Positions 1 through 64,000 of a stretch of DNA of 64,000 nt are shown here, one piece after another. The first letter of the stretch is position 1; each line of letters opens with the position of its first letter. The notes below the pieces were generated by a model. That model made no database searches and was not told where the DNA came from. It worked only from the letters and a program-made list of their open reading frames with translations. This DNA is from an uncultured Paracoccaceae bacterium. GTDB taxonomy: Bacteria; Pseudomonadota; Alphaproteobacteria; Rhodobacterales; Rhodobacteraceae. The stretch covers positions 124,001-188,000 of the forward strand of contig CANLSM010000003.1 in NCBI GenBank assembly GCA_947493745.1, given 5' to 3'. Made by a program: the position numbers and the translations under genes.

Positions 1-2
1 AT

Positions 3-155
3 GCGGCACGCGATTACTATCGCAGCCTGCAGGCGCACGGGTCCAACCGGCCTTTCAGTGACCGTATGTTCGATTTCGACGGTCTGAACGAGGTGATCGG
101 CACCGAGCGCCTGCTGGCCGAGGGGCGTCGGTTTGATGGATCGGAGCAGGACTAG
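3..155 (+). CDS. C-terminal fragment of an unidentified protein
   Basis: An open frame runs in from the left edge and stops with TAG at 153-155, giving the last 50 residues of a protein whose start lies outside the window. The tail is hydrophilic and contains DYYRSLQAHG and ERLLAEGRRF. It ends only 3 bases before the GTG start of the FAD oxidoreductase, so the two are probably co-transcribed. The fragment is too short for me to name a family. Confidence 0.55.
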   Translation, partial: AARDYYRSLQAHGSNRPFSDRMFDFDGLNEVIGTERLLAEGRRFDGSEQD

Positions 156-158
156 GCC

Positions 159-1547
159 GTGGCTTCGATCAAGCCTTCGCCTGCCGGTTTCCCGGTGGAG
201 GTCGAAACGCTCATCATCGGGGCAGGCGCCTGTGGTCTGGTCGCGGCTCTGAGTGCACAGGAGGCAGGGCAGCAGGTGCTGGTCCTTGAACGTGATGCCT
301 ATCCTTCCGGATCAACGGCGCTTTCGGCCGGGCTGATCCCGGCCGCCGGGACCGCGGCGCAGGCGGCTGTGGGGATTTCCGACGATCCGGTGCTTTTTGC
401 CGCCGATATTCAGGCGAAGGCGCAGCATCAGAACGATCCAGAGCTGGTTGACCTGATGGCGCGAGAGGCCGCACCGGTGATCGACTGGTTGAGCGACCGG
501 CACGGGCTCCCATTCTCGGTCGTTGCGGATTTCGACTACCCCGGCCACTCGCGGCGTCGGATGCACGGGCTGCCGACCCGCTCCGGCCGGGAGTTGGTAG
601 ATGCCTTGCGCGGCAGGGCCGAGACCCTCGACATTGATATTCTCTGCGATGCGACTGTCACCACGCTTTTTGCGGATGACGGCGAGATCACCGGGGCAGG
701 CCTTGCCCGCCCGGACGGCACAACCGAGCAGATCGGGTGCGACCGTTTGATCCTCGCCTGCAACGGCTTTGGCGGCGACCGTGAGAAGGTACGCATGCAC
801 ATGCCGCAGATCGATCGCGCCCTCTGGTTCGGACATGATGGAAACAAGGGCGATGCGCTGGACTGGGGGGCTGCGCTGGGCGCACAGACCCGGCATCTGG
901 GGGCCTATCAGGGCCATGGGAATGTCGCCCATCCGCACGGGGTACTGATCACATGGGCGGTCATCACGGAAGGCGGCATTCAGGTCAATTGCGACGGGCA
1001 GCGGTTCTGGGACGAGAGCCAGGGCTATTCGGAGGCTGCGCAGGCCGTGCTGGCTCAGCCCGGTGGCGTTGCCTTTGCGATTTTCGATGCGCGTATCGCC
1101 GGGATCGCGCGTCAGTTTCAGGACTTCCGCGATGCCGAAGGGCAGGGGGCGATCAGGACCGCTGATACGATCCCGGGGCTTGCGCAGGAACTTGGGTTGC
1201 CGGAGCTTGCCCTGCGTGAAGCGGTCGAAAACCGTCCGCAAGCCGGAGCGGACGCATTCGGTCGGCGGTTCGATCATCCGGCCCTGAGCGCGCCGTTTTG
1301 CGGTGTCGGGGTCACGGGGGCCCTCTTTCACACGCAGGGCGGGCTTGTCGTCGATCAAGACGCCCGCGTGCTGGACACCCGGAACCGGCCATTCCCGAAC
1401 CTGTTTGCCGCTGGCGGGGCGGCGTGCGGTGTCTCGGGAAGGGCTGATAGCGGCTATCTCAGTGGCAATGGCCTGCTCAGCGCCGTGACGCTGGGCAGGA
1501 TCGCAGGGCGCTCATCGGCGGATCGTCAGCGAAGTGCGAACTCCTGA
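159..1547 (+). CDS. FAD-dependent oxidoreductase (fumarate reductase/KstD-type flavoprotein)
   Basis: This 462-residue flavoprotein has an N-terminal Rossmann FAD motif GAGACG at residues 21-26, followed by a basic/acidic strand end (VLVLER). A C-terminal stretch with LFAAGGAACG and GYLSGNGLLSAVTLGR is typical of the second FAD contact in the fumarate reductase/succinate dehydrogenase-like family. That family includes 3-ketosteroid dehydrogenases, tricarballylate dehydrogenase and related soluble reductases or dehydrogenases. No signal peptide is visible, so it is probably cytoplasmic. The start is GTG, 3 bases after the preceding stop. Its last 22 bases overlap the end of the convergent reductase gene. 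The substrate cannot be read from the sequence. Confidence 0.85.
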   Translation: MASIKPSPAGFPVEVETLIIGAGACGLVAALSAQEAGQQVLVLERDAYPSGSTALSAGLIPAAGTAAQAAVGISDDPVLFAADIQAKAQHQNDPELVDLMAREAAPVIDWLSDRHGLPFSVVADFDYPGHSRRRMHGLPTRSGRELVDALRGRAETLDIDILCDATVTTLFADDGEITGAGLARPDGTTEQIGCDRLILACNGFGGDREKVRMHMPQIDRALWFGHDGNKGDALDWGAALGAQTRHLGAYQGHGNVAHPHGVLITWAVITEGGIQVNCDGQRFWDESQGYSEAAQAVLAQPGGVAFAIFDARIAGIARQFQDFRDAEGQGAIRTADTIPGLAQELGLPELALREAVENRPQAGADAFGRRFDHPALSAPFCGVGVTGALFHTQGGLVVDQDARVLDTRNRPFPNLFAAGGAACGVSGRADSGYLSGNGLLSAVTLGRIAGRSSADRQRSANS

Positions 1548-2056
1548 AAGAGCGCGCCATCCGCATGACATATGGTCTCCAGAAGCTTAAGGGGCACATG
1601 CTCGCTGTGCGGACCAAACAGGCGGATGCCCCGACCCAGCAGGATCGGTGCGCGCTTCAGCCTCAACCGGTCGATCAGCCCTTCGCGCAGGAGACTGGAC
1701 GCAAATGCACCGCCTCCACACAGATAGACCGGACCGGACGCTGTCTGGCGCAGATCGGCCACGATGGGCGCGGCGTCCCGCGATACGACCTCGACCGCCG
1801 ATGTGTCGGGCAGGCTGATCGAACTAGAGAACACGAGCGACCGCATGGCCGGATAGGGGTTCTCGCCGGGTTTCAGCCCGAAGTCATATCCGAACTCATA
1901 GGTGCGGCGACCCATGAGGCAGACAGCATAGGTCTTCAGTCTTGCATAGTAGTCATCGACCATGGTGCTGATATGAGGAAAGAGAGACACATCATCGGAT
2001 GCGCCGGCGATGAAGCCGTCCGCCGAGATGGCGACGTCATAGATAACGGGTTGCAT
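1526..2056 (-). CDS. RibD C-terminal/dihydrofolate-reductase-like protein
   Basis: A 176-residue protein of the RibD_C/YyaP group of NADPH-dependent reductases with a DHFR-like fold. It opens with MQPVIYDVAISADGFIAG, the usual first strand and loop. It later carries LMGRRTYEFG, and VYLCGGGAFASSLL followed by ILLGRGIRLFG near the end, which are the nucleotide-binding landmarks of this fold. A longer reading starting at 2107 is possible, but the ATG at 2054-2056 has a GGAG 6-7 bases upstream and the family motif starts directly at it, so I prefer the shorter form. It is convergent with the flavoprotein and overlaps it by 22 bp. Physiological substrate unknown. Confidence 0.8.
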   Translation of the reverse strand: MQPVIYDVAISADGFIAGASDDVSLFPHISTMVDDYYARLKTYAVCLMGRRTYEFGYDFGLKPGENPYPAMRSLVFSSSISLPDTSAVEVVSRDAAPIVADLRQTASGPVYLCGGGAFASSLLREGLIDRLRLKRAPILLGRGIRLFGPHSEHVPLKLLETICHADGALFQEFALR

Positions 2057-2185
2057 GGGATGCTCCGAGAAAAGGACAGGCAAGAAGGGACGAAAACACG
2101 CCCCCACGATCGGTTGTCTTGCCTAGCTGATCACTGTCAGAGCACTCCTCTTGTCGATACCGCCACTATATCCCGTTGATCACGG

Positions 2186-3055
2186 TCATGGCAATCGCAG
2201 GTTCCGATCCGGGCGGGACTGGACCGAAAGTGCGGCGAGGATGACCAGGATCGAACCCGCAACGAATGGCAGATCAACCCGTTCGTCGAAGACGATGTAC
2301 CCCACCGAGGCCGATAGGATGAGTGACGTGTAGCCCAGCACTGACAGCACGCCCGCCTCGCCCCAGAAATGCGCCCGCAGAAAGCAGAATTGCGCCGATT
2401 GGGCAAAGATACCGATGGCCAGAAGCGGAAGCGCGTCAGTGGCTTGGACCGGCTGCCATGTGGCGATGGCAAAGGGGGCGAGTATCAGGCTGAGACCGCC
2501 TGTGTAGAAGCCCATCAGAACGATGCTTGGGGCTGCGCGCAGCCGACGGGTGACGATCACGGCGGCAGAGCCTGTGGCGACAACCCCCAGCAGGATCAAG
2601 ACATTCCAGGAGACATTCACGGACCATGGATTTATTGCAATCAGGATGCCCGCGAAGGCGATTGCCGCCGCGATCCAGCGCCCTATCCCGATGAACTCGG
2701 ACATAAAGACCGCCGCCATCATCATCGTCAGGATCGGGCGGGTGAAGTTGACGGCCGTGAAAAGCGCAAACGGGATGCGGGCGAGGACAAAGAAGCTGCC
2801 CAGAAGGGTGATCGCCGAGAGCGCGACCCGGAGGAGATGAAACCGCAGATCAGGGATATCTCGGAACATCGCCTTGGACCGCCAGATCCACGGCGAGATG
2901 ACGACAAGGCCCACGACTGCGCGTAGAAACACCAGTTGAGTTGCCGGATAATCCAGCCCCATCGCCTTGACGATGGAGAGGGCCCAGATGTTGAGTGACA
3001 TGTCGGCAAGAAGCCACAGGCTGCCCGTCAGGTTATTGCGCGGCCGGTCGCTCAC
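2186..3055 (-). CDS. DMT-superfamily transporter with two EamA domains
   Basis: A 289-residue, very hydrophobic protein with about ten transmembrane segments arranged as two EamA repeats, the normal length for EamA exporters/permeases of metabolites. The start is GTG and overlaps the stop of the PIG-L gene as GTGA, so it is translationally coupled to it. It is the third gene of the leftward ROK operon (ROK, PIG-L deacetylase, transporter). A role in moving a substrate or product of that pathway is an inference from position only. Confidence 0.85.
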   Translation of the reverse strand: MSDRPRNNLTGSLWLLADMSLNIWALSIVKAMGLDYPATQLVFLRAVVGLVVISPWIWRSKAMFRDIPDLRFHLLRVALSAITLLGSFFVLARIPFALFTAVNFTRPILTMMMAAVFMSEFIGIGRWIAAAIAFAGILIAINPWSVNVSWNVLILLGVVATGSAAVIVTRRLRAAPSIVLMGFYTGGLSLILAPFAIATWQPVQATDALPLLAIGIFAQSAQFCFLRAHFWGEAGVLSVLGYTSLILSASVGYIVFDERVDLPFVAGSILVILAALSVQSRPDRNLRLP

Positions 3056-5421
3056 ACGGGCTTTGCGATCAGGTTGGCCATGAGGCGGAACGCACCGGGC
3101 ACCAGTTTTTCCATCTGGTGATGCAGGATCAGCGAGGTGTGGACATGCTGTCCGCGACCAATATCGGCGGCCAGAAGCGCGCCGTAATGCGGCGCCTCGT
3201 CCGGGTCGGCCATCGCCAGAAGGGGGGTGTAGGCATCATCCCACGCCTTGGCGAAATAGAGCCCGCGTTCCTTGTGCCACCCGGCCCAGTCAGCATTGTC
3301 GATCCGGTTCGGTGCGCAGAGGATCGGATGGTCGGGCAGAAGATGATCGACCTTCGCGGTCTCATCCGTCACCCGCCAGCGCAAGGATGGCTGGCCGATC
3401 TCAAGGCGTCTCGGCGGGGTCATGTCAGGGTCCCAGTTGTCCCAGGGCCGGTGATAGAGCGTGACCAGACGCCCCCCGGCCTCGACCCAGCGATGCAGAC
3501 GCGGCGCTGCGTCTTTCAGACCGGCTCTGAACCGGAATGCGAAGATGCCGACAATGATCGTATCGAACTGCGCCAGCGTGTCCTCGCTTTGCAACTGGGT
3601 ATCCGAAAGCACGGTGACATCCGCACCAAGAGCACTCAGCCAGTCATTGACCCGGTCATTTCCGCCACCAACATAGCCGACGCGCAGATCGGGAAGCCGG
3701 GCTTCGAGTACCCGGATCCTGACCTCTGCCTTCGCGGTGCTGAACGTTGCGTCCGTATGGGGATGCTCGATGCGGCGGATCGTTTTTGCTGGCTGGCCTT
3801 CAAGACGCACCGGAAGGTGATAGAGGCCATCCTCGACGTTTTTCGGTGGGGTGACCGTGAACGTTCGACCATTCCGGTCTGCCCGCCATCCTGCCGGCAG
3901 GTCGAGTGATGGCGCCGCATCAGACGGGTGCAGATCGCTCAGGGTGACGTCGAAGCTGCGTGTGTCGGTCGCGCGGTTGACCACGACGCCGGACGGTGCG
4001 ACAGAAACCGTGTGCGACGGCATCGCCAGCGGCGGCACGACAAAGGGCAGGTATGTCTCGCTGTCCGTCCCGAATGCATTGACCCGAACCGTCAGGCGGG
4101 GCTTTGGTGGCCGGTTGGGATCGTAGCTGGCCCGGTAGGCGTCGTGAAGATCGGCCTCGGGCGCAAGGTGGATCGTGTCACCTTCGGTCTGCCATCCGTT
4201 TGGCAGGTCAAGACCGGTCTTCAGCGAATGTGCCACGCCCGACCGCGTCTCAGTGGTAACCTTGAGGCTTCCGCCTGGGCGAACCCAGATGTCCGAGGGA
4301 TTAGCAAATGCCTCCACGCCCAGACCGATGCGGATGACACGGGCGAGTTGCCCTGCCTTCTCTTCCAGCCTGTGCCGGACCATTGGCTGTGCGGGGTCGG
4401 GACAATCGTTGATTGCCTGACGGATCATTTCAAGCGCCTCGGTTGCAAGTCTTGCGCAGCCCCCGGTATCCGGGAAGGCATCACGCGTGGCCTGAAGTCG
4501 TTGATCGGCGGCGCGCAGCACCTTTTCAATAGGGTGGGCTTCGGGAATATCGGCAAGCCCGGCGATTGTTGCCGACAGACCTGAGCGGAGGTGCAAATCC
4601 GGCCTGTCCACATGGCTCTGGGCCAGATGCAGCGGCCAGTCCCGCTCCGTTCCTGCCGGAACCCAATGTCCCATGGCCTGTGTCCGGTGGAAGGCGCGGG
4701 ACTGCTGGCCGATATGCTCATAGCTCCACCCCGAGACCGGGTCGCAGCCCTTCGCCTCGACCGTCAGTGTCGCGGGTGGCGGCGGCAGGTCATCATCATA
4801 GGCCTGACCGGCCCCGGACCACGCAGGAAGGTAGAGCTTGGCAACCTGCCAAGGCGGCAGCGTGCAGTCAGCAAAGGCCGGGTCGGCGGCAAGATGTATG
4901 ACACGGTGAGCGGCCTCTGTCATTGCCCGGTGGTGGCCGTGCTGGCCGGGAATATCTAGAAATGTGGGGCAGATGATATCCGGCTTTTCGGTTCGGATGA
5001 TCTCGACGAAACGCGCCAACGTCCGGTCCTCGCCCCATTTGTCCAGCGTCTCCGTCCCGCTTTTGGAAAACCCGAAATCAAAGATCGTGTCCGCGGGGCT
5101 TTCCGACAGCCAGTAAAGCCGCATGTCGAGGATGTCGGCAGCGCGCTCCATTTCCGCTGTTCTCAGCGCGCCCAGATCCTCAGTCATCTCGGTTCCGATG
5201 TCGTTCTGACCGCCCTCTCCGCGCGTCGAGCATGCATAGGACAGGCTGAACCCGTCGCGCAGACCGAGGGCGGCGAGCATTGGCGATGTCTCGTCATCGG
5301 GATGGGCCCCGGTGTTCATGAAGCGGATCGTCGATTGCAGAGGCTGCAGGGCCCGCCAGAGTTGGAGGATGCGCGGTGCTGTCCGTTCCGCCTCGATCCG
5401 GCGTTGATCGAAGGTTGTCAT
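3052..5421 (-). CDS. PIG-L family deacetylase with long C-terminal extension
   Basis: A 789-residue protein. Residues 30-270 form a PIG-L/LmbE deacetylase domain with the zinc motif AHPDDE at 39-44 and the second metal/catalytic segment GQHGHH near residue 160. Such enzymes remove N-acetyl groups from GlcNAc-type sugars and related conjugates. The remaining ~500 residues are not part of the usual ~250-residue family core. A middle region looks beta-rich (residues ~380-560), and the last ~200 residues (from LRVGYVGGGNDRV) read like a ThuA/glutamine-amidotransferase-like fold. The ATG start overlaps the ROK stop as ATGA. There is no signal peptide, so it acts in the cytoplasm. Substrate is inferred to be an N-acylated compound brought in by the neighbouring ABC importer. 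Confidence 0.85.
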   Translation of the reverse strand: MTTFDQRRIEAERTAPRILQLWRALQPLQSTIRFMNTGAHPDDETSPMLAALGLRDGFSLSYACSTRGEGGQNDIGTEMTEDLGALRTAEMERAADILDMRLYWLSESPADTIFDFGFSKSGTETLDKWGEDRTLARFVEIIRTEKPDIICPTFLDIPGQHGHHRAMTEAAHRVIHLAADPAFADCTLPPWQVAKLYLPAWSGAGQAYDDDLPPPPATLTVEAKGCDPVSGWSYEHIGQQSRAFHRTQAMGHWVPAGTERDWPLHLAQSHVDRPDLHLRSGLSATIAGLADIPEAHPIEKVLRAADQRLQATRDAFPDTGGCARLATEALEMIRQAINDCPDPAQPMVRHRLEEKAGQLARVIRIGLGVEAFANPSDIWVRPGGSLKVTTETRSGVAHSLKTGLDLPNGWQTEGDTIHLAPEADLHDAYRASYDPNRPPKPRLTVRVNAFGTDSETYLPFVVPPLAMPSHTVSVAPSGVVVNRATDTRSFDVTLSDLHPSDAAPSLDLPAGWRADRNGRTFTVTPPKNVEDGLYHLPVRLEGQPAKTIRRIEHPHTDATFSTAKAEVRIRVLEARLPDLRVGYVGGGNDRVNDWLSALGADVTVLSDTQLQSEDTLAQFDTIIVGIFAFRFRAGLKDAAPRLHRWVEAGGRLVTLYHRPWDNWDPDMTPPRRLEIGQPSLRWRVTDETAKVDHLLPDHPILCAPNRIDNADWAGWHKERGLYFAKAWDDAYTPLLAMADPDEAPHYGALLAADIGRGQHVHTSLILHHQMEKLVPGAFRLMANLIAKPV

Positions 5422-6593
5422 GATTGCACCGCGATCTGGGGGGTGAATGTATGGCTGATCACAAGGGTTGCCGCACCCAGCGTTGCGGTCATCCGTCCCG
5501 AGCCGCCGCGGATCAGTCTTGGCTGAAGACGGTTCGCACGGTTTGCGACACTGCGCTCCGGCAGGGCGGCGACCGCAATCATCTGGTCGAGGATCGGCTC
5601 CGGCATCGCCCCTCCCAGGATCACGACCTCGGGATCAAAGAGGTTCTCTATGATGGCCACCGCATTGCCAAGCGGCACGGCGGTGGCCCTGATCCAGTCG
5701 ATCAGCTGCGGGCAGGACTGGGCGTGCAGCGCCTCCAGATCCTCGCTGCTGGCTGCGTGGATCCCGGCATCGCGCAGATGTGTTTGGGCCGACAGACGGC
5801 TGACCGCGTTTTCCAGCATGATAGGACCCTGGTTCCCCTGAACCATCACATGTCCGATCTCGCCTGCATTGCCGAAGGCGCCGCGCATCAATCGACCGTT
5901 CGAGACCAGACCCAGCCCGAGGCCGGTGCCGAAATAGAGATAGGCATAAGCCTTCAGCCGCTGGGCAACACCGGTGAAATGTTCCGACATGGCCGCCGCA
6001 TTGGCGTCGTTTTCCAGATGAACGGAAAGGCCGAGCGCATCCTCGAAGAGGGCCTTCGCGTCGATGTCCTGCCAGTCCTGCAATTCGCTCCCGCGATTGG
6101 ACAGACCTGTTGCGCCAAAGGGTCCCGGCATCACGACGCCCGCTCCGAGGGTCCGGTTCGCCGGAATGCCGGACTGATCGAGTGCGGTTTGCTGCAACAC
6201 ACGGATGCGTTCCCGGACATGATCGGGGGAGGTATTCTCGAGACCCATTCGCCGCGAGAACACGCATTGACCGTCGAGACCGAGAAGGGCGACGAATAGC
6301 GCATCGGGCCGCACCTCGAAACCGAAAGCGTAGCCGCCCTTTGGATTGAGAGCGTATTGCACGGCTGGAAGCCCGCGTCCCGATGACAGCCGACCCCGTT
6401 CCAGAAGCAGCCCGTCGGTCTGAAGGTCTGCGATGATGTTCGAGACGGCCTGCGTCGAAAGCCCTGAAAACTTGGCAATCTCAGCGCGGCCGATTTGCCC
6501 CGCCGTGCGCACGAAATCCAGCACGACCTGTCGGTTGTGCGACCGGGATCTGCCAGCATTGGCGCCCGCGACAATTTCCAGTTTCGGCTTCAT
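5418..6593 (-). CDS. ROK-family transcriptional regulator
   Basis: A 391-residue repressor-type ROK protein. Residues ~25-62 form a winged helix-turn-helix (GRAEIAKFSGLSTQAVSNII), and the rest is a ROK sugar-kinase fold with the phosphate-loop-like segment YLYFGTGLGLGL and GEIGHV. The usual ROK zinc motif CxCGxxGCxE after GEIGH is missing: the region reads GNQGPIMLENAVS with no cysteines. It therefore probably senses a sugar-like ligand without structural zinc. It is divergent from the sugar ABC operon, with a perfect 11-bp inverted repeat just upstream of its own ATG. It is first of a three-gene leftward operon with PIG-L and the DMT transporter. Confidence 0.9.
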   Translation of the reverse strand: MKPKLEIVAGANAGRSRSHNRQVVLDFVRTAGQIGRAEIAKFSGLSTQAVSNIIADLQTDGLLLERGRLSSGRGLPAVQYALNPKGGYAFGFEVRPDALFVALLGLDGQCVFSRRMGLENTSPDHVRERIRVLQQTALDQSGIPANRTLGAGVVMPGPFGATGLSNRGSELQDWQDIDAKALFEDALGLSVHLENDANAAAMSEHFTGVAQRLKAYAYLYFGTGLGLGLVSNGRLMRGAFGNAGEIGHVMVQGNQGPIMLENAVSRLSAQTHLRDAGIHAASSEDLEALHAQSCPQLIDWIRATAVPLGNAVAIIENLFDPEVVILGGAMPEPILDQMIAVAALPERSVANRANRLQPRLIRGGSGRMTATLGAATLVISHTFTPQIAVQS

Positions 6594-6600
6594 ATCCCGG

Positions 6601-6644
6601 CATTAACTCAACTAACTTGATAGTTCAACTTACTTGAGTTAATG
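6601..6644. promoter_or_regulatory. Palindromic operator candidate for the ROK regulator
   Basis: CATTAACTCAA at 6601-6611 is repeated exactly as its reverse complement TTGAGTTAATG at 6634-6644. Between and across the arms lie two near-identical direct copies, AACTAACTTGA (6610-6620) and AACTTACTTGA (6627-6637). The element begins 7 bases before the ROK start and precedes the ABC substrate-binding protein gene by about 75 bases. That is the expected place for a shared operator controlling both divergent operons. Confidence 0.7.
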
Positions 6645-6720
6645 CTTGCTGAGAAAACCACGAAACGCGGGGAAACCGCGCTTGCCAGTCTTGCCAACAG
6701 TTGCTCAGGGAGTTTGAAAC

Positions 6721-7974
6721 ATGACATCGGTGAAAGGTTGGGCACTGGGTGCCGCAACAGGTATTGCTGCTATGCTGGGGTCGGCTGCTCACGCGGTCGA
6801 GATCGAATACTGGCAGTATTTCTTTGACGCCCGCGTAAGTGCGATGGAGCAGCTTATCGAGAATTTCGAGGCTGCGAACCCGGATATCACGGTGAAGATG
6901 ACCCACTTCCCATATGCGGATTATCGCACCAAGGTGGCCGCCGCCATCCCGGCGGGCGAGGGGCCGGATGTGGTCCAGCTTTTCTATGGCTGGCTGAACG
7001 ACTATGTCGAGGCGGACCTGATCCAGCCACTGCCGACCGATGCCTTTCCTGTCGACAGGATCGAGACCGAGTTCTTCCCCATGGTCGGCGCGATGCGGCG
7101 CGGCGATGCCTATATGGCGCTGCCCACGGCCGTGCGCTCGCTGGCGCTGTTCTATAACACACGGCTCTTCGACGATGCCGGGATCGAAAGCCCGCCTGCT
7201 ACGCTCGATGAGCTTGTCGAAGTGGCCAAGAAACTGACGCAGGTCGATGGCGCGGGCAACATCACGCAAGTCGGCATCACCACCGGGATGACGGCGCAGG
7301 ATCACCATTGGTTCCGCGAGGTCCTGATCCGCCAGTTCGGGGGAGAGCCCTATACCGACGGCTACAAGACCGTGAACTACAACACCGATGCCGGAATGAA
7401 GGCTCTGGAATTCTATGCGGGGCTGGAGAAGACCCATAATGTGACCGCCTCGGGCTTCATGGATGAACCACAGGCGGCCTTCAAGGCCGGACGCGCTGGA
7501 ATGCATATCGACGGTTCGTTCCGCATCGGCTCGCTCAACAAGACACGCGGCCTGAAATGGGGCGTGGCGGAATTGCCCGCCGGTCCTGATGGCACCAAAT
7601 CGAACTACTCATCCTATTGGGTGAACGCGATCACCACCAAGGCGGAAGGCGAGAAGTACGACGCGGCGGTCAAGTTCATGGAATATGTCACCTCTGACGA
7701 GGCGATGCAGATCTGGCTCGATGTGGTGGGCGAGTTGCCCGCCAAGCCGTCCGTTGGCATGACCGAAGCCAATGCCAATGACGAGGTCTTCGGCCCGTTC
7801 ATCCGGGGGCTTGAATACGCCAACACCACTGTGTTCGCCAACGAGTCCGGCCAGCGCCAGATCCTGGTGGATATGGTTGCGCGCACGGACATCGAAGGCC
7901 AGCCGCTTGCTGAAAGTCTGGCTGTGGCGGCAGAGGCCGAACAAAAGCTGCTTGATGAGTATTACGCTGAGTAA
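6721..7974 (+). CDS. ABC transporter substrate-binding protein, sugar type (family 1)
   Basis: A 417-residue periplasmic binding protein with a classic signal peptide (hydrophobic core GAATGIAAMLGSA, cleavage after AHA near residue 22). The mature part starts with a beta strand (VEIEYWQYF) and has the family-1 pattern AAIPAGEGPDVVQLF, ALPTAVRSLALFYN and VKFMEYVTSDEAMQIW, as in UgpB/MalE-like sugar or glycerophosphodiester binders. It leads the rightward operon with two permeases and, further on, an ATPase. An intercistronic hairpin follows immediately, as often seen after abundant binding-protein genes. Ligand unknown. Confidence 0.9.
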   Translation: MTSVKGWALGAATGIAAMLGSAAHAVEIEYWQYFFDARVSAMEQLIENFEAANPDITVKMTHFPYADYRTKVAAAIPAGEGPDVVQLFYGWLNDYVEADLIQPLPTDAFPVDRIETEFFPMVGAMRRGDAYMALPTAVRSLALFYNTRLFDDAGIESPPATLDELVEVAKKLTQVDGAGNITQVGITTGMTAQDHHWFREVLIRQFGGEPYTDGYKTVNYNTDAGMKALEFYAGLEKTHNVTASGFMDEPQAAFKAGRAGMHIDGSFRIGSLNKTRGLKWGVAELPAGPDGTKSNYSSYWVNAITTKAEGEKYDAAVKFMEYVTSDEAMQIWLDVVGELPAKPSVGMTEANANDEVFGPFIRGLEYANTTVFANESGQRQILVDMVARTDIEGQPLAESLAVAAEAEQKLLDEYYAE

Positions 7975-7983
7975 GGGCGCACA

Positions 7984-8010
7984 GCACCCCGGCTGAGCCA
8001 GCCGGGGTGC
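7984..8010 (+). terminator. Intercistronic GC hairpin after the binding-protein gene
   Basis: A perfect 11-bp stem (GCACCCCGGCT, 7984-7994, with its complement at 8000-8010) closes a 5-base loop. It starts 10 bases after the binding-protein stop and 27 bases before the permease start. There is no T-run, so it is more likely a transcript-stabilising or partial-attenuation hairpin that raises binding-protein levels over the permeases than a full terminator. Confidence 0.7.
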
Positions 8011-8037
8011 CATATCCTCAGCCCACAGGGACCGGCG

Positions 8038-8925
8038 ATGTACCGCAACCTTTCCATCAAACAAAAGCAGATCGTCTGGGCCTGGGCCTTTCTGGCGCTG
8101 CCGGTGCTGTTTTATGGAGTGATCCGGTTCTATCCCACGGGCAACGCGATCCTGATCAGCTTTCAGGACTGGAATCTGCTGGGCGAGCGGAACTGGTCCG
8201 GGTTGGAAAACTACATCAAACTCTGGAACGACCCGGTCTTCTGGAAAGTCTTCAAGAACACATTCCTCTACCTGCTGCTCGGCACGCCCATCAGCCTGGT
8301 GATCTCGTTTGTGATCGCCTACCACCTTGATCAGCTGCGCTTCATGCACGGGTTTCTCAGGATGCTCTACTTCCTGCCGTTCATGACCTCGGCGGTGGCC
8401 ATGGCCTGGGTCTGGCGCTGGTTCTATCAACCCGTGCCGATCGGGCTCTTCAATAATTTCCTGGCCTCGCTCGGCATTCCGCAGATCGAGTTCCTGAACT
8501 CTACCACCAACGCATTGCCCTCGGTGCTGGCCCCTGCGGTCTGGGCCGGACTGGGATTTCAGGTGATTATTTTCATGGCGGGCCTGCGCGCCATCCCGCG
8601 CAGTTACTACGAGGCTGCCCGGATCGATGGGGTCTCTACCTGGACGGTGCTCTCGGAGATCACGCTGCCGCTTCTCAAACCCACGATTGTCTTCATCGTC
8701 GTATTCTCCTCCATCGGGTTCCTGCGCATCTTCGATCATGTCTTCAACATGACGACCAACAATCCCGGCGGGCCTTTGAATGCGACCAAACCGCTGGTGC
8801 TGATGATCTACGACACCGCCTTCACAGGCTATGACATGGGCTATGCTGCCGCGCAGACCGTCGTGCTGTTCGTGATCCTGCTGGTGGTCTCGCTGATCCA
8901 GCTGCGCATCCTGAGGGACCGCTAG
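8038..8925 (+). CDS. Sugar ABC transporter permease (UgpA/MalF-like)
   Basis: A 295-residue inner-membrane permease with six predicted transmembrane helices. It carries the cytoplasmic coupling (EAA) loop EAARIDGVSTWTVLSEITLPLLKP, starting near residue 192, that docks on the ATPase. Length and motif match the first permease of CUT1-type carbohydrate importers. It is followed directly (no spacer) by the second permease gene. Confidence 0.9.
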   Translation: MYRNLSIKQKQIVWAWAFLALPVLFYGVIRFYPTGNAILISFQDWNLLGERNWSGLENYIKLWNDPVFWKVFKNTFLYLLLGTPISLVISFVIAYHLDQLRFMHGFLRMLYFLPFMTSAVAMAWVWRWFYQPVPIGLFNNFLASLGIPQIEFLNSTTNALPSVLAPAVWAGLGFQVIIFMAGLRAIPRSYYEAARIDGVSTWTVLSEITLPLLKPTIVFIVVFSSIGFLRIFDHVFNMTTNNPGGPLNATKPLVLMIYDTAFTGYDMGYAAAQTVVLFVILLVVSLIQLRILRDR

Positions 8926-9804
8926 ATGGCCGTTGTCGAGGAAATCCGCGCGTCCTCCGAGGCGCTGCTCAGCGCCAAGGCACCCCGCAAACCGGCGAAC
9001 ATGGGCCAGATCATCCGTTGGCTGCTGCTTTTCGGCGGCGGCATCCTGATGGTGATGCCGATCGCCTACATGATCTCGACCTCGCTGAAATGGCCGCACG
9101 AGGTCTACAACGTCAACCTGATCCCGGTTGAGCCGACCATCGAGAACTACACCTTCGTTCTGGAGGATGGGCGGTTCTACGGCTGGTTCATCAACTCGAT
9201 CATCATCGCTACGATCACGACGATCTGCAATCTGCTGTTTGACAGTCTGGTCGGCTACACGCTTTGCAAATTCCGCTTTCCGGGCCGCTACATCATCTTC
9301 ATCGCGATCCTCTCGACGCTGATGATCCCCACCGAGATGCTGGTGATCCCGTGGTATCTGATGAGCCAGCAGTTCGGCTGGCTCGACACCTATTGGGGTA
9401 TCATGTTCCCCGGCCTCATGACGGCCTTCGGCACCTTCCTGATGAAGCAGTTCTTCGAGACCGTGCCTGATGATTTCATCGAGGCCGCGCGGATCGACGG
9501 GCTGAACGAGTTGCAGATCTGGTGGACGGTGGCGATGCCGTTGGTCAAACCGGCGCTCGCCGCGCTGGCGATCTTCGTCTTCCTGGGCAACTGGACGGCG
9601 TTCATCTGGCCGCTGATCGTGACCAACTCGGTGGAGATGTACACGCTGCCCGTCGGCCTTTCGGGCTTCGGGGATGAGGCCGACGTGGCCTGGGAGTTGA
9701 TCATGACCGGGGCCGCGATCTCGACCATTCCCACGCTGATCGTCTTCCTGATCTTCCAGCGATTTATCATTCGAGGCGTCGTTATGGCAGGGCTGAAAGG
9801 ATGA
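8926..9804 (+). CDS. Carbohydrate ABC transporter permease (UgpE/MalG-like)
   Basis: A 292-residue permease with six membrane helices and the EAA loop EAARIDGLNELQIWWTVAMP. It pairs with the preceding permease to form the channel of a CUT1-type importer. Its ATG is the base after the previous stop, and its own TGA overlaps the next gene's start (ATGA), indicating strict co-translation. Confidence 0.9.
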   Translation: MAVVEEIRASSEALLSAKAPRKPANMGQIIRWLLLFGGGILMVMPIAYMISTSLKWPHEVYNVNLIPVEPTIENYTFVLEDGRFYGWFINSIIIATITTICNLLFDSLVGYTLCKFRFPGRYIIFIAILSTLMIPTEMLVIPWYLMSQQFGWLDTYWGIMFPGLMTAFGTFLMKQFFETVPDDFIEAARIDGLNELQIWWTVAMPLVKPALAALAIFVFLGNWTAFIWPLIVTNSVEMYTLPVGLSGFGDEADVAWELIMTGAAISTIPTLIVFLIFQRFIIRGVVMAGLKG

Positions 9805-10256
9805 GCACATCAAAGCCCCTAGTTGCGACCGACCGGCTGGATCACGTCCATCTTTATGTCACGGACCGCCCTGCGGCTGTCGAGTGGTACAACCGGGTTC
9901 TGGGACTGGTACCCTATGGCCGCTGGCGGAATGAGGACCCCGCCCCGGACCATCCGGTTTTTCTGGCAGCAAAGGGTCAGCCCCATTCGGTTTCGCTTTT
10001 CACAGGCCCGCGCCCGGAAGGTGGCGACCGGACGGTTGCCTTTCATGCCAGTGGCCCCGCGTTCATCGTGTTTGCCGAGGCCCTGCCGGTCGATCTCGTC
10101 CTTGATCGCGATCGGGAGGTTCCGCTGCGCCCTTCGCATCATCATGACTTTGGCGAGGCAATCACTTTCAACTTTCTCGATCCGGCAGGGAACCATCTGG
10201 AACTTGTGACCTACGATGCGGCTGACGTCCGAGCCGCGCTGAAGGGGATGTCATGA
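9801..10256 (+). CDS. VOC-superfamily (glyoxalase/dioxygenase-fold) protein
   Basis: A 151-residue protein with paired beta-alpha-beta-beta-beta modules: LDHVHLYVTDRPAAVEWYNRVLGL at the start and FNFLDPAGNHLELVTYD near the end. It has likely metal ligands His (LDHVHLY), His (HHHDFGEAI) and Glu (NHLELV). The family covers glyoxalases, epimerases, ring-cleaving dioxygenases and lyase-like enzymes. It lies inside the ABC operon with 4-base overlaps on both sides, so it is presumably an enzyme of the same catabolic pathway. The exact reaction cannot be read. Confidence 0.8.
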   Translation: MSTSKPLVATDRLDHVHLYVTDRPAAVEWYNRVLGLVPYGRWRNEDPAPDHPVFLAAKGQPHSVSLFTGPRPEGGDRTVAFHASGPAFIVFAEALPVDLVLDRDREVPLRPSHHHDFGEAITFNFLDPAGNHLELVTYDAADVRAALKGMS

Positions 10257-11737
10257 CGGACACATCCACCTTCCCCGACCCGACCTACAAGGAAACGGTC
10301 CTCGCGCCGCTCTTTGAAGGCGTGAAGACGCATTATGCAGCCCATATGGGGGCGATCAATCAGGCGCATCTGGTGATGCTGGCGGAGACCGGCATCCTGA
10401 CTGCGGCTCAGGCCCGGCAGATCGCGGCGGCCTTGCGGTCCATCGAGGAGGGGACCGATATCGACAGTCTCACCTATACCGGCGAGCATGAGGATTACTT
10501 CTTCTATGTCGAGGCAGAGTTGAAGGCGCGATTGGGCGATCTGGGGGGGATGCTGCACACCGCGCGGTCGCGCAATGACATGGATCACACGCTCTTCAAG
10601 ATGGCCCTGCGCAGCCGCTCGGACGCCATGCTGGGCCAGATCCTTAGACTGACCGGCAAGCTGATCGACAAGGCGAAGGCCGAGCGGGACACCCTGATCG
10701 TCGCCTACACCCATGGCCAGCCTGCTCAGCCGACCACCTTCGGGCACTACCTTGCCGCAATGATCGAGGTGTTGCTGCGTGATGCTGAACGGCTCGGGGC
10801 TGCTGTCGAGGCGCTTGATCACTGCCCGATGGGGGCCGCCGCGATCACCACGTCAGGCTTTCCTATTGACCGGGGCCGGGTGGCAGAGTTGCTGGGGTTC
10901 AGGGAGCCGTTGCTGAACTCCTATGGCTGCATTGCCTCGGTGGATTATGTCACCGGGCTCTACTCGGCGCTGAAACTTGTTTTCGTCCATCTTGGCCGTG
11001 TGGTGCAGGACATGGCCTTTTGGTCGGCCTTCGAGGTCGGACAGCTTTATGTCCCCAATGCGCTGGTGCAGATCAGCTCGATCATGCCGCAGAAACGCAA
11101 TCCGGTGCCGATTGAGCATATGCGCCATCTGGCGAGTGTCACGAGCGGACATTGCGACACCATCATCAATACGATGCACAATACGCCCTTCACGGATATG
11201 AATGACAGTGAGGGCGAGGTGCAGCAGGCAGGTTATGCCGCTTTTGAGAGTGGTGGCCGGATGCTCGCCTTGCTGGGTGCCTTCCTGCCCGCCTGTTCGA
11301 TCAACGAGGCCCGCGTGCGCGAAAACGCAGATCGGGCCTGCATCACGATCACCGAGCTTGCCGATACGCTTGTGCGCGACGAGGGCCTGAGCTTCCGGCA
11401 GGCCCATGAGATCGCCGCCAGGACCGCGCGCGCAGTGGTCGGCGAGGGACAGTCGCTCGCCCGAGGCCACTCCCATTTCAAGCAGGCTTTCGAGGCGGAA
11501 ACCGGTCGGGCAAGCGCGCTGGGTGCTGCGGATTTTGCCACTGCGGTCTCACCCGAGACATTCGTAACGCGCAGGGACCGCCTGGGAGGTCCCGCGCCTG
11601 CCGCGATGGACGCCGCGCTGACGCTCTACCGGCAAAATCTGGAAGACCTGAAGTCCGTGACCGCCCGCAAGGCAGCCCGGCTGGCAGAGGCGCAGACGCT
11701 TCTTGATCGTGCCTTTGATGCATTGGAGACGACCTGA
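10253..11737 (+). CDS. Argininosuccinate-lyase-type / fumarase superfamily lyase
   Basis: A 494-residue enzyme of the fumarase/aspartase superfamily. It shows TARSRNDMDHT at ~103-113, YTHGQPAQPT with catalytic-type His154, and the signature loop SSIMPQKRNP at 275-284, all in the order seen in argininosuccinate lyases. It sits inside a sugar-type ABC operon rather than with arg genes. It therefore more likely cleaves a C-N bond in an imported N-substituted aspartate/succinate-like compound (as EDDS lyase does) than making arginine. This substrate idea is inference. It starts by overlapping the VOC gene stop and ends 3 bases before the ATPase gene. Confidence 0.8.
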   Translation: MTDTSTFPDPTYKETVLAPLFEGVKTHYAAHMGAINQAHLVMLAETGILTAAQARQIAAALRSIEEGTDIDSLTYTGEHEDYFFYVEAELKARLGDLGGMLHTARSRNDMDHTLFKMALRSRSDAMLGQILRLTGKLIDKAKAERDTLIVAYTHGQPAQPTTFGHYLAAMIEVLLRDAERLGAAVEALDHCPMGAAAITTSGFPIDRGRVAELLGFREPLLNSYGCIASVDYVTGLYSALKLVFVHLGRVVQDMAFWSAFEVGQLYVPNALVQISSIMPQKRNPVPIEHMRHLASVTSGHCDTIINTMHNTPFTDMNDSEGEVQQAGYAAFESGGRMLALLGAFLPACSINEARVRENADRACITITELADTLVRDEGLSFRQAHEIAARTARAVVGEGQSLARGHSHFKQAFEAETGRASALGAADFATAVSPETFVTRRDRLGGPAPAAMDAALTLYRQNLEDLKSVTARKAARLAEAQTLLDRAFDALETT

Positions 11738-11740
11738 CCC

Positions 11741-12793
11741 ATGGCAACTCTCTCGCTCAGACAACTCACCAAGACCTATGAAAAGACCGAGGTGCTGCAT
11801 GGCATCGATCTGTCCATCGAGGATGGGGAGTTCGTGGTCTTTGTCGGTCCTTCGGGCTGTGGCAAGTCCACCACCTTGCGGTTGATCGCAGGACTGGAGG
11901 AGGCAACGTCCGGGGATATCGAGATCGCGGGCCGGGTGGTCAACAACCTGGAGCCCAAAGAGCGGGACATCGCCATGGTGTTCCAGAATTACGCGATCTA
12001 TCCGCATATGACCGTGCGCAAGAATATCGGCTTCGGACTGCGGACCGCGAAGATGAGCCGGGCCGACAAGGAGGCACGCATCGACGAGGTCGCGGCCATC
12101 CTCGATATGACCGAGCTTCTGTCGCGCAAGCCGAGCCAGCTTTCGGGCGGTCAGCGGCAGCGGGTGGCCATCGGGCGCGCCATGGTGCGTGACCCGGCCG
12201 TGTTCCTCTTTGATGAGCCTCTCTCGAACCTCGACGCGCAATTGCGCACGCAGATGCGTCTTGAGATCAAGAAGCTGCACCAGCGGGTCGGCAACACCAT
12301 CGTCTTCGTGACCCATGATCAGGTCGAGGCGATGACCATGGCCGACCGGATCGTGATCATGAAGGATGGTCACATCCAGCAGGTCGGCACGCCCGACGAG
12401 GTTTACCATGCGCCTGCCAATACCTTTGTTGCTCAGTTCATCGGTGCTCCATCGATGAACATGCTGCAAGGCGTTGGCGCGGAAGGGGGCATCAGCCTGC
12501 CTTCCGGCATCCAGTTCCGTGGTCCGTTAGCCCCCAACGGCGTACCTCTGGTTCTGGGTGTGCGCCCTGATGACCTGCACCTCGACGACGGAGAACCGCT
12601 CGTCGAGGGCCAGGTTGCAGTGCGCGAACCGCTGGGTCACGAGACCCTGATCTATGTCACGACACAGGGCGGCGAGATCATTGCGAAAGCGGATGGTCGC
12701 AGGCCGCCCGATGTGGGTGAGACCGTGCGCCTTCGCGCCCGACCGGACAGGGTGCACATTTTCGATGCGGCAACCGGGCAGGCGATCCGGTGA
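11741..12793 (+). CDS. ABC transporter ATP-binding protein (UgpC/MsmK/MalK type)
   Basis: A 350-residue ATPase with Walker A GPSGCGKST (36-44), signature LSGGQRQR, Walker B VFLFDEPLSNLD and the switch His in VTHDQVEAMT. It is followed by a C-terminal TOBE/regulatory beta domain of about 110 residues, typical of CUT1 sugar importers. It energises the two permeases encoded upstream, although two enzyme genes separate it from them. Its stop overlaps the GTG start of the PfkB kinase (GTGA). Confidence 0.92.
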   Translation: MATLSLRQLTKTYEKTEVLHGIDLSIEDGEFVVFVGPSGCGKSTTLRLIAGLEEATSGDIEIAGRVVNNLEPKERDIAMVFQNYAIYPHMTVRKNIGFGLRTAKMSRADKEARIDEVAAILDMTELLSRKPSQLSGGQRQRVAIGRAMVRDPAVFLFDEPLSNLDAQLRTQMRLEIKKLHQRVGNTIVFVTHDQVEAMTMADRIVIMKDGHIQQVGTPDEVYHAPANTFVAQFIGAPSMNMLQGVGAEGGISLPSGIQFRGPLAPNGVPLVLGVRPDDLHLDDGEPLVEGQVAVREPLGHETLIYVTTQGGEIIAKADGRRPPDVGETVRLRARPDRVHIFDAATGQAIR

Positions 12794-13704
12794 ACGATGC
12801 AACAACCCCATATACGATCCTCTGCGTGGGGCGGGTCTATTGCGACCTCGTCTTCACCGGCACCCCCAGGATGCCGACCATGGGCACCGAGGTCTTAGCG
12901 GAAGATGTGAGTGTCCATGCAGGCGGCGGAGCATTTATCACGGCCGCCTATCTTCAGGCGCTCGGACGCCATACCTATCTGGCCGCCAGTCTCGGTTCTC
13001 CGCCCTTTGACTGGATCGTCGCCGACGAGATTGCGATGCTCGGCGTGGATCAGGCCTTGTGCGCGTCCCAGCCCCAGTCAGCCGGTGTTCAGTTGACAGT
13101 TGCCATAGCGGGCGAGGGCGACCGCGCCTTTCTGACCCGCCGGACCCGTGCGCCTGTCCCGATCCCGACCGTCGAGCAGATCCGCAAACGCCGTGTCCGG
13201 CACATGCATATCGGCGAGTTGCAGACCCTTGTCGAGCATCCGGAATTGCTTGATCGCGCACGGCAATGCGGTCTCAGCACTTCACTCGATTGCGGCTGGG
13301 AGGATGTCCTGCCGCCGGGTGCCGTTGATCTGGTCGCCGAGATCGACGTCTTTCTGCCCAATGAACCGGAGGCGGAGCGTTTGCTGGCAAATGGGGCGCG
13401 GCATCCACTCGCGCCGATGACCGTGATCAAGCGAGGGGCCGACGGCGCGGATGTGCTGGTCGATGGCACCCGGATCTCGCGTCCTGCGACCAGGGTCGAG
13501 GCGGTGGATACAACCGGTGCAGGCGATGCGTTCAACAGCGGGTTTCTGGACGAGTGGTTGCGCGGCTCGCCGCCTGAGACATGTCTTGAAATGGGTAATG
13601 CCTGCGGTGCGGCCGCGATTGCCGGTCGTGGCGGCTGCGGCGGGCTGAAGGACGTGCATGAGTTGCTCGCCGTCCGCCAACGCCGGGAGATGGCCAGTGA
13701 CTGA
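12790..13704 (+). CDS. PfkB-family carbohydrate kinase
   Basis: A 304-residue ribokinase-fold kinase. N-terminal VGRVYCDLVFTG and GGGAFITAAYLQALG form the substrate-binding Gly-rich region. The C-terminal DTTGAGDAFNSGF is the PfkB signature 2, with the catalytic Asp and anion hole. It probably phosphorylates the sugar or sugar-like part released from the imported compound. The GTG start overlaps the ATPase stop. Confidence 0.88.
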   Translation: MNDATTPYTILCVGRVYCDLVFTGTPRMPTMGTEVLAEDVSVHAGGGAFITAAYLQALGRHTYLAASLGSPPFDWIVADEIAMLGVDQALCASQPQSAGVQLTVAIAGEGDRAFLTRRTRAPVPIPTVEQIRKRRVRHMHIGELQTLVEHPELLDRARQCGLSTSLDCGWEDVLPPGAVDLVAEIDVFLPNEPEAERLLANGARHPLAPMTVIKRGADGADVLVDGTRISRPATRVEAVDTTGAGDAFNSGFLDEWLRGSPPETCLEMGNACGAAAIAGRGGCGGLKDVHELLAVRQRREMASD

Positions 13705-14227
13705 ACCGATGACACTTGAAGGCTTTGTCTCTGCCGCGCGTGCCGCAGCCGGTGGGCCTGACCCGCTGGAGGCGTCGATTGCGCTGATGATGAACGCGCT
13801 CACCAACCCGTCACGGATCGCATCCGACGGTGCGGACTTCGTGGAGAACGAGGTGCTGCTTTTCGAGGATGAGACCGTCTCGATCTGGCACGAGCGTTTT
13901 CTGCCCGACGAGATACTGCCCGCTCATGACCACCAGATGCCCGCGATCCTCGGCGTCTATGACGGGCAGGAGCGCAACCGGCTGTTTCGCCAGGTTGATG
14001 GAACGATTGCCTCCTGCGGCGAGCTTGTTCTGGCGGCAGGCGAGTTCCACGTCTTCGGGCCCGAGGATATCCACACCGTGCAGGCGATGAACGATGCCCC
14101 CAGCCACGGGCTGCATATCTATCTCGGCGCGCTGACCCGGGTGGAGCGCTCTCTCTTCGATGTGGAGGCCGGTGCCCGGATGCCGATGACGGAGGCCGAT
14201 TTCGTCCGGCTTACCCGCAAACTCTGA
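13697..14227 (+). CDS. Cupin/cysteine-dioxygenase-like metal-binding protein
   Basis: I place the start at the GTG at 13697 (176 residues), which has GGGAGA six bases upstream and overlaps the kinase stop by 8 bases. An ATG at 13709 is the alternative. The centre reads as a double-stranded beta helix with likely metal ligands in PAHDHQMPAIL, a tyrosine-glycine turn (VYDGQERNR) and a late His in HGLHIYLG. This resembles cysteine-dioxygenase-like cupins. It is the last gene of the ABC operon, and its function in the pathway is unknown. Confidence 0.65.
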   Translation: MTEPMTLEGFVSAARAAAGGPDPLEASIALMMNALTNPSRIASDGADFVENEVLLFEDETVSIWHERFLPDEILPAHDHQMPAILGVYDGQERNRLFRQVDGTIASCGELVLAAGEFHVFGPEDIHTVQAMNDAPSHGLHIYLGALTRVERSLFDVEAGARMPMTEADFVRLTRKL

Positions 14228-14230
14228 TCC

Positions 14231-15721
14231 TCAGACGCGGCTCAGGTAGTTGTCCCAAAACCCGTTTCTGAACGCCAGATCCGGATCATACCGACGTTTC
14301 AGAGTGACAAACTCCTCCGCGCGTGGATAGGCGGTGCGGAACTGCTCCACTGTCGCATGAGGGCGGTAGGGCAGATAATAGGTGCCGCCAAGGTCCAGTA
14401 CCCGCTCGATGAGTGCGTGGGTCATTCTGGCCATGTCGCGCTCGGCCCGGTGGGAGCGTTCCTGCGAAAACAGCATCACGGCCGCAATCCGGTTGGAGGG
14501 CGCATAGCTCAACACGCTCTCCGGGTCGCGGCGAACATAGCGCAGCGTGATGTTGAGAAGCTCCTGATAGGAAGACGGGATCACCTCCTGACAGGCGGCG
14601 ACAAACGCGGCGAACCGATCAGGCGGCACGAAATACTCATGAAGGATGTCGGTCCGCAGCGGGTCGCGATCGGCGAGACTTGCTGCCGGTTCATTCAGAA
14701 GCGCGTTTCGCGTCGTTGGCCCGCCCCGCAGTCGCGGGCCGAGAGTGCGCTCCATCCACCATCGCGAATGCTTCATGTGGTCGGAGTCAAGCTGGGCGCG
14801 GAACAACTGACGTTCCAGTTTGCGGCTGAGGCCGCCACTTGAGGCCTTTGGCCGGTCGGTCTGATCCTCGGCCGGACGATAGCTCACGAGCACTGCATCA
14901 TCGAGAAACCGGTCGCGCGAGATGTCCATGCGCCCATAGGCCATCTGCACCTCGCCATCGCCCTCGGCCATCCGGGCAAAGGCCGCGCCCAACTCGCCGG
15001 GGGGGACGGTTTCATAGCGCGGTTCCAGAACGGTGTCAGGCACCATTTTCAGCTTCAGTTCGGTGATGATGCCCAGAAGGCCATACCCGCCCATTGCGCC
15101 GTAAAACAGATCCCTGTTCTGCGCGCGGGAGCAAATCACCGACTTGCCGCTGGCAAGCATCAGAGTGATTTCCTCGACCGTGGAGCCGCATCCCGAATAC
15201 GGAACCGGCCAGCCATGCGCATTCACGCTGAAGCTGCTGGCGACACCGAAATCGTTGTTGGACTGCATCACGGCGGGCGAGAAGCTGCTGGGCGTGAGGG
15301 CTGCGATGACCCGATGCCAGTTGGCGCCTGCTGAAACCCGGTAGGTCCTGCTGTCTCGGTCGATTTCCAGCCAATCCTGACGGAATGTCAGCGCCAGACC
15401 GTCGCGGGGCAGGGAATGACCGCCTTGTGAGTGACGGGCCCGGCTTGCAGTCACTGGCAAAGACTTCTCGCGCGCACCCAGCAGAAGGCTTTGCAGGCGC
15501 TTGACCTCCCGCCCTGCAATACGCTTGTCCAGTGTAACATGCGAGGCGACCGGCGTCGGTGACAACAGGCTGGCATCATTGAGGACCAGCGGCCCGGAGA
15601 CGTCAGCGGGCCCGGAGGGCCGCCCAAACGGGATCGGATCGGTATGAAAACGGTGAACGGCGTAGCCGCCCAGACCGGCACCACCCATGAACAGAAGGGC
15701 GCGCCTAGAAAATTTCTTCAT
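14231..15721 (-). CDS. Secreted FAD-linked oxidase (FAD_binding_4, lactone-oxidase/DprE1-like)
   Basis: A 496-residue protein starting with a Tat-type signal (SRRALLFMGGAGLGGYAV). A PCMH/VAO FAD-binding domain follows (residues ~75-240), with HSQGGHSLPRDGLALTF and CGSTVEEITLMLASG. It then has YGAMGGYGLLGIITELKL, and a C-terminal substrate domain ending in RAEEFVTLKRRYDPDLAFRNG. The pattern matches sugar-lactone oxidases (gulonolactone/arabinonolactone) and decaprenyl-phosphoribose oxidase relatives. It is probably periplasmic with bound FAD. It is convergent with the ABC operon, with only 3 bases between the stops. Confidence 0.8.
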   Translation of the reverse strand: MKKFSRRALLFMGGAGLGGYAVHRFHTDPIPFGRPSGPADVSGPLVLNDASLLSPTPVASHVTLDKRIAGREVKRLQSLLLGAREKSLPVTASRARHSQGGHSLPRDGLALTFRQDWLEIDRDSRTYRVSAGANWHRVIAALTPSSFSPAVMQSNNDFGVASSFSVNAHGWPVPYSGCGSTVEEITLMLASGKSVICSRAQNRDLFYGAMGGYGLLGIITELKLKMVPDTVLEPRYETVPPGELGAAFARMAEGDGEVQMAYGRMDISRDRFLDDAVLVSYRPAEDQTDRPKASSGGLSRKLERQLFRAQLDSDHMKHSRWWMERTLGPRLRGGPTTRNALLNEPAASLADRDPLRTDILHEYFVPPDRFAAFVAACQEVIPSSYQELLNITLRYVRRDPESVLSYAPSNRIAAVMLFSQERSHRAERDMARMTHALIERVLDLGGTYYLPYRPHATVEQFRTAYPRAEEFVTLKRRYDPDLAFRNGFWDNYLSRV

Positions 15722-15789
15722 CTACTCCACCAAACGCGAATGCTGAATTACTAGACAACCGGTCTCAATGCGTGCGTGTTTTTTGTCAC

Positions 15790-16227
15790 TCAGTCAAGCA
15801 CACCCTGGGTCTGTTCAAGCCGGATACGGCGGAACGCCTCGACAAGCATGGCGGTGACCGTCCCGAAATGCAAAAGTCCGTTGGCGGCGGCCATTCCGGA
15901 CAGAAGGCGCCACTCCTCGCCCAGTATCACATCGCCAAAACCAAGTGTCGTGAAACAGATGATCGCGAAATAGACCGCCTCTTCCATGGTCTCGAAAAGG
16001 CCGATGAAGAAAAAGCAGAGCGCCCAGAACCAGGTGCAAAGCGACAGCATTGCCTGCAGCCACAGGACCGAGCCGAGCGTCAGGAGGCCCAGTCGCAGAC
16101 CGTGGGGCGGCTTGACGGCCCAGTTGCGAAGGCGGAGCAGCGTGGCGGTGAGGGCCCAGAAAAACAGCACGGCAAGGAGCGTGTTCAGAAGGATGAGGCC
16201 CGTGCCGATCAGGATCTGGGTCGCCAT
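15790..16227 (-). CDS. Small two-pore-helix potassium channel (Ion_trans_2)
   Basis: A 145-residue membrane protein with about four hydrophobic segments. The pore loop FTTLGFGDV holds the selectivity filter (TTLGFGD, residues 93-99) between the last two helices. There is no RCK/TrkA-N domain, so gating must come from elsewhere. It probably conducts K+ across the inner membrane. It is transcribed leftward towards the FAD oxidase gene, 68 bases away. Confidence 0.82.
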   Translation of the reverse strand: MATQILIGTGLILLNTLLAVLFFWALTATLLRLRNWAVKPPHGLRLGLLTLGSVLWLQAMLSLCTWFWALCFFFIGLFETMEEAVYFAIICFTTLGFGDVILGEEWRLLSGMAAANGLLHFGTVTAMLVEAFRRIRLEQTQGVLD

Positions 16228-16432
16228 CAGGACACTCCCATTGCTTGCAGTGCTGAAACACTAGCAACTGTCAGGGGCGGTGCAAGTCGCCATCGCACAG
16301 AAAAGTTCTCGTTTGATTTCATGTCGTTGGAGGCAGGTCGCGCATCCGTGATCGCTTTCAACCGACTGTGAAGCCGGGGTGATGCGTATCAGTCTAAGAT
16401 CGACACGGAACTCGGGAGGCTCTGACAGGGAC

Positions 16433-16876
16433 ATGGCACAGGCATTTGCAATTCAACATCTCGCGTCCACTCTGGTGGCATGGACCCGTATCGCGCGCCA
16501 GGACATTGAAGTCATCTCTCCGCAGGAGGCCTGGGCGGCCTCCTGCAGTGGGGACCTTCGGCTGATCGATATCAGAACACTTGCCGAGATGCGCGACATG
16601 GGTATCCCGGAGGGCGCGATGGCGCTCGATATGCGCGCGCCCGACTTTGTCGCACGGATCGAAGGGCTGCTGGCAGAGGCACCGGACGTGCCGCTGGCTT
16701 TCATCTCGGCGGTTTCGGGGCGGACCACATGGCTCGTCAGGCGACTCCGCAAAGCGGGCTTTACGAATGTACTCAATGTCGTTGAGGGCATTTTCGGCTC
16801 TCCTGACGGGCCGGGGTGGATTGCACGAGGGCTGCCGATGGCCTCGCCTCCGGCCCGGGCCGACTTGCCAGCCTGA
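16433..16876 (+). CDS. Rhodanese-like protein lacking the catalytic cysteine
   Basis: A 147-residue single rhodanese domain (start ATG at 16433 after CAGGGA; an upstream in-frame start at 16379 has no better signal). LRLIDIRTLAEMRDMGIPEGAMALDM is the CDC25/rhodanese entry motif. The active-site loop, normally CxxGxR, reads AVSGRT with Ala93 where the cysteine should be. The fold is therefore present but sulfurtransferase activity is not expected. A short hydrophobic N-terminus is not convincing as a signal. It ends 41 bases before sseA, suggesting a joint role, perhaps binding rather than catalysis. Confidence 0.75.
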   Translation: MAQAFAIQHLASTLVAWTRIARQDIEVISPQEAWAASCSGDLRLIDIRTLAEMRDMGIPEGAMALDMRAPDFVARIEGLLAEAPDVPLAFISAVSGRTTWLVRRLRKAGFTNVLNVVEGIFGSPDGPGWIARGLPMASPPARADLPA

Positions 16877-16888
16877 CAAGTCCCTAGT

Positions 16889-16914
16889 ATTCCCCGATTG
16901 AAAGCGAGGGGAAT
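16889..16914 (+). promoter_or_regulatory. Hairpin enclosing the sseA ribosome-binding site
   Basis: ATTCCCC (16889-16895) pairs perfectly with GGGGAAT (16908-16914) around a 12-base loop. The right arm contains the GAGGGG Shine-Dalgarno of sseA, whose ATG is at 16918. If it forms, it would limit translation of sseA. Confidence 0.4.
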
Positions 16915-16917
16915 GAC

Positions 16918-17769
16918 ATGGGCGACAGTGATCCACAGCTTCTGGTCTCGACCGATTGGTTGGAGAAGCATCTGAACGCACCGGATGTGCGGATCCTGGA
17001 CGCAAGCTGGTATCTTCCCGCCGACAACCGCGACCCTCGTGCCGAGTATGACGAAGCGCATATCCCCGGCGCCCGGTTTTTCGATATCGATGAGATTGCC
17101 GATCTGAACTCACCCCTTCCGCATATGGCACCGCCAGTGGAGAAGTTCATTTCGCGGATGCGTGCGATGGGGATCGGCGACGGGCATCGTGTCATTGTTT
17201 ACGACAGTGCCGGGCTGTTCTCGGCTGCGCGGGTCTGGTGGCTCTTCCGTCTTTTCGGAAAGACCGACTGCGCTGTGCTGGATGGCGGATTGCCGAAATG
17301 GCGCGCGGAAGGCCGACCGCTGGAGGATATGGCACCCGTGATGCGCGACCGTCACTTTACGGCGCGGCGTAACGCGGGGCTGGTGCGTGATGTGAGCCAA
17401 GTTGCGGCCCACGCCAAGCTGGGAGATGCGCAGATCGTGGATGCCCGGTCACCCGCCCGGTTCCGGGGTGAAGAAGTCGAGGCACGGCCGGGCTTGCGCT
17501 CGGGCCATATCCCCGGCAGCCGGAATGTTTATTACAACGACCTGCTGAACCCCAACGGGACCATGCGCGATGTGGATGCGTTGCGCGCGGCCTTTGAGGG
17601 GGCGGGTGTCGATCTGTCAAAGCCTGTCGTGAACACATGCGGGTCGGGCGTGACCGCGTCAATTCTTGCGCTCGCGCTTGAGCGGTTGGGCCACCGGCAG
17701 CATGCGGTCTATGACGGCTCCTGGTCGGAATGGGGCATGTATCCAGATCTGAAGGTCGAGACAGGATGA
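16918..17769 (+). CDS. sseA: 3-mercaptopyruvate/thiosulfate sulfurtransferase
   Basis: A 283-residue protein with two rhodanese domains. The N-terminal inactive half has ILDASWYLP and AHIPGARFFDIDEI. The C-terminal catalytic half has IVDARSPARFRGEE, GHIPGSRNVYYNDLL and the active loop VVNTCGSGVTA with Cys241. CGSGVTA is the mercaptopyruvate sulfurtransferase form of the loop. It moves sulfur from 3-mercaptopyruvate to acceptors such as cyanide or thiols. Its stop overlaps the acetyltransferase start (ATGA). Confidence 0.92.
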   Translation: MGDSDPQLLVSTDWLEKHLNAPDVRILDASWYLPADNRDPRAEYDEAHIPGARFFDIDEIADLNSPLPHMAPPVEKFISRMRAMGIGDGHRVIVYDSAGLFSAARVWWLFRLFGKTDCAVLDGGLPKWRAEGRPLEDMAPVMRDRHFTARRNAGLVRDVSQVAAHAKLGDAQIVDARSPARFRGEEVEARPGLRSGHIPGSRNVYYNDLLNPNGTMRDVDALRAAFEGAGVDLSKPVVNTCGSGVTASILALALERLGHRQHAVYDGSWSEWGMYPDLKVETG

Positions 17770-18299
17770 ACACCAGGGAAGTCGTCGTCTCAGTCACCTT
17801 TCTGGAAATGACCGAGCGGCCTAGCTATCCACGTCCCTCTGTGCCCGGCAGCAAACCGACCGCACTGATCGCGGCGGAGGACCCGCCTGAATGGTGGTTT
17901 CTCGCGCTCTACAACGCGGTCGGCAAGCCCTATCACTGGACCGAGTGGAACGAGGCCAGCGACCATGATCTGACAGCTTTCGTCAAGGACCCGAAGGTCA
18001 CGATCTTCACGCTGATGTACTGCGGATGGCCCGCCGGATTTTTCATGCTCGACACCCGGCTCGGCGGCATCTGCGATCTCTCCTATTTCGGGCTGGTGCA
18101 GGAGGCGATCGGCCTCGGGCTTGGCAAGTATCTGCTGCAGACGGCGATCCATGCCGCCTGGGACCAGCCGGGGGTGGAAAAGGTGACGGTGAACACCTGC
18201 ACGCTCGATCATCCGCGCGCCCTGCCGCTTTATCAGAAGATGGGGTTTGTGCCCGTCAACCGACAGGACTATAGAGCAACCATTCCCGCAACGGACTGA
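17766..18299 (+). CDS. GNAT-family N-acetyltransferase
   Basis: A 177-residue acetyltransferase. The acetyl-CoA loop lies in LGLGKYLLQTAIHAAW, preceded by a central beta strand (GICDLSYFGLV) and followed by VNTCTLDHPRALPLYQKMGFVPV, the usual C-terminal GNAT pattern. The start is the ATG at 17766, which overlaps the sseA stop (ATGA). An upstream in-frame codon at 17730 lies inside sseA and is unlikely. The acetyl acceptor is unknown. Confidence 0.82.
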   Translation: MNTREVVVSVTFLEMTERPSYPRPSVPGSKPTALIAAEDPPEWWFLALYNAVGKPYHWTEWNEASDHDLTAFVKDPKVTIFTLMYCGWPAGFFMLDTRLGGICDLSYFGLVQEAIGLGLGKYLLQTAIHAAWDQPGVEKVTVNTCTLDHPRALPLYQKMGFVPVNRQDYRATIPATD

Positions 18300-18324
18300 C
18301 GTCCTTCTCATCAGGAGCCTCGCC

Positions 18325-19503
18325 ATGCTCAAGAACCTGACGCCGCAACCGCCTGACCGGATCATCGAGATGATCGGCCTTTTCAAGGCGGATACCCGTG
18401 ACGGCAAGGTCGATCTGGGGGTTGGCGTCTACAAGGACGCGGATGGCAAAACCCCGGTGATGCGGGCCGTGAAGGCCGCCGAGGCGCGGCTCGTCGAAAG
18501 CCAGGACAGCAAGTCCTATGTGGGGCTTCTGGGCAATCTGGATTTCGTGGATCTGATGCGCGATCTGGTCCTCGGCGATGCGGTGCCTGCCCAGCAGGTC
18601 ACCGGTGCGCAAGCCCCGGGCGGCACGGGCGCGATCCATCAGTTGCTCGAACTGGTCAAGCTGGCCACACCGGAGGCAAAGGTCTGGTATTCCGACCCGA
18701 CATGGCCCAACCATCCCGCGATCATCAAGCATCTGGGCTTGAAGGGCGCGACCTACGCCTATTTTGATGCAGCCACCTGCCGGGTCGATTTCGATGCAAT
18801 GATGGCGGATCTGGGCAAGGCTTCGGCGGGGGACGTGGTCATTCTGCATGGCTGCTGTCACAATCCCACAGGCGCGAACCTGAGTGCGGATCAATGGGCC
18901 ACGCTCACGGATTTCGTGCTTGAGAAAGCGGTCATTCCCTTCATCGATTTTGCCTATCAGGGCTTTGGCGACGGGCTTGATGCGGATGCAGCCGGCGTGC
19001 GTGCCATGGCGGTTCGGGTGCCCGAGATGCTGATCGCGGCGAGTTGCTCCAAGAATTTCGGGCTCTACCGGGACCGGGTCGGAGTCGCACTGGCGCTCAG
19101 CAAGGATGCGGATGCGCTGGTGTTGACCAAAGGCGCACTGGCCTCGCTCAACCGGCTGAACTTCTCCTTCCCGCCGGATCACGGTGCGACCGTGGTTCAG
19201 ATCATCCTGTCCGACCCGGAGTTGCGGGCTGACTGGGTGGCGGAGGTCGAGGAGATGCGCCTTCGCATGCTCAGCCTGCGAGAAGGGCTGGCCTCGGCGC
19301 TCAGGCAGGCGACAAACTCGGACCGGTTCGATTTCGTCGCCGAGCATCGTGGCATGTTCTCGCGTCTTGGCATCACGCCCGAGCAGATCCTCAAGCTGCG
19401 CAACGAGGATGCGATCTATGTCGTGGGAGACAGCCGTGTAAACGTGGCTGGCTTCCCCGAAGATCGTCTCGACGAGGTCGCCCGCGCCATAGCTGCCGGT
19501 TGA
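18325..19503 (+). CDS. Aromatic/aspartate aminotransferase (class I, TyrB/AspC type)
   Basis: A 392-residue PLP enzyme. GVGVYKDADGKTPVMRAVKAAE is the N-terminal hallmark of the AspC/TyrB subgroup. HNPTGANLSADQW carries the PLP-contact Asn and IDFAYQGFGDGL the PLP-contact Asp. SCSKNFGLYRDRVG holds the PLP lysine Lys243. The start ATG has AGGAG eight bases upstream. It transfers the amino group between aspartate or aromatic amino acids and 2-oxoglutarate. The next gene starts on the stop codon (TTGA). Confidence 0.9.
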   Translation: MLKNLTPQPPDRIIEMIGLFKADTRDGKVDLGVGVYKDADGKTPVMRAVKAAEARLVESQDSKSYVGLLGNLDFVDLMRDLVLGDAVPAQQVTGAQAPGGTGAIHQLLELVKLATPEAKVWYSDPTWPNHPAIIKHLGLKGATYAYFDAATCRVDFDAMMADLGKASAGDVVILHGCCHNPTGANLSADQWATLTDFVLEKAVIPFIDFAYQGFGDGLDADAAGVRAMAVRVPEMLIAASCSKNFGLYRDRVGVALALSKDADALVLTKGALASLNRLNFSFPPDHGATVVQIILSDPELRADWVAEVEEMRLRMLSLREGLASALRQATNSDRFDFVAEHRGMFSRLGITPEQILKLRNEDAIYVVGDSRVNVAGFPEDRLDEVARAIAAG

Positions 19504-20411
19504 GCGCGCCTTTCATCAGGGCCGAGGACGTCGAGCCGCATCTGGACTGGGTGCGGCTGACCGAAGCCCTGTCCGAGGGTCACCGCGGCCCCAAACCGGA
19601 AATCTCGGACCAGTTCCTGACCCGCGGGGCCGACACGATGCTGAGCCGTGCCGCCTGGATCGACGGGCAGGGGATCGCGGTGAAGTCGGTCAGTGTGCTG
19701 CCCGGCAATCCGGCAAAGGGCCGCCCCAGCGTCCATGGCGCGATGATCCTTTTTGACGACGATACCGGCGAAGTCGAGGCGGTGATCGACAGTGCGCTGG
19801 TGACCAAATGGAAAACCGCAGGAGATTCGATCCTCGGGGCCCGTCTGCTCGCCCGCGCCGACGCGTCGCGTCTGCTGGTCGTCGGGGCCGGTGCGGTGGC
19901 CGCCTCGCTCATCGAAGCCTATGGCGCGCTTTTCCCGAACATCGAGATCTCCGTCTGGAACCGGACGGAAGAGCGCGCCGCGTCGCTTGGTGTTCCTGTC
20001 GTCACCGATCTGGAAAAAGCAGTGGCGGAGGCGGATATCATCGCCACATCCACCATGGCCCGTGAGCCGGTGATAAAGGGGGAGTGGTTGCGGGACGGTC
20101 AGCATCTCGACCTGATCGGGGCCTTCAAGGCCGATATGCGCGAGGCGGATGATATCGCCCTGCAACGGGCATCGATCTTCGTCGACGGCTTCGAGACCAC
20201 GCTTGATCATATCGGCGAGTTGAAGATCCCGCTGATGACCGGGGCCATCAGGCGCCAGGATGTCCGCGGCGATCTCTATGACCTGGTTCCGGGCCGGGTG
20301 GGGCGCAGCTCGGATAGCGAGATCACGCTCTTCAAGAACGGCGGCGGCGCGCATCTCGACCTGATGACGGGACGGATGATCCTTGATGTCTGGCGCAGCG
20401 TGAACGCCTAG
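19500..20411 (+). CDS. Ornithine cyclodeaminase / mu-crystallin family protein
   Basis: A 303-residue Rossmann-fold protein. VTKWKTAGDSILGARLLAR is the conserved pre-Rossmann segment (the family's TAA-type region), and LLVVGAGAVAASLIEAY is the NAD(P)-binding glycine loop. ATSTMAREPVIKGEWLRDGQHLDLIGAF follows as in ornithine cyclodeaminase/pyrroline-2-carboxylate reductase. The start is a TTG that overlaps the aminotransferase stop, with no strong ribosome-binding site, consistent with coupling. The reaction is NAD(P)H-dependent imine reduction or cyclodeamination, and the exact substrate is unknown. It overlaps the end of the convergent sensor kinase by 4 bases. Confidence 0.82.
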   Translation: MSAPFIRAEDVEPHLDWVRLTEALSEGHRGPKPEISDQFLTRGADTMLSRAAWIDGQGIAVKSVSVLPGNPAKGRPSVHGAMILFDDDTGEVEAVIDSALVTKWKTAGDSILGARLLARADASRLLVVGAGAVAASLIEAYGALFPNIEISVWNRTEERAASLGVPVVTDLEKAVAEADIIATSTMAREPVIKGEWLRDGQHLDLIGAFKADMREADDIALQRASIFVDGFETTLDHIGELKIPLMTGAIRRQDVRGDLYDLVPGRVGRSSDSEITLFKNGGGAHLDLMTGRMILDVWRSVNA

Positions 20412-23074
20412 GCGGCCTGTAGCGTCAGCCGGAACGTCGCCCCCTTGGCTGCATTGATCAGTGCAAGGTCGCCGCCGAGATTACGCATGATCTCGCGCGA
20501 GATCGGCAGGCCGAGCCCCGCACTGCCCGACAGGGTCACCTCGTCCAGGCGGGCGAATTTCTCGAATGCCCGCTCGCGGTTCTCCGACGAAATGCCCGGA
20601 CCGTTATCCGCGATATCGAGGTAGAGCTTCGGCCCGACACGGTGCGCGGTCAGGCGGATCGCCGGGTTCTGGGTCTGACCGTATTTGACGGCATTGGAGA
20701 TCAGGTTGATCAGGACCTGCGCCAACCGGTCGAAATCGGCAATCACCGGTGTTTCGAGATGCGCGTCCTCGACCTTCAGCGCGACATTCTGCGTGGTGCG
20801 CAGTCCCTCGGTGCTGGCGACAGCGCTTTCGACAACCTCGTGCAGCGCCACCGGCTTGAGGTCCCACTTGACCCGACCTGACTCCAGAAAGCTGAGATCG
20901 AGGATCTCGTCGAGCAGGCGGGTCAGGCGCTGGCTCTCCTGATGGATGATGCCGATGAAGCGCTGCGCCTCCTCCGAACTGATATCGCCGGTTTCCTGAA
21001 GTATTTCCGAGAAGGACCGGATCGAGGTCATTGGTGTGCGCAGTTCATGGCTGACCTGCGAGAGGAAGTCATCCTTCTGGCGTGACAGTTCGGTCAGTTG
21101 TGCGTTCGCGGTCCGGAGCTGTTGCGCGGTTTCCTCCAGCTCTTTCGACTGACGTTCCAGCTGCTGCGAATATTCCACGACCTGGGCGGTCTCGTCGGCC
21201 ATTTGGATCAGGGCCTCGACCGTGATCTGGCCGCCACCTGTGATCTGCCCGACCATGGCATGCGCCGAAGCCGCCCCGACCGAGCCGGTCAGTTCCCGCT
21301 CCAACTGGGTGATCAGATCGTCGGTCGGTCGTGGCAGGCCGCTGGGCAGCCCCTGCATCCGGGCAACGGAGGCGAACATGTGATGGGCCTTGTCCGCGCC
21401 AAGTATGCGCTGCGCCAGTGTGAAAAGATCCTCGGATGTCGCCGAGCGGCGCAGCATCAGCCCACCCGAACCCTGCCGGAAGACATCAACAAACTGGCTG
21501 CCCTGCACACGTTCCAGAAGGCGCGGCGTGCTCAGAAGCGACAGACATATGAAGGCGGCGGTGTTCAGTGAAAGGCTCCAGAACACGCTGTGGACCAGCG
21601 GATCTGAGGCGGGCATTCCGAACAGCGCCTGTGGCTTCAAGATTTCCAGCCCGAAGGGACCGTTGGCGAGCGTCCCGGCCGACAGCAGAAAGGACCCTTC
21701 GAACGACGGCAGAAAAAGCGTGTAGGCCCAGATCAGAAAACCGATCCCGATCCCGCCCAGAGCGCCGGTCCGCGTCGCACCGCGCCAGTAGATGCCTCCG
21801 ATCAGGCTTGGCAGCAGTTGCGCGACGCCCGCAAAGGCGATGAGACCGATTGAGGCAAGGGCCGCCGAGCCGCCGGTGATGCGGAAGTAGAGGTATCCAA
21901 GCGCCAGAACGATCCCGATGGAGGCCCGCCTGCTGGTCAGAAGCACGTTGCGCACATCGCCTGACATCTCGGTCCTGCCCCGGTTCACCGAAAGCCAGAG
22001 CGGCAGCACGATGTGGTTGGAGATCATTGTCGAGAGCGCGATTGTCGCCACGATGACCATCGAAGTGGCCGCCGAGAACCCGCCGAGGAAAGCCAGAAGC
22101 GCCAGCTCGTCCTGACCGCGGCTGAGCGGCACGCTCAGCACGAAAAGATCCGGGTTTGATCCTTCGGGCAGCAGTTGCTGGCCGCTCAGGGCGATAGGCA
22201 GCACGAAAAGCGAGATCAGGAAGAGGTAGAGCGGGAAGGCCCAGGCGGCGGTGAAGAGATGCCGCTCGTCCGCATTCTCGACAACCATCACCTGAAACAT
22301 TCTTGGCAGGCAGATGATGGCGCTTGCCGACAAAAAGGTCAGTGTGACCCATCGGGGCGTGAAGATACGGTCGGTGTTCAGCGCTGAGGCTTCTATTCCG
22401 CCAAATACGCCGCCTTCCAGACCGATCCCCCAGACCACAAAGATGCCAACCGCCAGAAGGGCCACGAGTTTCACGACCGCCTCCACCGCGATGGCTGTGA
22501 CGACGCCATGGTGCTGTTCGTTCGCATCCACGTTTCTGGTGCCAAAGAGAATTGCAAAGGCGGCGAGCCCGACCGCCAGCCAGAACGCCGTGACCTCGGC
22601 TCCCAGGGCCGGTACTTCCGCACTTTGGGCGGAAAATGCGGTGAAGCTCAGGGTCAGCGATTGGAGTTGCAGTGCGATGTAGGGCGTCGAGCCGACCACG
22701 GCCAGAAGCGTCACCACGACGCCCACGGCACCGCTCTTGCCATAGCGGGAGGACAGAAGGTCAGCGATGGAGCTGATCCGTTGTGCATGCCCGATCCGCA
22801 CCAGCTTGCGGATGATCAGCCACCAGCCAAAGAAAACCAGCGATGGTCCGAGGTAGATGGGGATGTAGTCCAGCCCGCTGCGGGAGGCCGTGCCGACCGC
22901 TCCGTAGAAGGTCCAGCCGGTGCAATAAACCGACAGCGAAAGCGTGTAGACGATCGGCGAGCGCAACCATCCCAACTGCCCGCGCGCCGCCCTGCGCTCG
23001 GCCAGAAAGGCAATCAGGAAGAGGACCGAGGCATAGGCGAGACAAAAGCCGACAAGCGCGTTCGAGGAGAACAT
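20408..23074 (-). CDS. SLC5 symporter-STAC-histidine kinase fusion (CrbS/CbrA-like sensor)
   Basis: An 888-residue membrane sensor. Residues 1-~520 form a sodium:solute-symporter (SLC5) domain with about thirteen helices. Residues ~545-620 (SEDLFTLAQRILGADKAHHMF and PTDDLITQLERELTGSVGAA) look like a STAC domain. A coiled coil leads to the HisKA segment DDFLSQVSHELRTPMTSI with the phosphorylated His. The HATPase domain has NLISNAVKYG, DNGPGIS and GLGLPIS. No PAS domain is evident. Proteins of this design (CrbS, CbrA, MxtR) couple solute sensing to acetate or amino-acid use. It is the last gene of a leftward operon with a receiver protein and a small membrane protein. The nearby acs and ScfR genes suggest acetate control. 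Confidence 0.9.
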   Translation of the reverse strand: MFSSNALVGFCLAYASVLFLIAFLAERRAARGQLGWLRSPIVYTLSLSVYCTGWTFYGAVGTASRSGLDYIPIYLGPSLVFFGWWLIIRKLVRIGHAQRISSIADLLSSRYGKSGAVGVVVTLLAVVGSTPYIALQLQSLTLSFTAFSAQSAEVPALGAEVTAFWLAVGLAAFAILFGTRNVDANEQHHGVVTAIAVEAVVKLVALLAVGIFVVWGIGLEGGVFGGIEASALNTDRIFTPRWVTLTFLSASAIICLPRMFQVMVVENADERHLFTAAWAFPLYLFLISLFVLPIALSGQQLLPEGSNPDLFVLSVPLSRGQDELALLAFLGGFSAATSMVIVATIALSTMISNHIVLPLWLSVNRGRTEMSGDVRNVLLTSRRASIGIVLALGYLYFRITGGSAALASIGLIAFAGVAQLLPSLIGGIYWRGATRTGALGGIGIGFLIWAYTLFLPSFEGSFLLSAGTLANGPFGLEILKPQALFGMPASDPLVHSVFWSLSLNTAAFICLSLLSTPRLLERVQGSQFVDVFRQGSGGLMLRRSATSEDLFTLAQRILGADKAHHMFASVARMQGLPSGLPRPTDDLITQLERELTGSVGAASAHAMVGQITGGGQITVEALIQMADETAQVVEYSQQLERQSKELEETAQQLRTANAQLTELSRQKDDFLSQVSHELRTPMTSIRSFSEILQETGDISSEEAQRFIGIIHQESQRLTRLLDEILDLSFLESGRVKWDLKPVALHEVVESAVASTEGLRTTQNVALKVEDAHLETPVIADFDRLAQVLINLISNAVKYGQTQNPAIRLTAHRVGPKLYLDIADNGPGISSENRERAFEKFARLDEVTLSGSAGLGLPISREIMRNLGGDLALINAAKGATFRLTLQAA

Positions 23075-23075
23075 C

Positions 23076-23312
23076 TCAGTCCTCGGCCAGCAGTCGCCGT
23101 GAGAGCCGCCATGTCAGTCCGATCAGGGTGAGCCAGACAACGAAGACATAGAAGACCGATGCCGGAATGCCCCAGACCGTTGTTATGCCTGCAAAGATAT
23201 TGACGATGGGTGACACGATAAGCAGCAGCCCCAGCATCGGTAGCACAAAGGCCGTATCCCGCTTGCGGCTTTCGCGGAAGGCGCGTTCGGCAAGATCGGG
23301 GCGGTCACTCAT
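23076..23312 (-). CDS. Small two-helix membrane protein partnering the symporter-kinase
   Basis: A 78-residue protein with a charged N-terminus (RAFRESRKRD), two transmembrane helices and a basic C-terminal tail (WRLSRRLL). It overlaps the response-regulator gene by 8 bases and ends 1 base before the sensor kinase start. Small two-helix proteins commonly sit next to SLC5 symporter genes and are thought to assist them. I infer the same here. Confidence 0.75.
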   Translation of the reverse strand: MSDRPDLAERAFRESRKRDTAFVLPMLGLLLIVSPIVNIFAGITTVWGIPASVFYVFVVWLTLIGLTWRLSRRLLAED

Positions 23313-23676
23313 TCACACCTGCCAGATCACGCACGGCCGCCACGACCTCGGCATTGGAAAACGGCTTGGTCATGAATTTCGACACGCCCAGTTCCTCGGC
23401 AGTCTTGCGGTCGGTGGCCTGTCCCTTGGCGGTCAGCATCAGCACCGGAAGCTCGGCATGCGAGCCGCTGCGCAGGTCGCGCAGGATATCGAAACCGCTG
23501 CGGTTGGGCAGCATCAGGTCGAGCACGACGATATCGGTTTCGCCTGCATCGACCCGGGCCACCGCCTTGGCGCCGTCCTTCTCTAGGCTGACCTGAAACC
23601 CATCATGGGTCAGCAGGAACCGCAGCGACTCCGCGATATTGGGTTCATCTTCGACAATCAGTACGCGCCGGTTCAC
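23305..23676 (-). CDS. Single-domain response regulator (receiver only)
   Basis: A 123-residue CheY-like receiver. The acidic pocket is VEDEPN, the phospho-acceptor Asp lies in VVLDLMLPNRSG (residue ~52), the switch Thr in MLTAKG and the Lys in FMTKPF. No DNA-binding or enzymatic output domain follows. The start is GTG, with a GGAGG about 9 bases upstream. It is first in the operon with the SLC5-kinase, its likely phosphodonor. CrbR/ErdR partners of comparable kinases normally carry a LuxR-type helix-turn-helix, so this one must pass its signal to another protein. Confidence 0.9.
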   Translation of the reverse strand: MNRRVLIVEDEPNIAESLRFLLTHDGFQVSLEKDGAKAVARVDAGETDIVVLDLMLPNRSGFDILRDLRSGSHAELPVLMLTAKGQATDRKTAEELGVSKFMTKPFSNAEVVAAVRDLAGVNE

Positions 23677-23763
23677 CGGTTAATCCTCCCTACGCGCCAT
23701 GATCCTTGGTGGTCACGGCTTGGCCTTGAGAGTAGCGAGAAGCCCGCCTTGCTGTCACGCGCT

Positions 23764-25113
23764 TTATCTTGATCCTTGGGTGATGATCCGGGGTTCGGCG
23801 CGCGCCCGGCAATCTGGCTGCGCACAGATACGACAACTTGAACCGACCGCCCTAGGGGCGTCGGCAAGCGGGGGGAACGGATTGTCTGTCTCTGCCACGA
23901 TCAGCATCGAGGCGAGCACCTCCGGCGGCTCCGAGAGCCGTCTGGGATTGCGCGGCAGTGCAACACTCAGGCTGTGAAACTGCCGGCCATTGTCCAGTGC
24001 AAGCCGGTGCTGCTGAACCACGGTGGGTTGGGAGAACGCAGCGAAGAGTGGCAGCAACGGGCATGCATTGCCGTGCCTTGGCAGGGCGAATTCCGGAAGG
24101 GTCTTGCGGAACACCGGATAGCCTGCGGCGTTGACGGTGATCAGGCCGAATGTCGGTGCCTCGATCCGGGATCGCTTGAGCGTGGCCAGTCTGCGGAAGA
24201 CTGCATGCAGATCGGCGCCGAAGACGTGCGAGATGACGATCGGGTCAAAGCCGCTATCCCGCGCGACCTCGACGAGATGGTCAAACGGCATGGCAAGAGC
24301 ATCGTGGGCGTATTGTTGCAGCCAGCCCGTAAATCGGATTCGGGTCGTGTTGTCCTCCAGCCCCGGTTCGGATGAGGCAATCTCCTCGACGACCTGTGCC
24401 AACCGGTCCTGCGCTGCTTCGGGCGGCACATCGCTCAGCTTTTCGACCTCCTGGTCAATTGCGTCAAAATGCCAGCGGTTGCGGTTGAGTAGCTGATCGA
24501 GTGCCTCCTCGGGCGTCACCGCCCGGTCGGGCAGGGTGCTGGCCTGCGTCAGATAGGTTGCCAGACCCTCCGCCACGTCTGACAGACGAATGCTTTCCTC
24601 ATGTACCGAACGATGGAACCGGTCCTGCTGGATCTCCGGCACCGATTTCACCTGTGCCAGAATGGACGCGGTGGAGCGGATGGCGGTGATCGTGGAGAGC
24701 ATTCCATGCACGCTCTCCTGCAGGTACGGGTCGTGGGTCAGACGATCCGAGAGTGCGGAGATCGCCTGATCCTGCCGTTTGATATGTCTGTGAAGCTGCG
24801 CAATCAGCGCGGCCCATTCGGGAAACCTGCCGATCAGGTCTTCCGTGGTCGAAAGATCGACATCACCGAGCACCGAGGCTTCGGCAACATCTGACCGAAG
24901 CTCCAGATCGGCATCGCGCGAGAACGCCGATGGTGTGCTGCCGAGCGCCTGCGCGATGGCTACAAGCACCTTGCCCGCCGCACCACGCCGATTGTGCTCG
25001 ATCAGGTTCATATAGGACGCCGAGATTCCAGCCCGCGCCGCAAGAGCCGTCTGGGACAACCCGGCCCGCCGCCTCGCCTCACGGATACGGGTGCCGGCAA
25101 GCGTGTTGACCAA
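23764..25113 (-). CDS. ScfR-type (short-chain fatty acyl) XRE transcriptional regulator
   Basis: A 449-residue regulator. An XRE helix-turn-helix at residues ~5-60 contains GLSQTALAARAGISASYMNLIEHNRR. A long middle region follows with FRRLATL (ScfR/ImmA-IrrE-related). The C-terminal DUF2083-like domain ends in the four-cysteine-rich VGSSCRICAQPDCRARAEP. This design matches RamB/MccR/PrpR regulators of acetate, propionate and glyoxylate-pathway genes. I place the start at the TTG at 25113, because AGGAG lies exactly 7 bases upstream. A longer ATG form from 25185 would begin inside the operator-like repeats. It probably controls itself and the divergent ABC/acs operon. Confidence 0.82.
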   Translation of the reverse strand: MVNTLAGTRIREARRRAGLSQTALAARAGISASYMNLIEHNRRGAAGKVLVAIAQALGSTPSAFSRDADLELRSDVAEASVLGDVDLSTTEDLIGRFPEWAALIAQLHRHIKRQDQAISALSDRLTHDPYLQESVHGMLSTITAIRSTASILAQVKSVPEIQQDRFHRSVHEESIRLSDVAEGLATYLTQASTLPDRAVTPEEALDQLLNRNRWHFDAIDQEVEKLSDVPPEAAQDRLAQVVEEIASSEPGLEDNTTRIRFTGWLQQYAHDALAMPFDHLVEVARDSGFDPIVISHVFGADLHAVFRRLATLKRSRIEAPTFGLITVNAAGYPVFRKTLPEFALPRHGNACPLLPLFAAFSQPTVVQQHRLALDNGRQFHSLSVALPRNPRRLSEPPEVLASMLIVAETDNPFPPLADAPRAVGSSCRICAQPDCRARAEPRIITQGSR

Positions 25114-25140
25114 AGGTAAACTCCTGAGCGGTTTCAAGGA

Positions 25141-25203
25141 CTTGCTGCGGCGCAATGTAAATTTATTTACAATCTTGCAGCGCAATATAGAAAATAATTT
25201 ACA
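25141..25203. promoter_or_regulatory. Tandem AT-rich operator-like repeats upstream of the ScfR gene
   Basis: Two imperfect ~30-bp copies lie head to tail: one from 25141 (CTTGCTGCGGCGCAATG...) to about 25171, the other from 25174 (CTTGCAGCGCAATAT...) to 25203. Each ends in an A/T block plus TTTACA. The first copy contains the palindrome TGTAAAT-TT-ATTTACA (25156-25171). The position, just upstream of the regulator start and in the divergent promoter region, fits ScfR autoregulation and control of the ABC/acs genes. Confidence 0.6.
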
Positions 25204-25219
25204 TCAAAGATCAATAAAA

Positions 25220-25234
25220 GCAATAATTTATTGC
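25220..25234. promoter_or_regulatory. Perfect palindrome in the ScfR / ABC operon divergent region
   Basis: GCAATAA-T-TTATTGC is a perfect 7-bp-arm palindrome with a one-base centre, immediately followed by TTGACA (25239-25244). I see no good -10 hexamer at the right spacing from that TTGACA. The element is a candidate protein-binding site upstream of the ABC binding-protein gene. Confidence 0.45.
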
Positions 25235-25326
25235 TGAATTGACAGAATGCGTGATCATTGCGGTGGGCCAAGAAAGTGCCTCGTTGTCCGGAGCGATGAC
25301 GACAATAATCCCATGGGAGGACATAA

Positions 25327-26679
25327 ATGTCTGGATTCAAGATGAACCGTCGCGGTCTTCTTAAGACCAGCGCCGCTGTCGGCGCCGGCCTTGCGATGCC
25401 GACGATCTTTACCTCTGCCGCGCGCGCCTACACCAACGAGCCGTCCGGCGGCTCGGTGACACTGGGCTTTAACGTTCCTCAGTCGGGCCCGTATGCGGAT
25501 GAGGGTGCGGATGAGTTGCGCGCCTATCAGTTGGCCGTCGAGCACCTCAATGGTGGCGGCGATGGCGGGATGATGAACACGTTCTCGTCCAAAGCGCTCA
25601 AGGGCAGCGGTATTCTCGGCAAGAAGGTGGAATTCGTCACCGGCGACACGCAGACCAAGCCCGATGCGGCCCGTGCCTCGGCGCGCTCAATGATCGAGAA
25701 GGACGGTGCGGTGATGATCACCGGCGGTTCGTCCTCGGGTGTGGCCGTGGCCGTGCAGGCGCTTTGCCAGGAGGCCGGCGTTATCTTCATGGCGGGTCTG
25801 ACCCACTCCAACGACACGACCGGCAAGGACAAGAAGGCGAACGGTTTCCGTCATTTCTTCAACTCATACATGTCCGGCGCGGCGCTTGCTCCGATCCTGG
25901 CCGACAACTACGGCACGGACCGCAAGGCCTATCACCTGACTGCCGACTACAACTGGGGCTACACCACTGAAGAAGCAGTGCGGAACTCCACCGAAGCCAT
26001 GGGTTGGGAAACGGTTGCCGCGGTGAAGACCCCGCTCGCGCAGACGGACTTCTCGTCCTATGTGGCACCGGTTCTGAACTCGGGTGCCGATGTTCTGGTC
26101 CTGAACCACTACGGCGGCAACATGGTGAACTCGCTGACCAGCGCCGTTCAGTTCGGCCTGCGGGCGGCAGAAGCCAACGGCAAGCAGTTCCAGATCGTCG
26201 TGCCGCTCTATTCTCGCCTCATGGCGCAGGGTGCGGGCAGGAACGTGGCCGGTATCTTCGGATCGACCAACTGGCACTGGTCGCTGGAAAACGTCGCGGG
26301 TGATCGCTACGCGGGCACCAACGCCTTCGTGCAGTCCTTTGGTGAGAAATACGGCTTCCCGCCGAGCCAGGCTGCACACACGGTCTACTGCCAGACACTG
26401 CTTTATGCGGATGCATGCGAGCGGGCAGGCACCTTCAACCCGTGCGGTGTCGTTGAAGCGCTCGAGGGTTTCGAGTTCGACGGCCTTGGCAACGGCCCGA
26501 CGCTCTATCGCGCCGAGGACCACCAGTGCTTCAAGGATGTGCTGGTCGTGAAAGGCAAAGAGAACCCGGAGTCGGATTTCGACCTTCTGGAGATCGTCGA
26601 TGTGACCCCGACCGAGCAGGTAACCTACGACGCCTCAATCTTCGGCGGCGAACTGGGGTCCTGCAACGCGGGCACCTAA
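25327..26679 (+). CDS. Liv/Urt-type ABC transporter substrate-binding protein
   Basis: A 450-residue periplasmic protein with a Tat-style export signal (NRRGLLKTSAAVGAGLAMP) and cleavage near residue 34 after AARA. The mature part has the type-I periplasmic-binding fold of LivJ/UrtA/AmiC relatives: VTLGFNVPQSGPYADEG at the start, ITGGSSSGVAVAVQ, and FFNSYMSGAALAP. GGGAGGACATAA precedes the ATG. It heads the five-gene importer operon that ends with acs. Ligand unknown; position next to ScfR and acs suggests a short-chain or acyl-yielding substrate. Confidence 0.9.
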   Translation: MSGFKMNRRGLLKTSAAVGAGLAMPTIFTSAARAYTNEPSGGSVTLGFNVPQSGPYADEGADELRAYQLAVEHLNGGGDGGMMNTFSSKALKGSGILGKKVEFVTGDTQTKPDAARASARSMIEKDGAVMITGGSSSGVAVAVQALCQEAGVIFMAGLTHSNDTTGKDKKANGFRHFFNSYMSGAALAPILADNYGTDRKAYHLTADYNWGYTTEEAVRNSTEAMGWETVAAVKTPLAQTDFSSYVAPVLNSGADVLVLNHYGGNMVNSLTSAVQFGLRAAEANGKQFQIVVPLYSRLMAQGAGRNVAGIFGSTNWHWSLENVAGDRYAGTNAFVQSFGEKYGFPPSQAAHTVYCQTLLYADACERAGTFNPCGVVEALEGFEFDGLGNGPTLYRAEDHQCFKDVLVVKGKENPESDFDLLEIVDVTPTEQVTYDASIFGGELGSCNAGT

Positions 26680-26693
26680 GCCCTGATCAAGAC

Positions 26694-26719
26694 TGCCGCG
26701 CCCTGACCGGGGCGCGGCA
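26694..26719 (+). terminator. Intercistronic GC hairpin after the Liv-type binding-protein gene
   Basis: TGCCGCGCCC (26694-26703) and GGGCGCGGCA (26710-26719) form a perfect 10-bp stem with a 6-base loop, 14 bases after the stop. No T-run follows, so partial termination or mRNA protection, favouring excess binding protein, is more likely than full termination. Confidence 0.7.
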
Positions 26720-26788
26720 TCGCAGGCGATACGTCAATTCCAATCGGCCGCGCCCAGGCGGGCGGCAAGAGGACCCTGGAGGGACCGC

Positions 26789-27826
26789 ATGGATCAGATC
26801 ATCCTTCAAATCCTGAACGGCCTGGACAAGGGCAGCGCCTACGCGCTGATCGCACTTGGCCTGACCCTTATTTTCGGAACGCTCGGCGTGGTGAACTTCG
26901 CCCATGGCGCGCTTTTCATGATCGGTGCATTCTGCTCGGTCACACTGAACCGCATCCTGACGATCGGCTATGTGCCCGAGGGGGCCGAGGCCCAGTCGGT
27001 GGGCGGTTTCAGCTTCGGCAAGCCCAAGGAAGTTCCTTACGTGGAATACTGGTTCGGAGAGGCAACCGGCCAGGCAATCGTTGACTGGTCTGTTCCGCTG
27101 TCGATCCTGTTTGCCATTCCGGTGATGATCGCGATTGGCGTGATCATGGAGCGCGGGCTGATCAAGCACTTCTACAAGCGCCCGCACGCCGATCAGATCC
27201 TAGTGACTTTCGGCCTTGCGATCGTGCTTCAGGAGATCATCAAGTTCTACTTTGGTGCGAACCAGATCCCGACCCCGGCACCCGAGGCCTTTGTCGGCTC
27301 CTTTGATTTCGGCGCGCTGATCGGCATGGATCCCGGTGTGATCATCTACCCCTACTGGAGGATCCTCTATTTCGTCTTTGCTCTTGCGCTGATCTTCGCT
27401 GTCTTTGCCTTCCTCAGATACACCACCTTCGGTATGGTCGTGCGCGCTGGCATGGCCGACCGCGAGACGGTGACCCTGCTGGGCATCGACGTGGACAGGC
27501 GGTTCACCATCATGTTCGGTATCGCCGCGGCTGTCGCCGGGCTGGCGGGCGTGATGTATACCCCCATCAACTCACCCAACTATCACATGGGCATGGATTT
27601 CCTCGTCATCTCCTTCGTGGTGGTCGTGGTTGGCGGCATGGGCTCGCTGCCCGGGGCGGTTCTTGCCGGGTTCCTGCTGGGAATTCTGGAAAGCTTCGCC
27701 TCCATGCGTGAAGTGATCGAACTGCTGCCCGGTGTGAACCAGGTTGTTATCTATCTCGCCGCAATCGTAATTCTGTTGACCCGTCCAAGGGGCCTTATGG
27801 GCCGCGCGGGCGTTATGGAGGACTGA
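26789..27826 (+). CDS. Branched-chain-type ABC transporter permease (LivH/UrtB family)
   Basis: A 345-residue permease that begins with the family's LNGLDKGSAYALIALGLTLIFGTLGVVNFAHG. It has the coupling sequence around VTLLGIDVDRRFTIMFGIAAAVAGLAGVMY and ends with PGVNQVVIYLAAIVILLTRPRGL. It is longer than a typical LivH because of a ~45-residue polar insertion between early helices (from GYVPEGAEAQ to VDWSVPLS). GGAGGGA precedes the ATG. It works with the LivM-type permease encoded 3 bases downstream. Confidence 0.92.
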   Translation: MDQIILQILNGLDKGSAYALIALGLTLIFGTLGVVNFAHGALFMIGAFCSVTLNRILTIGYVPEGAEAQSVGGFSFGKPKEVPYVEYWFGEATGQAIVDWSVPLSILFAIPVMIAIGVIMERGLIKHFYKRPHADQILVTFGLAIVLQEIIKFYFGANQIPTPAPEAFVGSFDFGALIGMDPGVIIYPYWRILYFVFALALIFAVFAFLRYTTFGMVVRAGMADRETVTLLGIDVDRRFTIMFGIAAAVAGLAGVMYTPINSPNYHMGMDFLVISFVVVVVGGMGSLPGAVLAGFLLGILESFASMREVIELLPGVNQVVIYLAAIVILLTRPRGLMGRAGVMED

Positions 27827-27829
27827 TCC

Positions 27830-29029
27830 ATGTTCGGTCTCAACGCAAAAGACATGCGAAGCCTTGTCTTCGTCGCCCTGCTTCTGGTGCTGGCGCCGAT
27901 CCTGCTGAACCCGTTTCCGGAAGGCTCGCCGCTCGCACAGTTCAATGCGGGCTACCCCGACCTGATGCAGCGTTTCGCGATCTTCGGGATCTTCGCGATC
28001 GGGTTCAACATCCTGTTCGGGTTGACGGGGTATCTGTCCTTTGGGCATGCCGCCTTTCTGGGGGCGGGGTCCTATGCCGGGGTCTGGATGCTGAAGCTGC
28101 TGACGATCAACGTCATTCCGGCGATCATCATCTCGACGCTGGTGGCCGGGGTCTTCGCCTTGCTGATCGGACTGGTGTCGTTGCGCCGGTCGGGGATCTA
28201 TTTCTCGATCCTGACACTGGCCTTTGCGCAGATGGCCTTTGCACTGGCCGCGTCGGTGCTGACACCGATCACCGGTGGCGAAACCGGGTTGCAGACCTCG
28301 TTGAACGACCCACGTATCCTGGACGGCGCACGTGAGAGCAGCAATATCCCGACGCCAAGTCTCTTCGGGCTGGAGATGGGCGACAGCTGGCAGTTGCGGG
28401 TCGGTGACTGGCTCTGGACCTTCAACGCAGGCTACTACATCTGCGCAATCGTCGCCCTCATCGGCTTCTACATTGCGATCCGCATCTTCCGCTCGCCCTT
28501 TGGTCTGATGCTCAAAGCGATCAAGACCAACCAGAACCGGCTGAACTACACCGGCGTCAGCACGCGGCCCTACATGCTGGCCTGCTTCGTGATCTCCGGC
28601 ATGTATGCGGGTCTCGCAGGCGGGCTGATGGTCTCGATGGATCCTCTGGCGGGTGCCGAACGGATGCAGTGGACAGCAAGCGGCGAGGTCGTGCTGATGG
28701 TGATACTCGGCGGAGCCGGGACACTGATTGGTCCGGTGCTGGGTGCGGGGTTCATCAAGTATTGCGAAAACATCTTCTCCAAGATCAACAAGAGCGTGCT
28801 GGAAGGCTGGTTTTCGGTCTTTCCGGACGGAATGGCAGATTTCATGGTCGCGATTGTCTACCCGTTCGTTGGCAAGGGCTGGCATCTGACGCTCGGTGTT
28901 CTCTTCATGCTGGTTGTCATCTTCCTGCCCGGCGGGCTGGTTCAGGGCGGCCAGAAGATCGGTTCATGGGTGACCGGGCGCGGGCGCAAGAAATCCGCTG
29001 GCGCCGCCACCACGACACCGGCTGAGTGA
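27830..29029 (+). CDS. Branched-chain-type ABC transporter permease (LivM/UrtC family)
   Basis: A 399-residue permease with about ten helices. [28 protein letters not shown] is the LivM hallmark, and [26 protein letters not shown] is the cytoplasmic loop that meets the ATPases. A short basic/Ala-Thr tail ends the protein. It starts 3 bases after the LivH-like gene and is followed by the two ATPase genes. Confidence 0.92.
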
Positions 29030-29042
29030 AGGGGGAGCGGTC

Positions 29043-29801
29043 ATGGGAATTCTTGAGGTTCAAAACGTCAACAAGCGCTTCGGCGGGTTGCAGGCGCTCA
29101 GCAACGTCAACCTGAATGTCGAGGAAGGCTCGGTTCACGCGATCATCGGACCGAACGGGGCCGGCAAATCGACACTGCTGAACTGTTTTGTCGGACGACT
29201 GACCCCCGACACCGGCTCGGCCATCTTCGACGGGCAGAGCCTGCTTGGCATCAAGCCGCATGAGATCAACCAGCTCGGCGTCAGCCGGGTGTTCCAGACG
29301 CCGGAGATCTTCACCGACCTCACGGTACTGGAGAACGTGATGATCCCCGCATTTGCGCATCGCGACGGAGCCTACAAGCTCAACCCGTTCGCGCATGTTG
29401 CCAGAGAGGCCGAGATTCGTGATCTGGCCGAACATACGCTGGAAGACATGGGCCTGCAGGACAAGATGGAAATGACCGCCAGCTCCATGTCGCGCGGTGA
29501 CAAGAGACGCTTGGAGATGGCGATGTGTCTGGTGCAGGAACCGAAGCTTCTGCTGCTTGATGAGCCGACAGCCGGCATGGCGCGCGCGGATACCAACCGG
29601 ACCATCGACCTGCTCAAGCATATCGGTGAGACCCGAAACATTACCAAGGTGGTCATCGAGCATGATATGCATGTCGTGTTCTCGCTGGCCGAGAAGATCA
29701 GTGTTCTGGCACAGGGCACCGTGATCGCCGAAGATGTGCCGGAAAAGATCAAGGGTCATCCGAAAGTCCGCGAGGCATATCTTGGCGAGGCCCAGGTATG
29801 A
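29043..29801 (+). CDS. ABC transporter ATP-binding protein (LivG/UrtD family)
   Basis: A 252-residue ATPase with Walker A GPNGAGKST, the Q-loop within GVSRVFQTPEIF, the divergent signature SMSRGDKRRLEMAM and Walker B LLLLDEPTAGMARAD. This is one of the paired ATPases of a Liv/Urt-type importer. The signature motif reads MSRGD instead of LSGGQ/LSYGE, a divergence seen in some LivG proteins. Its stop overlaps the next gene's start. Confidence 0.92.
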   Translation: MGILEVQNVNKRFGGLQALSNVNLNVEEGSVHAIIGPNGAGKSTLLNCFVGRLTPDTGSAIFDGQSLLGIKPHEINQLGVSRVFQTPEIFTDLTVLENVMIPAFAHRDGAYKLNPFAHVAREAEIRDLAEHTLEDMGLQDKMEMTASSMSRGDKRRLEMAMCLVQEPKLLLLDEPTAGMARADTNRTIDLLKHIGETRNITKVVIEHDMHVVFSLAEKISVLAQGTVIAEDVPEKIKGHPKVREAYLGEAQV

Positions 29802-30643
29802 CCGCGCTTGACGTCAACGCACCGGACGCCTTTGATAAGAAGGCCGCCAATGGAACAAATCCGCCCTCGGGAGGCACAGGAATGAGTGAAAAGGCAGCTT
29901 ATGATCAGGCAAAGGCCGATCATGTCCAACGGTCCGCTCCGGCCTATTTCTCCGCCTGGGACCTGCATGCCTACTATGGCGAAAGCTATATTGTTCAGGG
30001 CATCAGCATGAACATCCACGAGGGCGAGATCCTTGCTCTTCTGGGGAGGAACGGTGCGGGCAAGACATCGACATTGCGTGCGATTGCGCGGGTGGATGAC
30101 CCGATGCTGACCCATGGCGAGATCTGGCTGGATCACAAGCCGATCCACGAGATGAAGGCACATCAGGCAGCCTCTAACGGCATTGCGCTTGTTCCCGAAG
30201 ACAGACGGATAATCCCCGGTCTGACGGTGGAGGAGAACCTCCAACTCGCACAGATCGCCCCACCGCATGGTTGGTCGATCCAGCGCATCTACGAGCTTTT
30301 TCCGCGGCTCGGTGAACGGAGCAAACAGGAGGGAGTGACCCTTTCCGGTGGCGAGCAGCAGATGTTGGCAATCGGGCGGGCGCTGGCCCGGGACATCAAG
30401 CTTCTCCTGCTGGACGAACCCTATGAGGGGCTTGCGCCCGTGATCGTTCAGGAAATCGAGAAAACTCTGCTCGAGATCAAATCGCTTGGTATCACCACCA
30501 TTCTAGTGGAACAGAATGCAGTAGCCGCCCTGAAGCTGGCCGACAGAGCCGTAATCCTCGACACCGGACAGGTCGTCTTTGACGGCGATGCTCAAGAGGT
30601 GCTGGACAATGAAAAACTGCGCGAGGAATATCTGGCGATCTGA
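29798..30643 (+). CDS. ABC transporter ATP-binding protein (LivF/UrtE family)
   Basis: A 281-residue ATPase with Walker A GRNGAGKTS, signature TLSGGEQQMLAIGRAL and Walker B LLLLDEPYEGLAPV. The ATPase core starts only at about residue 52 (FSAWDLHAYYGESYIVQG), leaving an unusually long polar N-terminus. The ATG at 29798 overlaps the LivG-type stop. An internal ATG at 29882, preceded by GGGAGGCACAGGA, would remove 28 residues and is a credible alternative start. It completes the importer; acs follows 41 bases downstream. Confidence 0.9.
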   Translation: MTALDVNAPDAFDKKAANGTNPPSGGTGMSEKAAYDQAKADHVQRSAPAYFSAWDLHAYYGESYIVQGISMNIHEGEILALLGRNGAGKTSTLRAIARVDDPMLTHGEIWLDHKPIHEMKAHQAASNGIALVPEDRRIIPGLTVEENLQLAQIAPPHGWSIQRIYELFPRLGERSKQEGVTLSGGEQQMLAIGRALARDIKLLLLDEPYEGLAPVIVQEIEKTLLEIKSLGITTILVEQNAVAALKLADRAVILDTGQVVFDGDAQEVLDNEKLREEYLAI

Positions 30644-30684
30644 TCGTCTGAGAAACCTGCCCAAGTTTAGAACGAGAGAATGTC

Positions 30685-32628
30685 ATGACCGATCCAATCT
30701 ATGCTCCGTCCGCGGAAATGGCGGCGAACGCCCATGCAAACGCTGAAACCTACAAGCAAATGTATGAGGCCTCGGTCGCCGACCCGGATGCGTTCTGGGC
30801 CGAGCATGGAAAGCGTGTGGACTGGATCAAGCCGTTCACCAAGGTCAGAAACGTCTCCTACGCCTATCCGGATGTCTCGATCAAATGGTTCGAGGATGGC
30901 GAGATCAATGTCGCTGCAAACTGCATCGATCGCCATCTGCCAGCTCGTGCGAGCCAGACGGCAATCATCTGGGAGGGTGATGAGCCGACCGATGACAGCC
31001 ATATCACCTATGCCGAACTGAGCGAAAAGGTGAATAAACTGTCCAATGTTTACAAGGCATTGGGCGTATCGAAAGGCGACCGGGTCGTGCTCTACATGCC
31101 GATGATCCCGGAAGCTGCCTATGCAATGCTGGCCTGTGCGCGCATCGGTGCGGTGCATTCCATTGTCTTCGCCGGGTTTTCGCCCGAGGCTCTGGCTTCG
31201 CGGGTTGCGGATTGCGGTGCGAAGCTGGTTGTGACTGCCGATGAAGCCCCGCGCGGCGGGCGGAAGACGCCACTGAAGGCCAATGTCGATCAGGCACTTG
31301 ATATCTGCGGAGACGTCACCACGCTTGTGGTGGAGCGGACCGGGGCCGATGTGTCGATGAAGGACGGGCGCGATCATTCCTACGCGCATCACATGGAAAA
31401 CGCATCCGCCGAGTGTCCGCCCGAGCCGATGAATGCCGAGGACCCGCTTTTCATCCTTTATACGTCGGGATCCACCGGCAAGCCCAAGGGCGTGGTCCAT
31501 ACCACCGGCGGGTATCTCGTCTATGCAGCCATGACGCACCAATACACCTTCGACTATCATGATGGTGATATCTACTGGTGCACGGCCGATGTCGGTTGGG
31601 TCACCGGACACAGCTATATTGTCTATGGTCCGCTGGCCAACGGGGCGATCACGCTGATGTTCGAGGGTGTGCCAACCTACCCGGACGCATCGCGCTTCTG
31701 GCAGGTTTGCGAGAAACACAAGGTCAACCAGTTCTACACCGCGCCGACGGCAATTCGCGCGCTGATGGGGCAGGGGAACGAGTTTGTCGAGGGCGTAGAT
31801 CTCAGCGCGCTGCGTATTCTGGGAACTGTCGGGGAACCGATCAATCCCGAGGCCTGGAACTGGTATCATGAGATTGTTGGCCAGGGTCGCTGCCCCATTG
31901 TCGATACATGGTGGCAGACCGAGACCGGCGGTCATCTTCTGACCCCGCTTCCCGGAGCGACCGCGACCAAGCCGGGCTCTGCGACCAATCCCTTCTTTGG
32001 CGTGCAGCCGGTGATTCTCGACCCCCAGACCGGAGCCGAGATCACAACGACCGAGGCAGAAGGCGTGCTTTGCATCAAAGACAGCTGGCCCGGGCAGATG
32101 CGCACGGTCTTTGGAGATCACGAGCGGTTCGTGAAGACCTATTTCGCGGACTACAAGGGCTACTATTTCTCCGGCGACGGTTGTCGTCGTGATGCCGATG
32201 GCTACTACTGGATCACGGGTCGGGTTGACGATGTGATCAACGTCTCCGGTCACCGGATGGGCACGGCCGAGGTCGAGAGCTCTCTGGTAGCGCATCCCAA
32301 AGTGTCCGAAAGTGCCGTTGTCGGCTACCCCCATGATATCAAGGGACAGGGGATTTATGCCTATGTCACGCTGATGTCGGGTGAGGAGCCATCGGAAGAT
32401 CTGCGCAAGGAGTTGTCCGACTGGGTCCGCAAGGAAATCGGCCCGATCGCCAAGCCGGATCTGATCCAGTGGGCGCCGGGGCTGCCCAAGACACGCTCGG
32501 GCAAGATCATGCGGCGGATCCTGCGCAAGATCGCTGAGAACGACTTTGGCGCGCTGGGAGACACCTCGACACTGGCAGAGCCTGCCGTGGTCGATGACCT
32601 GATCGAAAACCGGATGAACCGGGGCTGA
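30685..32628 (+). CDS. acs: Acetyl-CoA synthetase (acetate--CoA ligase)
   Basis: A 647-residue AMP-forming ligase of normal Acs length. The ATP loop is [20 protein letters not shown], the adenylate region is [11 protein letters not shown], and the hinge is [14 protein letters not shown]. The C-terminal acetylation-type lysine lies in [15 protein letters not shown]. It converts acetate (and more slowly propionate) plus CoA to acyl-CoA in the cytoplasm. It is last in the ABC operon behind the ScfR regulator and near the CrbS-like kinase, which fits acetate-responsive control. The W in [10 protein letters not shown] favours acetate over longer acids. Confidence 0.93.
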
Positions 32629-33485
32629 TGCTCCGGGCCGTCGCCTTGATGGCGGTGGCCATGAGCCTGATCCCGGGCGGCGACACAGCAGGCAAACTGA
32701 TGGCGGTGGAACTGGGCGTTCCGCCGTTCTTCATTGCCTGGTCGCGGTTTCTGATCGGCGCTCTGGTCCTCCTGCCGTTTGTCGGCGTTCACGGATTGAG
32801 CCCCGCGGTCCTTCTCGACTGGCGCGTGATACTGCGTGGGCTGCTGATTGTCGGCGGCATCTGCTCGATCCTCACCGCCTTGCAGACCGAGGGTCTCGCA
32901 ACCGTCTTCGGGGCGTTCTTCATCGGCCCGATCATCTCCTACTTCCTGTCGGCATGGCTTCTTGGGGAAACCATCACGCCGCTCAGGACCGTCCTGCTGC
33001 TCGTCGGGTTTGCCGGTGTCCTGCTGGTCGTCAAACCGGGATTTGGCATGACGGCCGGAACCGGCTTTGCACTGCTTGCCGGGGCCTTTTACGGCGGCTA
33101 CCTGGTGGCGAGCCGGTGGCTCTCGGGCGTCGCCGCGCCAAAGGTGCTGCTCCTGTCGCAACTGCTGGTCGGTGCCGTGGTGCTGGCACCCTTCGGTGTC
33201 GCCTCCATGCCTCCGGTCAGTTTGCCACTTGCCGGACTTGTCCTGACCAGTGCGCTTTGCTCCATGTTGGGCAATCTGTTGCTGATCCATGTCTATGCGC
33301 GGGCCGAGGCTTCGCTTATGGCGCCATTCGTCTATTTTCAGCTGATCGCTGCCACGCTTCTTGGATATCTTGTGTTTGGTGATCTGCCTGATAGCTTGGC
33401 GCTGACGGGGCTGGGGCTGCTGATCCTCTCGGGTTTCGCATCTCTGGCCGCAGTTCCGAAAAAGACGAGCAGGAGAACGACATGA
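32628..33485 (+). CDS. DMT-superfamily transporter with two EamA domains
   Basis: A 285-residue membrane protein with about ten helices in two EamA repeats (LIPGGDTAGKLMAVELGVPPFFIAWSR at the start of the first). The ATG overlaps the acs stop (TGATG), so it is probably expressed with the acs operon. Exported or imported metabolite unknown. Its stop overlaps the I78 inhibitor start (ATGA). Confidence 0.87.
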   Translation: MLRAVALMAVAMSLIPGGDTAGKLMAVELGVPPFFIAWSRFLIGALVLLPFVGVHGLSPAVLLDWRVILRGLLIVGGICSILTALQTEGLATVFGAFFIGPIISYFLSAWLLGETITPLRTVLLLVGFAGVLLVVKPGFGMTAGTGFALLAGAFYGGYLVASRWLSGVAAPKVLLLSQLLVGAVVLAPFGVASMPPVSLPLAGLVLTSALCSMLGNLLLIHVYARAEASLMAPFVYFQLIAATLLGYLVFGDLPDSLALTGLGLLILSGFASLAAVPKKTSRRTT

Positions 33486-33751
33486 GACAATGGGCACTAT
33501 CGGCGGCAGTACTCGGTCTGGCCGCATGTGATATGGTCGCGGGCGGCAGGGCCGCTCCTGGCGATTGCGGCGCGGCCGGTCTGCAAAGTCTTGTCGGCCA
33601 AGGGGATGCAGCCCTTGCCGCGATAACGTTCCCGGTCGACGCCGTGCGCTTCATCGAGCCCGGCATGGCCGTGACCCAGGACTTCAATCCGGAAAGGCTC
33701 AATATTATCTATGACGAGGCGGGTCTGATCGCGGAAGTGAAGTGCGGCTGA
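33482..33751 (+). CDS. I78-family peptidase-inhibitor-like lipoprotein
   Basis: An 89-residue protein with a lipobox (LGLAAC, Cys16). The body matches the I78 inhibitor pattern: CGAAGLQSLVGQ near the start, RFIEPGMAVTQDFNPERLNIIYDEAGLIAEVKCG to the end. Such proteins inhibit serine proteases in the periplasm. It ends one base before the stop of the convergent cytochrome gene. Confidence 0.82.
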   Translation: MRQWALSAAVLGLAACDMVAGGRAAPGDCGAAGLQSLVGQGDAALAAITFPVDAVRFIEPGMAVTQDFNPERLNIIYDEAGLIAEVKCG

Positions 33752-34186
33752 TCATTTCTTGAGGCGATAGATCTCGTGACAGCTTTGGCAGGTTTTTCCC
33801 AGAGCGCGGAATGCCGCATCGAAGGTTTCCCGATCATCGGCGCTTTCACGCAGCATCCGCGCGGCTCTGCCCATTGCATCGAACTTGGCCGAGAAGTCAT
33901 CGTAATTTTCCCAGATCGCAGGCAGTGCCTCGGTCGGCGATGAAAGATCGCGCTGTTCGAACAACTCGGGTGCATGAGCTGCCTTCTCCATCAGCGTGTC
34001 GGTTGCAGCCTGAACAATGAGCGGGTCAATGACGCCCGATTTTGACATTGCGCCCAGAACCTTCGTTGCCTCGCTGACCTCTACCATGGCGTCCATGCGT
34101 GTCTTAACCACGCCCGTGGCACCGGAATGGGCCAGAAGAATTCCCGACATGCCGAAAAGAAAGATGGTCGGCAAAAGCAGCTTCAT
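33752..34186 (-). CDS. Cytochrome c' (class II c-type cytochrome)
   Basis: A 144-residue secreted protein: signal peptide (LLLPTIFLFGMSGILLAHS), a four-helix-bundle-like body, and a C-terminal haem motif CQSCH about ten residues from the end, the layout of class II cytochromes c. It is likely a periplasmic haem protein for electron transfer or binding of gases such as NO. It stands alone, leftward, convergent with the I78 gene. Confidence 0.88.
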   Translation of the reverse strand: MKLLLPTIFLFGMSGILLAHSGATGVVKTRMDAMVEVSEATKVLGAMSKSGVIDPLIVQAATDTLMEKAAHAPELFEQRDLSSPTEALPAIWENYDDFSAKFDAMGRAARMLRESADDRETFDAAFRALGKTCQSCHEIYRLKK

Positions 34187-34218
34187 GCGGCAGGGTTCCT
34201 CTGTCAGGTAGCTGTTCT

Positions 34219-34545
34219 TTAGGCAAATCGGCCCATGCAGGCAAGGGCGGCAAGGGCGAAACCTATCCCCAGAAGCTCACGCGATGTGAGGCTTTCCCCA
34301 AAGACCAGTACACCCAGCCCGGTCATCATGAGGATTGTCAGCACCGAGTAGAAAACGCCGACCGAGGCCAGCGACATGTGCTGCATCGCGATCAGAATGC
34401 CGATGGCCGAAAGGGTGTACATCGCGGCCCCGCCCAGAAAGACGCCGCTGGTCAGACCTGATGGTCGCATGGAGGCAACTTTGATCAGATAGTCGCCGTA
34501 AAGCGTAACCGATACAATTCCGATCATGACGAGAAACGGTTTCAT
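34219..34545 (-). CDS. Half-size DMT/SMR-like membrane transporter
   Basis: A 108-residue protein with four hydrophobic helices ending in GIGFALAALACMGRFA, like a single EamA/small-multidrug-resistance unit. I use the ATG at 34545, since AGAGGTG lies seven bases upstream. A GTG three codons earlier lacks spacing from that site. Such half-size proteins work as dimers. Substrate unknown. Confidence 0.72.
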   Translation of the reverse strand: MKPFLVMIGIVSVTLYGDYLIKVASMRPSGLTSGVFLGGAAMYTLSAIGILIAMQHMSLASVGVFYSVLTILMMTGLGVLVFGESLTSRELLGIGFALAALACMGRFA

Positions 34546-34620
34546 CGCGGACACCTCTTTGCAGCAATTATGGCATCCTAGGTGTCGGGCGGATGGTCTG
34601 CTGTGCCGATTGTCACCTGA

Positions 34621-35406
34621 TCAGAAACGGTGCTCCAGCAGGATACCGGCAAAAACCTGCGTTTTATCGCCGCGCTCTGTGACGATTGGGCTGCGGGCTG
34701 CGTCGGATTGCAATGTCTTGTAGGACATGATCCCGCTGATCCACCAGTCATCGGCCATCTGATAGTCGAGAATGAAGATTGCGCCCGCATCCCTGAAGCC
34801 CGAAGAGGGCGAAAACGGGTCGAGCCCGCTGGCGGCGGCATCGTCGGGCGACACGCCATAGAAGCTTTGAAGGTAATCGTCATCGGCCCAGCTGAATTGC
34901 CCCAGGGCGATCAGGTCCAGGTTTTTCGTCAGTTCAAAGAAGGCTCCGATTTCGGAGCTGACAAGGCCGCCGTCATGTGTTCCCGAGATATCCCGCGTCC
35001 CGGTCATCCGTGCCAATAGAATGGCGCTGCTGTCATATCCGATCGCATCAAGTGGAATTGCAAGCTGACCGAAGAGGCCAACCTCGACTGTCGGATCGAT
35101 TTCGGGCAGGGTCGCCACAACCGGGTCGGACACGTCCGTGCGCCCTGTGTTGAGCCGAAAGAACGGGCCCGCCTTCAGCGCAGGGTGCACCTGATATGTC
35201 AATGCGAGCCCGGCGCCGATTGTTTCGGCGACAAACCTGCCTTCCTCATACTTCAGATATGGCAGGACGGTCGTTTCAAAATCGGCGGAGCCCTCGAATT
35301 CCGGCAATACGCCCAGGCCTACGCCCAGGCTGAAATAATCCGCCGCGCGAGGCGTCGTTGCGCCCGCGCAAAGCAATAGGGTCAAGGCTATCTGGAGATA
35401 TCGCAT
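34621..35406 (-). CDS. MipA/OmpV family outer-membrane protein
   Basis: A 261-residue protein with a signal peptide (LQIALTLLLCAGATTPRAA) and the MipA/OmpV opening FSLGVGLGVLPEFEGSADFE. Alternating hydrophobic strands follow, and it ends with the aromatic residue typical of outer-membrane beta barrels (LEHRF). The family includes murein-hydrolase scaffold proteins and small-molecule porins; I cannot say which. The gene is leftward and separated from its upstream neighbour by 288 bases. Confidence 0.82.
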   Translation of the reverse strand: MRYLQIALTLLLCAGATTPRAADYFSLGVGLGVLPEFEGSADFETTVLPYLKYEEGRFVAETIGAGLALTYQVHPALKAGPFFRLNTGRTDVSDPVVATLPEIDPTVEVGLFGQLAIPLDAIGYDSSAILLARMTGTRDISGTHDGGLVSSEIGAFFELTKNLDLIALGQFSWADDDYLQSFYGVSPDDAAASGLDPFSPSSGFRDAGAIFILDYQMADDWWISGIMSYKTLQSDAARSPIVTERGDKTQVFAGILLEHRF

Positions 35407-35694
35407 GTTGCCGCTAGGTTCTGAACTCAGCCATGTCTACGCGTTTCGGGGGAGCATGGACCACAAGGAGTCGGCTTTTTGCGACGATTTTATGAAACCT
35501 GAATGATCTTTGCCGCACTTCCGTGTCAATGCGCGCTGTTTGAGTGTTTTCCTGCTCCCATCGGATGGTGCGGATTGTGATTGCACTTGTTCGGCGCGGG
35601 AAGCTCCCTTTCGCTGGGAGCAACCGGAGAAGCGGGCCCTCAGAATGACGCACTTTTGGGACGCGAGAGGCTCAGGCCAAAGGATGCTGTTGGT
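35407..35694. other. Intergenic region, no gene seen
   Basis: 288 bases between the MipA/OmpV start and the stop of the small secreted protein gene. Open frames here have no family features or ribosome-binding sites. It presumably holds the mipA promoter. I see no clear hexamers or strong hairpin. Confidence 0.4.
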
Positions 35695-36000
35695 TCAGGA
35701 CTCGGCGGCCGCCAGCTCGGTTTCGATGTCCTGCCAGCTCTGCCCAGAGGCTATGATGCAGCTTATCCCGTTGGTCCGGGTCAGCAAAATCGTCCAGGTC
35801 GCGCTGTCCTCAGAACGCCAGATCTCCACAAGCGAACTGGAATTTGCGAGGCCCGAGGCGGTATGAGCTTCGGAATACTTTGACGAGAGAAGGGAAATCA
35901 TCTTTTCGCGCGGTGCACAGGGCGAGTTGCCGTTTTGGGCATGAGCCGGCGCCACAACGATGCCGAGCGCGAGCGCGGCCAGGGAAAATGCGAGTTTCAT
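35695..36000 (-). CDS. Small secreted protein of unknown function
   Basis: A 101-residue protein with a clear signal peptide (LAFSLAALALGIVVAPAHA, cleavage near residue 21). The ~80-residue mature part has two cysteines (SPCAPRE and GISCIIASG) that could form a disulfide. VEIWRSEDSATWTILLTR looks like a beta hairpin. The pattern resembles small periplasmic proteins found widely in Rhodobacterales, but I do not recognise a function. AGGAG lies close upstream of the ATG. Confidence 0.7.
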   Translation of the reverse strand: MKLAFSLAALALGIVVAPAHAQNGNSPCAPREKMISLLSSKYSEAHTASGLANSSSLVEIWRSEDSATWTILLTRTNGISCIIASGQSWQDIETELAAAES

Positions 36001-36270
36001 GATCGTCTCCTATTTGGTGTTCAACTCCATTTCAAAGCTCCCTGATACCTTCCGAGGGTAGGCGGTTCTCGCTCGTCCTCGCGATAAAACTTGACACAAA
36101 TCTGCGTCACACAGTGTTACATTCGCCACGTTGTCGGTCGGTTTTGGGAATTTCTTGAGCAAGGCATAGTGTTGCTTCTGCGGCGCTGCATCTCGTCAAG
36201 CTGCCGCAATGGTCTGAGGATAGCTCTGGCTGACGCAAGTGCGCGGACCACCGGATTGTTGCCGGAAGGG
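36001..36270. other. Intergenic region between fliG end and the small secreted protein
   Basis: 270 bases with no supportable gene. It should hold the promoter of the leftward secreted-protein gene and the end of the flagellar transcript. I see no clear Rho-independent terminator. Confidence 0.4.
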
Positions 36271-37362
36271 TCAGTCTTCTTCCGGTCCGTCCTCTTCGAT
36301 CAGACTTATCGTGCCAAGTTTGGCAAGTTCCTGAATGCCGCGCACAACTTCCTGCATCGCGGCCTCCCCATCTCGTTGCGACACATCGGGCATGGCCCCC
36401 ATATCCTCGACAAGCCGTTCCGAAAGACGTTTTGGTATGTTGGACAGGATGAACTCCGCCGAACCGATTTTTTGCGCAGAAGCAAACTTCAAGGCGGTGA
36501 TCAGGACGGGTTCATCGACATCCTTCGTTATGGCTGCAACATCGCGCGCCTCGACCCTGCGGCGGATATCGGCGAACGTGAACATGACGCGCTGCACTTC
36601 CTTGGCGAGCGCGGGTTTCATGTCCTCGAGATGAGAGACGAATTTCTCGCGGGTTTCGCTGGTCAGGTTGTTCATCAGGCCAGCAATCAGATCTGCCGGC
36701 TTGCGAGTTTTCTTGCGGCCCTGAATTGCCGAGAGGAAGTCCTTTGCGATGATCTGCTCGACCATCAGTGAGACGTTTTCATCAAGCACGGGCACATTGG
36801 AGAGCCTAAGCACGGTATGCTGGGCGAACTCCGGGTCGAGGCGTTCAATCACACCCGCCGCCTTGTCAGCCCGCAATTCGCTTATGATGACGGCTGCGGT
36901 TTGAGGGTGCTCTGCGCCGATGAAGGTCGCCAGTGCGGCAACGGAGACATCGTTGAGCTTCTTCCACGCACCCGTGATATGCCCTCCCTCAACGTCGAAC
37001 ATGATCTTCTCGATCGTGTTCTCGTCGAGCACCTCGGAGAGCAGGCGGCGGGCCGCGTGAGTGCCTCCGGTGATCTCTTCGTCAGTGCCGATCGACAGAA
37101 GAAATTCCGCGATGGTCGCATCGAGCATGTCATCCGAGATGCGTGACAGAGAGCTGATTGCCATGGCGCATCGGGTCAGGTTCTTCTCGTCCATGCCCTT
37201 CAGAAAATCACCTGCGGTCTCGGGGCCCAGGGCTGTGAGGATAATCGCGGCCTTGTCGATTGAACGCAGTTGGCTCACCGATTGAGAGGCATTGCTGCGG
37301 GCGGCGTCCCAAACCTCAGGGATCGGCGGATCGGGGACAGGGGTCAGAGCGTTTTCTGTCAT
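36271..37362 (-). CDS. fliG: Flagellar motor switch protein FliG
   Basis: A 363-residue protein (start ATG at 37362, overlapping the fliP stop as ATGA; a longer reading to 37404 lies inside fliP). It has IDKAAIILTALGPETAGDFLKGM, the FliG N-terminal domain that binds FliF, and then EHPQTAAVIISELRADKAAGVIERL, the middle EHPQR-type motif. The C-terminal torque domain includes MFTFADIRRRVEARDVAAITKDV and ILSNIPKRLSERLVEDM, with charged residues that meet MotA. It is last in the operon fliF-fliH-fliN-fliP-fliG. Confidence 0.92.
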   Translation of the reverse strand: MTENALTPVPDPPIPEVWDAARSNASQSVSQLRSIDKAAIILTALGPETAGDFLKGMDEKNLTRCAMAISSLSRISDDMLDATIAEFLLSIGTDEEITGGTHAARRLLSEVLDENTIEKIMFDVEGGHITGAWKKLNDVSVAALATFIGAEHPQTAAVIISELRADKAAGVIERLDPEFAQHTVLRLSNVPVLDENVSLMVEQIIAKDFLSAIQGRKKTRKPADLIAGLMNNLTSETREKFVSHLEDMKPALAKEVQRVMFTFADIRRRVEARDVAAITKDVDEPVLITALKFASAQKIGSAEFILSNIPKRLSERLVEDMGAMPDVSQRDGEAAMQEVVRGIQELAKLGTISLIEEDGPEED

Positions 37363-38111
37363 TGGCCGTAACTCCGGACCATCGCGCCCGCGAGCAGGCT
37401 CCATCCATCGGCGATCACGAAGAAGGCCAGCTTGAAGGGGAGGGAGACAACCGCGGGCGGCACCATCATCATTCCCATCGACATGAGAATGGCCGCGATG
37501 ACGAGATCAATGATGAGGAATGGCAGAAAGACCAGGAAACCGACCTCGAAGCCGCGCTGTATCTCGGACAGAAGAAAGGACGGTATGAGGTGCGAAAGCG
37601 GCGCGTTCTCGATGGTTCCGACCTCGATCTCACGGGGAGCTGCATCGATCAGAATGGCCAGCGTTTCCGGGTCGACACGGCCTTCCATGAAGCTTCGAAA
37701 GGGGGCAAGTGTCGGCCCAAATGCCTGTTCGGGTTCCAGATCGCCGTCAAGAAGAGGGCGGACGCCGTTCTCCCAAGCCTCCGCAAACACCGGTTCCATG
37801 ACGAAGTAAGTCAGAAAGAGCGCCAGGCTGACGATCATCATGTTGGGGGGGGCCTGTTGTACCCCGATGGCCTGCCGCAGGATCGAAAGAACCGTCACCA
37901 TGAACGGAAAACAGGTCACCATGATCGCGATGCCGGGCGCGAGGCTGAGCAAAGTGATGAGAACAAAAAGCTGCACGGTCCGCAGGCTCAGCGAACCGCC
38001 ATCGCCAAGATCGACCGATATCTCCTGAGCCATGCCGACATTTGCGCCGAGCGCCAGGACAGCGCTGGCACCGGCCAGAATGATCAGCAGGTTTCTTGTA
38101 TCAGACACCAT
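37359..38111 (-). CDS. fliP: Flagellar export gate protein FliP
   Basis: A 250-residue inner-membrane protein of the type III flagellar export gate. It has an N-terminal cleavable-type hydrophobic segment, VQLFVLITLLSLAPGIAIMVTCFPFMVTVLSILRQAIG, and near the C-terminus GFLVFLPFLIIDLVIAAILMSMGMMMVPP, both FliP signatures. It overlaps fliN (by 11 bases) and fliG (by 4). Its place between fliN and fliG is a rearranged order compared with the enteric operons. Confidence 0.95.
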   Translation of the reverse strand: MVSDTRNLLIILAGASAVLALGANVGMAQEISVDLGDGGSLSLRTVQLFVLITLLSLAPGIAIMVTCFPFMVTVLSILRQAIGVQQAPPNMMIVSLALFLTYFVMEPVFAEAWENGVRPLLDGDLEPEQAFGPTLAPFRSFMEGRVDPETLAILIDAAPREIEVGTIENAPLSHLIPSFLLSEIQRGFEVGFLVFLPFLIIDLVIAAILMSMGMMMVPPAVVSLPFKLAFFVIADGWSLLAGAMVRSYGQ

Positions 38112-38475
38112 TCGAGAGATCGGCTACCTCTGTCAGACGGACGCCCAGGCGGCCGGAATCATTGTCCATTTCCTGCAATTCGCCGCGGGCGATCAGGCGA
38201 TCTCCAATGTAAAGTTCCACCGGATCGTCAATGCGACTGTTGAGCTCCAGAACCGAGTCCCGGCGAAGCTTCACGATCTCGCTGACCAGTGGGCGGGCTT
38301 TCCCGACCGAGATGAGAACCTCGATCGGAACGCCCATGAAAGCGCTCTGACGGGTGGTCGAGCTTGGACTGAGGGCACCCGGTGGGCTGAGCTCGGTCTG
38401 CGCCGCAGGCGTAGATGTGGCGTCTTCATCGCCGCTGATGTCTTCCGGGACTGCGTCCTCAAGTTCATCCGACAT
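38101..38475 (-). CDS. fliN: Flagellar motor switch protein FliN
   Basis: A 124-residue protein with an acidic N-terminal tail. Its SpoA/FliN domain has FMGVPIEVLISVGKARPLVSEIVKLRRDSVLELN followed by PVELYIGDRLIARGEL. It forms the C-ring base with FliM and FliG. It overlaps fliH by 11 bases and fliP by 11. Confidence 0.92.
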   Translation of the reverse strand: MSDELEDAVPEDISGDEDATSTPAAQTELSPPGALSPSSTTRQSAFMGVPIEVLISVGKARPLVSEIVKLRRDSVLELNSRIDDPVELYIGDRLIARGELQEMDNDSGRLGVRLTEVADLSNGV

Positions 38476-39067
38476 GTTTTACGTCCTCAGAAAGGGTCAA
38501 TGATTTTGCTTTGAAGTTCTGGATCTGGGTGAGCATGTTTTCGGTGAGCGATTGCAGGTCGATGTGATCGAAGCCGTTGTCCCAGGCGAGTTTCGCTTCA
38601 AGCGGCGTGAGTTTGGGATCAGAGCGGATTTCCATCTCGCCGGACCAGTCGACTAGAGCCGCCTCAACACCCGGGACAAGCTCCGGCGCACAGGACAGGA
38701 TCGGTTTCGTATCAGGACAGGCTGAAAGTGCGCCATCTAGCTGCGTTTTCAGCGTCTCGACCAGGGCATGATCCGCGAGCTCCGGCAGAATCGTGCGAAC
38801 AACGCTCTCGAAGGTGGCCAGCATGTCCCTGGTCACTGACAACACGATGGCCTGCTGTGTCATACGCTCGTCCAGAAGAGCCTCAACGAACTGGGTCCTG
38901 ATCGTGGTTTGGGACTGCATATGCTCGCGGGCAGAAGCCTCCGCGCCGTCCCGAACGCCGCGTTCATAGGCGTCTTGCTCGACCATTCGCAGGGCTTCAA
39001 GGGTTGGCAGCGGGCGGCTGGCCTGGTTGATCCGCTCGGGCGTAAAAGTCTCAAGATTGAGTGCCAT
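38465..39067 (-). CDS. fliH: FliH-like flagellar export/assembly protein
   Basis: A 200-residue acidic/helical protein directly after fliF, where fliH is expected. A helical N-terminal half (EQDAYERGVRDGAEASAREHM) and a C-terminal domain with LAWDNGFDHID fit the weakly conserved FliH family that regulates the FliI ATPase. Sequence similarity is weak, so the call rests partly on position. It overlaps fliN. Confidence 0.7.
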   Translation of the reverse strand: MALNLETFTPERINQASRPLPTLEALRMVEQDAYERGVRDGAEASAREHMQSQTTIRTQFVEALLDERMTQQAIVLSVTRDMLATFESVVRTILPELADHALVETLKTQLDGALSACPDTKPILSCAPELVPGVEAALVDWSGEMEIRSDPKLTPLEAKLAWDNGFDHIDLQSLTENMLTQIQNFKAKSLTLSEDVKHVG

Positions 39068-39070
39068 GAT

Positions 39071-40654
39071 TTAAGCTTTCGTTGGTTTTTCCGGGGCTTC
39101 GATCCACCGCCGCAGAACGTCGGCGGACTCGTCGGATCTCTGGGCGATTACATTGCGCAGATTGGCCAGCTTGCCGGCGTCGGGCTCGATAAGGCCCTGT
39201 GTTTCGACATGTTGTGGTGTGGTGTCGGAGCCCGCAAGTATCTCGCCATTCTGAGCTTCCAGCAGATCAGGCGATGGAAGGGCCGGTGGTTGGGTCAGGA
39301 TCGGGCGGATGACAAACAGTCCCAGAACGAGAGCCACGATCGCCATGACGCCAAGCGGTATGAAGCTGGTCAGGGAAGACATGAGGCCGGATTGTGCGCC
39401 CGAAACCAGCGTTCCCTCACCGCTTATCTGCGGAAATTCGAGAGTTTGCAGGGTCACGACATCGCCGCGGGCGGCATCAAATCCGATGGCGGACTCAACA
39501 AGGCTACGCAAGGCTGAAAGCTCGTCTTCCGGTCTCGGTTCCCAGGTACGGGCCCCGTCCGCACCAGTTGCGCTGATGCCGTCGACCATGACAGCAACCG
39601 TGATGCGGCGGATCTGACCGGGAAGGATAATGCGCTCGCGCCGGGTCTCGGAAACCTCATAGTTGAGGCGCTCGCGCAGCTGCTCGTTGGTTCTGCTGGA
39701 GCTTGACCCATCTCCGCCAGCGTCGCCATCGGGAAGGTTTGAAGCGACGGTCACGGAGGAACTGCCGGTGCCTTGCGCCTGCTCGGTGCGTTCTTCGCTG
39801 TCCGAACTGATCGCGACCCGGCTGGTCGGGTCAATGACCCGTTCGGTGATTGTCTGACTGTCCATATCGGCATCGATCATGACCTCGACCGCGACCCGCC
39901 CCTGACCGACGCGCGCCTCCAACAGACGCTCGATATTCGTCTTGAGACTGATCGCACGCGGATCAGGCTTGCCTGCTCCGGCAAGTCCGGTCGGGCTTTC
40001 GGATCCTGCCGACAGAATCACACCCGCAGATGCATCAATCACGGTCACATCCTGAGCGGCCAGACCGGCTACTGCGGAAGACACCAGAAAGCGGATTGCG
40101 CGGGCGCGCGTGTTATCAAGTGTGCCGTTGCCCATGGTCACTGTGACAGACGCGGACGTGTTGCTGGCGCGCGAAAACGGCTGCTTCACGGGATTGGCGA
40201 TGTGCACCCTTGCGGAGCGGATATCAGGAGAGGCGACAATCGTCCGCGCAAGCTCCCCCTCCTTTGCACGCCAATAGGCGGCATCAAACATCTGCGAGGT
40301 CGTGCCGAAGCCGGTTAGAGTATCGAGAAGCTCATACCCCACCGCCCCGTTCGCAGGCACGCCCTTTGCTGCAAGTGTGAGGCGGATCTGATCCCGGCGG
40401 TCGGTCGCAACGTAGATTGCCGGCCCCCGCACCTCAAAGGGCACGTTTTCCGCCTCCAGTTGCGTGATGACCTCCCCCGCACTGGCCGAATCGAGCCCGG
40501 AATAGAGCAGCGAAAGCTGTGGTGTCGAAACCATGCGCGCGACACCAAACACTGCAGCGACGGTCGCAATGACGGCCATCAGAACGATTACCCGCTTCTG
40601 AAAATCGAGTGCGCCCCAGATCGAAAGAAGTTGGTTCACTGCGTACCTCATCAT
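39071..40654 (-). CDS. fliF: Flagellar MS-ring protein FliF
   Basis: A 527-residue protein with an N-terminal transmembrane helix (VIVLMAVIATVAAVFGVARM) and YSGLDSASAGEVITQLEAENVPFEV. These are followed by RIARVHI-type ring-building motifs (SPDIRSARVHIANP). A Ser/Gly-rich linker comes next, then a second membrane helix (FIPLGVMAIVALVLGLFVIRPIL). The C-terminal tail binds FliG. Two adjacent ATG codons (40654 and 40651) could start it. First gene of the leftward flagellar operon and divergent from fliL. Confidence 0.94.
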   Translation of the reverse strand: MMRYAVNQLLSIWGALDFQKRVIVLMAVIATVAAVFGVARMVSTPQLSLLYSGLDSASAGEVITQLEAENVPFEVRGPAIYVATDRRDQIRLTLAAKGVPANGAVGYELLDTLTGFGTTSQMFDAAYWRAKEGELARTIVASPDIRSARVHIANPVKQPFSRASNTSASVTVTMGNGTLDNTRARAIRFLVSSAVAGLAAQDVTVIDASAGVILSAGSESPTGLAGAGKPDPRAISLKTNIERLLEARVGQGRVAVEVMIDADMDSQTITERVIDPTSRVAISSDSEERTEQAQGTGSSSVTVASNLPDGDAGGDGSSSSRTNEQLRERLNYEVSETRRERIILPGQIRRITVAVMVDGISATGADGARTWEPRPEDELSALRSLVESAIGFDAARGDVVTLQTLEFPQISGEGTLVSGAQSGLMSSLTSFIPLGVMAIVALVLGLFVIRPILTQPPALPSPDLLEAQNGEILAGSDTTPQHVETQGLIEPDAGKLANLRNVIAQRSDESADVLRRWIEAPEKPTKA

Positions 40655-40779
40655 GGTTCACCACGCCTTCTGGTCGTGATGTCTTGACGCCACTGATGAG
40701 CCGTCAGGCTTAATAATTGGTTAGTTCTGATCTGCTTAAAGAGCCGGAAAGCATAGATTTTTAGAGGTCTGATTCAGAT

Positions 40780-41265
40780 ATGGCTGATGATGCAGAAAAT
40801 ATCGCAGAGGACGCCCCGAAAAAGTCCGGGAAGAAGGGCCTCATGGTCATGATTCTGGGCGCGGTTCTTGCCGGTGGCGGCGGGTTTGCGTCCATGTATC
40901 TTGGGCTTCTGGACGGTTTTCTGGGCGACGGTCATGAGCAGGAGGTGGCCAAGGCCGTCAGCTCCGATCTCGCGTTCGTTCCGCTTGATGCGATCATCGT
41001 TTCGCTTGGGTCAAACGCGTCTGCGACTCACCTCAAATTCGTCGGACATCTGGAAGTTCCCAGCTCTGAGAAAGAGACGGTGGAAGCGCTGATCCCGCGA
41101 GTTATGGACACTTTGAACATTTATCTGCGTGCCGTCGACGAGGCCGAACTGGAGGAGCCGACCGCGATGATCCGTTTGCGAGCCCACATGCTGCGCCGCA
41201 TTCAGGTCGTGCTCGGCGAAGGCCTGGTCAATGACCTGCTGGTCAGCGAATTCGTATTGAATTGA
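40780..41265 (+). CDS. fliL: Flagellar basal-body protein FliL
   Basis: A 161-residue single-pass inner-membrane protein: basic cytoplasmic N-terminus (KKSGKKGL), helix LMVMILGAVLAGGGGFASMYLGLL, then a periplasmic SPFH-like domain ending in RRIQVVLGEGLVNDLLVSEFVLN. FliL rings surround the MotAB stator and support torque. It starts the rightward stator operon. Confidence 0.9.
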   Translation: MADDAENIAEDAPKKSGKKGLMVMILGAVLAGGGGFASMYLGLLDGFLGDGHEQEVAKAVSSDLAFVPLDAIIVSLGSNASATHLKFVGHLEVPSSEKETVEALIPRVMDTLNIYLRAVDEAELEEPTAMIRLRAHMLRRIQVVLGEGLVNDLLVSEFVLN

Positions 41266-41274
41266 GGGGGTGAG

Positions 41275-41709
41275 ATGGAACTGATTGCTGACGGATTGTT
41301 GATGGCCGGAGCGTTTTCGGCGGCACTTTATTGCTGGGTTTTGTCGCGCAGGCTCAAGGGCTTGAAGAACCTTGAGAGCGGATTGGGCGGCGCGATCGCA
41401 ACGCTTTCCCGACAGGTTGACGAGACCCGGGCGTCGCTTGCCGAGGCAAAGGCAGCAACCGGGGCAACCACCAGGGAGCTCAGCGAAGCGACGGCGCGGG
41501 CCGAGATCGCGGCGGGTCGGTTGGAATTGCTGCTGGCGTCGCTGCACGAGAACGAAGGCGAGCAGACCCCGGCCCGCGATCATGTCCTGAAGCATCGTCA
41601 AACCGCAGACGACAAGAGGCAGGACGAAGCGGAAAAATCCACAACTGAGCCTGATCAGGAGGATCTCATAGATGCCCTGCGCAATATCGTGAGTGGACTG
41701 GAGAGATGA
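41275..41709 (+). CDS. DUF6468-like flagellar-cluster protein
   Basis: A 144-residue protein with an N-terminal membrane helix (ADGLLMAGAFSAALYCWVL) followed by RRLKGLKNLESGLGGAI and a long predicted coiled coil to residue ~100. It matches the small coiled-coil protein (DUF6468) placed between fliL and the MotE-like gene in alphaproteobacterial flagellar clusters. Function unknown, presumably stator or basal-body support. Overlaps the next gene as ATGA. Confidence 0.65.
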   Translation: MELIADGLLMAGAFSAALYCWVLSRRLKGLKNLESGLGGAIATLSRQVDETRASLAEAKAATGATTRELSEATARAEIAAGRLELLLASLHENEGEQTPARDHVLKHRQTADDKRQDEAEKSTTEPDQEDLIDALRNIVSGLER

Positions 41710-42302
41710 CGGCCAAACTGGTTCAACTTCGACAGAAGGCCCAGACCGGCGCGCTTGGCCTGGTCATTGCCTGTTTCGTCGGCTCGGTTCTGTTGCGTGG
41801 CGCAGGCGTCGCTCCTGCATTGGCTCAACAAATGGCGGAAAGCGAACAGCCCGTCATGGTCTCGCAGACGGGGGGCGCTTTATGCGCGCCTGCGGAGGAT
41901 CCGGACATTCTGCTTATGGCAATTCGCGAACGCCAGCAGCAGTTGGACAATGAAGCGAGCAGGATCGAGATCCGCCTGAAGCTGCTGGAGACCGCGGAAG
42001 AAAGGATTGAGATACAGACTGCAAAGCTGATCCGGGCAGAGGAGCAACTCGCCGCGACGCTGGCGATCGCTGACGAGGCCGCAGATCGCGACATTGTGCA
42101 GTTGACATCGGTATACGAGAACATGAAGGCCAAGAACGCGGCGGAGATTTTCAACGCGATGGACGTGAATTTCGCCGCAGGTTTCCTGATCCGAATGAAC
42201 CCGCAGGCGGCAGCCGAGATCCTCTCCAACATGACAACCGATGCGGCCTACTCGGTGAGTCTCATCATGGCCAGCCGCAACATAGAGGCCCCAACTGAAT
42301 AG
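41706..42302 (+). CDS. MotE-like flagellar chaperone (MgtE-N-type domain)
   Basis: A 198-residue protein with one N-terminal membrane helix (LVIACFVGSVLLRGAGVAPAL), a periplasmic coiled coil (IEIRLKLLETAEERIEIQTAKLI), and a C-terminal domain NAAEIFNAMDVNFAAGFLIRMNPQAAAEILSNM. The last is the MgtE-N-like repeat found in MotE proteins that chaperone the periplasmic motor protein MotC in rhizobia. The location between the DUF6468-like gene and motA fits that role. Confidence 0.75.
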   Translation: MTAKLVQLRQKAQTGALGLVIACFVGSVLLRGAGVAPALAQQMAESEQPVMVSQTGGALCAPAEDPDILLMAIRERQQQLDNEASRIEIRLKLLETAEERIEIQTAKLIRAEEQLAATLAIADEAADRDIVQLTSVYENMKAKNAAEIFNAMDVNFAAGFLIRMNPQAAAEILSNMTTDAAYSVSLIMASRNIEAPTE

Positions 42303-42387
42303 TCCTTGGTTGAAGGAAAATTAAACAATTCCGGCGATGCATTGACGGACCTTTGTTGCCAACACTTAAAGAGATTGAGGCCTTCGG

Positions 42388-43260
42388 ATGATCGGCATTG
42401 TCGGAATTGCAATCGTGTTCATCATGGTATTTGGCGGCTACATCATTGCTGGCGGCAAAATGACCCTGATCCTCAAGGCGCTGCCATTCGAGTTCATGAT
42501 GATCGGGGGGGCCGCAACCGGCGCTTTTGTGATCAGCAATGACATTGGCGGGATCAAACAGACACTGGGCGATATGGGTAAAGTGTTCAAGGGCCCTCAC
42601 TGGAAGGCGCAGGACTATGAGGATCTTCTTGTTCTGATGTTCACGCTCATCCGGATTGCCCGCCAGAACCCCATGGAACTGGAGGAGCATATCGAAGGGC
42701 CTGAAACATCGGATCATTTCGCGCGGTACCCGCGTATTCTGGCTGATCACGAAGCGGTGGAACTCATCTGCGACACCATGCGGTCTGCGGCGATGAACTA
42801 TGATGACCCTCACCAGGTTCAGGAGGTTCTCGAGAACCGCATCGACACCAACTATCACCACTCGCAGCATTCGGCGCATGCGTTGCAGTCCATGGCCGAT
42901 GGGCTGCCCGCTCTTGGCATCGTTGCCGCTGTGCTTGGCGTGATCAAGACGATGTCGTCCATTGACCAGCCGCCTGAAGTTCTGGGGAAACTCATTGGCG
43001 GGGCGCTGGTCGGCACCTTTCTTGGTGTTTTCCTTGCATATGGTATCGTCGGCCCCTTCTCTGCAAAGGTGAAGGCCGTGATAGACGAGGATCAGCATTT
43101 CTATGCCCTGATCCGCGAAGTCATGGTCGCCAATCTGCATAAACATCCGCCGAATGTTTGTGTCGAGGTTGGGCGCCAGAACACCCCGCACGGAAAGCGC
43201 CCCAGCTTCAACCACCTTGATGAGGCTCTCAGAGCCGGTCGGCAGGAGGCAACCGTTTGA
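42388..43260 (+). CDS. motA: Flagellar motor stator protein MotA
   Basis: A 290-residue protein with four membrane helices (two at the N-terminus, two at ~195-245 including MADGLPALGIVAAVLGVIKTM and GGALVGTFLGVFLAYGIVGPF). A large cytoplasmic loop carries the charged residues that contact FliG. It is the ion-channel subunit of the stator with MotB, which is not encoded in this window. The next gene's TTG start overlaps its stop. Confidence 0.94.
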   Translation: MIGIVGIAIVFIMVFGGYIIAGGKMTLILKALPFEFMMIGGAATGAFVISNDIGGIKQTLGDMGKVFKGPHWKAQDYEDLLVLMFTLIRIARQNPMELEEHIEGPETSDHFARYPRILADHEAVELICDTMRSAAMNYDDPHQVQEVLENRIDTNYHHSQHSAHALQSMADGLPALGIVAAVLGVIKTMSSIDQPPEVLGKLIGGALVGTFLGVFLAYGIVGPFSAKVKAVIDEDQHFYALIREVMVANLHKHPPNVCVEVGRQNTPHGKRPSFNHLDEALRAGRQEATV

Positions 43261-45644
43261 GATACCTGATCGCGACCTTCGCCAGCATATTGATGTTCTG
43301 CACATCGACACCAGCGGCGGCACAAAGCGCCTTGCAGGTCAGGGCATCCGAACATCCGAATTATTCGCGCCTTGTCATACCTCTAACGCAAAGCCAGGAC
43401 TGGGTAACGAACCAGGAGGGCAGGGAGGTTGTCCTCTCACTTCCCGGGCAAACAAGTCGCTATGACGTCGGTGATGTTTTCAATCGCATTCCCAGAACTC
43501 GGCTGCTCGCCGTCCGCTCGGACACGAGGGACGAGACGACAAGACTGCTGCTGACACTTGCCTGCGACTGTGTCGTCGACACCAACCGTATCGGGAGCAG
43601 GTTCTTGGCGGTCGACATACGCCGGGCTGAAGGTGGAACCTCTTCGAAATCCGTATTGAACAGTGTGAAACCGGTCATCCCCCGGGATCCGACAACGGTA
43701 GAGGCATTGCCAGAACAGTCCGCGCGCCCCGCATTGCCGCAAACTCCTGTGGTGGAACTCCAGGGACTACCCGAATCTTCAAATGCCGGTTCCGATGATG
43801 AAACTGAAAAATCATCGCAAAACAATGCGTTGGGTCCATCCGGGATACTTCTGGAAATCGAGCAGGCAAGACAACGGCTGCTTTCACAGGTCGAATTTGC
43901 GACGAGCGAGGGGTTGCTCTCAACTCAAGCGCCGACACTTCAGCCTGATCTTTCTCAAGAAACTCAATCTGAAGGCAGCCCCGCGGAAGCTTCCAGTCAA
44001 TCCAAGGCCAGCGACGGCCAGGATTTTGCGGCGCTGCAGCTCCGATTGCGCAATGCCCTGGAGAGATCCAATGAGCGACTGCCTGGCAACGATGCGGGAA
44101 AAACGATGGAGGATCCCAAAACCTGCCCCGGCAGAACGGACTTTGATCTCTCGCTCTGGCTTGATGCCGGGGACCCTGTTCCGCAGATATCAAAACTGCG
44201 CAGAACGGTCATCGACAATGCGGGTGTGGTCGATCAGCAGAAGGCGCTTCAGCTTGCGCGTGTCTATGTCGCTCTTGGTTTCTCGGCGGAAGCGCGTTCC
44301 GTGGTTGATGCATTCGCTCTGAGAGGACCAAAGTCAGAGATAGTTCTCGACCTCGCAGCGGTATTTGATGACCGCGACATAATGCAGACTGGCCCGATCT
44401 CTGTTGCTTCGGGCTGTCCGGGGGCCGTAACAATCTGGCAACTGCTCGCAGGCCAGGGGAGTAGTCTGCCGGGCAAAGATGCTGACGATCAGTTGCTTCA
44501 GGCGTTCCAGAAACTCCCCGCTCATGTGCGCCACCTGATCAGTGGCAGGTTGCTGAAGGAAGCCGAAGCTGCTGGGCGTGACGACCTTGTGTCGTCGTTG
44601 CTGACCGTCATCGACAGAACGCCGGGTTCCGATCATGCAGATCTGACCCTCATGCGAAAAGTTCTGGAAACACCGGTTTCACGAGGTGGTGCTGAAGAAA
44701 TAACTGAAGTGATCGAGGACCTCAGCGTCAGAGACGTGCCCGCCGCGCACCAGGCCTTGTCTATCCGTATCAACCGTATGCTACAGGACGGCGACCAGAT
44801 CAGCGGAACTGATATCGAGGATATTGAAATTGCTGTCAGGTCACATGAGAGCTCGTCATTTGGCATTGATTTGCTCGTTCTTTTGTCACGAATGCACCTT
44901 GAAATAGGCGATCTCGAACAGGCCTTTGCTGTACTTGATGACTTTATACCATCCTCAAAGGAGCAAACTGCAAAGATACACGCTGCCACTTTGGATTTGA
45001 TGATGGATGCCGACCCGTCCAAGGTCGGAGAGGCCGTCTTTGTGCGACAGGTTTTGTCGCATCGGGATGCCTTTTCCGGAAGTCCATCCGGCCAGAAGCT
45101 GCGCTTGGAAATCATAGAGAAACTCGTTGAGCTTGGGTTGCCCAATGCTGGCCTATTTCTTCTTGAGGCGGAAGAGCAACTCGAAGACGCCGATCACCAG
45201 CTGATGAGATCGCAGGCGTTGGCCGAAACCAATCAGTCGGCACAGGTTGATGATGCGCTGATTGCGGCGGTAGGACTTGAAGCAGTTAGGCTAAGGGCCC
45301 GGGATGAAGCTGATCAAAGAGACTACGCTGCGGCATTCCGTCTACTGTCGGACTTGCCCAGAAATGATCCGCAACGCTCCAAGTATGCGCTTCTTGCCGG
45401 AAATTGGGAAGACGTTGATCCGGAGCAGCTGAGTCCAGAAGATGCACGTCTTGTGTCCCGATTTCTAGGAGGTGGTGAGACGGCAAGCCAGCCAGAAGTC
45501 CGATCACAGAGTGTCAGCACGAATGAGGCCGATGCCGAAACCATCACATCGGACGGAAGTTTGGTGGCAATTTCCCTCGACGCGGGACGTAACATGCTGT
45601 CTGATGCATCGTCGCTCCGGTCTCTTATTGAGGACATGAACTAG
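43257..45644 (+). CDS. Large periplasmic protein of the flagellar cluster, helical repeats
   Basis: A 795-residue protein with a signal peptide (ATFASILMFCTSTPAAA, cleavage near residue 22). Residues ~25-125 look beta-rich (HPNYSRLVIPL... EVVLSLPGQTSRYDV), somewhat like an AMIN domain. A low-complexity Ser/Glu/Gln linker (~130-265) follows. From ~290 to ~720 lie helical, TPR-like repeats (KALQLARVYVALGFSAEARSVVDAF; LEIGDLEQAFAVLDDFI). The start is TTG, with CAGGAGG 7 bases upstream, overlapping motA by 4. A motor-associated periplasmic role (as with rhizobial MotC) is likely by position only. Codon use is more A/T-rich than its neighbours. Confidence 0.75.
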   Translation: MRYLIATFASILMFCTSTPAAAQSALQVRASEHPNYSRLVIPLTQSQDWVTNQEGREVVLSLPGQTSRYDVGDVFNRIPRTRLLAVRSDTRDETTRLLLTLACDCVVDTNRIGSRFLAVDIRRAEGGTSSKSVLNSVKPVIPRDPTTVEALPEQSARPALPQTPVVELQGLPESSNAGSDDETEKSSQNNALGPSGILLEIEQARQRLLSQVEFATSEGLLSTQAPTLQPDLSQETQSEGSPAEASSQSKASDGQDFAALQLRLRNALERSNERLPGNDAGKTMEDPKTCPGRTDFDLSLWLDAGDPVPQISKLRRTVIDNAGVVDQQKALQLARVYVALGFSAEARSVVDAFALRGPKSEIVLDLAAVFDDRDIMQTGPISVASGCPGAVTIWQLLAGQGSSLPGKDADDQLLQAFQKLPAHVRHLISGRLLKEAEAAGRDDLVSSLLTVIDRTPGSDHADLTLMRKVLETPVSRGGAEEITEVIEDLSVRDVPAAHQALSIRINRMLQDGDQISGTDIEDIEIAVRSHESSSFGIDLLVLLSRMHLEIGDLEQAFAVLDDFIPSSKEQTAKIHAATLDLMMDADPSKVGEAVFVRQVLSHRDAFSGSPSGQKLRLEIIEKLVELGLPNAGLFLLEAEEQLEDADHQLMRSQALAETNQSAQVDDALIAAVGLEAVRLRARDEADQRDYAAAFRLLSDLPRNDPQRSKYALLAGNWEDVDPEQLSPEDARLVSRFLGGGETASQPEVRSQSVSTNEADAETITSDGSLVAISLDAGRNMLSDASSLRSLIEDMN

Positions 45645-46055
45645 AGTTCATCGGTCAGTATGACGGTACACCGTCGAATTAGAGAACAATGAATGCGACA
45701 TGCAGGAATAGCCTGGAAGGCCCCCCGACTTTTGCAGTCTTGAGATTCCGCTGATCGTCGCGACCTGAGTTGTCCAGTTTGAAGTTGGTGCATGATGGCT
45801 TGACTTCGATCGTGAGGATTGTTTCCGGGCTCTGTGGTGGATAGCCGAAGAACTGTGACGTGGTTGCGTAATTGTCGTGTTTCCTCCATTGTTCTGTAAG
45901 CATTTGCGCTTCCCGTAAGCTGCAGAAGATTTCGCAGTATCCGTTCTCCTACGGTTATGAAGGTGGTCTTTGCGCCGACGGTTGTAATCCAACCTCGAAC
46001 AGCCTGAGTAGTGAACGCAGATACGCTGTGTGATCGGATATAGCCGGGAGTGCGG
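45645..46055. other. Unrecognised sequence between the flagellar operon and the IS remnant
   Basis: About 410 bases, more A/T-rich than the surroundings. On the minus strand several overlapping frames stay open (one from about 46006 to 45650), but none matches a family I recognise. The N-terminal part of IS3 OrfB breaks off exactly where this segment starts. It may be the scar of an insertion and deletion at this site. Confidence 0.4.
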
Positions 46056-46154
46056 CGGAGGGATGCCCAGCTTGGCCAGTGTCAGACGCGCTGACAGATG
46101 GCTTTCTTCGACCAGCCGGATGATCTCCAGTTTCTCAGATGCGGGGTACCTCAT
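46056..46154 (-). pseudogene. Truncated IS3-family transposase OrfB (first ~33 residues)
   Basis: The ATG at 46154 overlaps the OrfA stop, as is normal for IS3-family pairs. The first 33 residues (YPASEKLEIIRLVEESHL, then TLAKLGIPP) are the conserved OrfB start. After that the reading no longer resembles a DDE integrase, and the catalytic domain (about 270 residues) is missing. The element cannot move on its own. Confidence 0.75.
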
Positions 46155-46515
46155 TCGTGGTCGCCCCGACGCCTGTCATGCTTTTTTTGAGAAGGCGCAG
46201 TTCGAGCGTCTGCTCGGCGACCACCTCCTTGCGGTCCTGGGCCTCGCGGCGCAGTTCTTTCACCTCATCCGTGTTCGCGGCTCGCGCAGTGTCGCCGGCC
46301 AGTCTTTTCTTTCCGGCTTTTATGAAGTCTTTGGACCACTTGTAGTAGATGCCCTGCGATATGCCCTCAGGACGGCACAGCTCAGCAATGCTATCTTCGC
46401 CACGCAGGCCATCCAGCACGATCCTGATCTTCTCTTCGGATGAATACTGCTTGCGCGTGGTGCGTCTGATTTCTTTGACGATCTTCTCGCCGGGGCTCTT
46501 CGTTCGCTTTCTCAT
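46135..46515 (-). CDS. IS3-family transposase OrfA
   Basis: A 126-residue transposase regulator/DNA-binding subunit, starting at MRKRTKSPGEKIV after AGGAGTGG. The helix-turn-helix is TRKQYSSEEKIRIVLDGLRGEDSIAELCRPEGISQGIYYKWSKDFI, followed by a leucine-zipper-like helix (LRREAQDRKEVVAEQTLELRLLKKSM). It needs OrfB for activity, and OrfB is destroyed here. Confidence 0.85.
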   Translation of the reverse strand: MRKRTKSPGEKIVKEIRRTTRKQYSSEEKIRIVLDGLRGEDSIAELCRPEGISQGIYYKWSKDFIKAGKKRLAGDTARAANTDEVKELRREAQDRKEVVAEQTLELRLLKKSMTGVGATTNEVPRI

Positions 46516-46811
46516 CGTCCACTCCTCAGTTGTTACGATGAGCCAACAACACTCTCTTAACAAATTGCCCTAACTGGACCCATAGGCGCTGACGTCAGAC
46601 ACTTCCTCACCAGCCCTGCTCCTATCGGATAAAGTGCGTGCTGACGTAACCGATTTCTCGGGATCGGCACAACACGTTGCGCCAAGGCTCCAATGGCCGC
46701 TTGAGTTCCCGTAATGGATATACGATGTGGAATCGGCCAGAGGCGGGTGCTATCTGTCCTTTTCCAGTACGTTCGCGAGAGCGGTAGCATCACAAATGCA
46801 GGAGGCTGTTC
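46516..46811. other. Intergenic region upstream of phnM, with IS end
   Basis: 296 bases with no gene I can support. The left part belongs to the IS upstream region; the right part should contain the promoter of the phnM-like gene. GGAGG at 46801-46805 serves as its ribosome-binding site. Confidence 0.4.
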
Positions 46812-48017
46812 GTGACCATTCTGTTCGAAGGCGCGCGCGTCATACTTGGCGACGAAGTCATGGAAACCAATGTGCTGGTCGATGATGATCTGATCGTAGA
46901 AATTGGCTCTACAACGACCGCGGACCAGATCGTCGATGGAACTGGCAAGTATCTCGCCCCGGCGCTTGTCGATGTTCATGGCGATGCGTTTGAGCGTCAG
47001 ATCATGCCCCGCCCGAACGTCTTTTTCCCGGTGGATGCCGCGATCCTCGATACAGACCGGCAGCTGGCGACGAATGGTATCGCAACGGCTTATCACGCCC
47101 TGACCCTCGGCTGGGAGCCGGGGCTGCGATCCATCGAAAGGGCCGAGGCATTTTACTTGGCGCTGTCCAAACTCACCGACCGGCTGAGTGTCGAGAACCG
47201 TTTGCAATTGCGGTGGGAAACCTTCGCGTTCGATGCCGTCGGACTGATTGAGCGCATGCTCGACGGAGCGTTGCCTCCCTCGATTGCTTTCAACGATCAC
47301 ACATCCATGACCATGCGATCGTTTGATGTCGAACTTCAGGAGCGTGCCTTCGAGCAGTCCGAGACATTCCTCATGGCCAATCCGGACGATCCGAGACTGC
47401 GTGTCCGGGTCGAAAGTACTGCGAAACGTGCTGGCATGGATGTCGAGGCGTATCTGGAGCAGCTAAAGGTGTTGATGCGGAGACGTGGAGAAATTGACGC
47501 CTCCATTCGAAAGGTTGCCGCAATGGCGACGGAGCGTGGCCTGCCCATGCTCAGCCATGACGACACGCAGGTAGAGACGCGGGACTACTACCGCGGACTG
47601 GGTGCAGGTATCGCGGAGTTTCCAATGAATGCCCGCGTGGCACAGGCCGCGCGGGATGCCGGCGATGCAATCGTGTTCGGCGCTCCGAACGCCGTTCGCG
47701 GAGGCAGCCATCTGAATTCACCTTCAGCAGGTGATATGGTCGAGGCGGGTTTGTGTGACATTCTGGCCTCTGACTATTTTTACCCTTCATTGCTGGCAGC
47801 CGTTGCGCGCCTGAACGACGAGAAACGGGCGCCCCTGCCGGATCTCTGGTCGCTGGTTTCGCGTGGACCAGCCGAGGCGTCGGGTCTGTCGGACCGTGGG
47901 ACAATCGCGGTTGGAAAACGGGCGGATCTGGTTTTGATCGACTGGCCGGACGCAGCGCCACCGGCGATCAGGATGACAATGTCCAAAGGCCGCTTTGCCT
48001 ATCGGTCGGAGATCTAG
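46812..48017 (+). CDS. phnM: PhnM-like alpha-D-ribose 1-methylphosphonate 5-triphosphate diphosphatase
   Basis: A 401-residue amidohydrolase. LAPALVDVHGDAFERQIMPRPNV is the PhnM metal motif, and further motifs are FNDHTSMT, LPMLSHDDTQ and GAPNAVRGGSHL. A late region (ILASDYFYPSLLAAV, then GTIAVGKRADLVLIDW) follows the PhnM pattern. PhnM releases pyrophosphate from ribosyl methylphosphonate triphosphate in the C-P lyase pathway. The start is GTG with GGAGG six bases upstream. No other phn genes lie in the window, so it is either an isolated part of a scattered pathway or a PhnM-like enzyme with another role. Confidence 0.85.
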   Translation: MTILFEGARVILGDEVMETNVLVDDDLIVEIGSTTTADQIVDGTGKYLAPALVDVHGDAFERQIMPRPNVFFPVDAAILDTDRQLATNGIATAYHALTLGWEPGLRSIERAEAFYLALSKLTDRLSVENRLQLRWETFAFDAVGLIERMLDGALPPSIAFNDHTSMTMRSFDVELQERAFEQSETFLMANPDDPRLRVRVESTAKRAGMDVEAYLEQLKVLMRRRGEIDASIRKVAAMATERGLPMLSHDDTQVETRDYYRGLGAGIAEFPMNARVAQAARDAGDAIVFGAPNAVRGGSHLNSPSAGDMVEAGLCDILASDYFYPSLLAAVARLNDEKRAPLPDLWSLVSRGPAEASGLSDRGTIAVGKRADLVLIDWPDAAPPAIRMTMSKGRFAYRSEI

Positions 48018-48018
48018 A

Positions 48019-48588
48019 TCACTCTGCGCGCGCCTCGATTTCAATCGTGATCGCGGCATACCAGTCGGCTGCTGCGCGAATATCGGCATCCGACAACTGC
48101 TCGGCGATCGGTGTCATGACCTGATGGCTGCGCTTACCCAACCGAAAGGCCTTGAGCTGCGTGTCGATGTATATCGCACTCTCGCCTGCGAGATTGGGTG
48201 CGTCTTCCTCCAGTGCAATGCCGTCGACCCCGTGGCAATCAATACAAAGCCCCGGTGCCGCATCCGGTTCGGCAGGCATTGCCGCAGTCACGTCATGGTC
48301 CGAATACCATGCCGCCAGATCATCTATCTGCGCGTCGCTGAGATCTTCTGCGACCACGCTCATCATCTCATGGACCCGGACGCCATCGCGGAAAGCGACC
48401 AACTGGGCGGCAAGGTAGGTTGCCGGTTCACCGCCGATATGGGGCGCGATGGGGATTCTCGCATAGCCGTCAAGTCCATGGCAGGTGCGGCACTGCCCGG
48501 CGAGCTTGCGGCCATTGTCCAGATCGGACGCCCAGACCCCCCCGGCGAGGCAAAGCCCGCCGAGGGTCAGCTTCAGGGCCGTATTCAT
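48019..48588 (-). CDS. Dihaem c-type cytochrome (cytochrome c4-like)
   Basis: A 189-residue secreted protein with a signal peptide and two haem sites: CRTCH (33-37) and CIDCH (115-119), each followed by GLDG/GVDG. Methionines in HEMMSVVAEDLSD and HQVMTPIAEQLSD are the likely axial ligands. The internal duplication is typical of cytochrome c4. It is translationally coupled (ATGA overlap) behind the sorbosone-type dehydrogenase, so it probably takes electrons from it or from the GMC flavoprotein. Confidence 0.88.
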   Translation of the reverse strand: MNTALKLTLGGLCLAGGVWASDLDNGRKLAGQCRTCHGLDGYARIPIAPHIGGEPATYLAAQLVAFRDGVRVHEMMSVVAEDLSDAQIDDLAAWYSDHDVTAAMPAEPDAAPGLCIDCHGVDGIALEEDAPNLAGESAIYIDTQLKAFRLGKRSHQVMTPIAEQLSDADIRAAADWYAAITIEIEARAE

Positions 48589-49838
48589 CCGCCATAGCTG
48601 ATGCGGTAAAGCGCACCGGCCAGGTCATCGGATACCAGGATCGAGCCGTCGCGCATGTTCACCACATCCACCGGTCGTCCAAGATATTCGCCGTTTTCGT
48701 CGATCCAGCCCTCGGCGAACGGCTCGGTTATGGCATTCCCCTCGTCATCGATGAAGGTCACCATGACGCGCGCGCCAACGGGCGTTGTCCGGTTCCACGA
48801 TCCGTGCTGGGCCGAGAAGATGGCATTGCGGTACTTCTCGGGGAACATCCTGCCGGTGTAGAACGACATGCCAAGATCGGCGGCATGGGCAATCGTCTCG
48901 AATACCGGGTGGACAACTTCGACCGGCACGTCCTGACCGGCATATTCGTTGGTGCGCACCGTACCTCCGCCGAACCAGGGATGGCCGAAATGCTGGCCTG
49001 CGGCGGTCTGGTGATTGATCTCGCCGGGCGGGATGTCATCGCCCATGCCGTCGACCTGATTGTCGGTCCACCAAAGCTCTCCGGTCACCGGATGGAAATC
49101 ATGCCCGACCGAGTTGCGCACGCCGTAAGTGTAGACCTCGCGCCCGGAGCCATCGAGGTTCATGCGAATGATCCCGCCGATGCCCCATTCGTTGTAAAGG
49201 TCGAGTTTCTCGGGAGGGGCCACGTTGAACGGTTGACCGAGCGAGATGTAGATCATCCCGTCGGGCCCGATCTTGCATACCCGGGCTGTGTGGTTGTAGC
49301 TCTCCTCCGCGGGCGGGATCAGATCGCCCTTCGCGACCAGATTGAATGCCGCGACGTCCGGGCTTTCATAGAAGAACTCGGCTGCCGGGAAGAGCAGTAC
49401 GCGGTTCTGCTCTGCAATATAGAGAAACCCGTCCCTGGAGAAACAGGGGCCGTTCGGGATGGAGAAGGTCAGCGACGGCGCGAAATCCTTCACCTCATCT
49501 GCGATGCGATCCTTGTTGCGGTCCGTGACCGACCAGACCTTGTCCTTGCGGGTGCCCACGAAGGTTACGATGCCCTGCGGCCCGACCGCCATGTGACGGG
49601 CGTCCGGCACGACAGCGTAAAGTTCGATCTTGAAGCCGTCGGGCAGCCGGATCTTCTCCAGCGTGGCCTTGATCCCATCGGCATAGGCCCCGCCTTGTTC
49701 GATGTATGTGAACTCGGTGACACCTGTCTGTTGGAAATTCGACAGCTTCTCAAGATTGTCGGGGACATCTGCGGTCTGCGCGGATGTAAGGCTGGTGGAA
49801 AGCGCCAGAATGGCAATTGTTGAAAGCAGTTTCTTCAT
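48585..49838 (-). CDS. PQQ-dependent sugar/sorbosone dehydrogenase-like protein
   Basis: A 417-residue secreted beta-propeller. I start it at the ATG at 49838, which has GGGAGG seven bases upstream and begins a signal peptide (LLSTIAILALSTSLTSAQ). Blades show AVVPDARHMAVGPQGIVTFVGT, MIYISLGQPFN, EVYTYGVRNSVGHDFHP and SWNRTTPVGARVMV, the pattern of glucose/sorbosone dehydrogenases. The cofactor is probably PQQ and the substrate an aldose or sorbosone-like sugar, inferred from family. It passes electrons to the downstream cytochrome c. Confidence 0.85.
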   Translation of the reverse strand: MKKLLSTIAILALSTSLTSAQTADVPDNLEKLSNFQQTGVTEFTYIEQGGAYADGIKATLEKIRLPDGFKIELYAVVPDARHMAVGPQGIVTFVGTRKDKVWSVTDRNKDRIADEVKDFAPSLTFSIPNGPCFSRDGFLYIAEQNRVLLFPAAEFFYESPDVAAFNLVAKGDLIPPAEESYNHTARVCKIGPDGMIYISLGQPFNVAPPEKLDLYNEWGIGGIIRMNLDGSGREVYTYGVRNSVGHDFHPVTGELWWTDNQVDGMGDDIPPGEINHQTAAGQHFGHPWFGGGTVRTNEYAGQDVPVEVVHPVFETIAHAADLGMSFYTGRMFPEKYRNAIFSAQHGSWNRTTPVGARVMVTFIDDEGNAITEPFAEGWIDENGEYLGRPVDVVNMRDGSILVSDDLAGALYRISYGG

Positions 49839-49856
49839 TATTATCCTCCCAAAATG

Positions 49857-49890
49857 GTGTCCGGGGCTGCAGGAAGTCAGCCCCGGACAC
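49857..49890 (-). terminator. 13-bp GC hairpin between the GMC and sorbosone dehydrogenase genes
   Basis: GTGTCCGGGGCTG (49857-49869) and its exact complement at 49878-49890 enclose an 8-base loop. Read leftward, the stem is followed by CATTTT before the next ribosome-binding site. It could terminate part of the transcription from the GMC gene or protect its mRNA. Confidence 0.65.
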
Positions 49891-49908
49891 ACGTTTAGAG
49901 CGCTGACA

Positions 49909-51480
49909 TCACAATGTGCCTTTGCTCAGTTCGCCTGCAATGTGATCGGCTTGCCGGATGGCAAGCGCGACAATCGTCAGCGTCGGGTTTTCTGCCGCAC
50001 CCGTGGTGAACTGACTGCCATCGGAAATGAACAGGTTGGTGATGTCGTGGGTCTGGCCATGGGCGTTGACCACCCCGTCGCGCGGGTTCTCAGACATCCG
50101 GTTGGTGCCCAGATTATGCGTGGACGGGTAGGGCGGTGTCGGGAAGACCCGGGTCGCGCCGACCGCATCATAGACCGCCATGCCCTGCTTGTAGGCGTGA
50201 TTGCGCATCGCGATATCATTGGGATGATCGTCGAAATGAACGTTTGGCACCGGCAGCCCGTACTGGTCCTTCACGTCCATGTTCAGCGTGATGCGGTTGG
50301 TTTCCTGAGGCATATCCTCGCCCACGATCCACATGCCTGCCATGTTCTCATAGGCATCGAGCGCGGTCGTGAATTCGCGCCCCCATGCGCCGGGATCGAG
50401 GAAGGCGGCCATGAACGGCAGGCCGAGTGCGAGCGTTTCCAACTCATACCCGCCGACAAAGCCGCGCGAGGGATCGTGGCGCGCCTCGTCCTGGATGATG
50501 CCAGCCATGGTCGTGCCGCGCCACATCTTCACCGGCTGGTCAAAGACCGCATAGACCGAGCCGGTCATGTGCCGCATATAGTTTCGCCCCACCTGACCGG
50601 AGGAATTGGCGAGCCCGTCGGGGAACATGGACGAGGCGGAGTTCAGCAGCAGACGCGGGCTTTCGATCGAGTTGCCCGCCACGCAGACAACCCGCGCCCT
50701 TTGCAGGTGCTGGTTGCCGTCCGCATCGGCGTAGAGCACGCCGGTGACCTTGCCGCTCGCATCATGCTCGATCTTGAGCACATGGGCGCGGTCGCGGACC
50801 TCCAGATTGCCGGTGGCTTCACCGCGCGGAATATCCGTGTAGGCAGCGGACCACTTGGCCCCCCATTTGCAGCCCTGAAAGCAGAAGCCTGTCTGCTGGC
50901 AGGCCGGACGGTCGTCATTATCCGCCGAGTTGATCGCCATGCGGCCGGTATGGACTTCCTTGTAGCCGATCGCCTTGGCACCGGCCTCGAAGACCTTGTA
51001 GTTGTTGCACCCCGGCAAACCGGCACGCCCGCCGGTGCGGGTCACACCGAGCTTGTCCTCGGCGCGGGTGTAGTAGTCGTCCATCTCGCGCGGGTCTATG
51101 GGCCAGTCGAGCAGGTTTGCGCCCTGCACCGGCCCGTAGGTCGAGGCGGCCTTCCACTCATGGTCCTGAAAGCGCAGACTTGCGCCTGCCCAGTGGGTCG
51201 TCGTGCCGCCAACGGCCTTCACGATCCAGGCCGGAAGCCCCGAGAAGTCATTGGCAACCCGCCAGTCACCCGACGTGGTGCGGGCGTCGAGCCAGGCAAG
51301 CTGTCCGAAGCTTTCCCACTCGTCATTGATGTAGTCTTCGGGCAGATAACGCCCGCCCGCCTCCAGTGCCACGACGCTGACGCCTTTCTGGGCCAGCTCA
51401 TTGGCCAGAACGCCGCCGCCCGCGCCGGTTCCGATCACGACAACAACGCTGTCATCGCTCAGGTCAAATGGTGCAGTCAT
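49909..51480 (-). CDS. GMC-family FAD oxidoreductase (gluconate/alcohol dehydrogenase large subunit)
   Basis: A 523-residue flavoprotein with the N-terminal FAD motif VVVIGTGAGGGVLANELAQKG and TTHWAGASLRFQDHEW. Near the C-terminus NLGTNRMSENPRDGVVNAHG and LFISDGSQFTTGAAENPTLTIVALAIR complete the GMC active-site region. It has no signal peptide of its own and is likely exported together with its Tat-signal subunit 3, as in gluconate 2-dehydrogenase-type enzymes. It sits 15 bases after the subunit 3 gene. Substrate: a polyol or sugar acid, not determinable. Confidence 0.87.
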   Translation of the reverse strand: MTAPFDLSDDSVVVVIGTGAGGGVLANELAQKGVSVVALEAGGRYLPEDYINDEWESFGQLAWLDARTTSGDWRVANDFSGLPAWIVKAVGGTTTHWAGASLRFQDHEWKAASTYGPVQGANLLDWPIDPREMDDYYTRAEDKLGVTRTGGRAGLPGCNNYKVFEAGAKAIGYKEVHTGRMAINSADNDDRPACQQTGFCFQGCKWGAKWSAAYTDIPRGEATGNLEVRDRAHVLKIEHDASGKVTGVLYADADGNQHLQRARVVCVAGNSIESPRLLLNSASSMFPDGLANSSGQVGRNYMRHMTGSVYAVFDQPVKMWRGTTMAGIIQDEARHDPSRGFVGGYELETLALGLPFMAAFLDPGAWGREFTTALDAYENMAGMWIVGEDMPQETNRITLNMDVKDQYGLPVPNVHFDDHPNDIAMRNHAYKQGMAVYDAVGATRVFPTPPYPSTHNLGTNRMSENPRDGVVNAHGQTHDITNLFISDGSQFTTGAAENPTLTIVALAIRQADHIAGELSKGTL

Positions 51481-51495
51481 GTCTCAATCTCCCCC

Positions 51496-52014
51496 TCAGA
51501 CCCAGTTGATGTCGTCAAAGCCGCGGTCGATATAGCCGCCCTTGGAATAACTCTCGCCCTCGTAACCGAAGAGCGGCCAGACCTCTTTCTGGTTATAAAG
51601 CCCGGTCACCAGCCCGCCCCGGATGGTCTGGAAGAAAGTGCTCTTCTCCATGTCGCGCAGGATGTCCACACGGTCCCGTTCCCATCCCGCATCGACGTAG
51701 CTTGAATGTCCTGCCCCTTGCGCGGCTGCGTTCAACCCCGCGATGCCGTCCTCGATCATCGGTGCGGCCTCGGCGCTGTCATAGCCCTTGACGGCGGCGG
51801 CGTAGAACGCGTCGGCCACATGATCATGCGGATAGATGTCACGTGCCATATGGATCAGCGTGGCCATCGTGGCTGGTTTCAGATGCGCCACTTCCATCGC
51901 CCAGGCGGTCGAGGTTCCTGCAACATAGCCGCTGCCGACCACGAAGGCGGTTCCTGCGGCTGCACCGCGCGACAGCAGATCCCGCCGCGTCAGCTCTCTC
52001 GGATTGAGTGTCAT
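51496..52014 (-). CDS. Gluconate 2-dehydrogenase subunit 3 family protein (Tat-exported)
   Basis: A 172-residue protein starting at the ATG at 52014 after GAGGAGGAAACCC. LTRRDLLSRGAAAG is a Tat signal. The mature part (LKPATMATLIHMARDIYPHDHVADAFYAAAV and WPLFGYEGESYSKGGYIDRGF) matches subunit 3 of membrane gluconate/GMC dehydrogenases. It carries the partner flavoprotein across the membrane and assists FAD loading. It is the first gene of the GMC pair. Confidence 0.85.
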   Translation of the reverse strand: MTLNPRELTRRDLLSRGAAAGTAFVVGSGYVAGTSTAWAMEVAHLKPATMATLIHMARDIYPHDHVADAFYAAAVKGYDSAEAAPMIEDGIAGLNAAAQGAGHSSYVDAGWERDRVDILRDMEKSTFFQTIRGGLVTGLYNQKEVWPLFGYEGESYSKGGYIDRGFDDINWV

Positions 52015-52036
52015 TTGGGTTTCCTCCTCAGGTTTA

Positions 52037-52432
52037 TTATTGGTAGCGGCCGTGACGCTGGAGCACCTCGATCTGGTATCCGTCGGGGTCCTGAACGAAG
52101 AAGAACCGCGCCAGCAACGTGCCATCGCGTTCGAACTCGACGATCTTGCGGGGGGCGAGACCTGCGGCTTCGAAACGGGCGTGCTCGGCATCCAGATCAT
52201 CGACGCTGAACGCGATATGTCCGTACCCGTTGCCCATCTCATAGGCCTCGGCCTGGCCCTTGTTTATCGTCAGCTCCAACTCGAAACCGGTCTCGCCGTT
52301 GCTCAAGTAGAGGAGGGTGAAATCGTCGAAATCCAGGCGTTCGGCGACATCGAGATCAAATGCGGTTTTGTAAAAGGCGACCGAGCGTTCCTCATCAAGG
52401 ACGCGAATCATCGCATGAATTGCTTTTGCCAT
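52037..52432 (-). CDS. Glyoxalase I-like VOC protein (lactoylglutathione-lyase type)
   Basis: A 131-residue VOC protein with IHAMIRVLDEERSVAFYKTAFDLDV, FELELTINKG, YGHIAFSVDDLDAEHARFEAAG and FVQDPDGYQIEVLQR. Likely metal ligands are His6, Glu (FELEL), His (YGHIAF) and Glu (YQIEVL), the glyoxalase I set. It detoxifies methylglyoxal-type adducts. It lies 22 bases upstream of the dehydrogenase genes. Confidence 0.82.
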   Translation of the reverse strand: MAKAIHAMIRVLDEERSVAFYKTAFDLDVAERLDFDDFTLLYLSNGETGFELELTINKGQAEAYEMGNGYGHIAFSVDDLDAEHARFEAAGLAPRKIVEFERDGTLLARFFFVQDPDGYQIEVLQRHGRYQ

Positions 52433-52523
52433 TCAGTCCTCCCCAACGCATGTTGTCTGCGTTTTGATCAGGTTGGCCGGGCAATTCGGGCTTTTGGTAG
52501 TAGCGGACTACTACAGCACCGGT

Positions 52524-52814
52524 TTATTCCGCCGCGATCGATGGCTCGGCGGTCTGCTTGCGCTGCTGGTGCACCAGACAGGCGCAGCGGAGAAGGGATG
52601 AGAAGTTTGGAGTTTCACCCCTGAGTTCAAGCACTTCCGCATGAAGTTTGGAGACGAAAGCAGGTGTCGCGACGCCTTCGTTTTCCGCAATTTCATCGAG
52701 AATGGCCCAGAAGGACCGTTCCAGCCGGATACTCGTGCTCTGACCGTTGAGACGCAGGCGCCGGGTTTCCGGCTCGTAGTTATCCGGGTCCTGCCCGGCG
52801 AAAATCTGGCACAT
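52524..52814 (-). CDS. Ribbon-helix-helix domain protein
   Basis: A 96-residue protein whose middle (TRRLRLNGQSTSIRLERSFWAILDEIAENEGV) is a ribbon-helix-helix-like segment. It is like the small RHH family (PF13467 type) common in Alphaproteobacteria. GGGAGGACTTCCG precedes the ATG. A DNA-binding or protein-binding regulator is likely. It stands alone between the glyoxalase and BCCT genes. Confidence 0.72.
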   Translation of the reverse strand: MCQIFAGQDPDNYEPETRRLRLNGQSTSIRLERSFWAILDEIAENEGVATPAFVSKLHAEVLELRGETPNFSSLLRCACLVHQQRKQTAEPSIAAE

Positions 52815-52899
52815 CGGAAGTCCTCCCTGACAGATGTCCAGATTTCATGATGCGCGGATGAGAGGGGTGTTTCAATTCAACCAAAGGATTGGTTGGAGA

Positions 52900-52923
52900 G
52901 GGGGCCGCGCCGTGGCGGCCCCC
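52900..52923 (-). terminator. GC-rich hairpin after the BCCT gene
   Basis: GGGGGCCGC (52900-52908) and GCGGCCCCC (52915-52923) form a perfect 9-bp stem with a 6-base loop, 7 bases past the BCCT stop on the minus strand. There is no strong T-run. It is a likely transcript end or 3'-protecting structure. Confidence 0.6.
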
Positions 52924-52930
52924 GCAGGTG

Positions 52931-54784
52931 TTACTCGCCCGGTTGAGCCACGGCCTCGACCGCCTTACTGCGCTGACCATCGCGATAAAGCGCCTTGGCC
53001 AGCGAAATCGCCATCAGCACCATCACCATGGTAAAGGGCAGCGCGCCGATGATCATGGCGTTCTGCAGGGCACCGAACGGGTTGGCCTCGGCACCTGAGT
53101 TGCCGGCGATGATCAGCGCCCCGATCACGGCCGTCAGGATCAGACCCCAGATGATCCGGTGCTTGATGCCGGTCTCTTGCTCGCCGCCGGACATGATGGT
53201 GTTCATCACCAGAATGCCGGAGTCAGCCGACGTGACGAGGAACGTCATGATCAGCACCACGCACATGATCGTCAGCCCCGACAGGAACCCCCCCTCGATC
53301 ATCTGGCCCAGTGTCGCGAACAGCTTGGCCGTGTTGGTGGCCCCGATGATGGCCCCGTCCGCTGTGCCGTTCAGTTCCAGATCGATCGCGGTGCCGCCCA
53401 GGATGGTCATCCACAGGAAGCAGACGATGGCAGGCGCGATCACGCAGCCCAGGATGAACTCGCGCACGGTACGACCCTTGGAGATGCGCGCCAGGAACAG
53501 ACCCACGAAGGGCGAGAAGGCGATCCACCAGGCCCAGTAGAAGGTGGTCCACCCTGCCTGCCAGCCGAACTGACGTCCCTGCGTGCCGGTCTCATAGAGA
53601 GCGGCAGTGATCTCATCTGCGTTCTCAAGAGCCGCGACAGAGGCGGGAAGCCCCTCGCGGAAGCCCTCAAGCGAGCCCCAGGCGTTTGTCGCCCCACCAT
53701 AGACCGATGCCAGATCTTCCGCCGGAAGCGCCTTGACCGCGTCCGGGATACCTGCGGCAAACGCCTCTGCTGATTGCGGACCGTAGGCGCCGAAGGACAT
53801 CTGCACGAAATGCAGGATGTAGTCGACCAGTCCGACCCCGAATTTGGTCATCGCGAAGGCGAATGAGCCGAAAATCACGAAGGTCATCAGAAGGATGATC
53901 GAAAGCACGAGGTTGAGGTTTGAGAGATACTTGATCCCGCGTCCCACACCCGAGACGGCTGACAGGATCGACAGACCCATGATGACGATCAGCGCGCTGA
54001 TCAGACCGACGGTGCTGGGTTTGGGGGCTTCGGTCTCGCCGTTCATCAGCCATTCCATGCCCGAGACCGCATAAACCCCGTCCACAAACTGGGACACTCC
54101 GAAACCGATTGTGACCGAGACGCCGAGGATCGTGGCAACGACACCGAGCACATCAACGATATGGCCGAGGAACCCGTTGGCCGCACTGCCCAGAAGCGGT
54201 GTCAGTGCCGAGCGGATTGTGAGCGGCATGTCACGGGTATAGGCGTAGTAGGCCAGTGACAGACCGGTCACCACGTAGATTGCCCAGGCGTGAAATCCGT
54301 AATGCAGGAAAGTGTAGCGATAGGCCGATGTAACGGCCTCCTCGCTGTTTGCCGCCACATCTCCGTCCAGAATGACCGGATTGGACCCCCAGAGCCCCAG
54401 CGGTTCAGCGGTGGCGAACACCATAAGTCCAACGCCGAGACCGGCTCCGAACATCATCGAGAACCAGGAAAAGTTGGAAAACTCGGGCTTCACACCTTCG
54501 CCACCCAGTTTCTTGCGGCCCGTTCCCGGCAGGGCGGCCAGCACGAACAGAAAGAAGGCAAAGATGCCGACGGCAATGATGTAGAACGTATTGAACCCGT
54601 TCAAAAGCGTGCCGTTGACAGATGAGAGAACCGAGTTTGCGTTCCCCGGCCAGACCAGTGCCCAGAGCACCAGAAGCGTCATGCTGACCTTGGAGATCAG
54701 GGCAATCGGCAGCGAGTACCCCTCGTAAAAGCCCGAGGGGGCCTTCTTGATCTCAAGATCTGTAAATGGTGGTTTTATCGACAT
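52931..54784 (-). CDS. BCCT-family betaine/choline/carnitine transporter
   Basis: A 617-residue permease with twelve helices. GLGVGLMVFATAEPLGLWGSNP and TTFYWAWWIAFSPFVGLFLARISKGRTVREFI hold the BCCT signature, with the tryptophan box that binds trimethylammonium groups. The C-terminal tail is short, so osmoregulation through a long tail is less likely. It lies downstream of the LysR-controlled operon (80 bases) and probably imports that pathway's substrate or another quaternary amine. Confidence 0.93.
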   Translation of the reverse strand: MSIKPPFTDLEIKKAPSGFYEGYSLPIALISKVSMTLLVLWALVWPGNANSVLSSVNGTLLNGFNTFYIIAVGIFAFFLFVLAALPGTGRKKLGGEGVKPEFSNFSWFSMMFGAGLGVGLMVFATAEPLGLWGSNPVILDGDVAANSEEAVTSAYRYTFLHYGFHAWAIYVVTGLSLAYYAYTRDMPLTIRSALTPLLGSAANGFLGHIVDVLGVVATILGVSVTIGFGVSQFVDGVYAVSGMEWLMNGETEAPKPSTVGLISALIVIMGLSILSAVSGVGRGIKYLSNLNLVLSIILLMTFVIFGSFAFAMTKFGVGLVDYILHFVQMSFGAYGPQSAEAFAAGIPDAVKALPAEDLASVYGGATNAWGSLEGFREGLPASVAALENADEITAALYETGTQGRQFGWQAGWTTFYWAWWIAFSPFVGLFLARISKGRTVREFILGCVIAPAIVCFLWMTILGGTAIDLELNGTADGAIIGATNTAKLFATLGQMIEGGFLSGLTIMCVVLIMTFLVTSADSGILVMNTIMSGGEQETGIKHRIIWGLILTAVIGALIIAGNSGAEANPFGALQNAMIIGALPFTMVMVLMAISLAKALYRDGQRSKAVEAVAQPGE

Positions 54785-54864
54785 TTTCTTCCCCTGTTGG
54801 TTTCTTATTATAGGCGTCTCTTGTTACTTCTCCGGCCCTTTTTGTCTGTTATGGCATGCGGGTT

Positions 54865-55875
54865 TCAGCGCAGGAGTGCATTAATCTTCTCCAGCGTTGC
54901 AATGTTCACATCGACACCTGATTTGCGTGCGTTTTCACGCTTGGCGCTGCGCCCCATCCCCGGCAGGCGGGCGCTGCTCTGGTCCTGGATGGAGTGGACC
55001 AGATCGCTCAACCTATTGGCGTAGTCTCCCCCGGAAGTGGCACCGGGGTCAATTGCAATGAAAAACTGTCCGGTTTTGGGCGGACCGCCAACGGGGCCGG
55101 AAAACGGGCTGGCGGCGGTGCCCAGTGTGGCCCCGGTCATTGCAGCGGCCATCATCTCGACCATCAGGGCCACGCCGACGCCCTTGTAGCCGCCCGAGGG
55201 CGCCATGGAGCCTTTCAGCCCGACTTCCGGGTCTGTCGTCGGGTTGCCGTCCGCATCCAGCGCCCAGCCGACCGGAATCGGCTTGCCCTCACGGGCATGT
55301 TTCATCACCTCGCTCTTGGCGATTGTGCTGGCACTCTGGTCGATCAGGACGGCGGCCTCGCCACCGCCGCCAGGTGCCGCAATCGAGAACGGATTGGTGC
55401 CGACGACGGGCTTGTGCCCGCCCGACGGCGCAATGGAAGCGGGTGCATTGGTGAACCCGATCCCCATCAGACCGGCCTGAGCGAGGCGGTATGTGTGATA
55501 TCCCAGAACGCCGCAATTGTACGAGTTCCGGACGGCAAGTGCAGCGATCCCCTGTTCGCGGACAAGCGGGATCAGGGCCTGAAACCCCAGATCAATCGCG
55601 GGATGGGCAAAGCCGGTCGCTGCATCGACGGTGAGGGTTCCGGGGCGTGTCTTTTGCAGGCTTGGTTGCGCCTTGCCGTTCACCTTGCCGCATTTCACAT
55701 GTTCGGCATAGATCGGGATATAGGCCAGGCCGTGGCTGGCGATCCCGTCGGCCTCGGTCGCAGCGGTGGCCACGGCCAGCGGTCTTGCATTCGCATCCGC
55801 GGTTCCCGCTGCCACCAGCGCGCGCATGGCCAGGTCTTCGATCTCGCTCAGGCTCAGGTTTTGTGTTTCACTCAT
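54865..55875 (-). CDS. Ldh-family NAD(P)-dependent oxidoreductase (malate/LDH2 type)
   Basis: A 336-residue protein of the LDH2/MDG2 family (ureidoglycolate, sulfolactate and delta1-piperideine/pyrroline-2-carboxylate reductases). Motifs are ADGIASHGLAYIPIYAEHVK, VRNSYNCGVLGYHTYRLAQAGL, and GTNPFSIAAPGGG (nucleotide region). APSGGYKGVGVALMVEMMAAAMTGA lies towards the end. Together with the ketoglutarate-semialdehyde-type dehydrogenase in the same operon, an imino-acid (proline- or hydroxyproline-like) substrate is plausible, but this is inference. Confidence 0.85.
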   Translation of the reverse strand: MSETQNLSLSEIEDLAMRALVAAGTADANARPLAVATAATEADGIASHGLAYIPIYAEHVKCGKVNGKAQPSLQKTRPGTLTVDAATGFAHPAIDLGFQALIPLVREQGIAALAVRNSYNCGVLGYHTYRLAQAGLMGIGFTNAPASIAPSGGHKPVVGTNPFSIAAPGGGGEAAVLIDQSASTIAKSEVMKHAREGKPIPVGWALDADGNPTTDPEVGLKGSMAPSGGYKGVGVALMVEMMAAAMTGATLGTAASPFSGPVGGPPKTGQFFIAIDPGATSGGDYANRLSDLVHSIQDQSSARLPGMGRSAKRENARKSGVDVNIATLEKINALLR

Positions 55876-55890
55876 ACGGCCTTGTTTCCC

Positions 55891-56526
55891 CTAATCATTG
55901 TCCGACAGCCCGGCACCGGCACCCAGCAGGCGCGAGGCTTCGGTTGCGGGTGCATAGGTCCGGTGCGCAAGTTTCGAGAGCAGCGCCCAGGCATCGGCTG
56001 ACACCTCTCCCCGAACGGAAGGCGTCGTAGCGTCGTTCAGAGCCTCTGCCGGGGCATAAACGACGTTTTTCGCATGGGCCGTCGTGACAAGGTCGCTGGC
56101 ACCGGACGTTTGCACCCGCGCCCCGTCAGTTCCGACCCGAACGCCCTGCCATGTCAGGGCCATCGGCCGCCGCAGGTGATCGGCCGCAGCAGCGGCAAAG
56201 GGCAGAAGCAGCAAAGGGAAACTCACGTCGCACATCTTGACCTTGCCCTTTGCGGACTGATCGCTGAGGGCCGCACCTGCCAGCAGCGGGCAAAGCCGCC
56301 CGGATGGCGCGCGCCAGGTATCCTCAAGCGAAACCGGCGCAAGATCGGCGGGGGGGATGCCATCATTGAGCATCAGCAGATCGGCCAGCAGTGCGGGGCC
56401 CGGCAAGCCATGGGAGGCCAGCCAGCGCGCAGCCTTGCCAGCATCTTCGGCCATGCCCCAGTCGAACCCCGCCCCGCGGGCCGCGCGTCTCGACATGGCC
56501 TCGATCTCGTTCAATGACCTGTCCAC
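55891..56526 (-). CDS. DUF3726-like protein
   Basis: A 211-residue protein with SLNEIEAMSRRAARGAGFDWGMAEDAGKAARWLASHGLPG at the start and a later beta-rich half. The pattern corresponds to the DUF3726 family of Rhodobacterales/proteobacterial catabolic operons. The GTG start overlaps the end of the preceding 571-residue gene by 16 bases. No catalytic motif recognised. Confidence 0.65.
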   Translation of the reverse strand: MDRSLNEIEAMSRRAARGAGFDWGMAEDAGKAARWLASHGLPGPALLADLLMLNDGIPPADLAPVSLEDTWRAPSGRLCPLLAGAALSDQSAKGKVKMCDVSFPLLLLPFAAAAADHLRRPMALTWQGVRVGTDGARVQTSGASDLVTTAHAKNVVYAPAEALNDATTPSVRGEVSADAWALLSKLAHRTYAPATEASRLLGAGAGLSDND

Positions 56527-58226
56527 TTGCCTGCGTCCTCAAGATCGGGGTAGGGCCAGAAATCGGCATCGCCTTCTGCCAGCTCCTCGGGGTAGGGAGC
56601 ATTGCCGAACATGCAGATCCGCACCCAACGGTCCGAGCGCGGATCGAAGTGTATCGCGCCGAAGAAGGACAGCTTGCACCGCAGCATGTCGATGGGCAGG
56701 ACGTCCGCGCTGATCGTATTGTCGCGTATCTCGGCATAGGGCGCGTGTACTGCAATCTGTAGCCGCCGCATGGTATGGCGATGCTCGGGGTGGCGGAGCA
56801 GGAATTCCGCGACAGTTGTGCCCCCGGTCCACGCCTGCAGCGCCTGATGCAGGCTCGCCGCATCGCGCCCCGGAGCCAAAGGTTGCTCATAGGGTGCGAT
56901 CGGTTCGTCGAACCGCTCACCCAGACGCGGCTCCAGCTTTTCCTCGGACACGTACCAGGCGCGCGCGCAGTGTTCCCGCGCCTCCCAGTCGATCTCCAGA
57001 GCCCAGCCAAAGATGTCAGTCAGATGCTTCTGCGCCTCAGAGAGGCGCATGGAGCCATCGATCCGGTGCGGCGCGGTATCCGACGACATGCAGCACGACA
57101 GCCCGTCGATGAGCGACCCATAGGGTTCCAGCATCAGGGACGCGAGGCATTCGTGGCCTTCCAGCGACAGGGAATTCTCTGCCCATGTGAACAGACGGTC
57201 CCACGGGCTCGGTTTGGCGAAGTCGAAATCCGCGACATGTGCCGTCAGGAGGTCCAGATCGGATTGCAGGGCAGCCAGCTTCCCGATCTGTATCGGATGC
57301 TCCGAATGCCAGATCCTGGCCGAGCGCACGGATGCGGCGAGCAGATCACGGAAGCAGGCAATCTCGTCCGTAGAGGCCTCGATGACGCCGCGCACCCGTG
57401 CGATTGCCTCTTCGCGCACCATGATCCAGTTGTTGAAGAGTTGCGGATGGTTGAGCAGAAACGGTGCCATGCCGAGCCCGGTCGAGTTGCCGATCCCCAG
57501 GCTGCGGGCGATATCCGCATCAAGCCGCACCGCCCGACCCTCGCCAAGCGTGTCGGCCATGTGCTGTACCAGATCGCGCACGAAGGTCCGGATCAGATAG
57601 ACCGTCAGCATCTCGGACTGGAAAGGTTCGGCAAATTCGGGCCGGTCGGCGATCAGTTCGCGGTCCGCCGCCCCAAGCTTGCCCGAGCCGTAAACGGCGG
57701 TCGTGCGCATCAGATAGCCGACGGCTGCTATCTGCGCCGGGTCCGGTTGCCGGCCGCTCGCAAGTGCAGTGACCACATGTTCCCAAAGCCGGACAGACCG
57801 GTTGGCGCGGGAGACGGACAATTCACGCGCACTCACGCGGCCCGCTTCCTGAAGCGGAATGTTCCGGCGCAGGCGCTCGATATCCGCATCCGAGGGCACC
57901 CCGTCAAAGAGCGCGAAAGTCGCATCCCACGCCTCCGCAATCACCCGGTCCGACCGTTGATTTGCTGGCAGGTCATGGGCGAAGGCAATCAGCGAGTAGG
58001 TGCGCTGCGGTCCATGGGCCGAGTAGACCGCGTGCCCGACGCCCTTGTCGTCGACCCGGAAGACGGGGCGTGAGAAGGTCCAGTTCTCGTCGCGCATCCG
58101 GCGGGTCAGAATGCGCATGAAAGACAGTCGGGACTGATGCAGGCTGCCAAGGCGCGCCAGGCGCATCACGGTCGCCGCCGGTCGCCGCTCGACCGGTTGT
58201 CTGTTTGCTTCTTCTGAGCCGATCAT
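56511..58226 (-). CDS. Conserved-looking 571-residue protein of unknown function
   Basis: A cytoplasmic-looking protein without signal or membrane segments. It reads as several alpha/beta stretches: RDENWTFSRPVFRVDDKGVGHAVYS near 50, RTYSLIAFAHDL, ESGRVSARELSV-like and GNSTGLGMAPFLLNHPQLFNNWI near 255. ECLASLMLEPYGSLIDGLSCCMSSD lies near 365, and LSFFGAIHFDPRSDRWVRICMFGNAPYP near the end. I do not recognise a family. It sits inside the LysR-linked operon between the DUF3726-like and dipeptidase genes, with 6 bases to the latter and an overlap with the former. It is probably an enzyme or assembly protein of that pathway. Confidence 0.7.
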   Translation of the reverse strand: MIGSEEANRQPVERRPAATVMRLARLGSLHQSRLSFMRILTRRMRDENWTFSRPVFRVDDKGVGHAVYSAHGPQRTYSLIAFAHDLPANQRSDRVIAEAWDATFALFDGVPSDADIERLRRNIPLQEAGRVSARELSVSRANRSVRLWEHVVTALASGRQPDPAQIAAVGYLMRTTAVYGSGKLGAADRELIADRPEFAEPFQSEMLTVYLIRTFVRDLVQHMADTLGEGRAVRLDADIARSLGIGNSTGLGMAPFLLNHPQLFNNWIMVREEAIARVRGVIEASTDEIACFRDLLAASVRSARIWHSEHPIQIGKLAALQSDLDLLTAHVADFDFAKPSPWDRLFTWAENSLSLEGHECLASLMLEPYGSLIDGLSCCMSSDTAPHRIDGSMRLSEAQKHLTDIFGWALEIDWEAREHCARAWYVSEEKLEPRLGERFDEPIAPYEQPLAPGRDAASLHQALQAWTGGTTVAEFLLRHPEHRHTMRRLQIAVHAPYAEIRDNTISADVLPIDMLRCKLSFFGAIHFDPRSDRWVRICMFGNAPYPEELAEGDADFWPYPDLEDAGKWTGH

Positions 58227-58232
58227 CCGGTC

Positions 58233-59207
58233 CTACCCCCGCGACCTGAAGTTTTCAGCATAAAACCGATACCAGTTTCCGCCCATGATGCCTGCGACTT
58301 CGGCGGGCTCGAATCCGACCGCTTCAAGACCTTTTTCGATGTTGCCAAAGTCCCGGTTGTCCTGAAACCAGTCAGGCATGGCCGGGAAGCCCGGTGTGGT
58401 TGCGGAACCCTCGCCATAGTCGATGTCCTTGCTCCAACGGCCTGTCCGCATCCACTCGACCACGCTGTCGGGCTGGTCCTGACAAAGGTCCGAGCCCATG
58501 CCCAGATGCTCTGCGCCGACCCTGTCGGCAGTATCTGAGATCATCCGGCAGAAGCTCTCCAGCGTGCAGTCGGACTTGCCTTTCAGGTGATGCGGGTAGA
58601 GCGAGAACCCCAGCATCCCGCCTCGTGAGGTCACGGCCCGGATCACCTCGTCTCGCTTGTTGCGCAAGGCGGGTGCCCAGGCATGCGGGTTGGCGTGCGT
58701 GATGGCGATGGGCCGCTCGGATATCTCGGCCGCCTCGATGGTCGAGCGATCGGCGGAATGGCTCATGTCGATGACGAGCCCGACGCGGTTCATCTCGGCG
58801 ATCACCTGGCGGCCCATCCGGGTGATCCCTGTGTCCTCGGCCTCATAGCAACCCGTCGCCAGCAGCGACTGGTTGTTATAGGTCAGCTGCATGAAGCGTG
58901 CGCCCAGCGTGTGCACGATCTCGACCAGACCGATATCGTCCTCAATCGGGCTGGGGTTCTGGAAACCGAAGAAGACCGCCGTGCGCCCGGTCTCTCGCGC
59001 ACGGTCGATATCCTCGGCCCATCGGCCATGCATGATGAGGTCGGGATACTGCTCGAACCAGCGATTCCAACGCTCGATATTCAGCACCGTCTCGCGGAAA
59101 TTCTCATGATAGGCGATGGTGACATGCACCGCATCGACCCCGCCCAGCCGCATCTGCCGGAAAATCTTTTCCGACCAGTTGGCGTATTGCAGGTTGTCGA
59201 TGCGCAT
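58233..59207 (-). CDS. Membrane dipeptidase family (peptidase M19) protein
   Basis: A 324-residue zinc amidohydrolase-fold protein of the renal dipeptidase family. Motifs include GGVDAVHVTIAYHE, LTYNNQSLLATGCYEAED, VGLVIDMSHSADRS with the family's His, AITHANPHAW and LGMGSDLCQ. The start is taken at the ATG at 59207, overlapping the ALDH stop (TGATG); a TTG one codon earlier is the alternative. It lacks a signal peptide, so it acts inside the cell. M19 relatives also occur next to betaine/dimethylglycine genes in other bacteria. The substrate here is unknown. Confidence 0.85.
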   Translation of the reverse strand: MRIDNLQYANWSEKIFRQMRLGGVDAVHVTIAYHENFRETVLNIERWNRWFEQYPDLIMHGRWAEDIDRARETGRTAVFFGFQNPSPIEDDIGLVEIVHTLGARFMQLTYNNQSLLATGCYEAEDTGITRMGRQVIAEMNRVGLVIDMSHSADRSTIEAAEISERPIAITHANPHAWAPALRNKRDEVIRAVTSRGGMLGFSLYPHHLKGKSDCTLESFCRMISDTADRVGAEHLGMGSDLCQDQPDSVVEWMRTGRWSKDIDYGEGSATTPGFPAMPDWFQDNRDFGNIEKGLEAVGFEPAEVAGIMGGNWYRFYAENFRSRG

Positions 59208-60658
59208 CAATCGGGTGTCCCGGCGGCGATGTAGGCGGTCTTGACGGTGGTGTAGAATTCGGCGGCGTAGGTGCCCTGCTCACGAGGTCCGTAGGAGCTG
59301 TGGCCGCGCCCGCCAAAGGGGACGTGATAGTCGGTTCCGGCGGTTGGCAGGTTCACCATCACGCATCCCGTCTGCGCATTGCGCCTGAAATGCGTGGCCC
59401 GCGCGAGGCTGCGGGTGACGATGCCCGAGGTCAGGCCGAACTCGGTATCATTGACCACGGCCAGCGCCTCGTCATAACCGCCAACCTTGATGACGGCCGT
59501 CAAGGGCGCGAACATCTCTTCGCGGTTGATCCGCATGTCATTTGTGGTGCCTGCGAAGACGCCGGGCGTCATGAAATAGCCCCGTGTTGCGCGCTCAACC
59601 CGCTCACCGCCACACAGCAACTCGGCGCCCTCCGCCTTGCCGACGGAGACATAGTCGAGGTTCTCGCCCAATTGCCCCTCCGAGACCACAGGCCCGATCT
59701 GTGTCCCGTCCTCCAGCGCGTGCCCGACCACCATCGCGTTGGCCCCGGCCACCAGCTTCTCGACAAACGCATCATGGATTCCTTCATGGACCACCAGTCG
59801 CGAAGACGCGGTGCATTTCTGGCCCGTCCCGCCAAACGCACCGCCAAGTGCCAGGCTGACCGCCAGATCGAGATCTGCGTCATCCATCACCGCCAGGGCG
59901 TTCTTGGAGCCCATCTCCATCTGCACCTTGGTCAGGTTCTCCACGGCGGCCCGTGCGATCCCCTTGCCCACCGGTACCGATCCGGTGAAGGAGATGGCGT
60001 TCAGTTGTGGGCTTTCGACCAACGCCTGCCCGATAGCGCGCCCTGATCCCATCACCAACGAGAAAAGCCCCTTTGGGAGGTCCTGCCGTTCGATGATTTC
60101 CGTCAGGGCTACCGCCGAGGCAGGTGTGGCATTGGCCGGTTTCCAGACCACCGCATTGCCATAGGCAAGCGCGGGTGCGATCTTCCATGACGCGGTGGCA
60201 GTCGGGAAGTTCCAGGGTGAGATCACTGCGACCACGCCCACGGGTTCACGCCGCACGTCCACCTCGACACCGGCGCGGACCGAGTCCGCGGTATCGCCCA
60301 TCTGCCGCAAGGTCTCTGCGGCGTAGTAGGTGAAGAACTGCCCGGCGCGGAAAACCTCTCCCTTGCCCTCGGCCAGCGGCTTGCCCTCCTCGCGGGACAG
60401 GAGCGTGCCAAGTTCCTCGGCGCGGGCCATCAATTCGTTGCCAATGGCCATCAGGACCGCCTGCTTGCGCTCGATCCCGTAGGCTGCCCATTCCGCCTGT
60501 GCGATCCGTGCCTGCGCCAGCGTGTCCGATAGTTGCACTGCACTGGCCTGTGCAAACATGCCCACAAGATCGCTCAGATCTGACGGGTTACGGTTCTCAA
60601 TTTCCGCTTCACCCGCCACCCATTCGCCAGCGATGAGATTGTGTTTGAGATTGGTCAT
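59207..60658 (-). CDS. Aldehyde dehydrogenase, alpha-ketoglutarate semialdehyde (2,5-dioxovalerate) type
   Basis: A 483-residue NAD(P)-dependent aldehyde dehydrogenase (start ATG at 60658; an upstream start at 60703 is less likely). It has VISPWNFPTATASWKIAPALAYGNAVVWKPAN, FTGSVPVGKGIARAA, general base Glu248 (QMEMGSKN), and the nucleophile Cys282 in GGTGQKCTASSR. The ending MVNLPTAGTDYHVPFGGRGHSSYGPREQG with KTAY is characteristic of the ketoglutarate-semialdehyde dehydrogenase group. That group feeds 2-oxoglutarate from hydroxyproline, sugar-acid or lysine breakdown. First gene of the leftward operon, divergent from LysR. Confidence 0.88.
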   Translation of the reverse strand: MTNLKHNLIAGEWVAGEAEIENRNPSDLSDLVGMFAQASAVQLSDTLAQARIAQAEWAAYGIERKQAVLMAIGNELMARAEELGTLLSREEGKPLAEGKGEVFRAGQFFTYYAAETLRQMGDTADSVRAGVEVDVRREPVGVVAVISPWNFPTATASWKIAPALAYGNAVVWKPANATPASAVALTEIIERQDLPKGLFSLVMGSGRAIGQALVESPQLNAISFTGSVPVGKGIARAAVENLTKVQMEMGSKNALAVMDDADLDLAVSLALGGAFGGTGQKCTASSRLVVHEGIHDAFVEKLVAGANAMVVGHALEDGTQIGPVVSEGQLGENLDYVSVGKAEGAELLCGGERVERATRGYFMTPGVFAGTTNDMRINREEMFAPLTAVIKVGGYDEALAVVNDTEFGLTSGIVTRSLARATHFRRNAQTGCVMVNLPTAGTDYHVPFGGRGHSSYGPREQGTYAAEFYTTVKTAYIAAGTPD

Positions 60659-60711
60659 TGGGCTGGCTCCGGGACATCTGAGGGGTTCGCGTAGTATGGA
60701 CACGAAGTCGT

Positions 60712-60760
60712 ATTTCAGTCAAAGTCGAATTATTGAACTTAATTTCAGGAAAACTGAAAT
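60712..60760. promoter_or_regulatory. Repeated ATTTCAG/CTGAAAT elements between LysR and ALDH genes
   Basis: ATTTCAG occurs at 60712-60718 and again at 60742-60748, 30 bases apart. The second copy forms a perfect inverted repeat with CTGAAAT at 60754-60760 around GAAAA. The last base abuts the LysR TTG start. This is a good candidate for the LysR binding region controlling the divergent operon. Confidence 0.5.
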
Positions 60761-61642
60761 TTGGCCATCAAGATCGAGATGCTGCGTTGCTTTGCGGAAG
60801 TTGCCCGAAGTGGCTCCCTCGCCGGGGCGGCGGAGCGTTTGAACCGGACACCGTCGGCTGTCTCAATGATGCTCAAACAGCTTGAAGAGCAGTTGGGACA
60901 GCCGCTTTTCCAGAGCGACCGGAAAAGCCGCCTCTCCCCGCTCGGTGCGTTCGTATTGGAGCAGGCGCAGATGGAGCTGCGCCACTTCGACCGCACCTTG
61001 CAGACGATTGAGCGTTTTGCCCTTGCGGGGGCGGGTCTGGTGCGGCTGGCCTCCGTTCCGTCGGTTGCTGGAACAATTCTGCCGCTGGCGCTCAAGGCCT
61101 TCCGGGACCGTCATCGCGAGGTGCAACTTGATCTGCGGGATATGGATTCCACCAGTATCGTCAACGCGCTGCGGCTCGATGAGATCGATATCGGGGTTGC
61201 GACCGTTCCCGCCAGCATGATCCCACCGGATCGGCCCGCGCTCTTTGAGGACAGGTTCGGAATTGTCTGCGCGCGCGACCATCCGCTGGCGCATTCGAAA
61301 TCTCCGCTGGGATGGGAGGGCCTGAGGGGCGAGACCCTGATTGCCAACGATCTTTGTGCCGGAATTGCCTCGCCGGTGTTTCAGGCGATCTACCGGCAGG
61401 CTACCCTGACGGTGCAGAATACGGTTTCGCTTCTTGCGATGGTTGATGCCGGCCTCGGCGTGACGGTTCTGCCAAAACTGGCGGCAGAGCTCGACCGGGA
61501 ACGGGTGGTGTTCCTTCCTGTGGATGATCCGCAGGCGACCCGTCGCATTGATCTTCTGCACCGCACAGGCTCCCATGTGTCCCCCGCCGCGCAGGCTCTG
61601 GCAGATCAGGTCCACGATGCGGCAGGCGAGTATTGGTCCTGA
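60761..61642 (+). CDS. LysR-family transcriptional regulator
   Basis: A 293-residue regulator. The N-terminal winged helix-turn-helix is EMLRCFAEVARSGSLAGAAERLNRTPSAVSMMLKQLEEQLGQPLF, and the C-terminal part is the inducer-binding domain. The start is TTG, with AGGA about 10 bases upstream; an ATG six codons later would cut into the first helix region. It is divergent from the ALDH operon, the usual target arrangement. Confidence 0.9.
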   Translation: MAIKIEMLRCFAEVARSGSLAGAAERLNRTPSAVSMMLKQLEEQLGQPLFQSDRKSRLSPLGAFVLEQAQMELRHFDRTLQTIERFALAGAGLVRLASVPSVAGTILPLALKAFRDRHREVQLDLRDMDSTSIVNALRLDEIDIGVATVPASMIPPDRPALFEDRFGIVCARDHPLAHSKSPLGWEGLRGETLIANDLCAGIASPVFQAIYRQATLTVQNTVSLLAMVDAGLGVTVLPKLAAELDRERVVFLPVDDPQATRRIDLLHRTGSHVSPAAQALADQVHDAAGEYWS

Positions 61643-61762
61643 CCCCTGTTTTGGCTCAAACGTGACAATCCTGCTGGTTTGCTGACATCGCCTTACCTTA
61701 GAAAGGTGTCCACCAACTGAGCTCTTTTTTTGGTCCTGTAGCCATTCGGTGGTGATGTTCTG
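61643..61762. other. Intergenic region upstream of the EACC1-like/caspase module
   Basis: 120 bases between the LysR stop and the EACC1-like start. Contains a TTTTTTT-like run (TCTTTTTTTGG around 61723-61733) but no clear stem before it. Probably holds the module's promoter. Confidence 0.35.
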
Positions 61763-62125
61763 ATGTCTGTTCTGGTTGAACTTGAGGTGCCCGCCGAGCA
61801 AGCCGCGCAAGAGGGTGCGGCGTTTCAGAAACTGGTCTCATTCTCCAGCGACCTGACGCTTGAACGAAGCGCAGATGCGCCGCCGGAGCCGGGTCAAAAG
61901 GGTGCCTCGATTGCGCTTGGAACCTTTGTCATGGGCCTGGTTACATCAGGTGCGGTCACCGCGCTGATACAGGTTTTGCAACACTATCTGGGGCGGAACC
62001 GCACGGCGAGTGTCAGTTTCACAGACGCGAACGGTTCCAGCATGACCGTGAGCGCGGAAAACCTCGCACCCGCTGAGCTTGAAGAGACAACACGGCGACT
62101 GAAGGCTGTGTTCGACGGATCATGA
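61763..62125 (+). CDS. EACC1-like (effector-associated constant component 1) membrane protein
   Basis: A 120-residue protein: an N-terminal beta strand and helix (VELEVPAEQAAQEGAAFQKLV), a hydrophobic helix near residues 47-75 (GASIALGTFVMGLVTSGAVTALIQVL), and a C-terminal beta-rich domain ASVSFTDANGSSMTVSAEN followed by a helix. This matches the general plan of EACC1 proteins, which Aravind and co-workers describe next to caspase, TIR and other effectors in bacterial conflict systems. The ATG of the caspase gene overlaps its stop (ATGA), so the pair is translated together. Confidence 0.72.
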   Translation: MSVLVELEVPAEQAAQEGAAFQKLVSFSSDLTLERSADAPPEPGQKGASIALGTFVMGLVTSGAVTALIQVLQHYLGRNRTASVSFTDANGSSMTVSAENLAPAELEETTRRLKAVFDGS

Positions 62126-63414
62126 GCGGGGCAAGGCGCGCCATCCTGATCGGCAACGCAGCCTTCCCGAACGAGAAGGCCCTTCCCGACCTGCGCTGCC
62201 CTTTGAATGATGTCAGCGGTCTTGCCGAGCAGTTGGGCGACCCGGAGCGCGGTGCCTTCGAGACGGTGGTTTGCCTTGAAGATGCCGACAGCGGTGCGGT
62301 GAAACGCGGCCTCAACGGGTTTCTCCGCGCGGCCTCCCCAACCGATACGGTACTGATTTACTATTCCGGCCATGGCAAGCTGGATGACGGTTTTGCGCTG
62401 CATCTGTGCACCAGCGACAGCGAGGTCGATCTTCTGGAAAGCACCTCTGTTCCGTCGGATTTCATCTGGAACCTGCTCGGCAAATGCCCCGCGAAACGCT
62501 CCGTCGTCCTGCTTGATTGCTGCTACAGCGGCGCGGCAGCGGGCCGCGTCGGTCGCGGTTCGGTAGAGGAGCGGCTGCGCATGGAGGCAAGCGGGACAGG
62601 CGCTTATCTGATCACGGCAGCGGATGCGATCGAGACCGCGCAGGAAAAGGAGGGCGACCGCTATGGCGTCTTCACCAAGCATCTGATTGCGGGCCTTGAA
62701 AGCGGGGCCGCTGACAGTGACGGTGACGGGCATATCACCATGGACGGGCTTTACCACTATGTCTGTGATCATATCCGCGTGGATGCGCCGCAGACCCCGA
62801 AACGAGAGGTCGGCGGTCACGGAGATATCGTTATCGCGAAAAGCGGCAAGGACCCGCGCGGTGACCGGGCCGCGAAGACGCGACGGCTGCTCTACGGGCA
62901 TGTGGCGGATGGCACGCTGAGCGCCAAGGCGGCCGAGCTTGCAGTTAAGGTTTCAGAGAAGCGCCCGAGCGAGATGTCCGGCCCGGAAAGGGCCGTGGAT
63001 GGGGTGCTCTCCGACTTCCTCGACAGCAGGATCAAGCTGGGGGATTTCGCGGACAGGCTCCATGCCGCAGGTTCGACAAGGGCCAAACCGGACCATAAGC
63101 CCGCCAAGCAGCCAGAGCCCGCAAAACCGATTGAAGACGAGACGCCTTCCGCCCGAACGCCATCTCCTCTGACGCCGCGAAATGAGATGCTGGTGAGAAG
63201 CTATGCGGTCCCGGCCGGTGTGCTCTTTGTTGTGCTCCCGGTGCTTGCGACCCTGTTCATGGGCAACGGTCTGGTTCCCGGACTGGCCGCCATGGGCCTC
63301 ATTGGCTGGAACCTTGCTGGCGTCAGGGATCGTATGGGAATGGGCGGTCTGGTTGCTAACACAGCGGTTCTACTGATGTCCGTCCTTGTCTTTGTCGCGG
63401 GGTTTTTCGGCTGA
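62122..63414 (+). CDS. Caspase-like (peptidase C14) protein with C-terminal membrane helices
   Basis: A 430-residue protein. Residues 1-~235 form a caspase/metacaspase-like domain with ILIGNAAF at the first strand. LIYYSGHGK carries the catalytic His (residue 84) and VLLDCCYSG the catalytic Cys (134, second of the pair). A Pro/Lys-rich linker (~320-360) follows. The last ~65 residues contain two to three hydrophobic helices (VLFVVLPVLATLFMG and AVLLMSVLVFVAGFF). It should cleave proteins after activation and is membrane-anchored. Its sole partner is the EACC1-like gene it overlaps. Confidence 0.85.
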   Translation: MSGARRAILIGNAAFPNEKALPDLRCPLNDVSGLAEQLGDPERGAFETVVCLEDADSGAVKRGLNGFLRAASPTDTVLIYYSGHGKLDDGFALHLCTSDSEVDLLESTSVPSDFIWNLLGKCPAKRSVVLLDCCYSGAAAGRVGRGSVEERLRMEASGTGAYLITAADAIETAQEKEGDRYGVFTKHLIAGLESGAADSDGDGHITMDGLYHYVCDHIRVDAPQTPKREVGGHGDIVIAKSGKDPRGDRAAKTRRLLYGHVADGTLSAKAAELAVKVSEKRPSEMSGPERAVDGVLSDFLDSRIKLGDFADRLHAAGSTRAKPDHKPAKQPEPAKPIEDETPSARTPSPLTPRNEMLVRSYAVPAGVLFVVLPVLATLFMGNGLVPGLAAMGLIGWNLAGVRDRMGMGGLVANTAVLLMSVLVFVAGFFG

Positions 63415-63416
63415 TC

Positions 63417-63926
63417 TCAGAGCGTGACGTCGTAGTGACGACGCCAGGCCGAGTGATGATCAAAATCCGGATCATGTGACCATGCCAGCATCAGATGGCT
63501 TCGCGTCCCAGGCGAAAGGTCCATTGCATGCAGCCCTGTTCCGACATGAGGCAGACTGAATGCCAGCCTGGTGCGCCCGTCCTGCTGCCGCGCAGACAGA
63601 TCGGCAAGCCCGGACGTGCCACCCAATGTGCCGATCTCCGGATGATCAGGAACGAGGGCCACATGTTCCTCTGCCCGAAGCCTCGATTCAATCAGGGCTG
63701 CGATGACAAAGCGTGTACCTGCAAGCTGCTGATCAGCGTTGAAGCCCACGGCAAGCCATCCCGGCATGGGCGCAGTCAGGGTTCCGAACAACCGCCCGTC
63801 GCGATGAAACCAGTCGAATGTAACTGCGCCCGCCGAGATATGTCCCGGACCGTGATCAGCCGCACGGGCAAGGCGGGAGACAAGGGTCGCAATCAGCGGA
63901 CCCGCGATGAGCGAGCGTCGGTGCAT
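63417..63926 (-). CDS. DOMON-domain secreted protein
   Basis: A 169-residue protein with a signal peptide (RRSLIAGPLIATLVSRLARAA). Its domain is a DOMON/beta-sandwich type (VTFDWFHRDGRLFGTLTAPMPGWLAVGFN, then AGTRFVIAALIE). DOMON domains bind haem or sugars. It is convergent with the caspase gene, two bases apart. Function in this organism unknown. Confidence 0.78.
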   Translation of the reverse strand: MHRRSLIAGPLIATLVSRLARAADHGPGHISAGAVTFDWFHRDGRLFGTLTAPMPGWLAVGFNADQQLAGTRFVIAALIESRLRAEEHVALVPDHPEIGTLGGTSGLADLSARQQDGRTRLAFSLPHVGTGLHAMDLSPGTRSHLMLAWSHDPDFDHHSAWRRHYDVTL

Positions 63927-63962
63927 GGGTTTCTCTTGCAGCAGTGTTGGACACGGTTTATG

Positions 63963-63977
63963 GTCAATAAAATTGAC
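63963..63977. promoter_or_regulatory. Palindrome upstream of the DOMON gene
   Basis: GTCAAT-AAA-ATTGAC is a perfect 6-bp-arm inverted repeat with a 3-base centre, about 37 bases upstream of the DOMON start on the minus strand. It could be an operator. The binding regulator is not identifiable. Confidence 0.35.
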
Positions 63978-64000
63978 TATAGCTACTCTTGCCAGAAAGT

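Follow-up and report, generated by a model that had tools for sequence, protein, structure and literature searches.

Lyase class I enzymes, as portrayed in sections of their published account, release fumarate from O- or N-succino groups and, in the case of 2SL, from S-succino groups (PMC9706529). In the same sections, 2SL of the yxe loci is an example of such an enzyme recruited into an import-and-breakdown locus together with a deacetylase, as appears to be the case for the locus presented here; however, an acetyltransferase is described there, neither a sugar kinase nor NagB is named in those sections, and the 2SL substrate is a cysteine thioether (PMC9706529). Another described relative, the EDDS lyase of Chelativorans BNC1 (PDB 6g3d), belongs to the ArgH family and joins or splits fumarate and amines, with Q159, D290, and Y320 as its substrate positions. 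The LmbE/PIG-L enzymes known in 2014, including the bacillithiol enzymes BshB and Bca, acted on substrates with N-acetyl- or N-acyl-glucosamine cores, according to portions of the relevant survey (PMC4101496). The known bacillithiol enzymes of this family serve biosynthesis or detoxification.

Here, we analyzed a locus in which a lyase and a PIG-L protein accompany a sugar importer, within a 64-kb stretch of DNA (hereafter, the window). Profile searches of the open reading frames located in the window every gene that the initial annotation had named. The features of the locus are as follows (fractions refer to the 69 related loci described below):

2186..3055, minus strand: EamA/DMT-family transporter, probable member of the leftward operon (Pfam EamA 3.3e-17; 47/69 loci)
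3052..5421, minus strand: PIG-L/LmbE-type protein, proposed N-acyl-glucosamine deacylase, 789 aa (Pfam PIG-L 9.8e-16)
5418..6593, minus strand: ROK-family transcriptional regulator (Pfam ROK 4.4e-32; 62/69 loci)
6603..6642, no strand: 40-bp double palindrome, predicted as a probable ROK operator (genome-unique, conserved at related loci)
6721..7974, plus strand: solute-binding protein (SBP) of a CUT1-type sugar ABC importer (Pfam SBP_bac_8 2.1e-40)
8038..8925, plus strand: ABC permease A, UgpA type (profile matches; 67/69 loci)
8926..9804, plus strand: ABC permease B, UgpE type (profile matches; 68/69 loci)
9801..10256, plus strand: VOC-superfamily protein, optional (Pfam Glyoxalase 1.7e-7; 7/69 loci)
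10253..11737, plus strand: fumarase/aspartase-superfamily lyase, ArgH-like, with proposed fumarate release (Lyase_1 2.4e-41, ASL_C2 3e-10)
11741..12793, plus strand: UgpC/MalK-type ABC ATPase (NF008653, 487 bits vs cut-off 432)
12790..13704, plus strand: PfkB-family sugar kinase, proposed glucosamine kinase (Pfam PfkB 3.7e-28)
13709..14227, plus strand: thiol-dioxygenase-fold cupin, optional (PDB 8vni 2e-8; Foldseek; 2/69 loci)

The genes form a rightward run (SBP–permease–permease–VOC–lyase–ATPase–PfkB–cupin) and a leftward run (ROK–PIG-L–EamA). Since several neighbors abut (8925/8926) or overlap by 4 bases (3052-3055, 5418-5421, 9801-9804, 10253-10256, and 12790-12793), they look like two divergent operons. 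This set is a real divergent operon pair that exceeds the span of 5418-14227 originally assigned to it: PIG-L (3052-5421, minus strand) lies outside that span and EamA (2186-3055, minus strand) had been missed. There is a 4-base overlap between the EamA gene and the PIG-L stop, and we would guess that the EamA product exports an end product or an excess intermediate. Judging from two homologues (L024 and L030), the cupin start is probably at 13709 and not at 13658.

The gene set was compared across 69 related loci, with a gene scored as present when a tblastn match of more than 60 bits lay no more than 11 kb from the lyase, and with loci cut by contig ends counted as absent. SBP accompanied the lyase at 65 loci, permease A at 67, permease B at 68, the ATPase at 67, PIG-L at 64, ROK at 62, and PfkB at 57, and the complete eight-gene core was found at 53, so the core genes are associated far beyond chance. 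(Loci L145-L158, from a separate genome search, overlap the 69-locus set in part, with L158 and L063 lying on contigs of equal length, and their counts were kept apart.) In addition, 24 of the 196 genomes sampled from the window's order carry the lyase, and the earlier view that these enzymes are rarely seen together thus fails for the core. The VOC and cupin genes, rightly placed in the window by that view, are not core members of the pathway; we consider them accessory because they occur at only 7 and 2 of the 69 loci, respectively. No PfkB match was found by tblastn in some long loci (L029, L034, L037, L039, L043, and L048).

Related alphaproteobacteria also have the core, and a rearranged version is found on Deinococcus plasmids. 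More specifically, plasmids of D. actinosclerus, D. ficus, D. wulumuqiensis, and D. deserti carry ROK, the lyase, SBP, two permeases, PIG-L, and a carbohydrate kinase in a different order, and the window SBP is 44% identical to that of the D. ficus cluster. At 3 of the 7 Deinococcus lyase loci, the lyase and importer stand alone, and in Thermus oshimai and Deinococcus AJ005 the SBP has no annotated lyase nearby. Sequence comparison of the SBP returned generic sugar-binding matches, with no readable ligand.

The window lyase shares its superfamily with ArgH, as seen from the Lyase_1 match and the motifs SSIMPQKRNP and THGQPAQP, and alignment revealed that it keeps the catalytic motifs HTxRSRND, THxQxAQP, and SSIMPQK common to both. 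It scores 302.8 bits on TIGR00838, above the curated argH cut-off of 279.5, but is not the best argH copy, since the genome's other ArgH (contig C4) reaches 608.8 bits. The motifs YxKDxQ and K[KR]NPD, which we take to be substrate contacts of ArgH and which occur in 7/7 ArgH rows, read DMNDSE and KRNPV in the window lyase. Conversely, QKRNPV[PA]xEH and HN[TV]PF[TG]D[MI][NT]D are common to all 12 cluster lyases checked and occur in none of the 7 ArgH rows. A tree places the cluster lyases of both phyla on one side and ArgH apart (95/90), with the warning that long branches meet there. Given the far stronger ArgH elsewhere in the genome and the replaced substrate motifs, the lyase, which sits inside a sugar-importer operon, is on sequence grounds other than the genome's main ArgH, which supports the non-ArgH role first proposed for it.

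The PIG-L protein consists of an N-terminal PIG-L domain, a middle beta-sandwich, and a ThuA-like C-terminus. Its metal motifs AHPDDE and HGHH are invariant across 44 aligned sequences (43 homologues were chosen among the 54 listed). In a Foldseek search with its AF2 model (pLDDT 90.4), MshB was the top match, and diacetylchitobiose deacetylase and the ThuA-like 1t0b were also found, whereas the full-length sequence had no match in a search of PDB sequences. The protein thus combines AHPDDE, HxxH, and the PIG-L fold of LmbE deacylases. It differs from BshB and Bca in its extra domains and scores far below the curated BshB2 and Mca cut-offs (19.9 vs 195.25 bits for BshB2 and 27.6 vs 277.15 bits for Mca). 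PIG-L was not found beside the lyase in 5 of the 8 plasmid loci first read (Bosea, Paroceanicella, Roseomonas, Terrarubrum, and Shinella), nor elsewhere on those five plasmids; therefore, deacylation may be dispensable or performed elsewhere. A GH9 protein that Paroceanicella (L107) has at the position of PIG-L was discarded as a clue, given that its CBM2, Calx-beta, and GH9 domains resemble secreted cellulases.

Some relatives carry glucosamine-6-phosphate deaminase genes (NagB or NagB-II) within the operon, which suggests that the sugar product of the pathway is probably glucosamine-6-phosphate; we propose PfkB as a glucosamine kinase. NagB-II lies just 3' of PfkB (twice after the cupin) at 8 of 55 eligible loci, and in the 7 of these that were searched it is the genome's sole match at E <= 1e-50 and maps to the cluster. 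This genome-wide search of cluster genomes covered 33 of the 69 loci, and 1 of the 31 NagB-II matches (in the genome of L003) carries internal stops. A ROK-family protein takes the place of PfkB in L107, L108, and L111, accompanied by NagB in L107 and L111 and by NagB-II in L108. Within the order, NagB-II was found in 21/24 lyase-positive vs 67/172 lyase-negative genomes (Fisher 6e-6) or, with matches below 200 bits dropped, in 16/24 vs 53/172 (8e-4), genomes being treated as independent in both tests. NagB-II-like genes are in any case frequent in this order (88/196 genomes, 19 of these below 200 bits and none at the 430-bit cut-off). Three cluster NagB-II proteins score 219.7, 245.8, and 313.4 bits, below the NF046059 cut-off of 430, yet this is still the best model for each, and one matches the PDB deaminase 8eol (E 4.4e-51). 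A fructoselysine-type deglycase was rejected as the identity of this SIS protein (219.7-313.4 bits for NagB-II vs 26.9 for the deglycase in the only protein matching it).

The NagB-II of this genome belongs to a separate amino-sugar operon ~12-13 kb upstream of the window. In D. ficus, L017, L035, and this genome, the surroundings of the cluster include amino-sugar genes (NagZ, MurR/RpiR, MurQ-like, and NagA-like). Catabolic operons for N-acetylglucosamine or MurNAc (NagB-II, NagA, and MurQ) resemble the locus in importer class and in the proposed end product, glucosamine-6-phosphate, but the one in this genome has no lyase or PIG-L among the open reading frames read.

The site between the divergent operons has the structure TTAACTCAA-N5-TTGATNNTTCAA-N5-TTGAGTTAA and is the sole occurrence in the genome within 3 mismatches; the window expectation of its inner 30 letters is 0.00. 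At least 20 of its 28 defined positions are retained in 58 of 62 loci, against a best of 18 on one shuffle each, with the consensus derived from, and scored on, one and the same set of loci. A wider form of the operator was dropped, being kept at 1 of 8 loci outside the 69, namely Qingshengfaniella (L159). The ROK protein has, besides Pfam ROK, weak winged-helix matches below their cut-offs. The conserved site stands at ROK's own divergent promoter, and a genome-unique double palindrome suggests a cluster-specific regulator; ROK probably controls the cluster through this putative operator.

Collectively, these data are consistent with a pathway for the uptake and breakdown of an N-acyl-glucosamine that bears a succino (1,2-dicarboxyethyl) group on O or N, a reading that we regard as evenly poised between right and wrong. 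The CUT1 importer would take up the compound with its malate- or aspartate-like group, PIG-L would strip the N-acyl group, and the lyase would eliminate fumarate to leave glucosamine, which PfkB (or the ROK-family protein in some relatives) would convert to glucosamine-6-phosphate; PIG-L, the lyase, and the kinase may also act in a different order. NagB or NagB-II would then yield fructose-6-phosphate and ammonia. The initial annotation is thereby partly supported. Its modified amino sugar undergoing deacylation, lyase cleavage, and phosphorylation agrees with the deaminase genes in relatives' operons and the N-acyl-glucosamine substrates of PIG-L enzymes, and its N-succinyl/aspartyl-type conjugate was apt in that the lyase class suits a succino conjugate; its C-N linkage was assumed, and the glucosamine-6-phosphate product and the EamA gene were overlooked. 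We consider C-O cleavage of a malate glycoside at least as likely as C-N cleavage.

The latter would apply to an amino sugar with an N-linked succino group, for example the fructose-aspartate Heyns product (N-glucos-2-yl-aspartate), from which a C-N lyase like EDDS lyase would release glucosamine and fumarate. Indeed, the best-scoring lyases of solved structure, argininosuccinate lyases and EDDS lyase (E 1.4e-52 to the window lyase), are C-N lyases, and glucosamine as the product agrees with NagB and NagB-II. However, PIG-L would have no clear job despite its presence at 64/69 loci, and Q159, D290, and Y320 of EDDS lyase read H154, V285, and ~M316 in the window lyase (mapped through a phmmer alignment with 6rx8, a chain that by our own count is itself M at 290 and 320), and we regard this route as improbable. 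A somewhat better, though still unlikely, alternative is that the same steps process a different acid ether of N-acetylglucosamine, one derived from a glycan or natural product: the evidence fixes the parts (N-acyl-glucosamine and a lyase-eliminable group) and leaves the linkage free, and the amino-sugar genes noted near the cluster would agree with such a source, but no such compound is known to us and those operons may reflect a shared diet and not a shared substrate.

The cupin provides the strongest hint of a thiol. Its best PDB sequence match is the mercaptosuccinate dioxygenase 8vni, the best Foldseek matches of its AF2 model (pLDDT 83.0, from a 3-row alignment) are thiol dioxygenases (8vni, E 2.4e-12), and H73, H75, and H122 are invariant in three sequences, so that the predicted fold and the three histidines place it in the thiol dioxygenase (CDO/3MDO/MSDO) superfamily. 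A thiol-succino route, with the lyase cleaving S-(2-succino) adducts and the cupin oxidizing the thiol, would have a precedent in 2SL, which is of the same lyase class and frees fumarate from N-acetyl-2SC in the sections cited above (PMC9706529). Such a route would leave the sugar importer, sugar kinase, and NagB without a role and depends on a gene at 2/69 loci; we give it the least credence of all. Plain uptake of N-acetylglucosamine or chitobiose, with the lyase a roleless stray ArgH paralogue, is also very unlikely: the kinase, NagB-II, and PIG-L could suffice for N-acetylglucosamine and the lyase is above the argH cut-off, but the lyase has been retained with the importer in two phyla with its own shared motifs, and an N-acetylglucosamine/MurNAc-type operon is already present in the genome, as is the stronger ArgH.

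For the preferred reading, a succino-bearing N-acyl-glucosamine, a natural candidate is bacillithiol (BSH), a glucosamine bearing malate. To our knowledge, BSH and its GlcN(Ac)-malate precursors are the only nameable natural product of that kind. We tentatively put forward BSH (Cys-GlcN-malate), N-methyl-BSH, or GlcN(Ac)-malate as the substrate, in the knowledge that this is rather less likely than otherwise. BSH or N-methyl-BSH from other bacteria would, with the same doubt, be imported by the CUT1 importer; PIG-L would cleave the cysteine-glucosamine amide, the ArgH-derived lyase would cleave a C-O bond of the malate glycoside to give glucosamine and fumarate, and cysteine would be exported (EamA) or oxidized (cupin). 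Derivatives of BSH have been described as widespread, and their reported makers include Polaribacter and Deinococcus-Thermus (PMC6282198). No BshC match was found in this genome; therefore, any BSH would be foreign. An exact-phrase search of a library of open-license papers returned nothing on the catabolism, degradation, breakdown, or uptake of bacillithiol, and a BSH catabolic pathway was not found described there; the same library had no paper with both "PIG-L" and "argininosuccinate lyase", and further searches listed nothing on the gene set.

Current annotation treats the gene set piecemeal, as arginine biosynthesis, a deacetylase, and sugar transport, in an order where about one-eighth of the sampled genomes carry the lyase, and on the Deinococcus plasmids as well. 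If the proposed pathway is right, the cluster lyases are mislabeled as argH, sugar-conjugate breakdown has recruited an ArgH-type enzyme, and bacteria cycle a compound so far unrecognized as a nutrient. Were the substrate BSH, the locus would reveal the fate of a thiol that has been proposed as the most widespread in bacteria (PMC6282198).

The cluster consists of two divergent, close-packed gene rows, in which several neighboring genes overlap by 4 bases or abut directly. The genes are as follows:

2186-3055, leftward, EamA transporter
3052-5421, leftward, PIG-L
5418-6593, leftward, ROK regulator
6721-7974, rightward, SBP
between SBP and VOC, rightward, two permeases
9801-10256, rightward, VOC
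10253-11737, rightward, lyase
11741-12793, rightward, ATPase
12790-13704, rightward, PfkB
probably 13709-14227, rightward, cupin

All genes named in the initial annotation are present, but the range it gave, beginning at 5418, excludes its own PIG-L gene as well as EamA. Past the EamA end lies a gene for a flavocytochrome c/TcuA-like FAD protein (159-1547, + strand; 229.9 bits, cut-off 285.45), and convergent with the opposite end is an FAD-linked oxidase with a distant likeness to DprE1 (14231-15721, - strand; 64.2 bits, cut-off 500).

A lyase scan of one genome per species yielded 69 loci, at which a gene was counted as present if tblastn gave a match within 11 kb of the lyase. Our data show that the cluster genes are a conserved set: the importer genes were found at 65 (SBP), 67 (PermA), 68 (PermB), and 67 (ATPase) of the 69 loci, and PIG-L, ROK, and PfkB at 64, 62, and 57, respectively. 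The complete eight-gene core occurs at 53 loci, with short contigs accounting for part of the remainder. EamA was detected at 47 loci, VOC at 7, and cupin at 2. At two alphaproteobacterial loci (L118 and L119), the PIG-L match is split into two tblastn pieces, perhaps reflecting an alignment gap or a divergent C-terminal part. Behind the Terrarubrum cluster (locus L109), positions 12736-17119 hold a hypothetical gene and then nadA, the L-aspartate oxidase gene, and nadC. Among 196 sampled genomes of the window's order, 24 carry the lyase (E <= 1e-90).

At 302.8 bits, the window lyase scores above the curated argH cut-off of 279.5, which probably explains public argH labels. Since another gene in the genome scores 608.8 bits for argH, and since the ArgH motifs that we take to contact argininosuccinate are substituted in the alignment while the superfamily catalytic motifs are retained, the window lyase is predicted not to be an arginine enzyme. 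In addition, QKRNPV[PA]xEH and HN[TV]PF[TG]D[MI][NT]D are common to all 12 cluster lyase rows checked and missing from the 7 ArgH rows as well as from paralogues in Haladaptatus and Cupriavidus; in one further row, the L118 lyase, Y replaces F in the second motif. In a 29-row tree, cluster lyases from alphaproteobacteria and from Deinococcus fall together on the side opposite ArgH (95/90); given the program's warning about long branches that meet, this supports, rather than proves, their common grouping apart from ArgH. Positions Q159, D290, and Y320 of EDDS lyase, named in PMC12363623, are H154, V285, and about M316 in the window lyase, as counted on the alignment.

A review (PMC4101496) states that the LmbE/PIG-L members identified by then act on N-acetylglucosamine cores, and Mca and Bca on N-acylglucosamine cores. 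AHPDDE and HGHH of the window PIG-L are kept in 44 of 44 aligned sequences, and its AF2 model (pLDDT 90.4) resembles MshB, diacetylchitobiose deacetylase, and the ThuA-like protein 1t0b. Fumarate release from O-succino or N-succino groups is typical of this lyase class, according to the S-(2-succino) lyase paper (PMC9706529). From these two chemistries, therefore, we postulate that the substrate is an N-acyl-glucosamine with a succino group, a class for which we consider the chances about even.

The cupin has a thiol-dioxygenase fold, with mercaptosuccinate dioxygenase as its best match. Bacillithiol (BSH) is cysteinyl-glucosamine alpha-glycosidically linked to L-malate, i.e., an O-succino glycoside of N-acyl-glucosamine, with GlcNAc-malate and GlcN-malate as precursors, and to our knowledge it is the sole nameable natural product combining the two moieties. 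EamA proteins include a cysteine exporter. The cupin fold and EamA are weak hints toward BSH, because cupin occurs at only 2 of the 69 loci, and the sole model that the window EamA matches is one for transporters in general, with a score far under the cut-off. BSH-type compounds are a tentative and rather doubtful assignment. BshC had no match in the window genome in a search that was positive in B. subtilis, Thermus, and Deinobacterium. According to PMC6282198, BSH or N-methyl-BSH is reported or predicted for Bacteroidetes, Deinococcus-Thermus, and Firmicutes, among others, and the N-methyl form was measured in Polaribacter MED152. Exact-phrase and co-mention searches of open-licence papers returned nothing on this gene set. 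Cysteine disposal could be served by genes downstream of the cluster (16918-20411, + strand), which encode a 3-mercaptopyruvate sulfurtransferase (284.9 bits against a cut-off of 250), a transaminase for aromatic amino acids (505.3 bits against 377), and an ornithine-cyclodeaminase-family reductase.

Some of the related loci retain the gene set, and others count against the proposed import of such a compound and its cleavage to fumarate and glucosamine. SBP orthologues (E <= 1e-40) were found in 36 named-plasmid records, comprising 27 alphaproteobacterial (accessions identical to the top 27 of the plasmid lyase list), 8 Deinococcus, and 1 Thermus. Where surroundings were read (8 Deinococcus, 1 Thermus), the lyase adjoins SBP in 7 of the 8 Deinococcus records, but the stretches read for Deinococcus AJ005 and Thermus oshimai hold no lyase annotation near SBP; moreover, 5 of the 8 plasmid loci read first lack PIG-L beside the lyase, and some long loci have no PfkB match by tblastn. 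The Deinococcus clusters give the minimal gene set: in D. deserti, the genes for ROK, lyase, SBP, both permeases, PIG-L, and a carbohydrate kinase stand consecutively, and D. ficus, D. actinosclerus, and D. wulumuqiensis have an extra, longer PIG-L protein. Pfam confirmed PIG-L in D. actinosclerus and both PIG-L and PfkB in D. ficus, whose SBP and lyase are 44% and 34% identical to the window proteins. However, PIG-L and kinase are missing at 3 of 7 Deinococcus lyase loci (D. psychrotolerans, KNUC1210, and D. aetherius), where lyase and importer occur without adjoining PIG-L, ROK, or kinase.

A NagB-II-type gene (glucosamine-6-phosphate deaminase family) directly follows PfkB, or PfkB and cupin (L024 and L030), at 8 of the 55 loci with enough downstream sequence, and in the 7 of these 8 genomes searched it is the sole match at E <= 1e-50 and lies at the cluster position. 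These deaminase genes make glucosamine-6-phosphate the probable sugar product. Three cluster members score 219.7, 245.8, and 313.4 bits, below the curated 430, and one matches the PDB glucosamine-6-phosphate deaminase 8eol (E 4.4e-51). NagB or NagB-II is also present in the less closely related clusters of Paroceanicella, Loktanella, and Roseomonas, where a ROK-family protein replaces PfkB. A whole-genome search of 33 cluster genomes (from 35 of the 69 loci) gave NagB-II matches in 31, one with internal stops and two more at only 183-185 bits; the other 2 have NagB above its cut-off. Across the order, NagB-II occurs in 21 of 24 lyase-positive versus 67 of 172 lyase-negative genomes (Fisher p 6e-6, kinship ignored), or 16 versus 53 once matches below 200 bits are dropped (p 8e-4, kinship ignored). 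One of the three lyase-positive exceptions, G729, has NagB within its cluster (L146). Against the proposal, NagB-II-like genes are widespread in the order anyway (88 of 196 genomes).

In the window genome, a family search located NagB-II at C3:110859-111869. This gene belongs to a second amino-sugar operon upstream of the window, at about 105900-113000 of the same contig (L166); its other members, assigned by reading ORFs, are a CUT1 importer and MurQ-, kinase-, GntR-, and NagA-like genes. The ROK-SBP spacer contains, at 6603-6642, the operator-like site TTAACTCAA-N5-TTGATNNTTCAA-N5-TTGAGTTAA, the sole site within 3 mismatches in the 4.03-Mb assembly (the match on the reverse strand coincides with it). 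At least 20 of its 28 defined positions are kept at 58 of 62 loci with a clear spacer, from which the consensus was itself derived; spacers shuffled once each scored 18 at best. Since this site is unique, the regulator is probably local to the cluster and probably does not act through it on the L166 operon, the likely NagB-II source for the window cluster.
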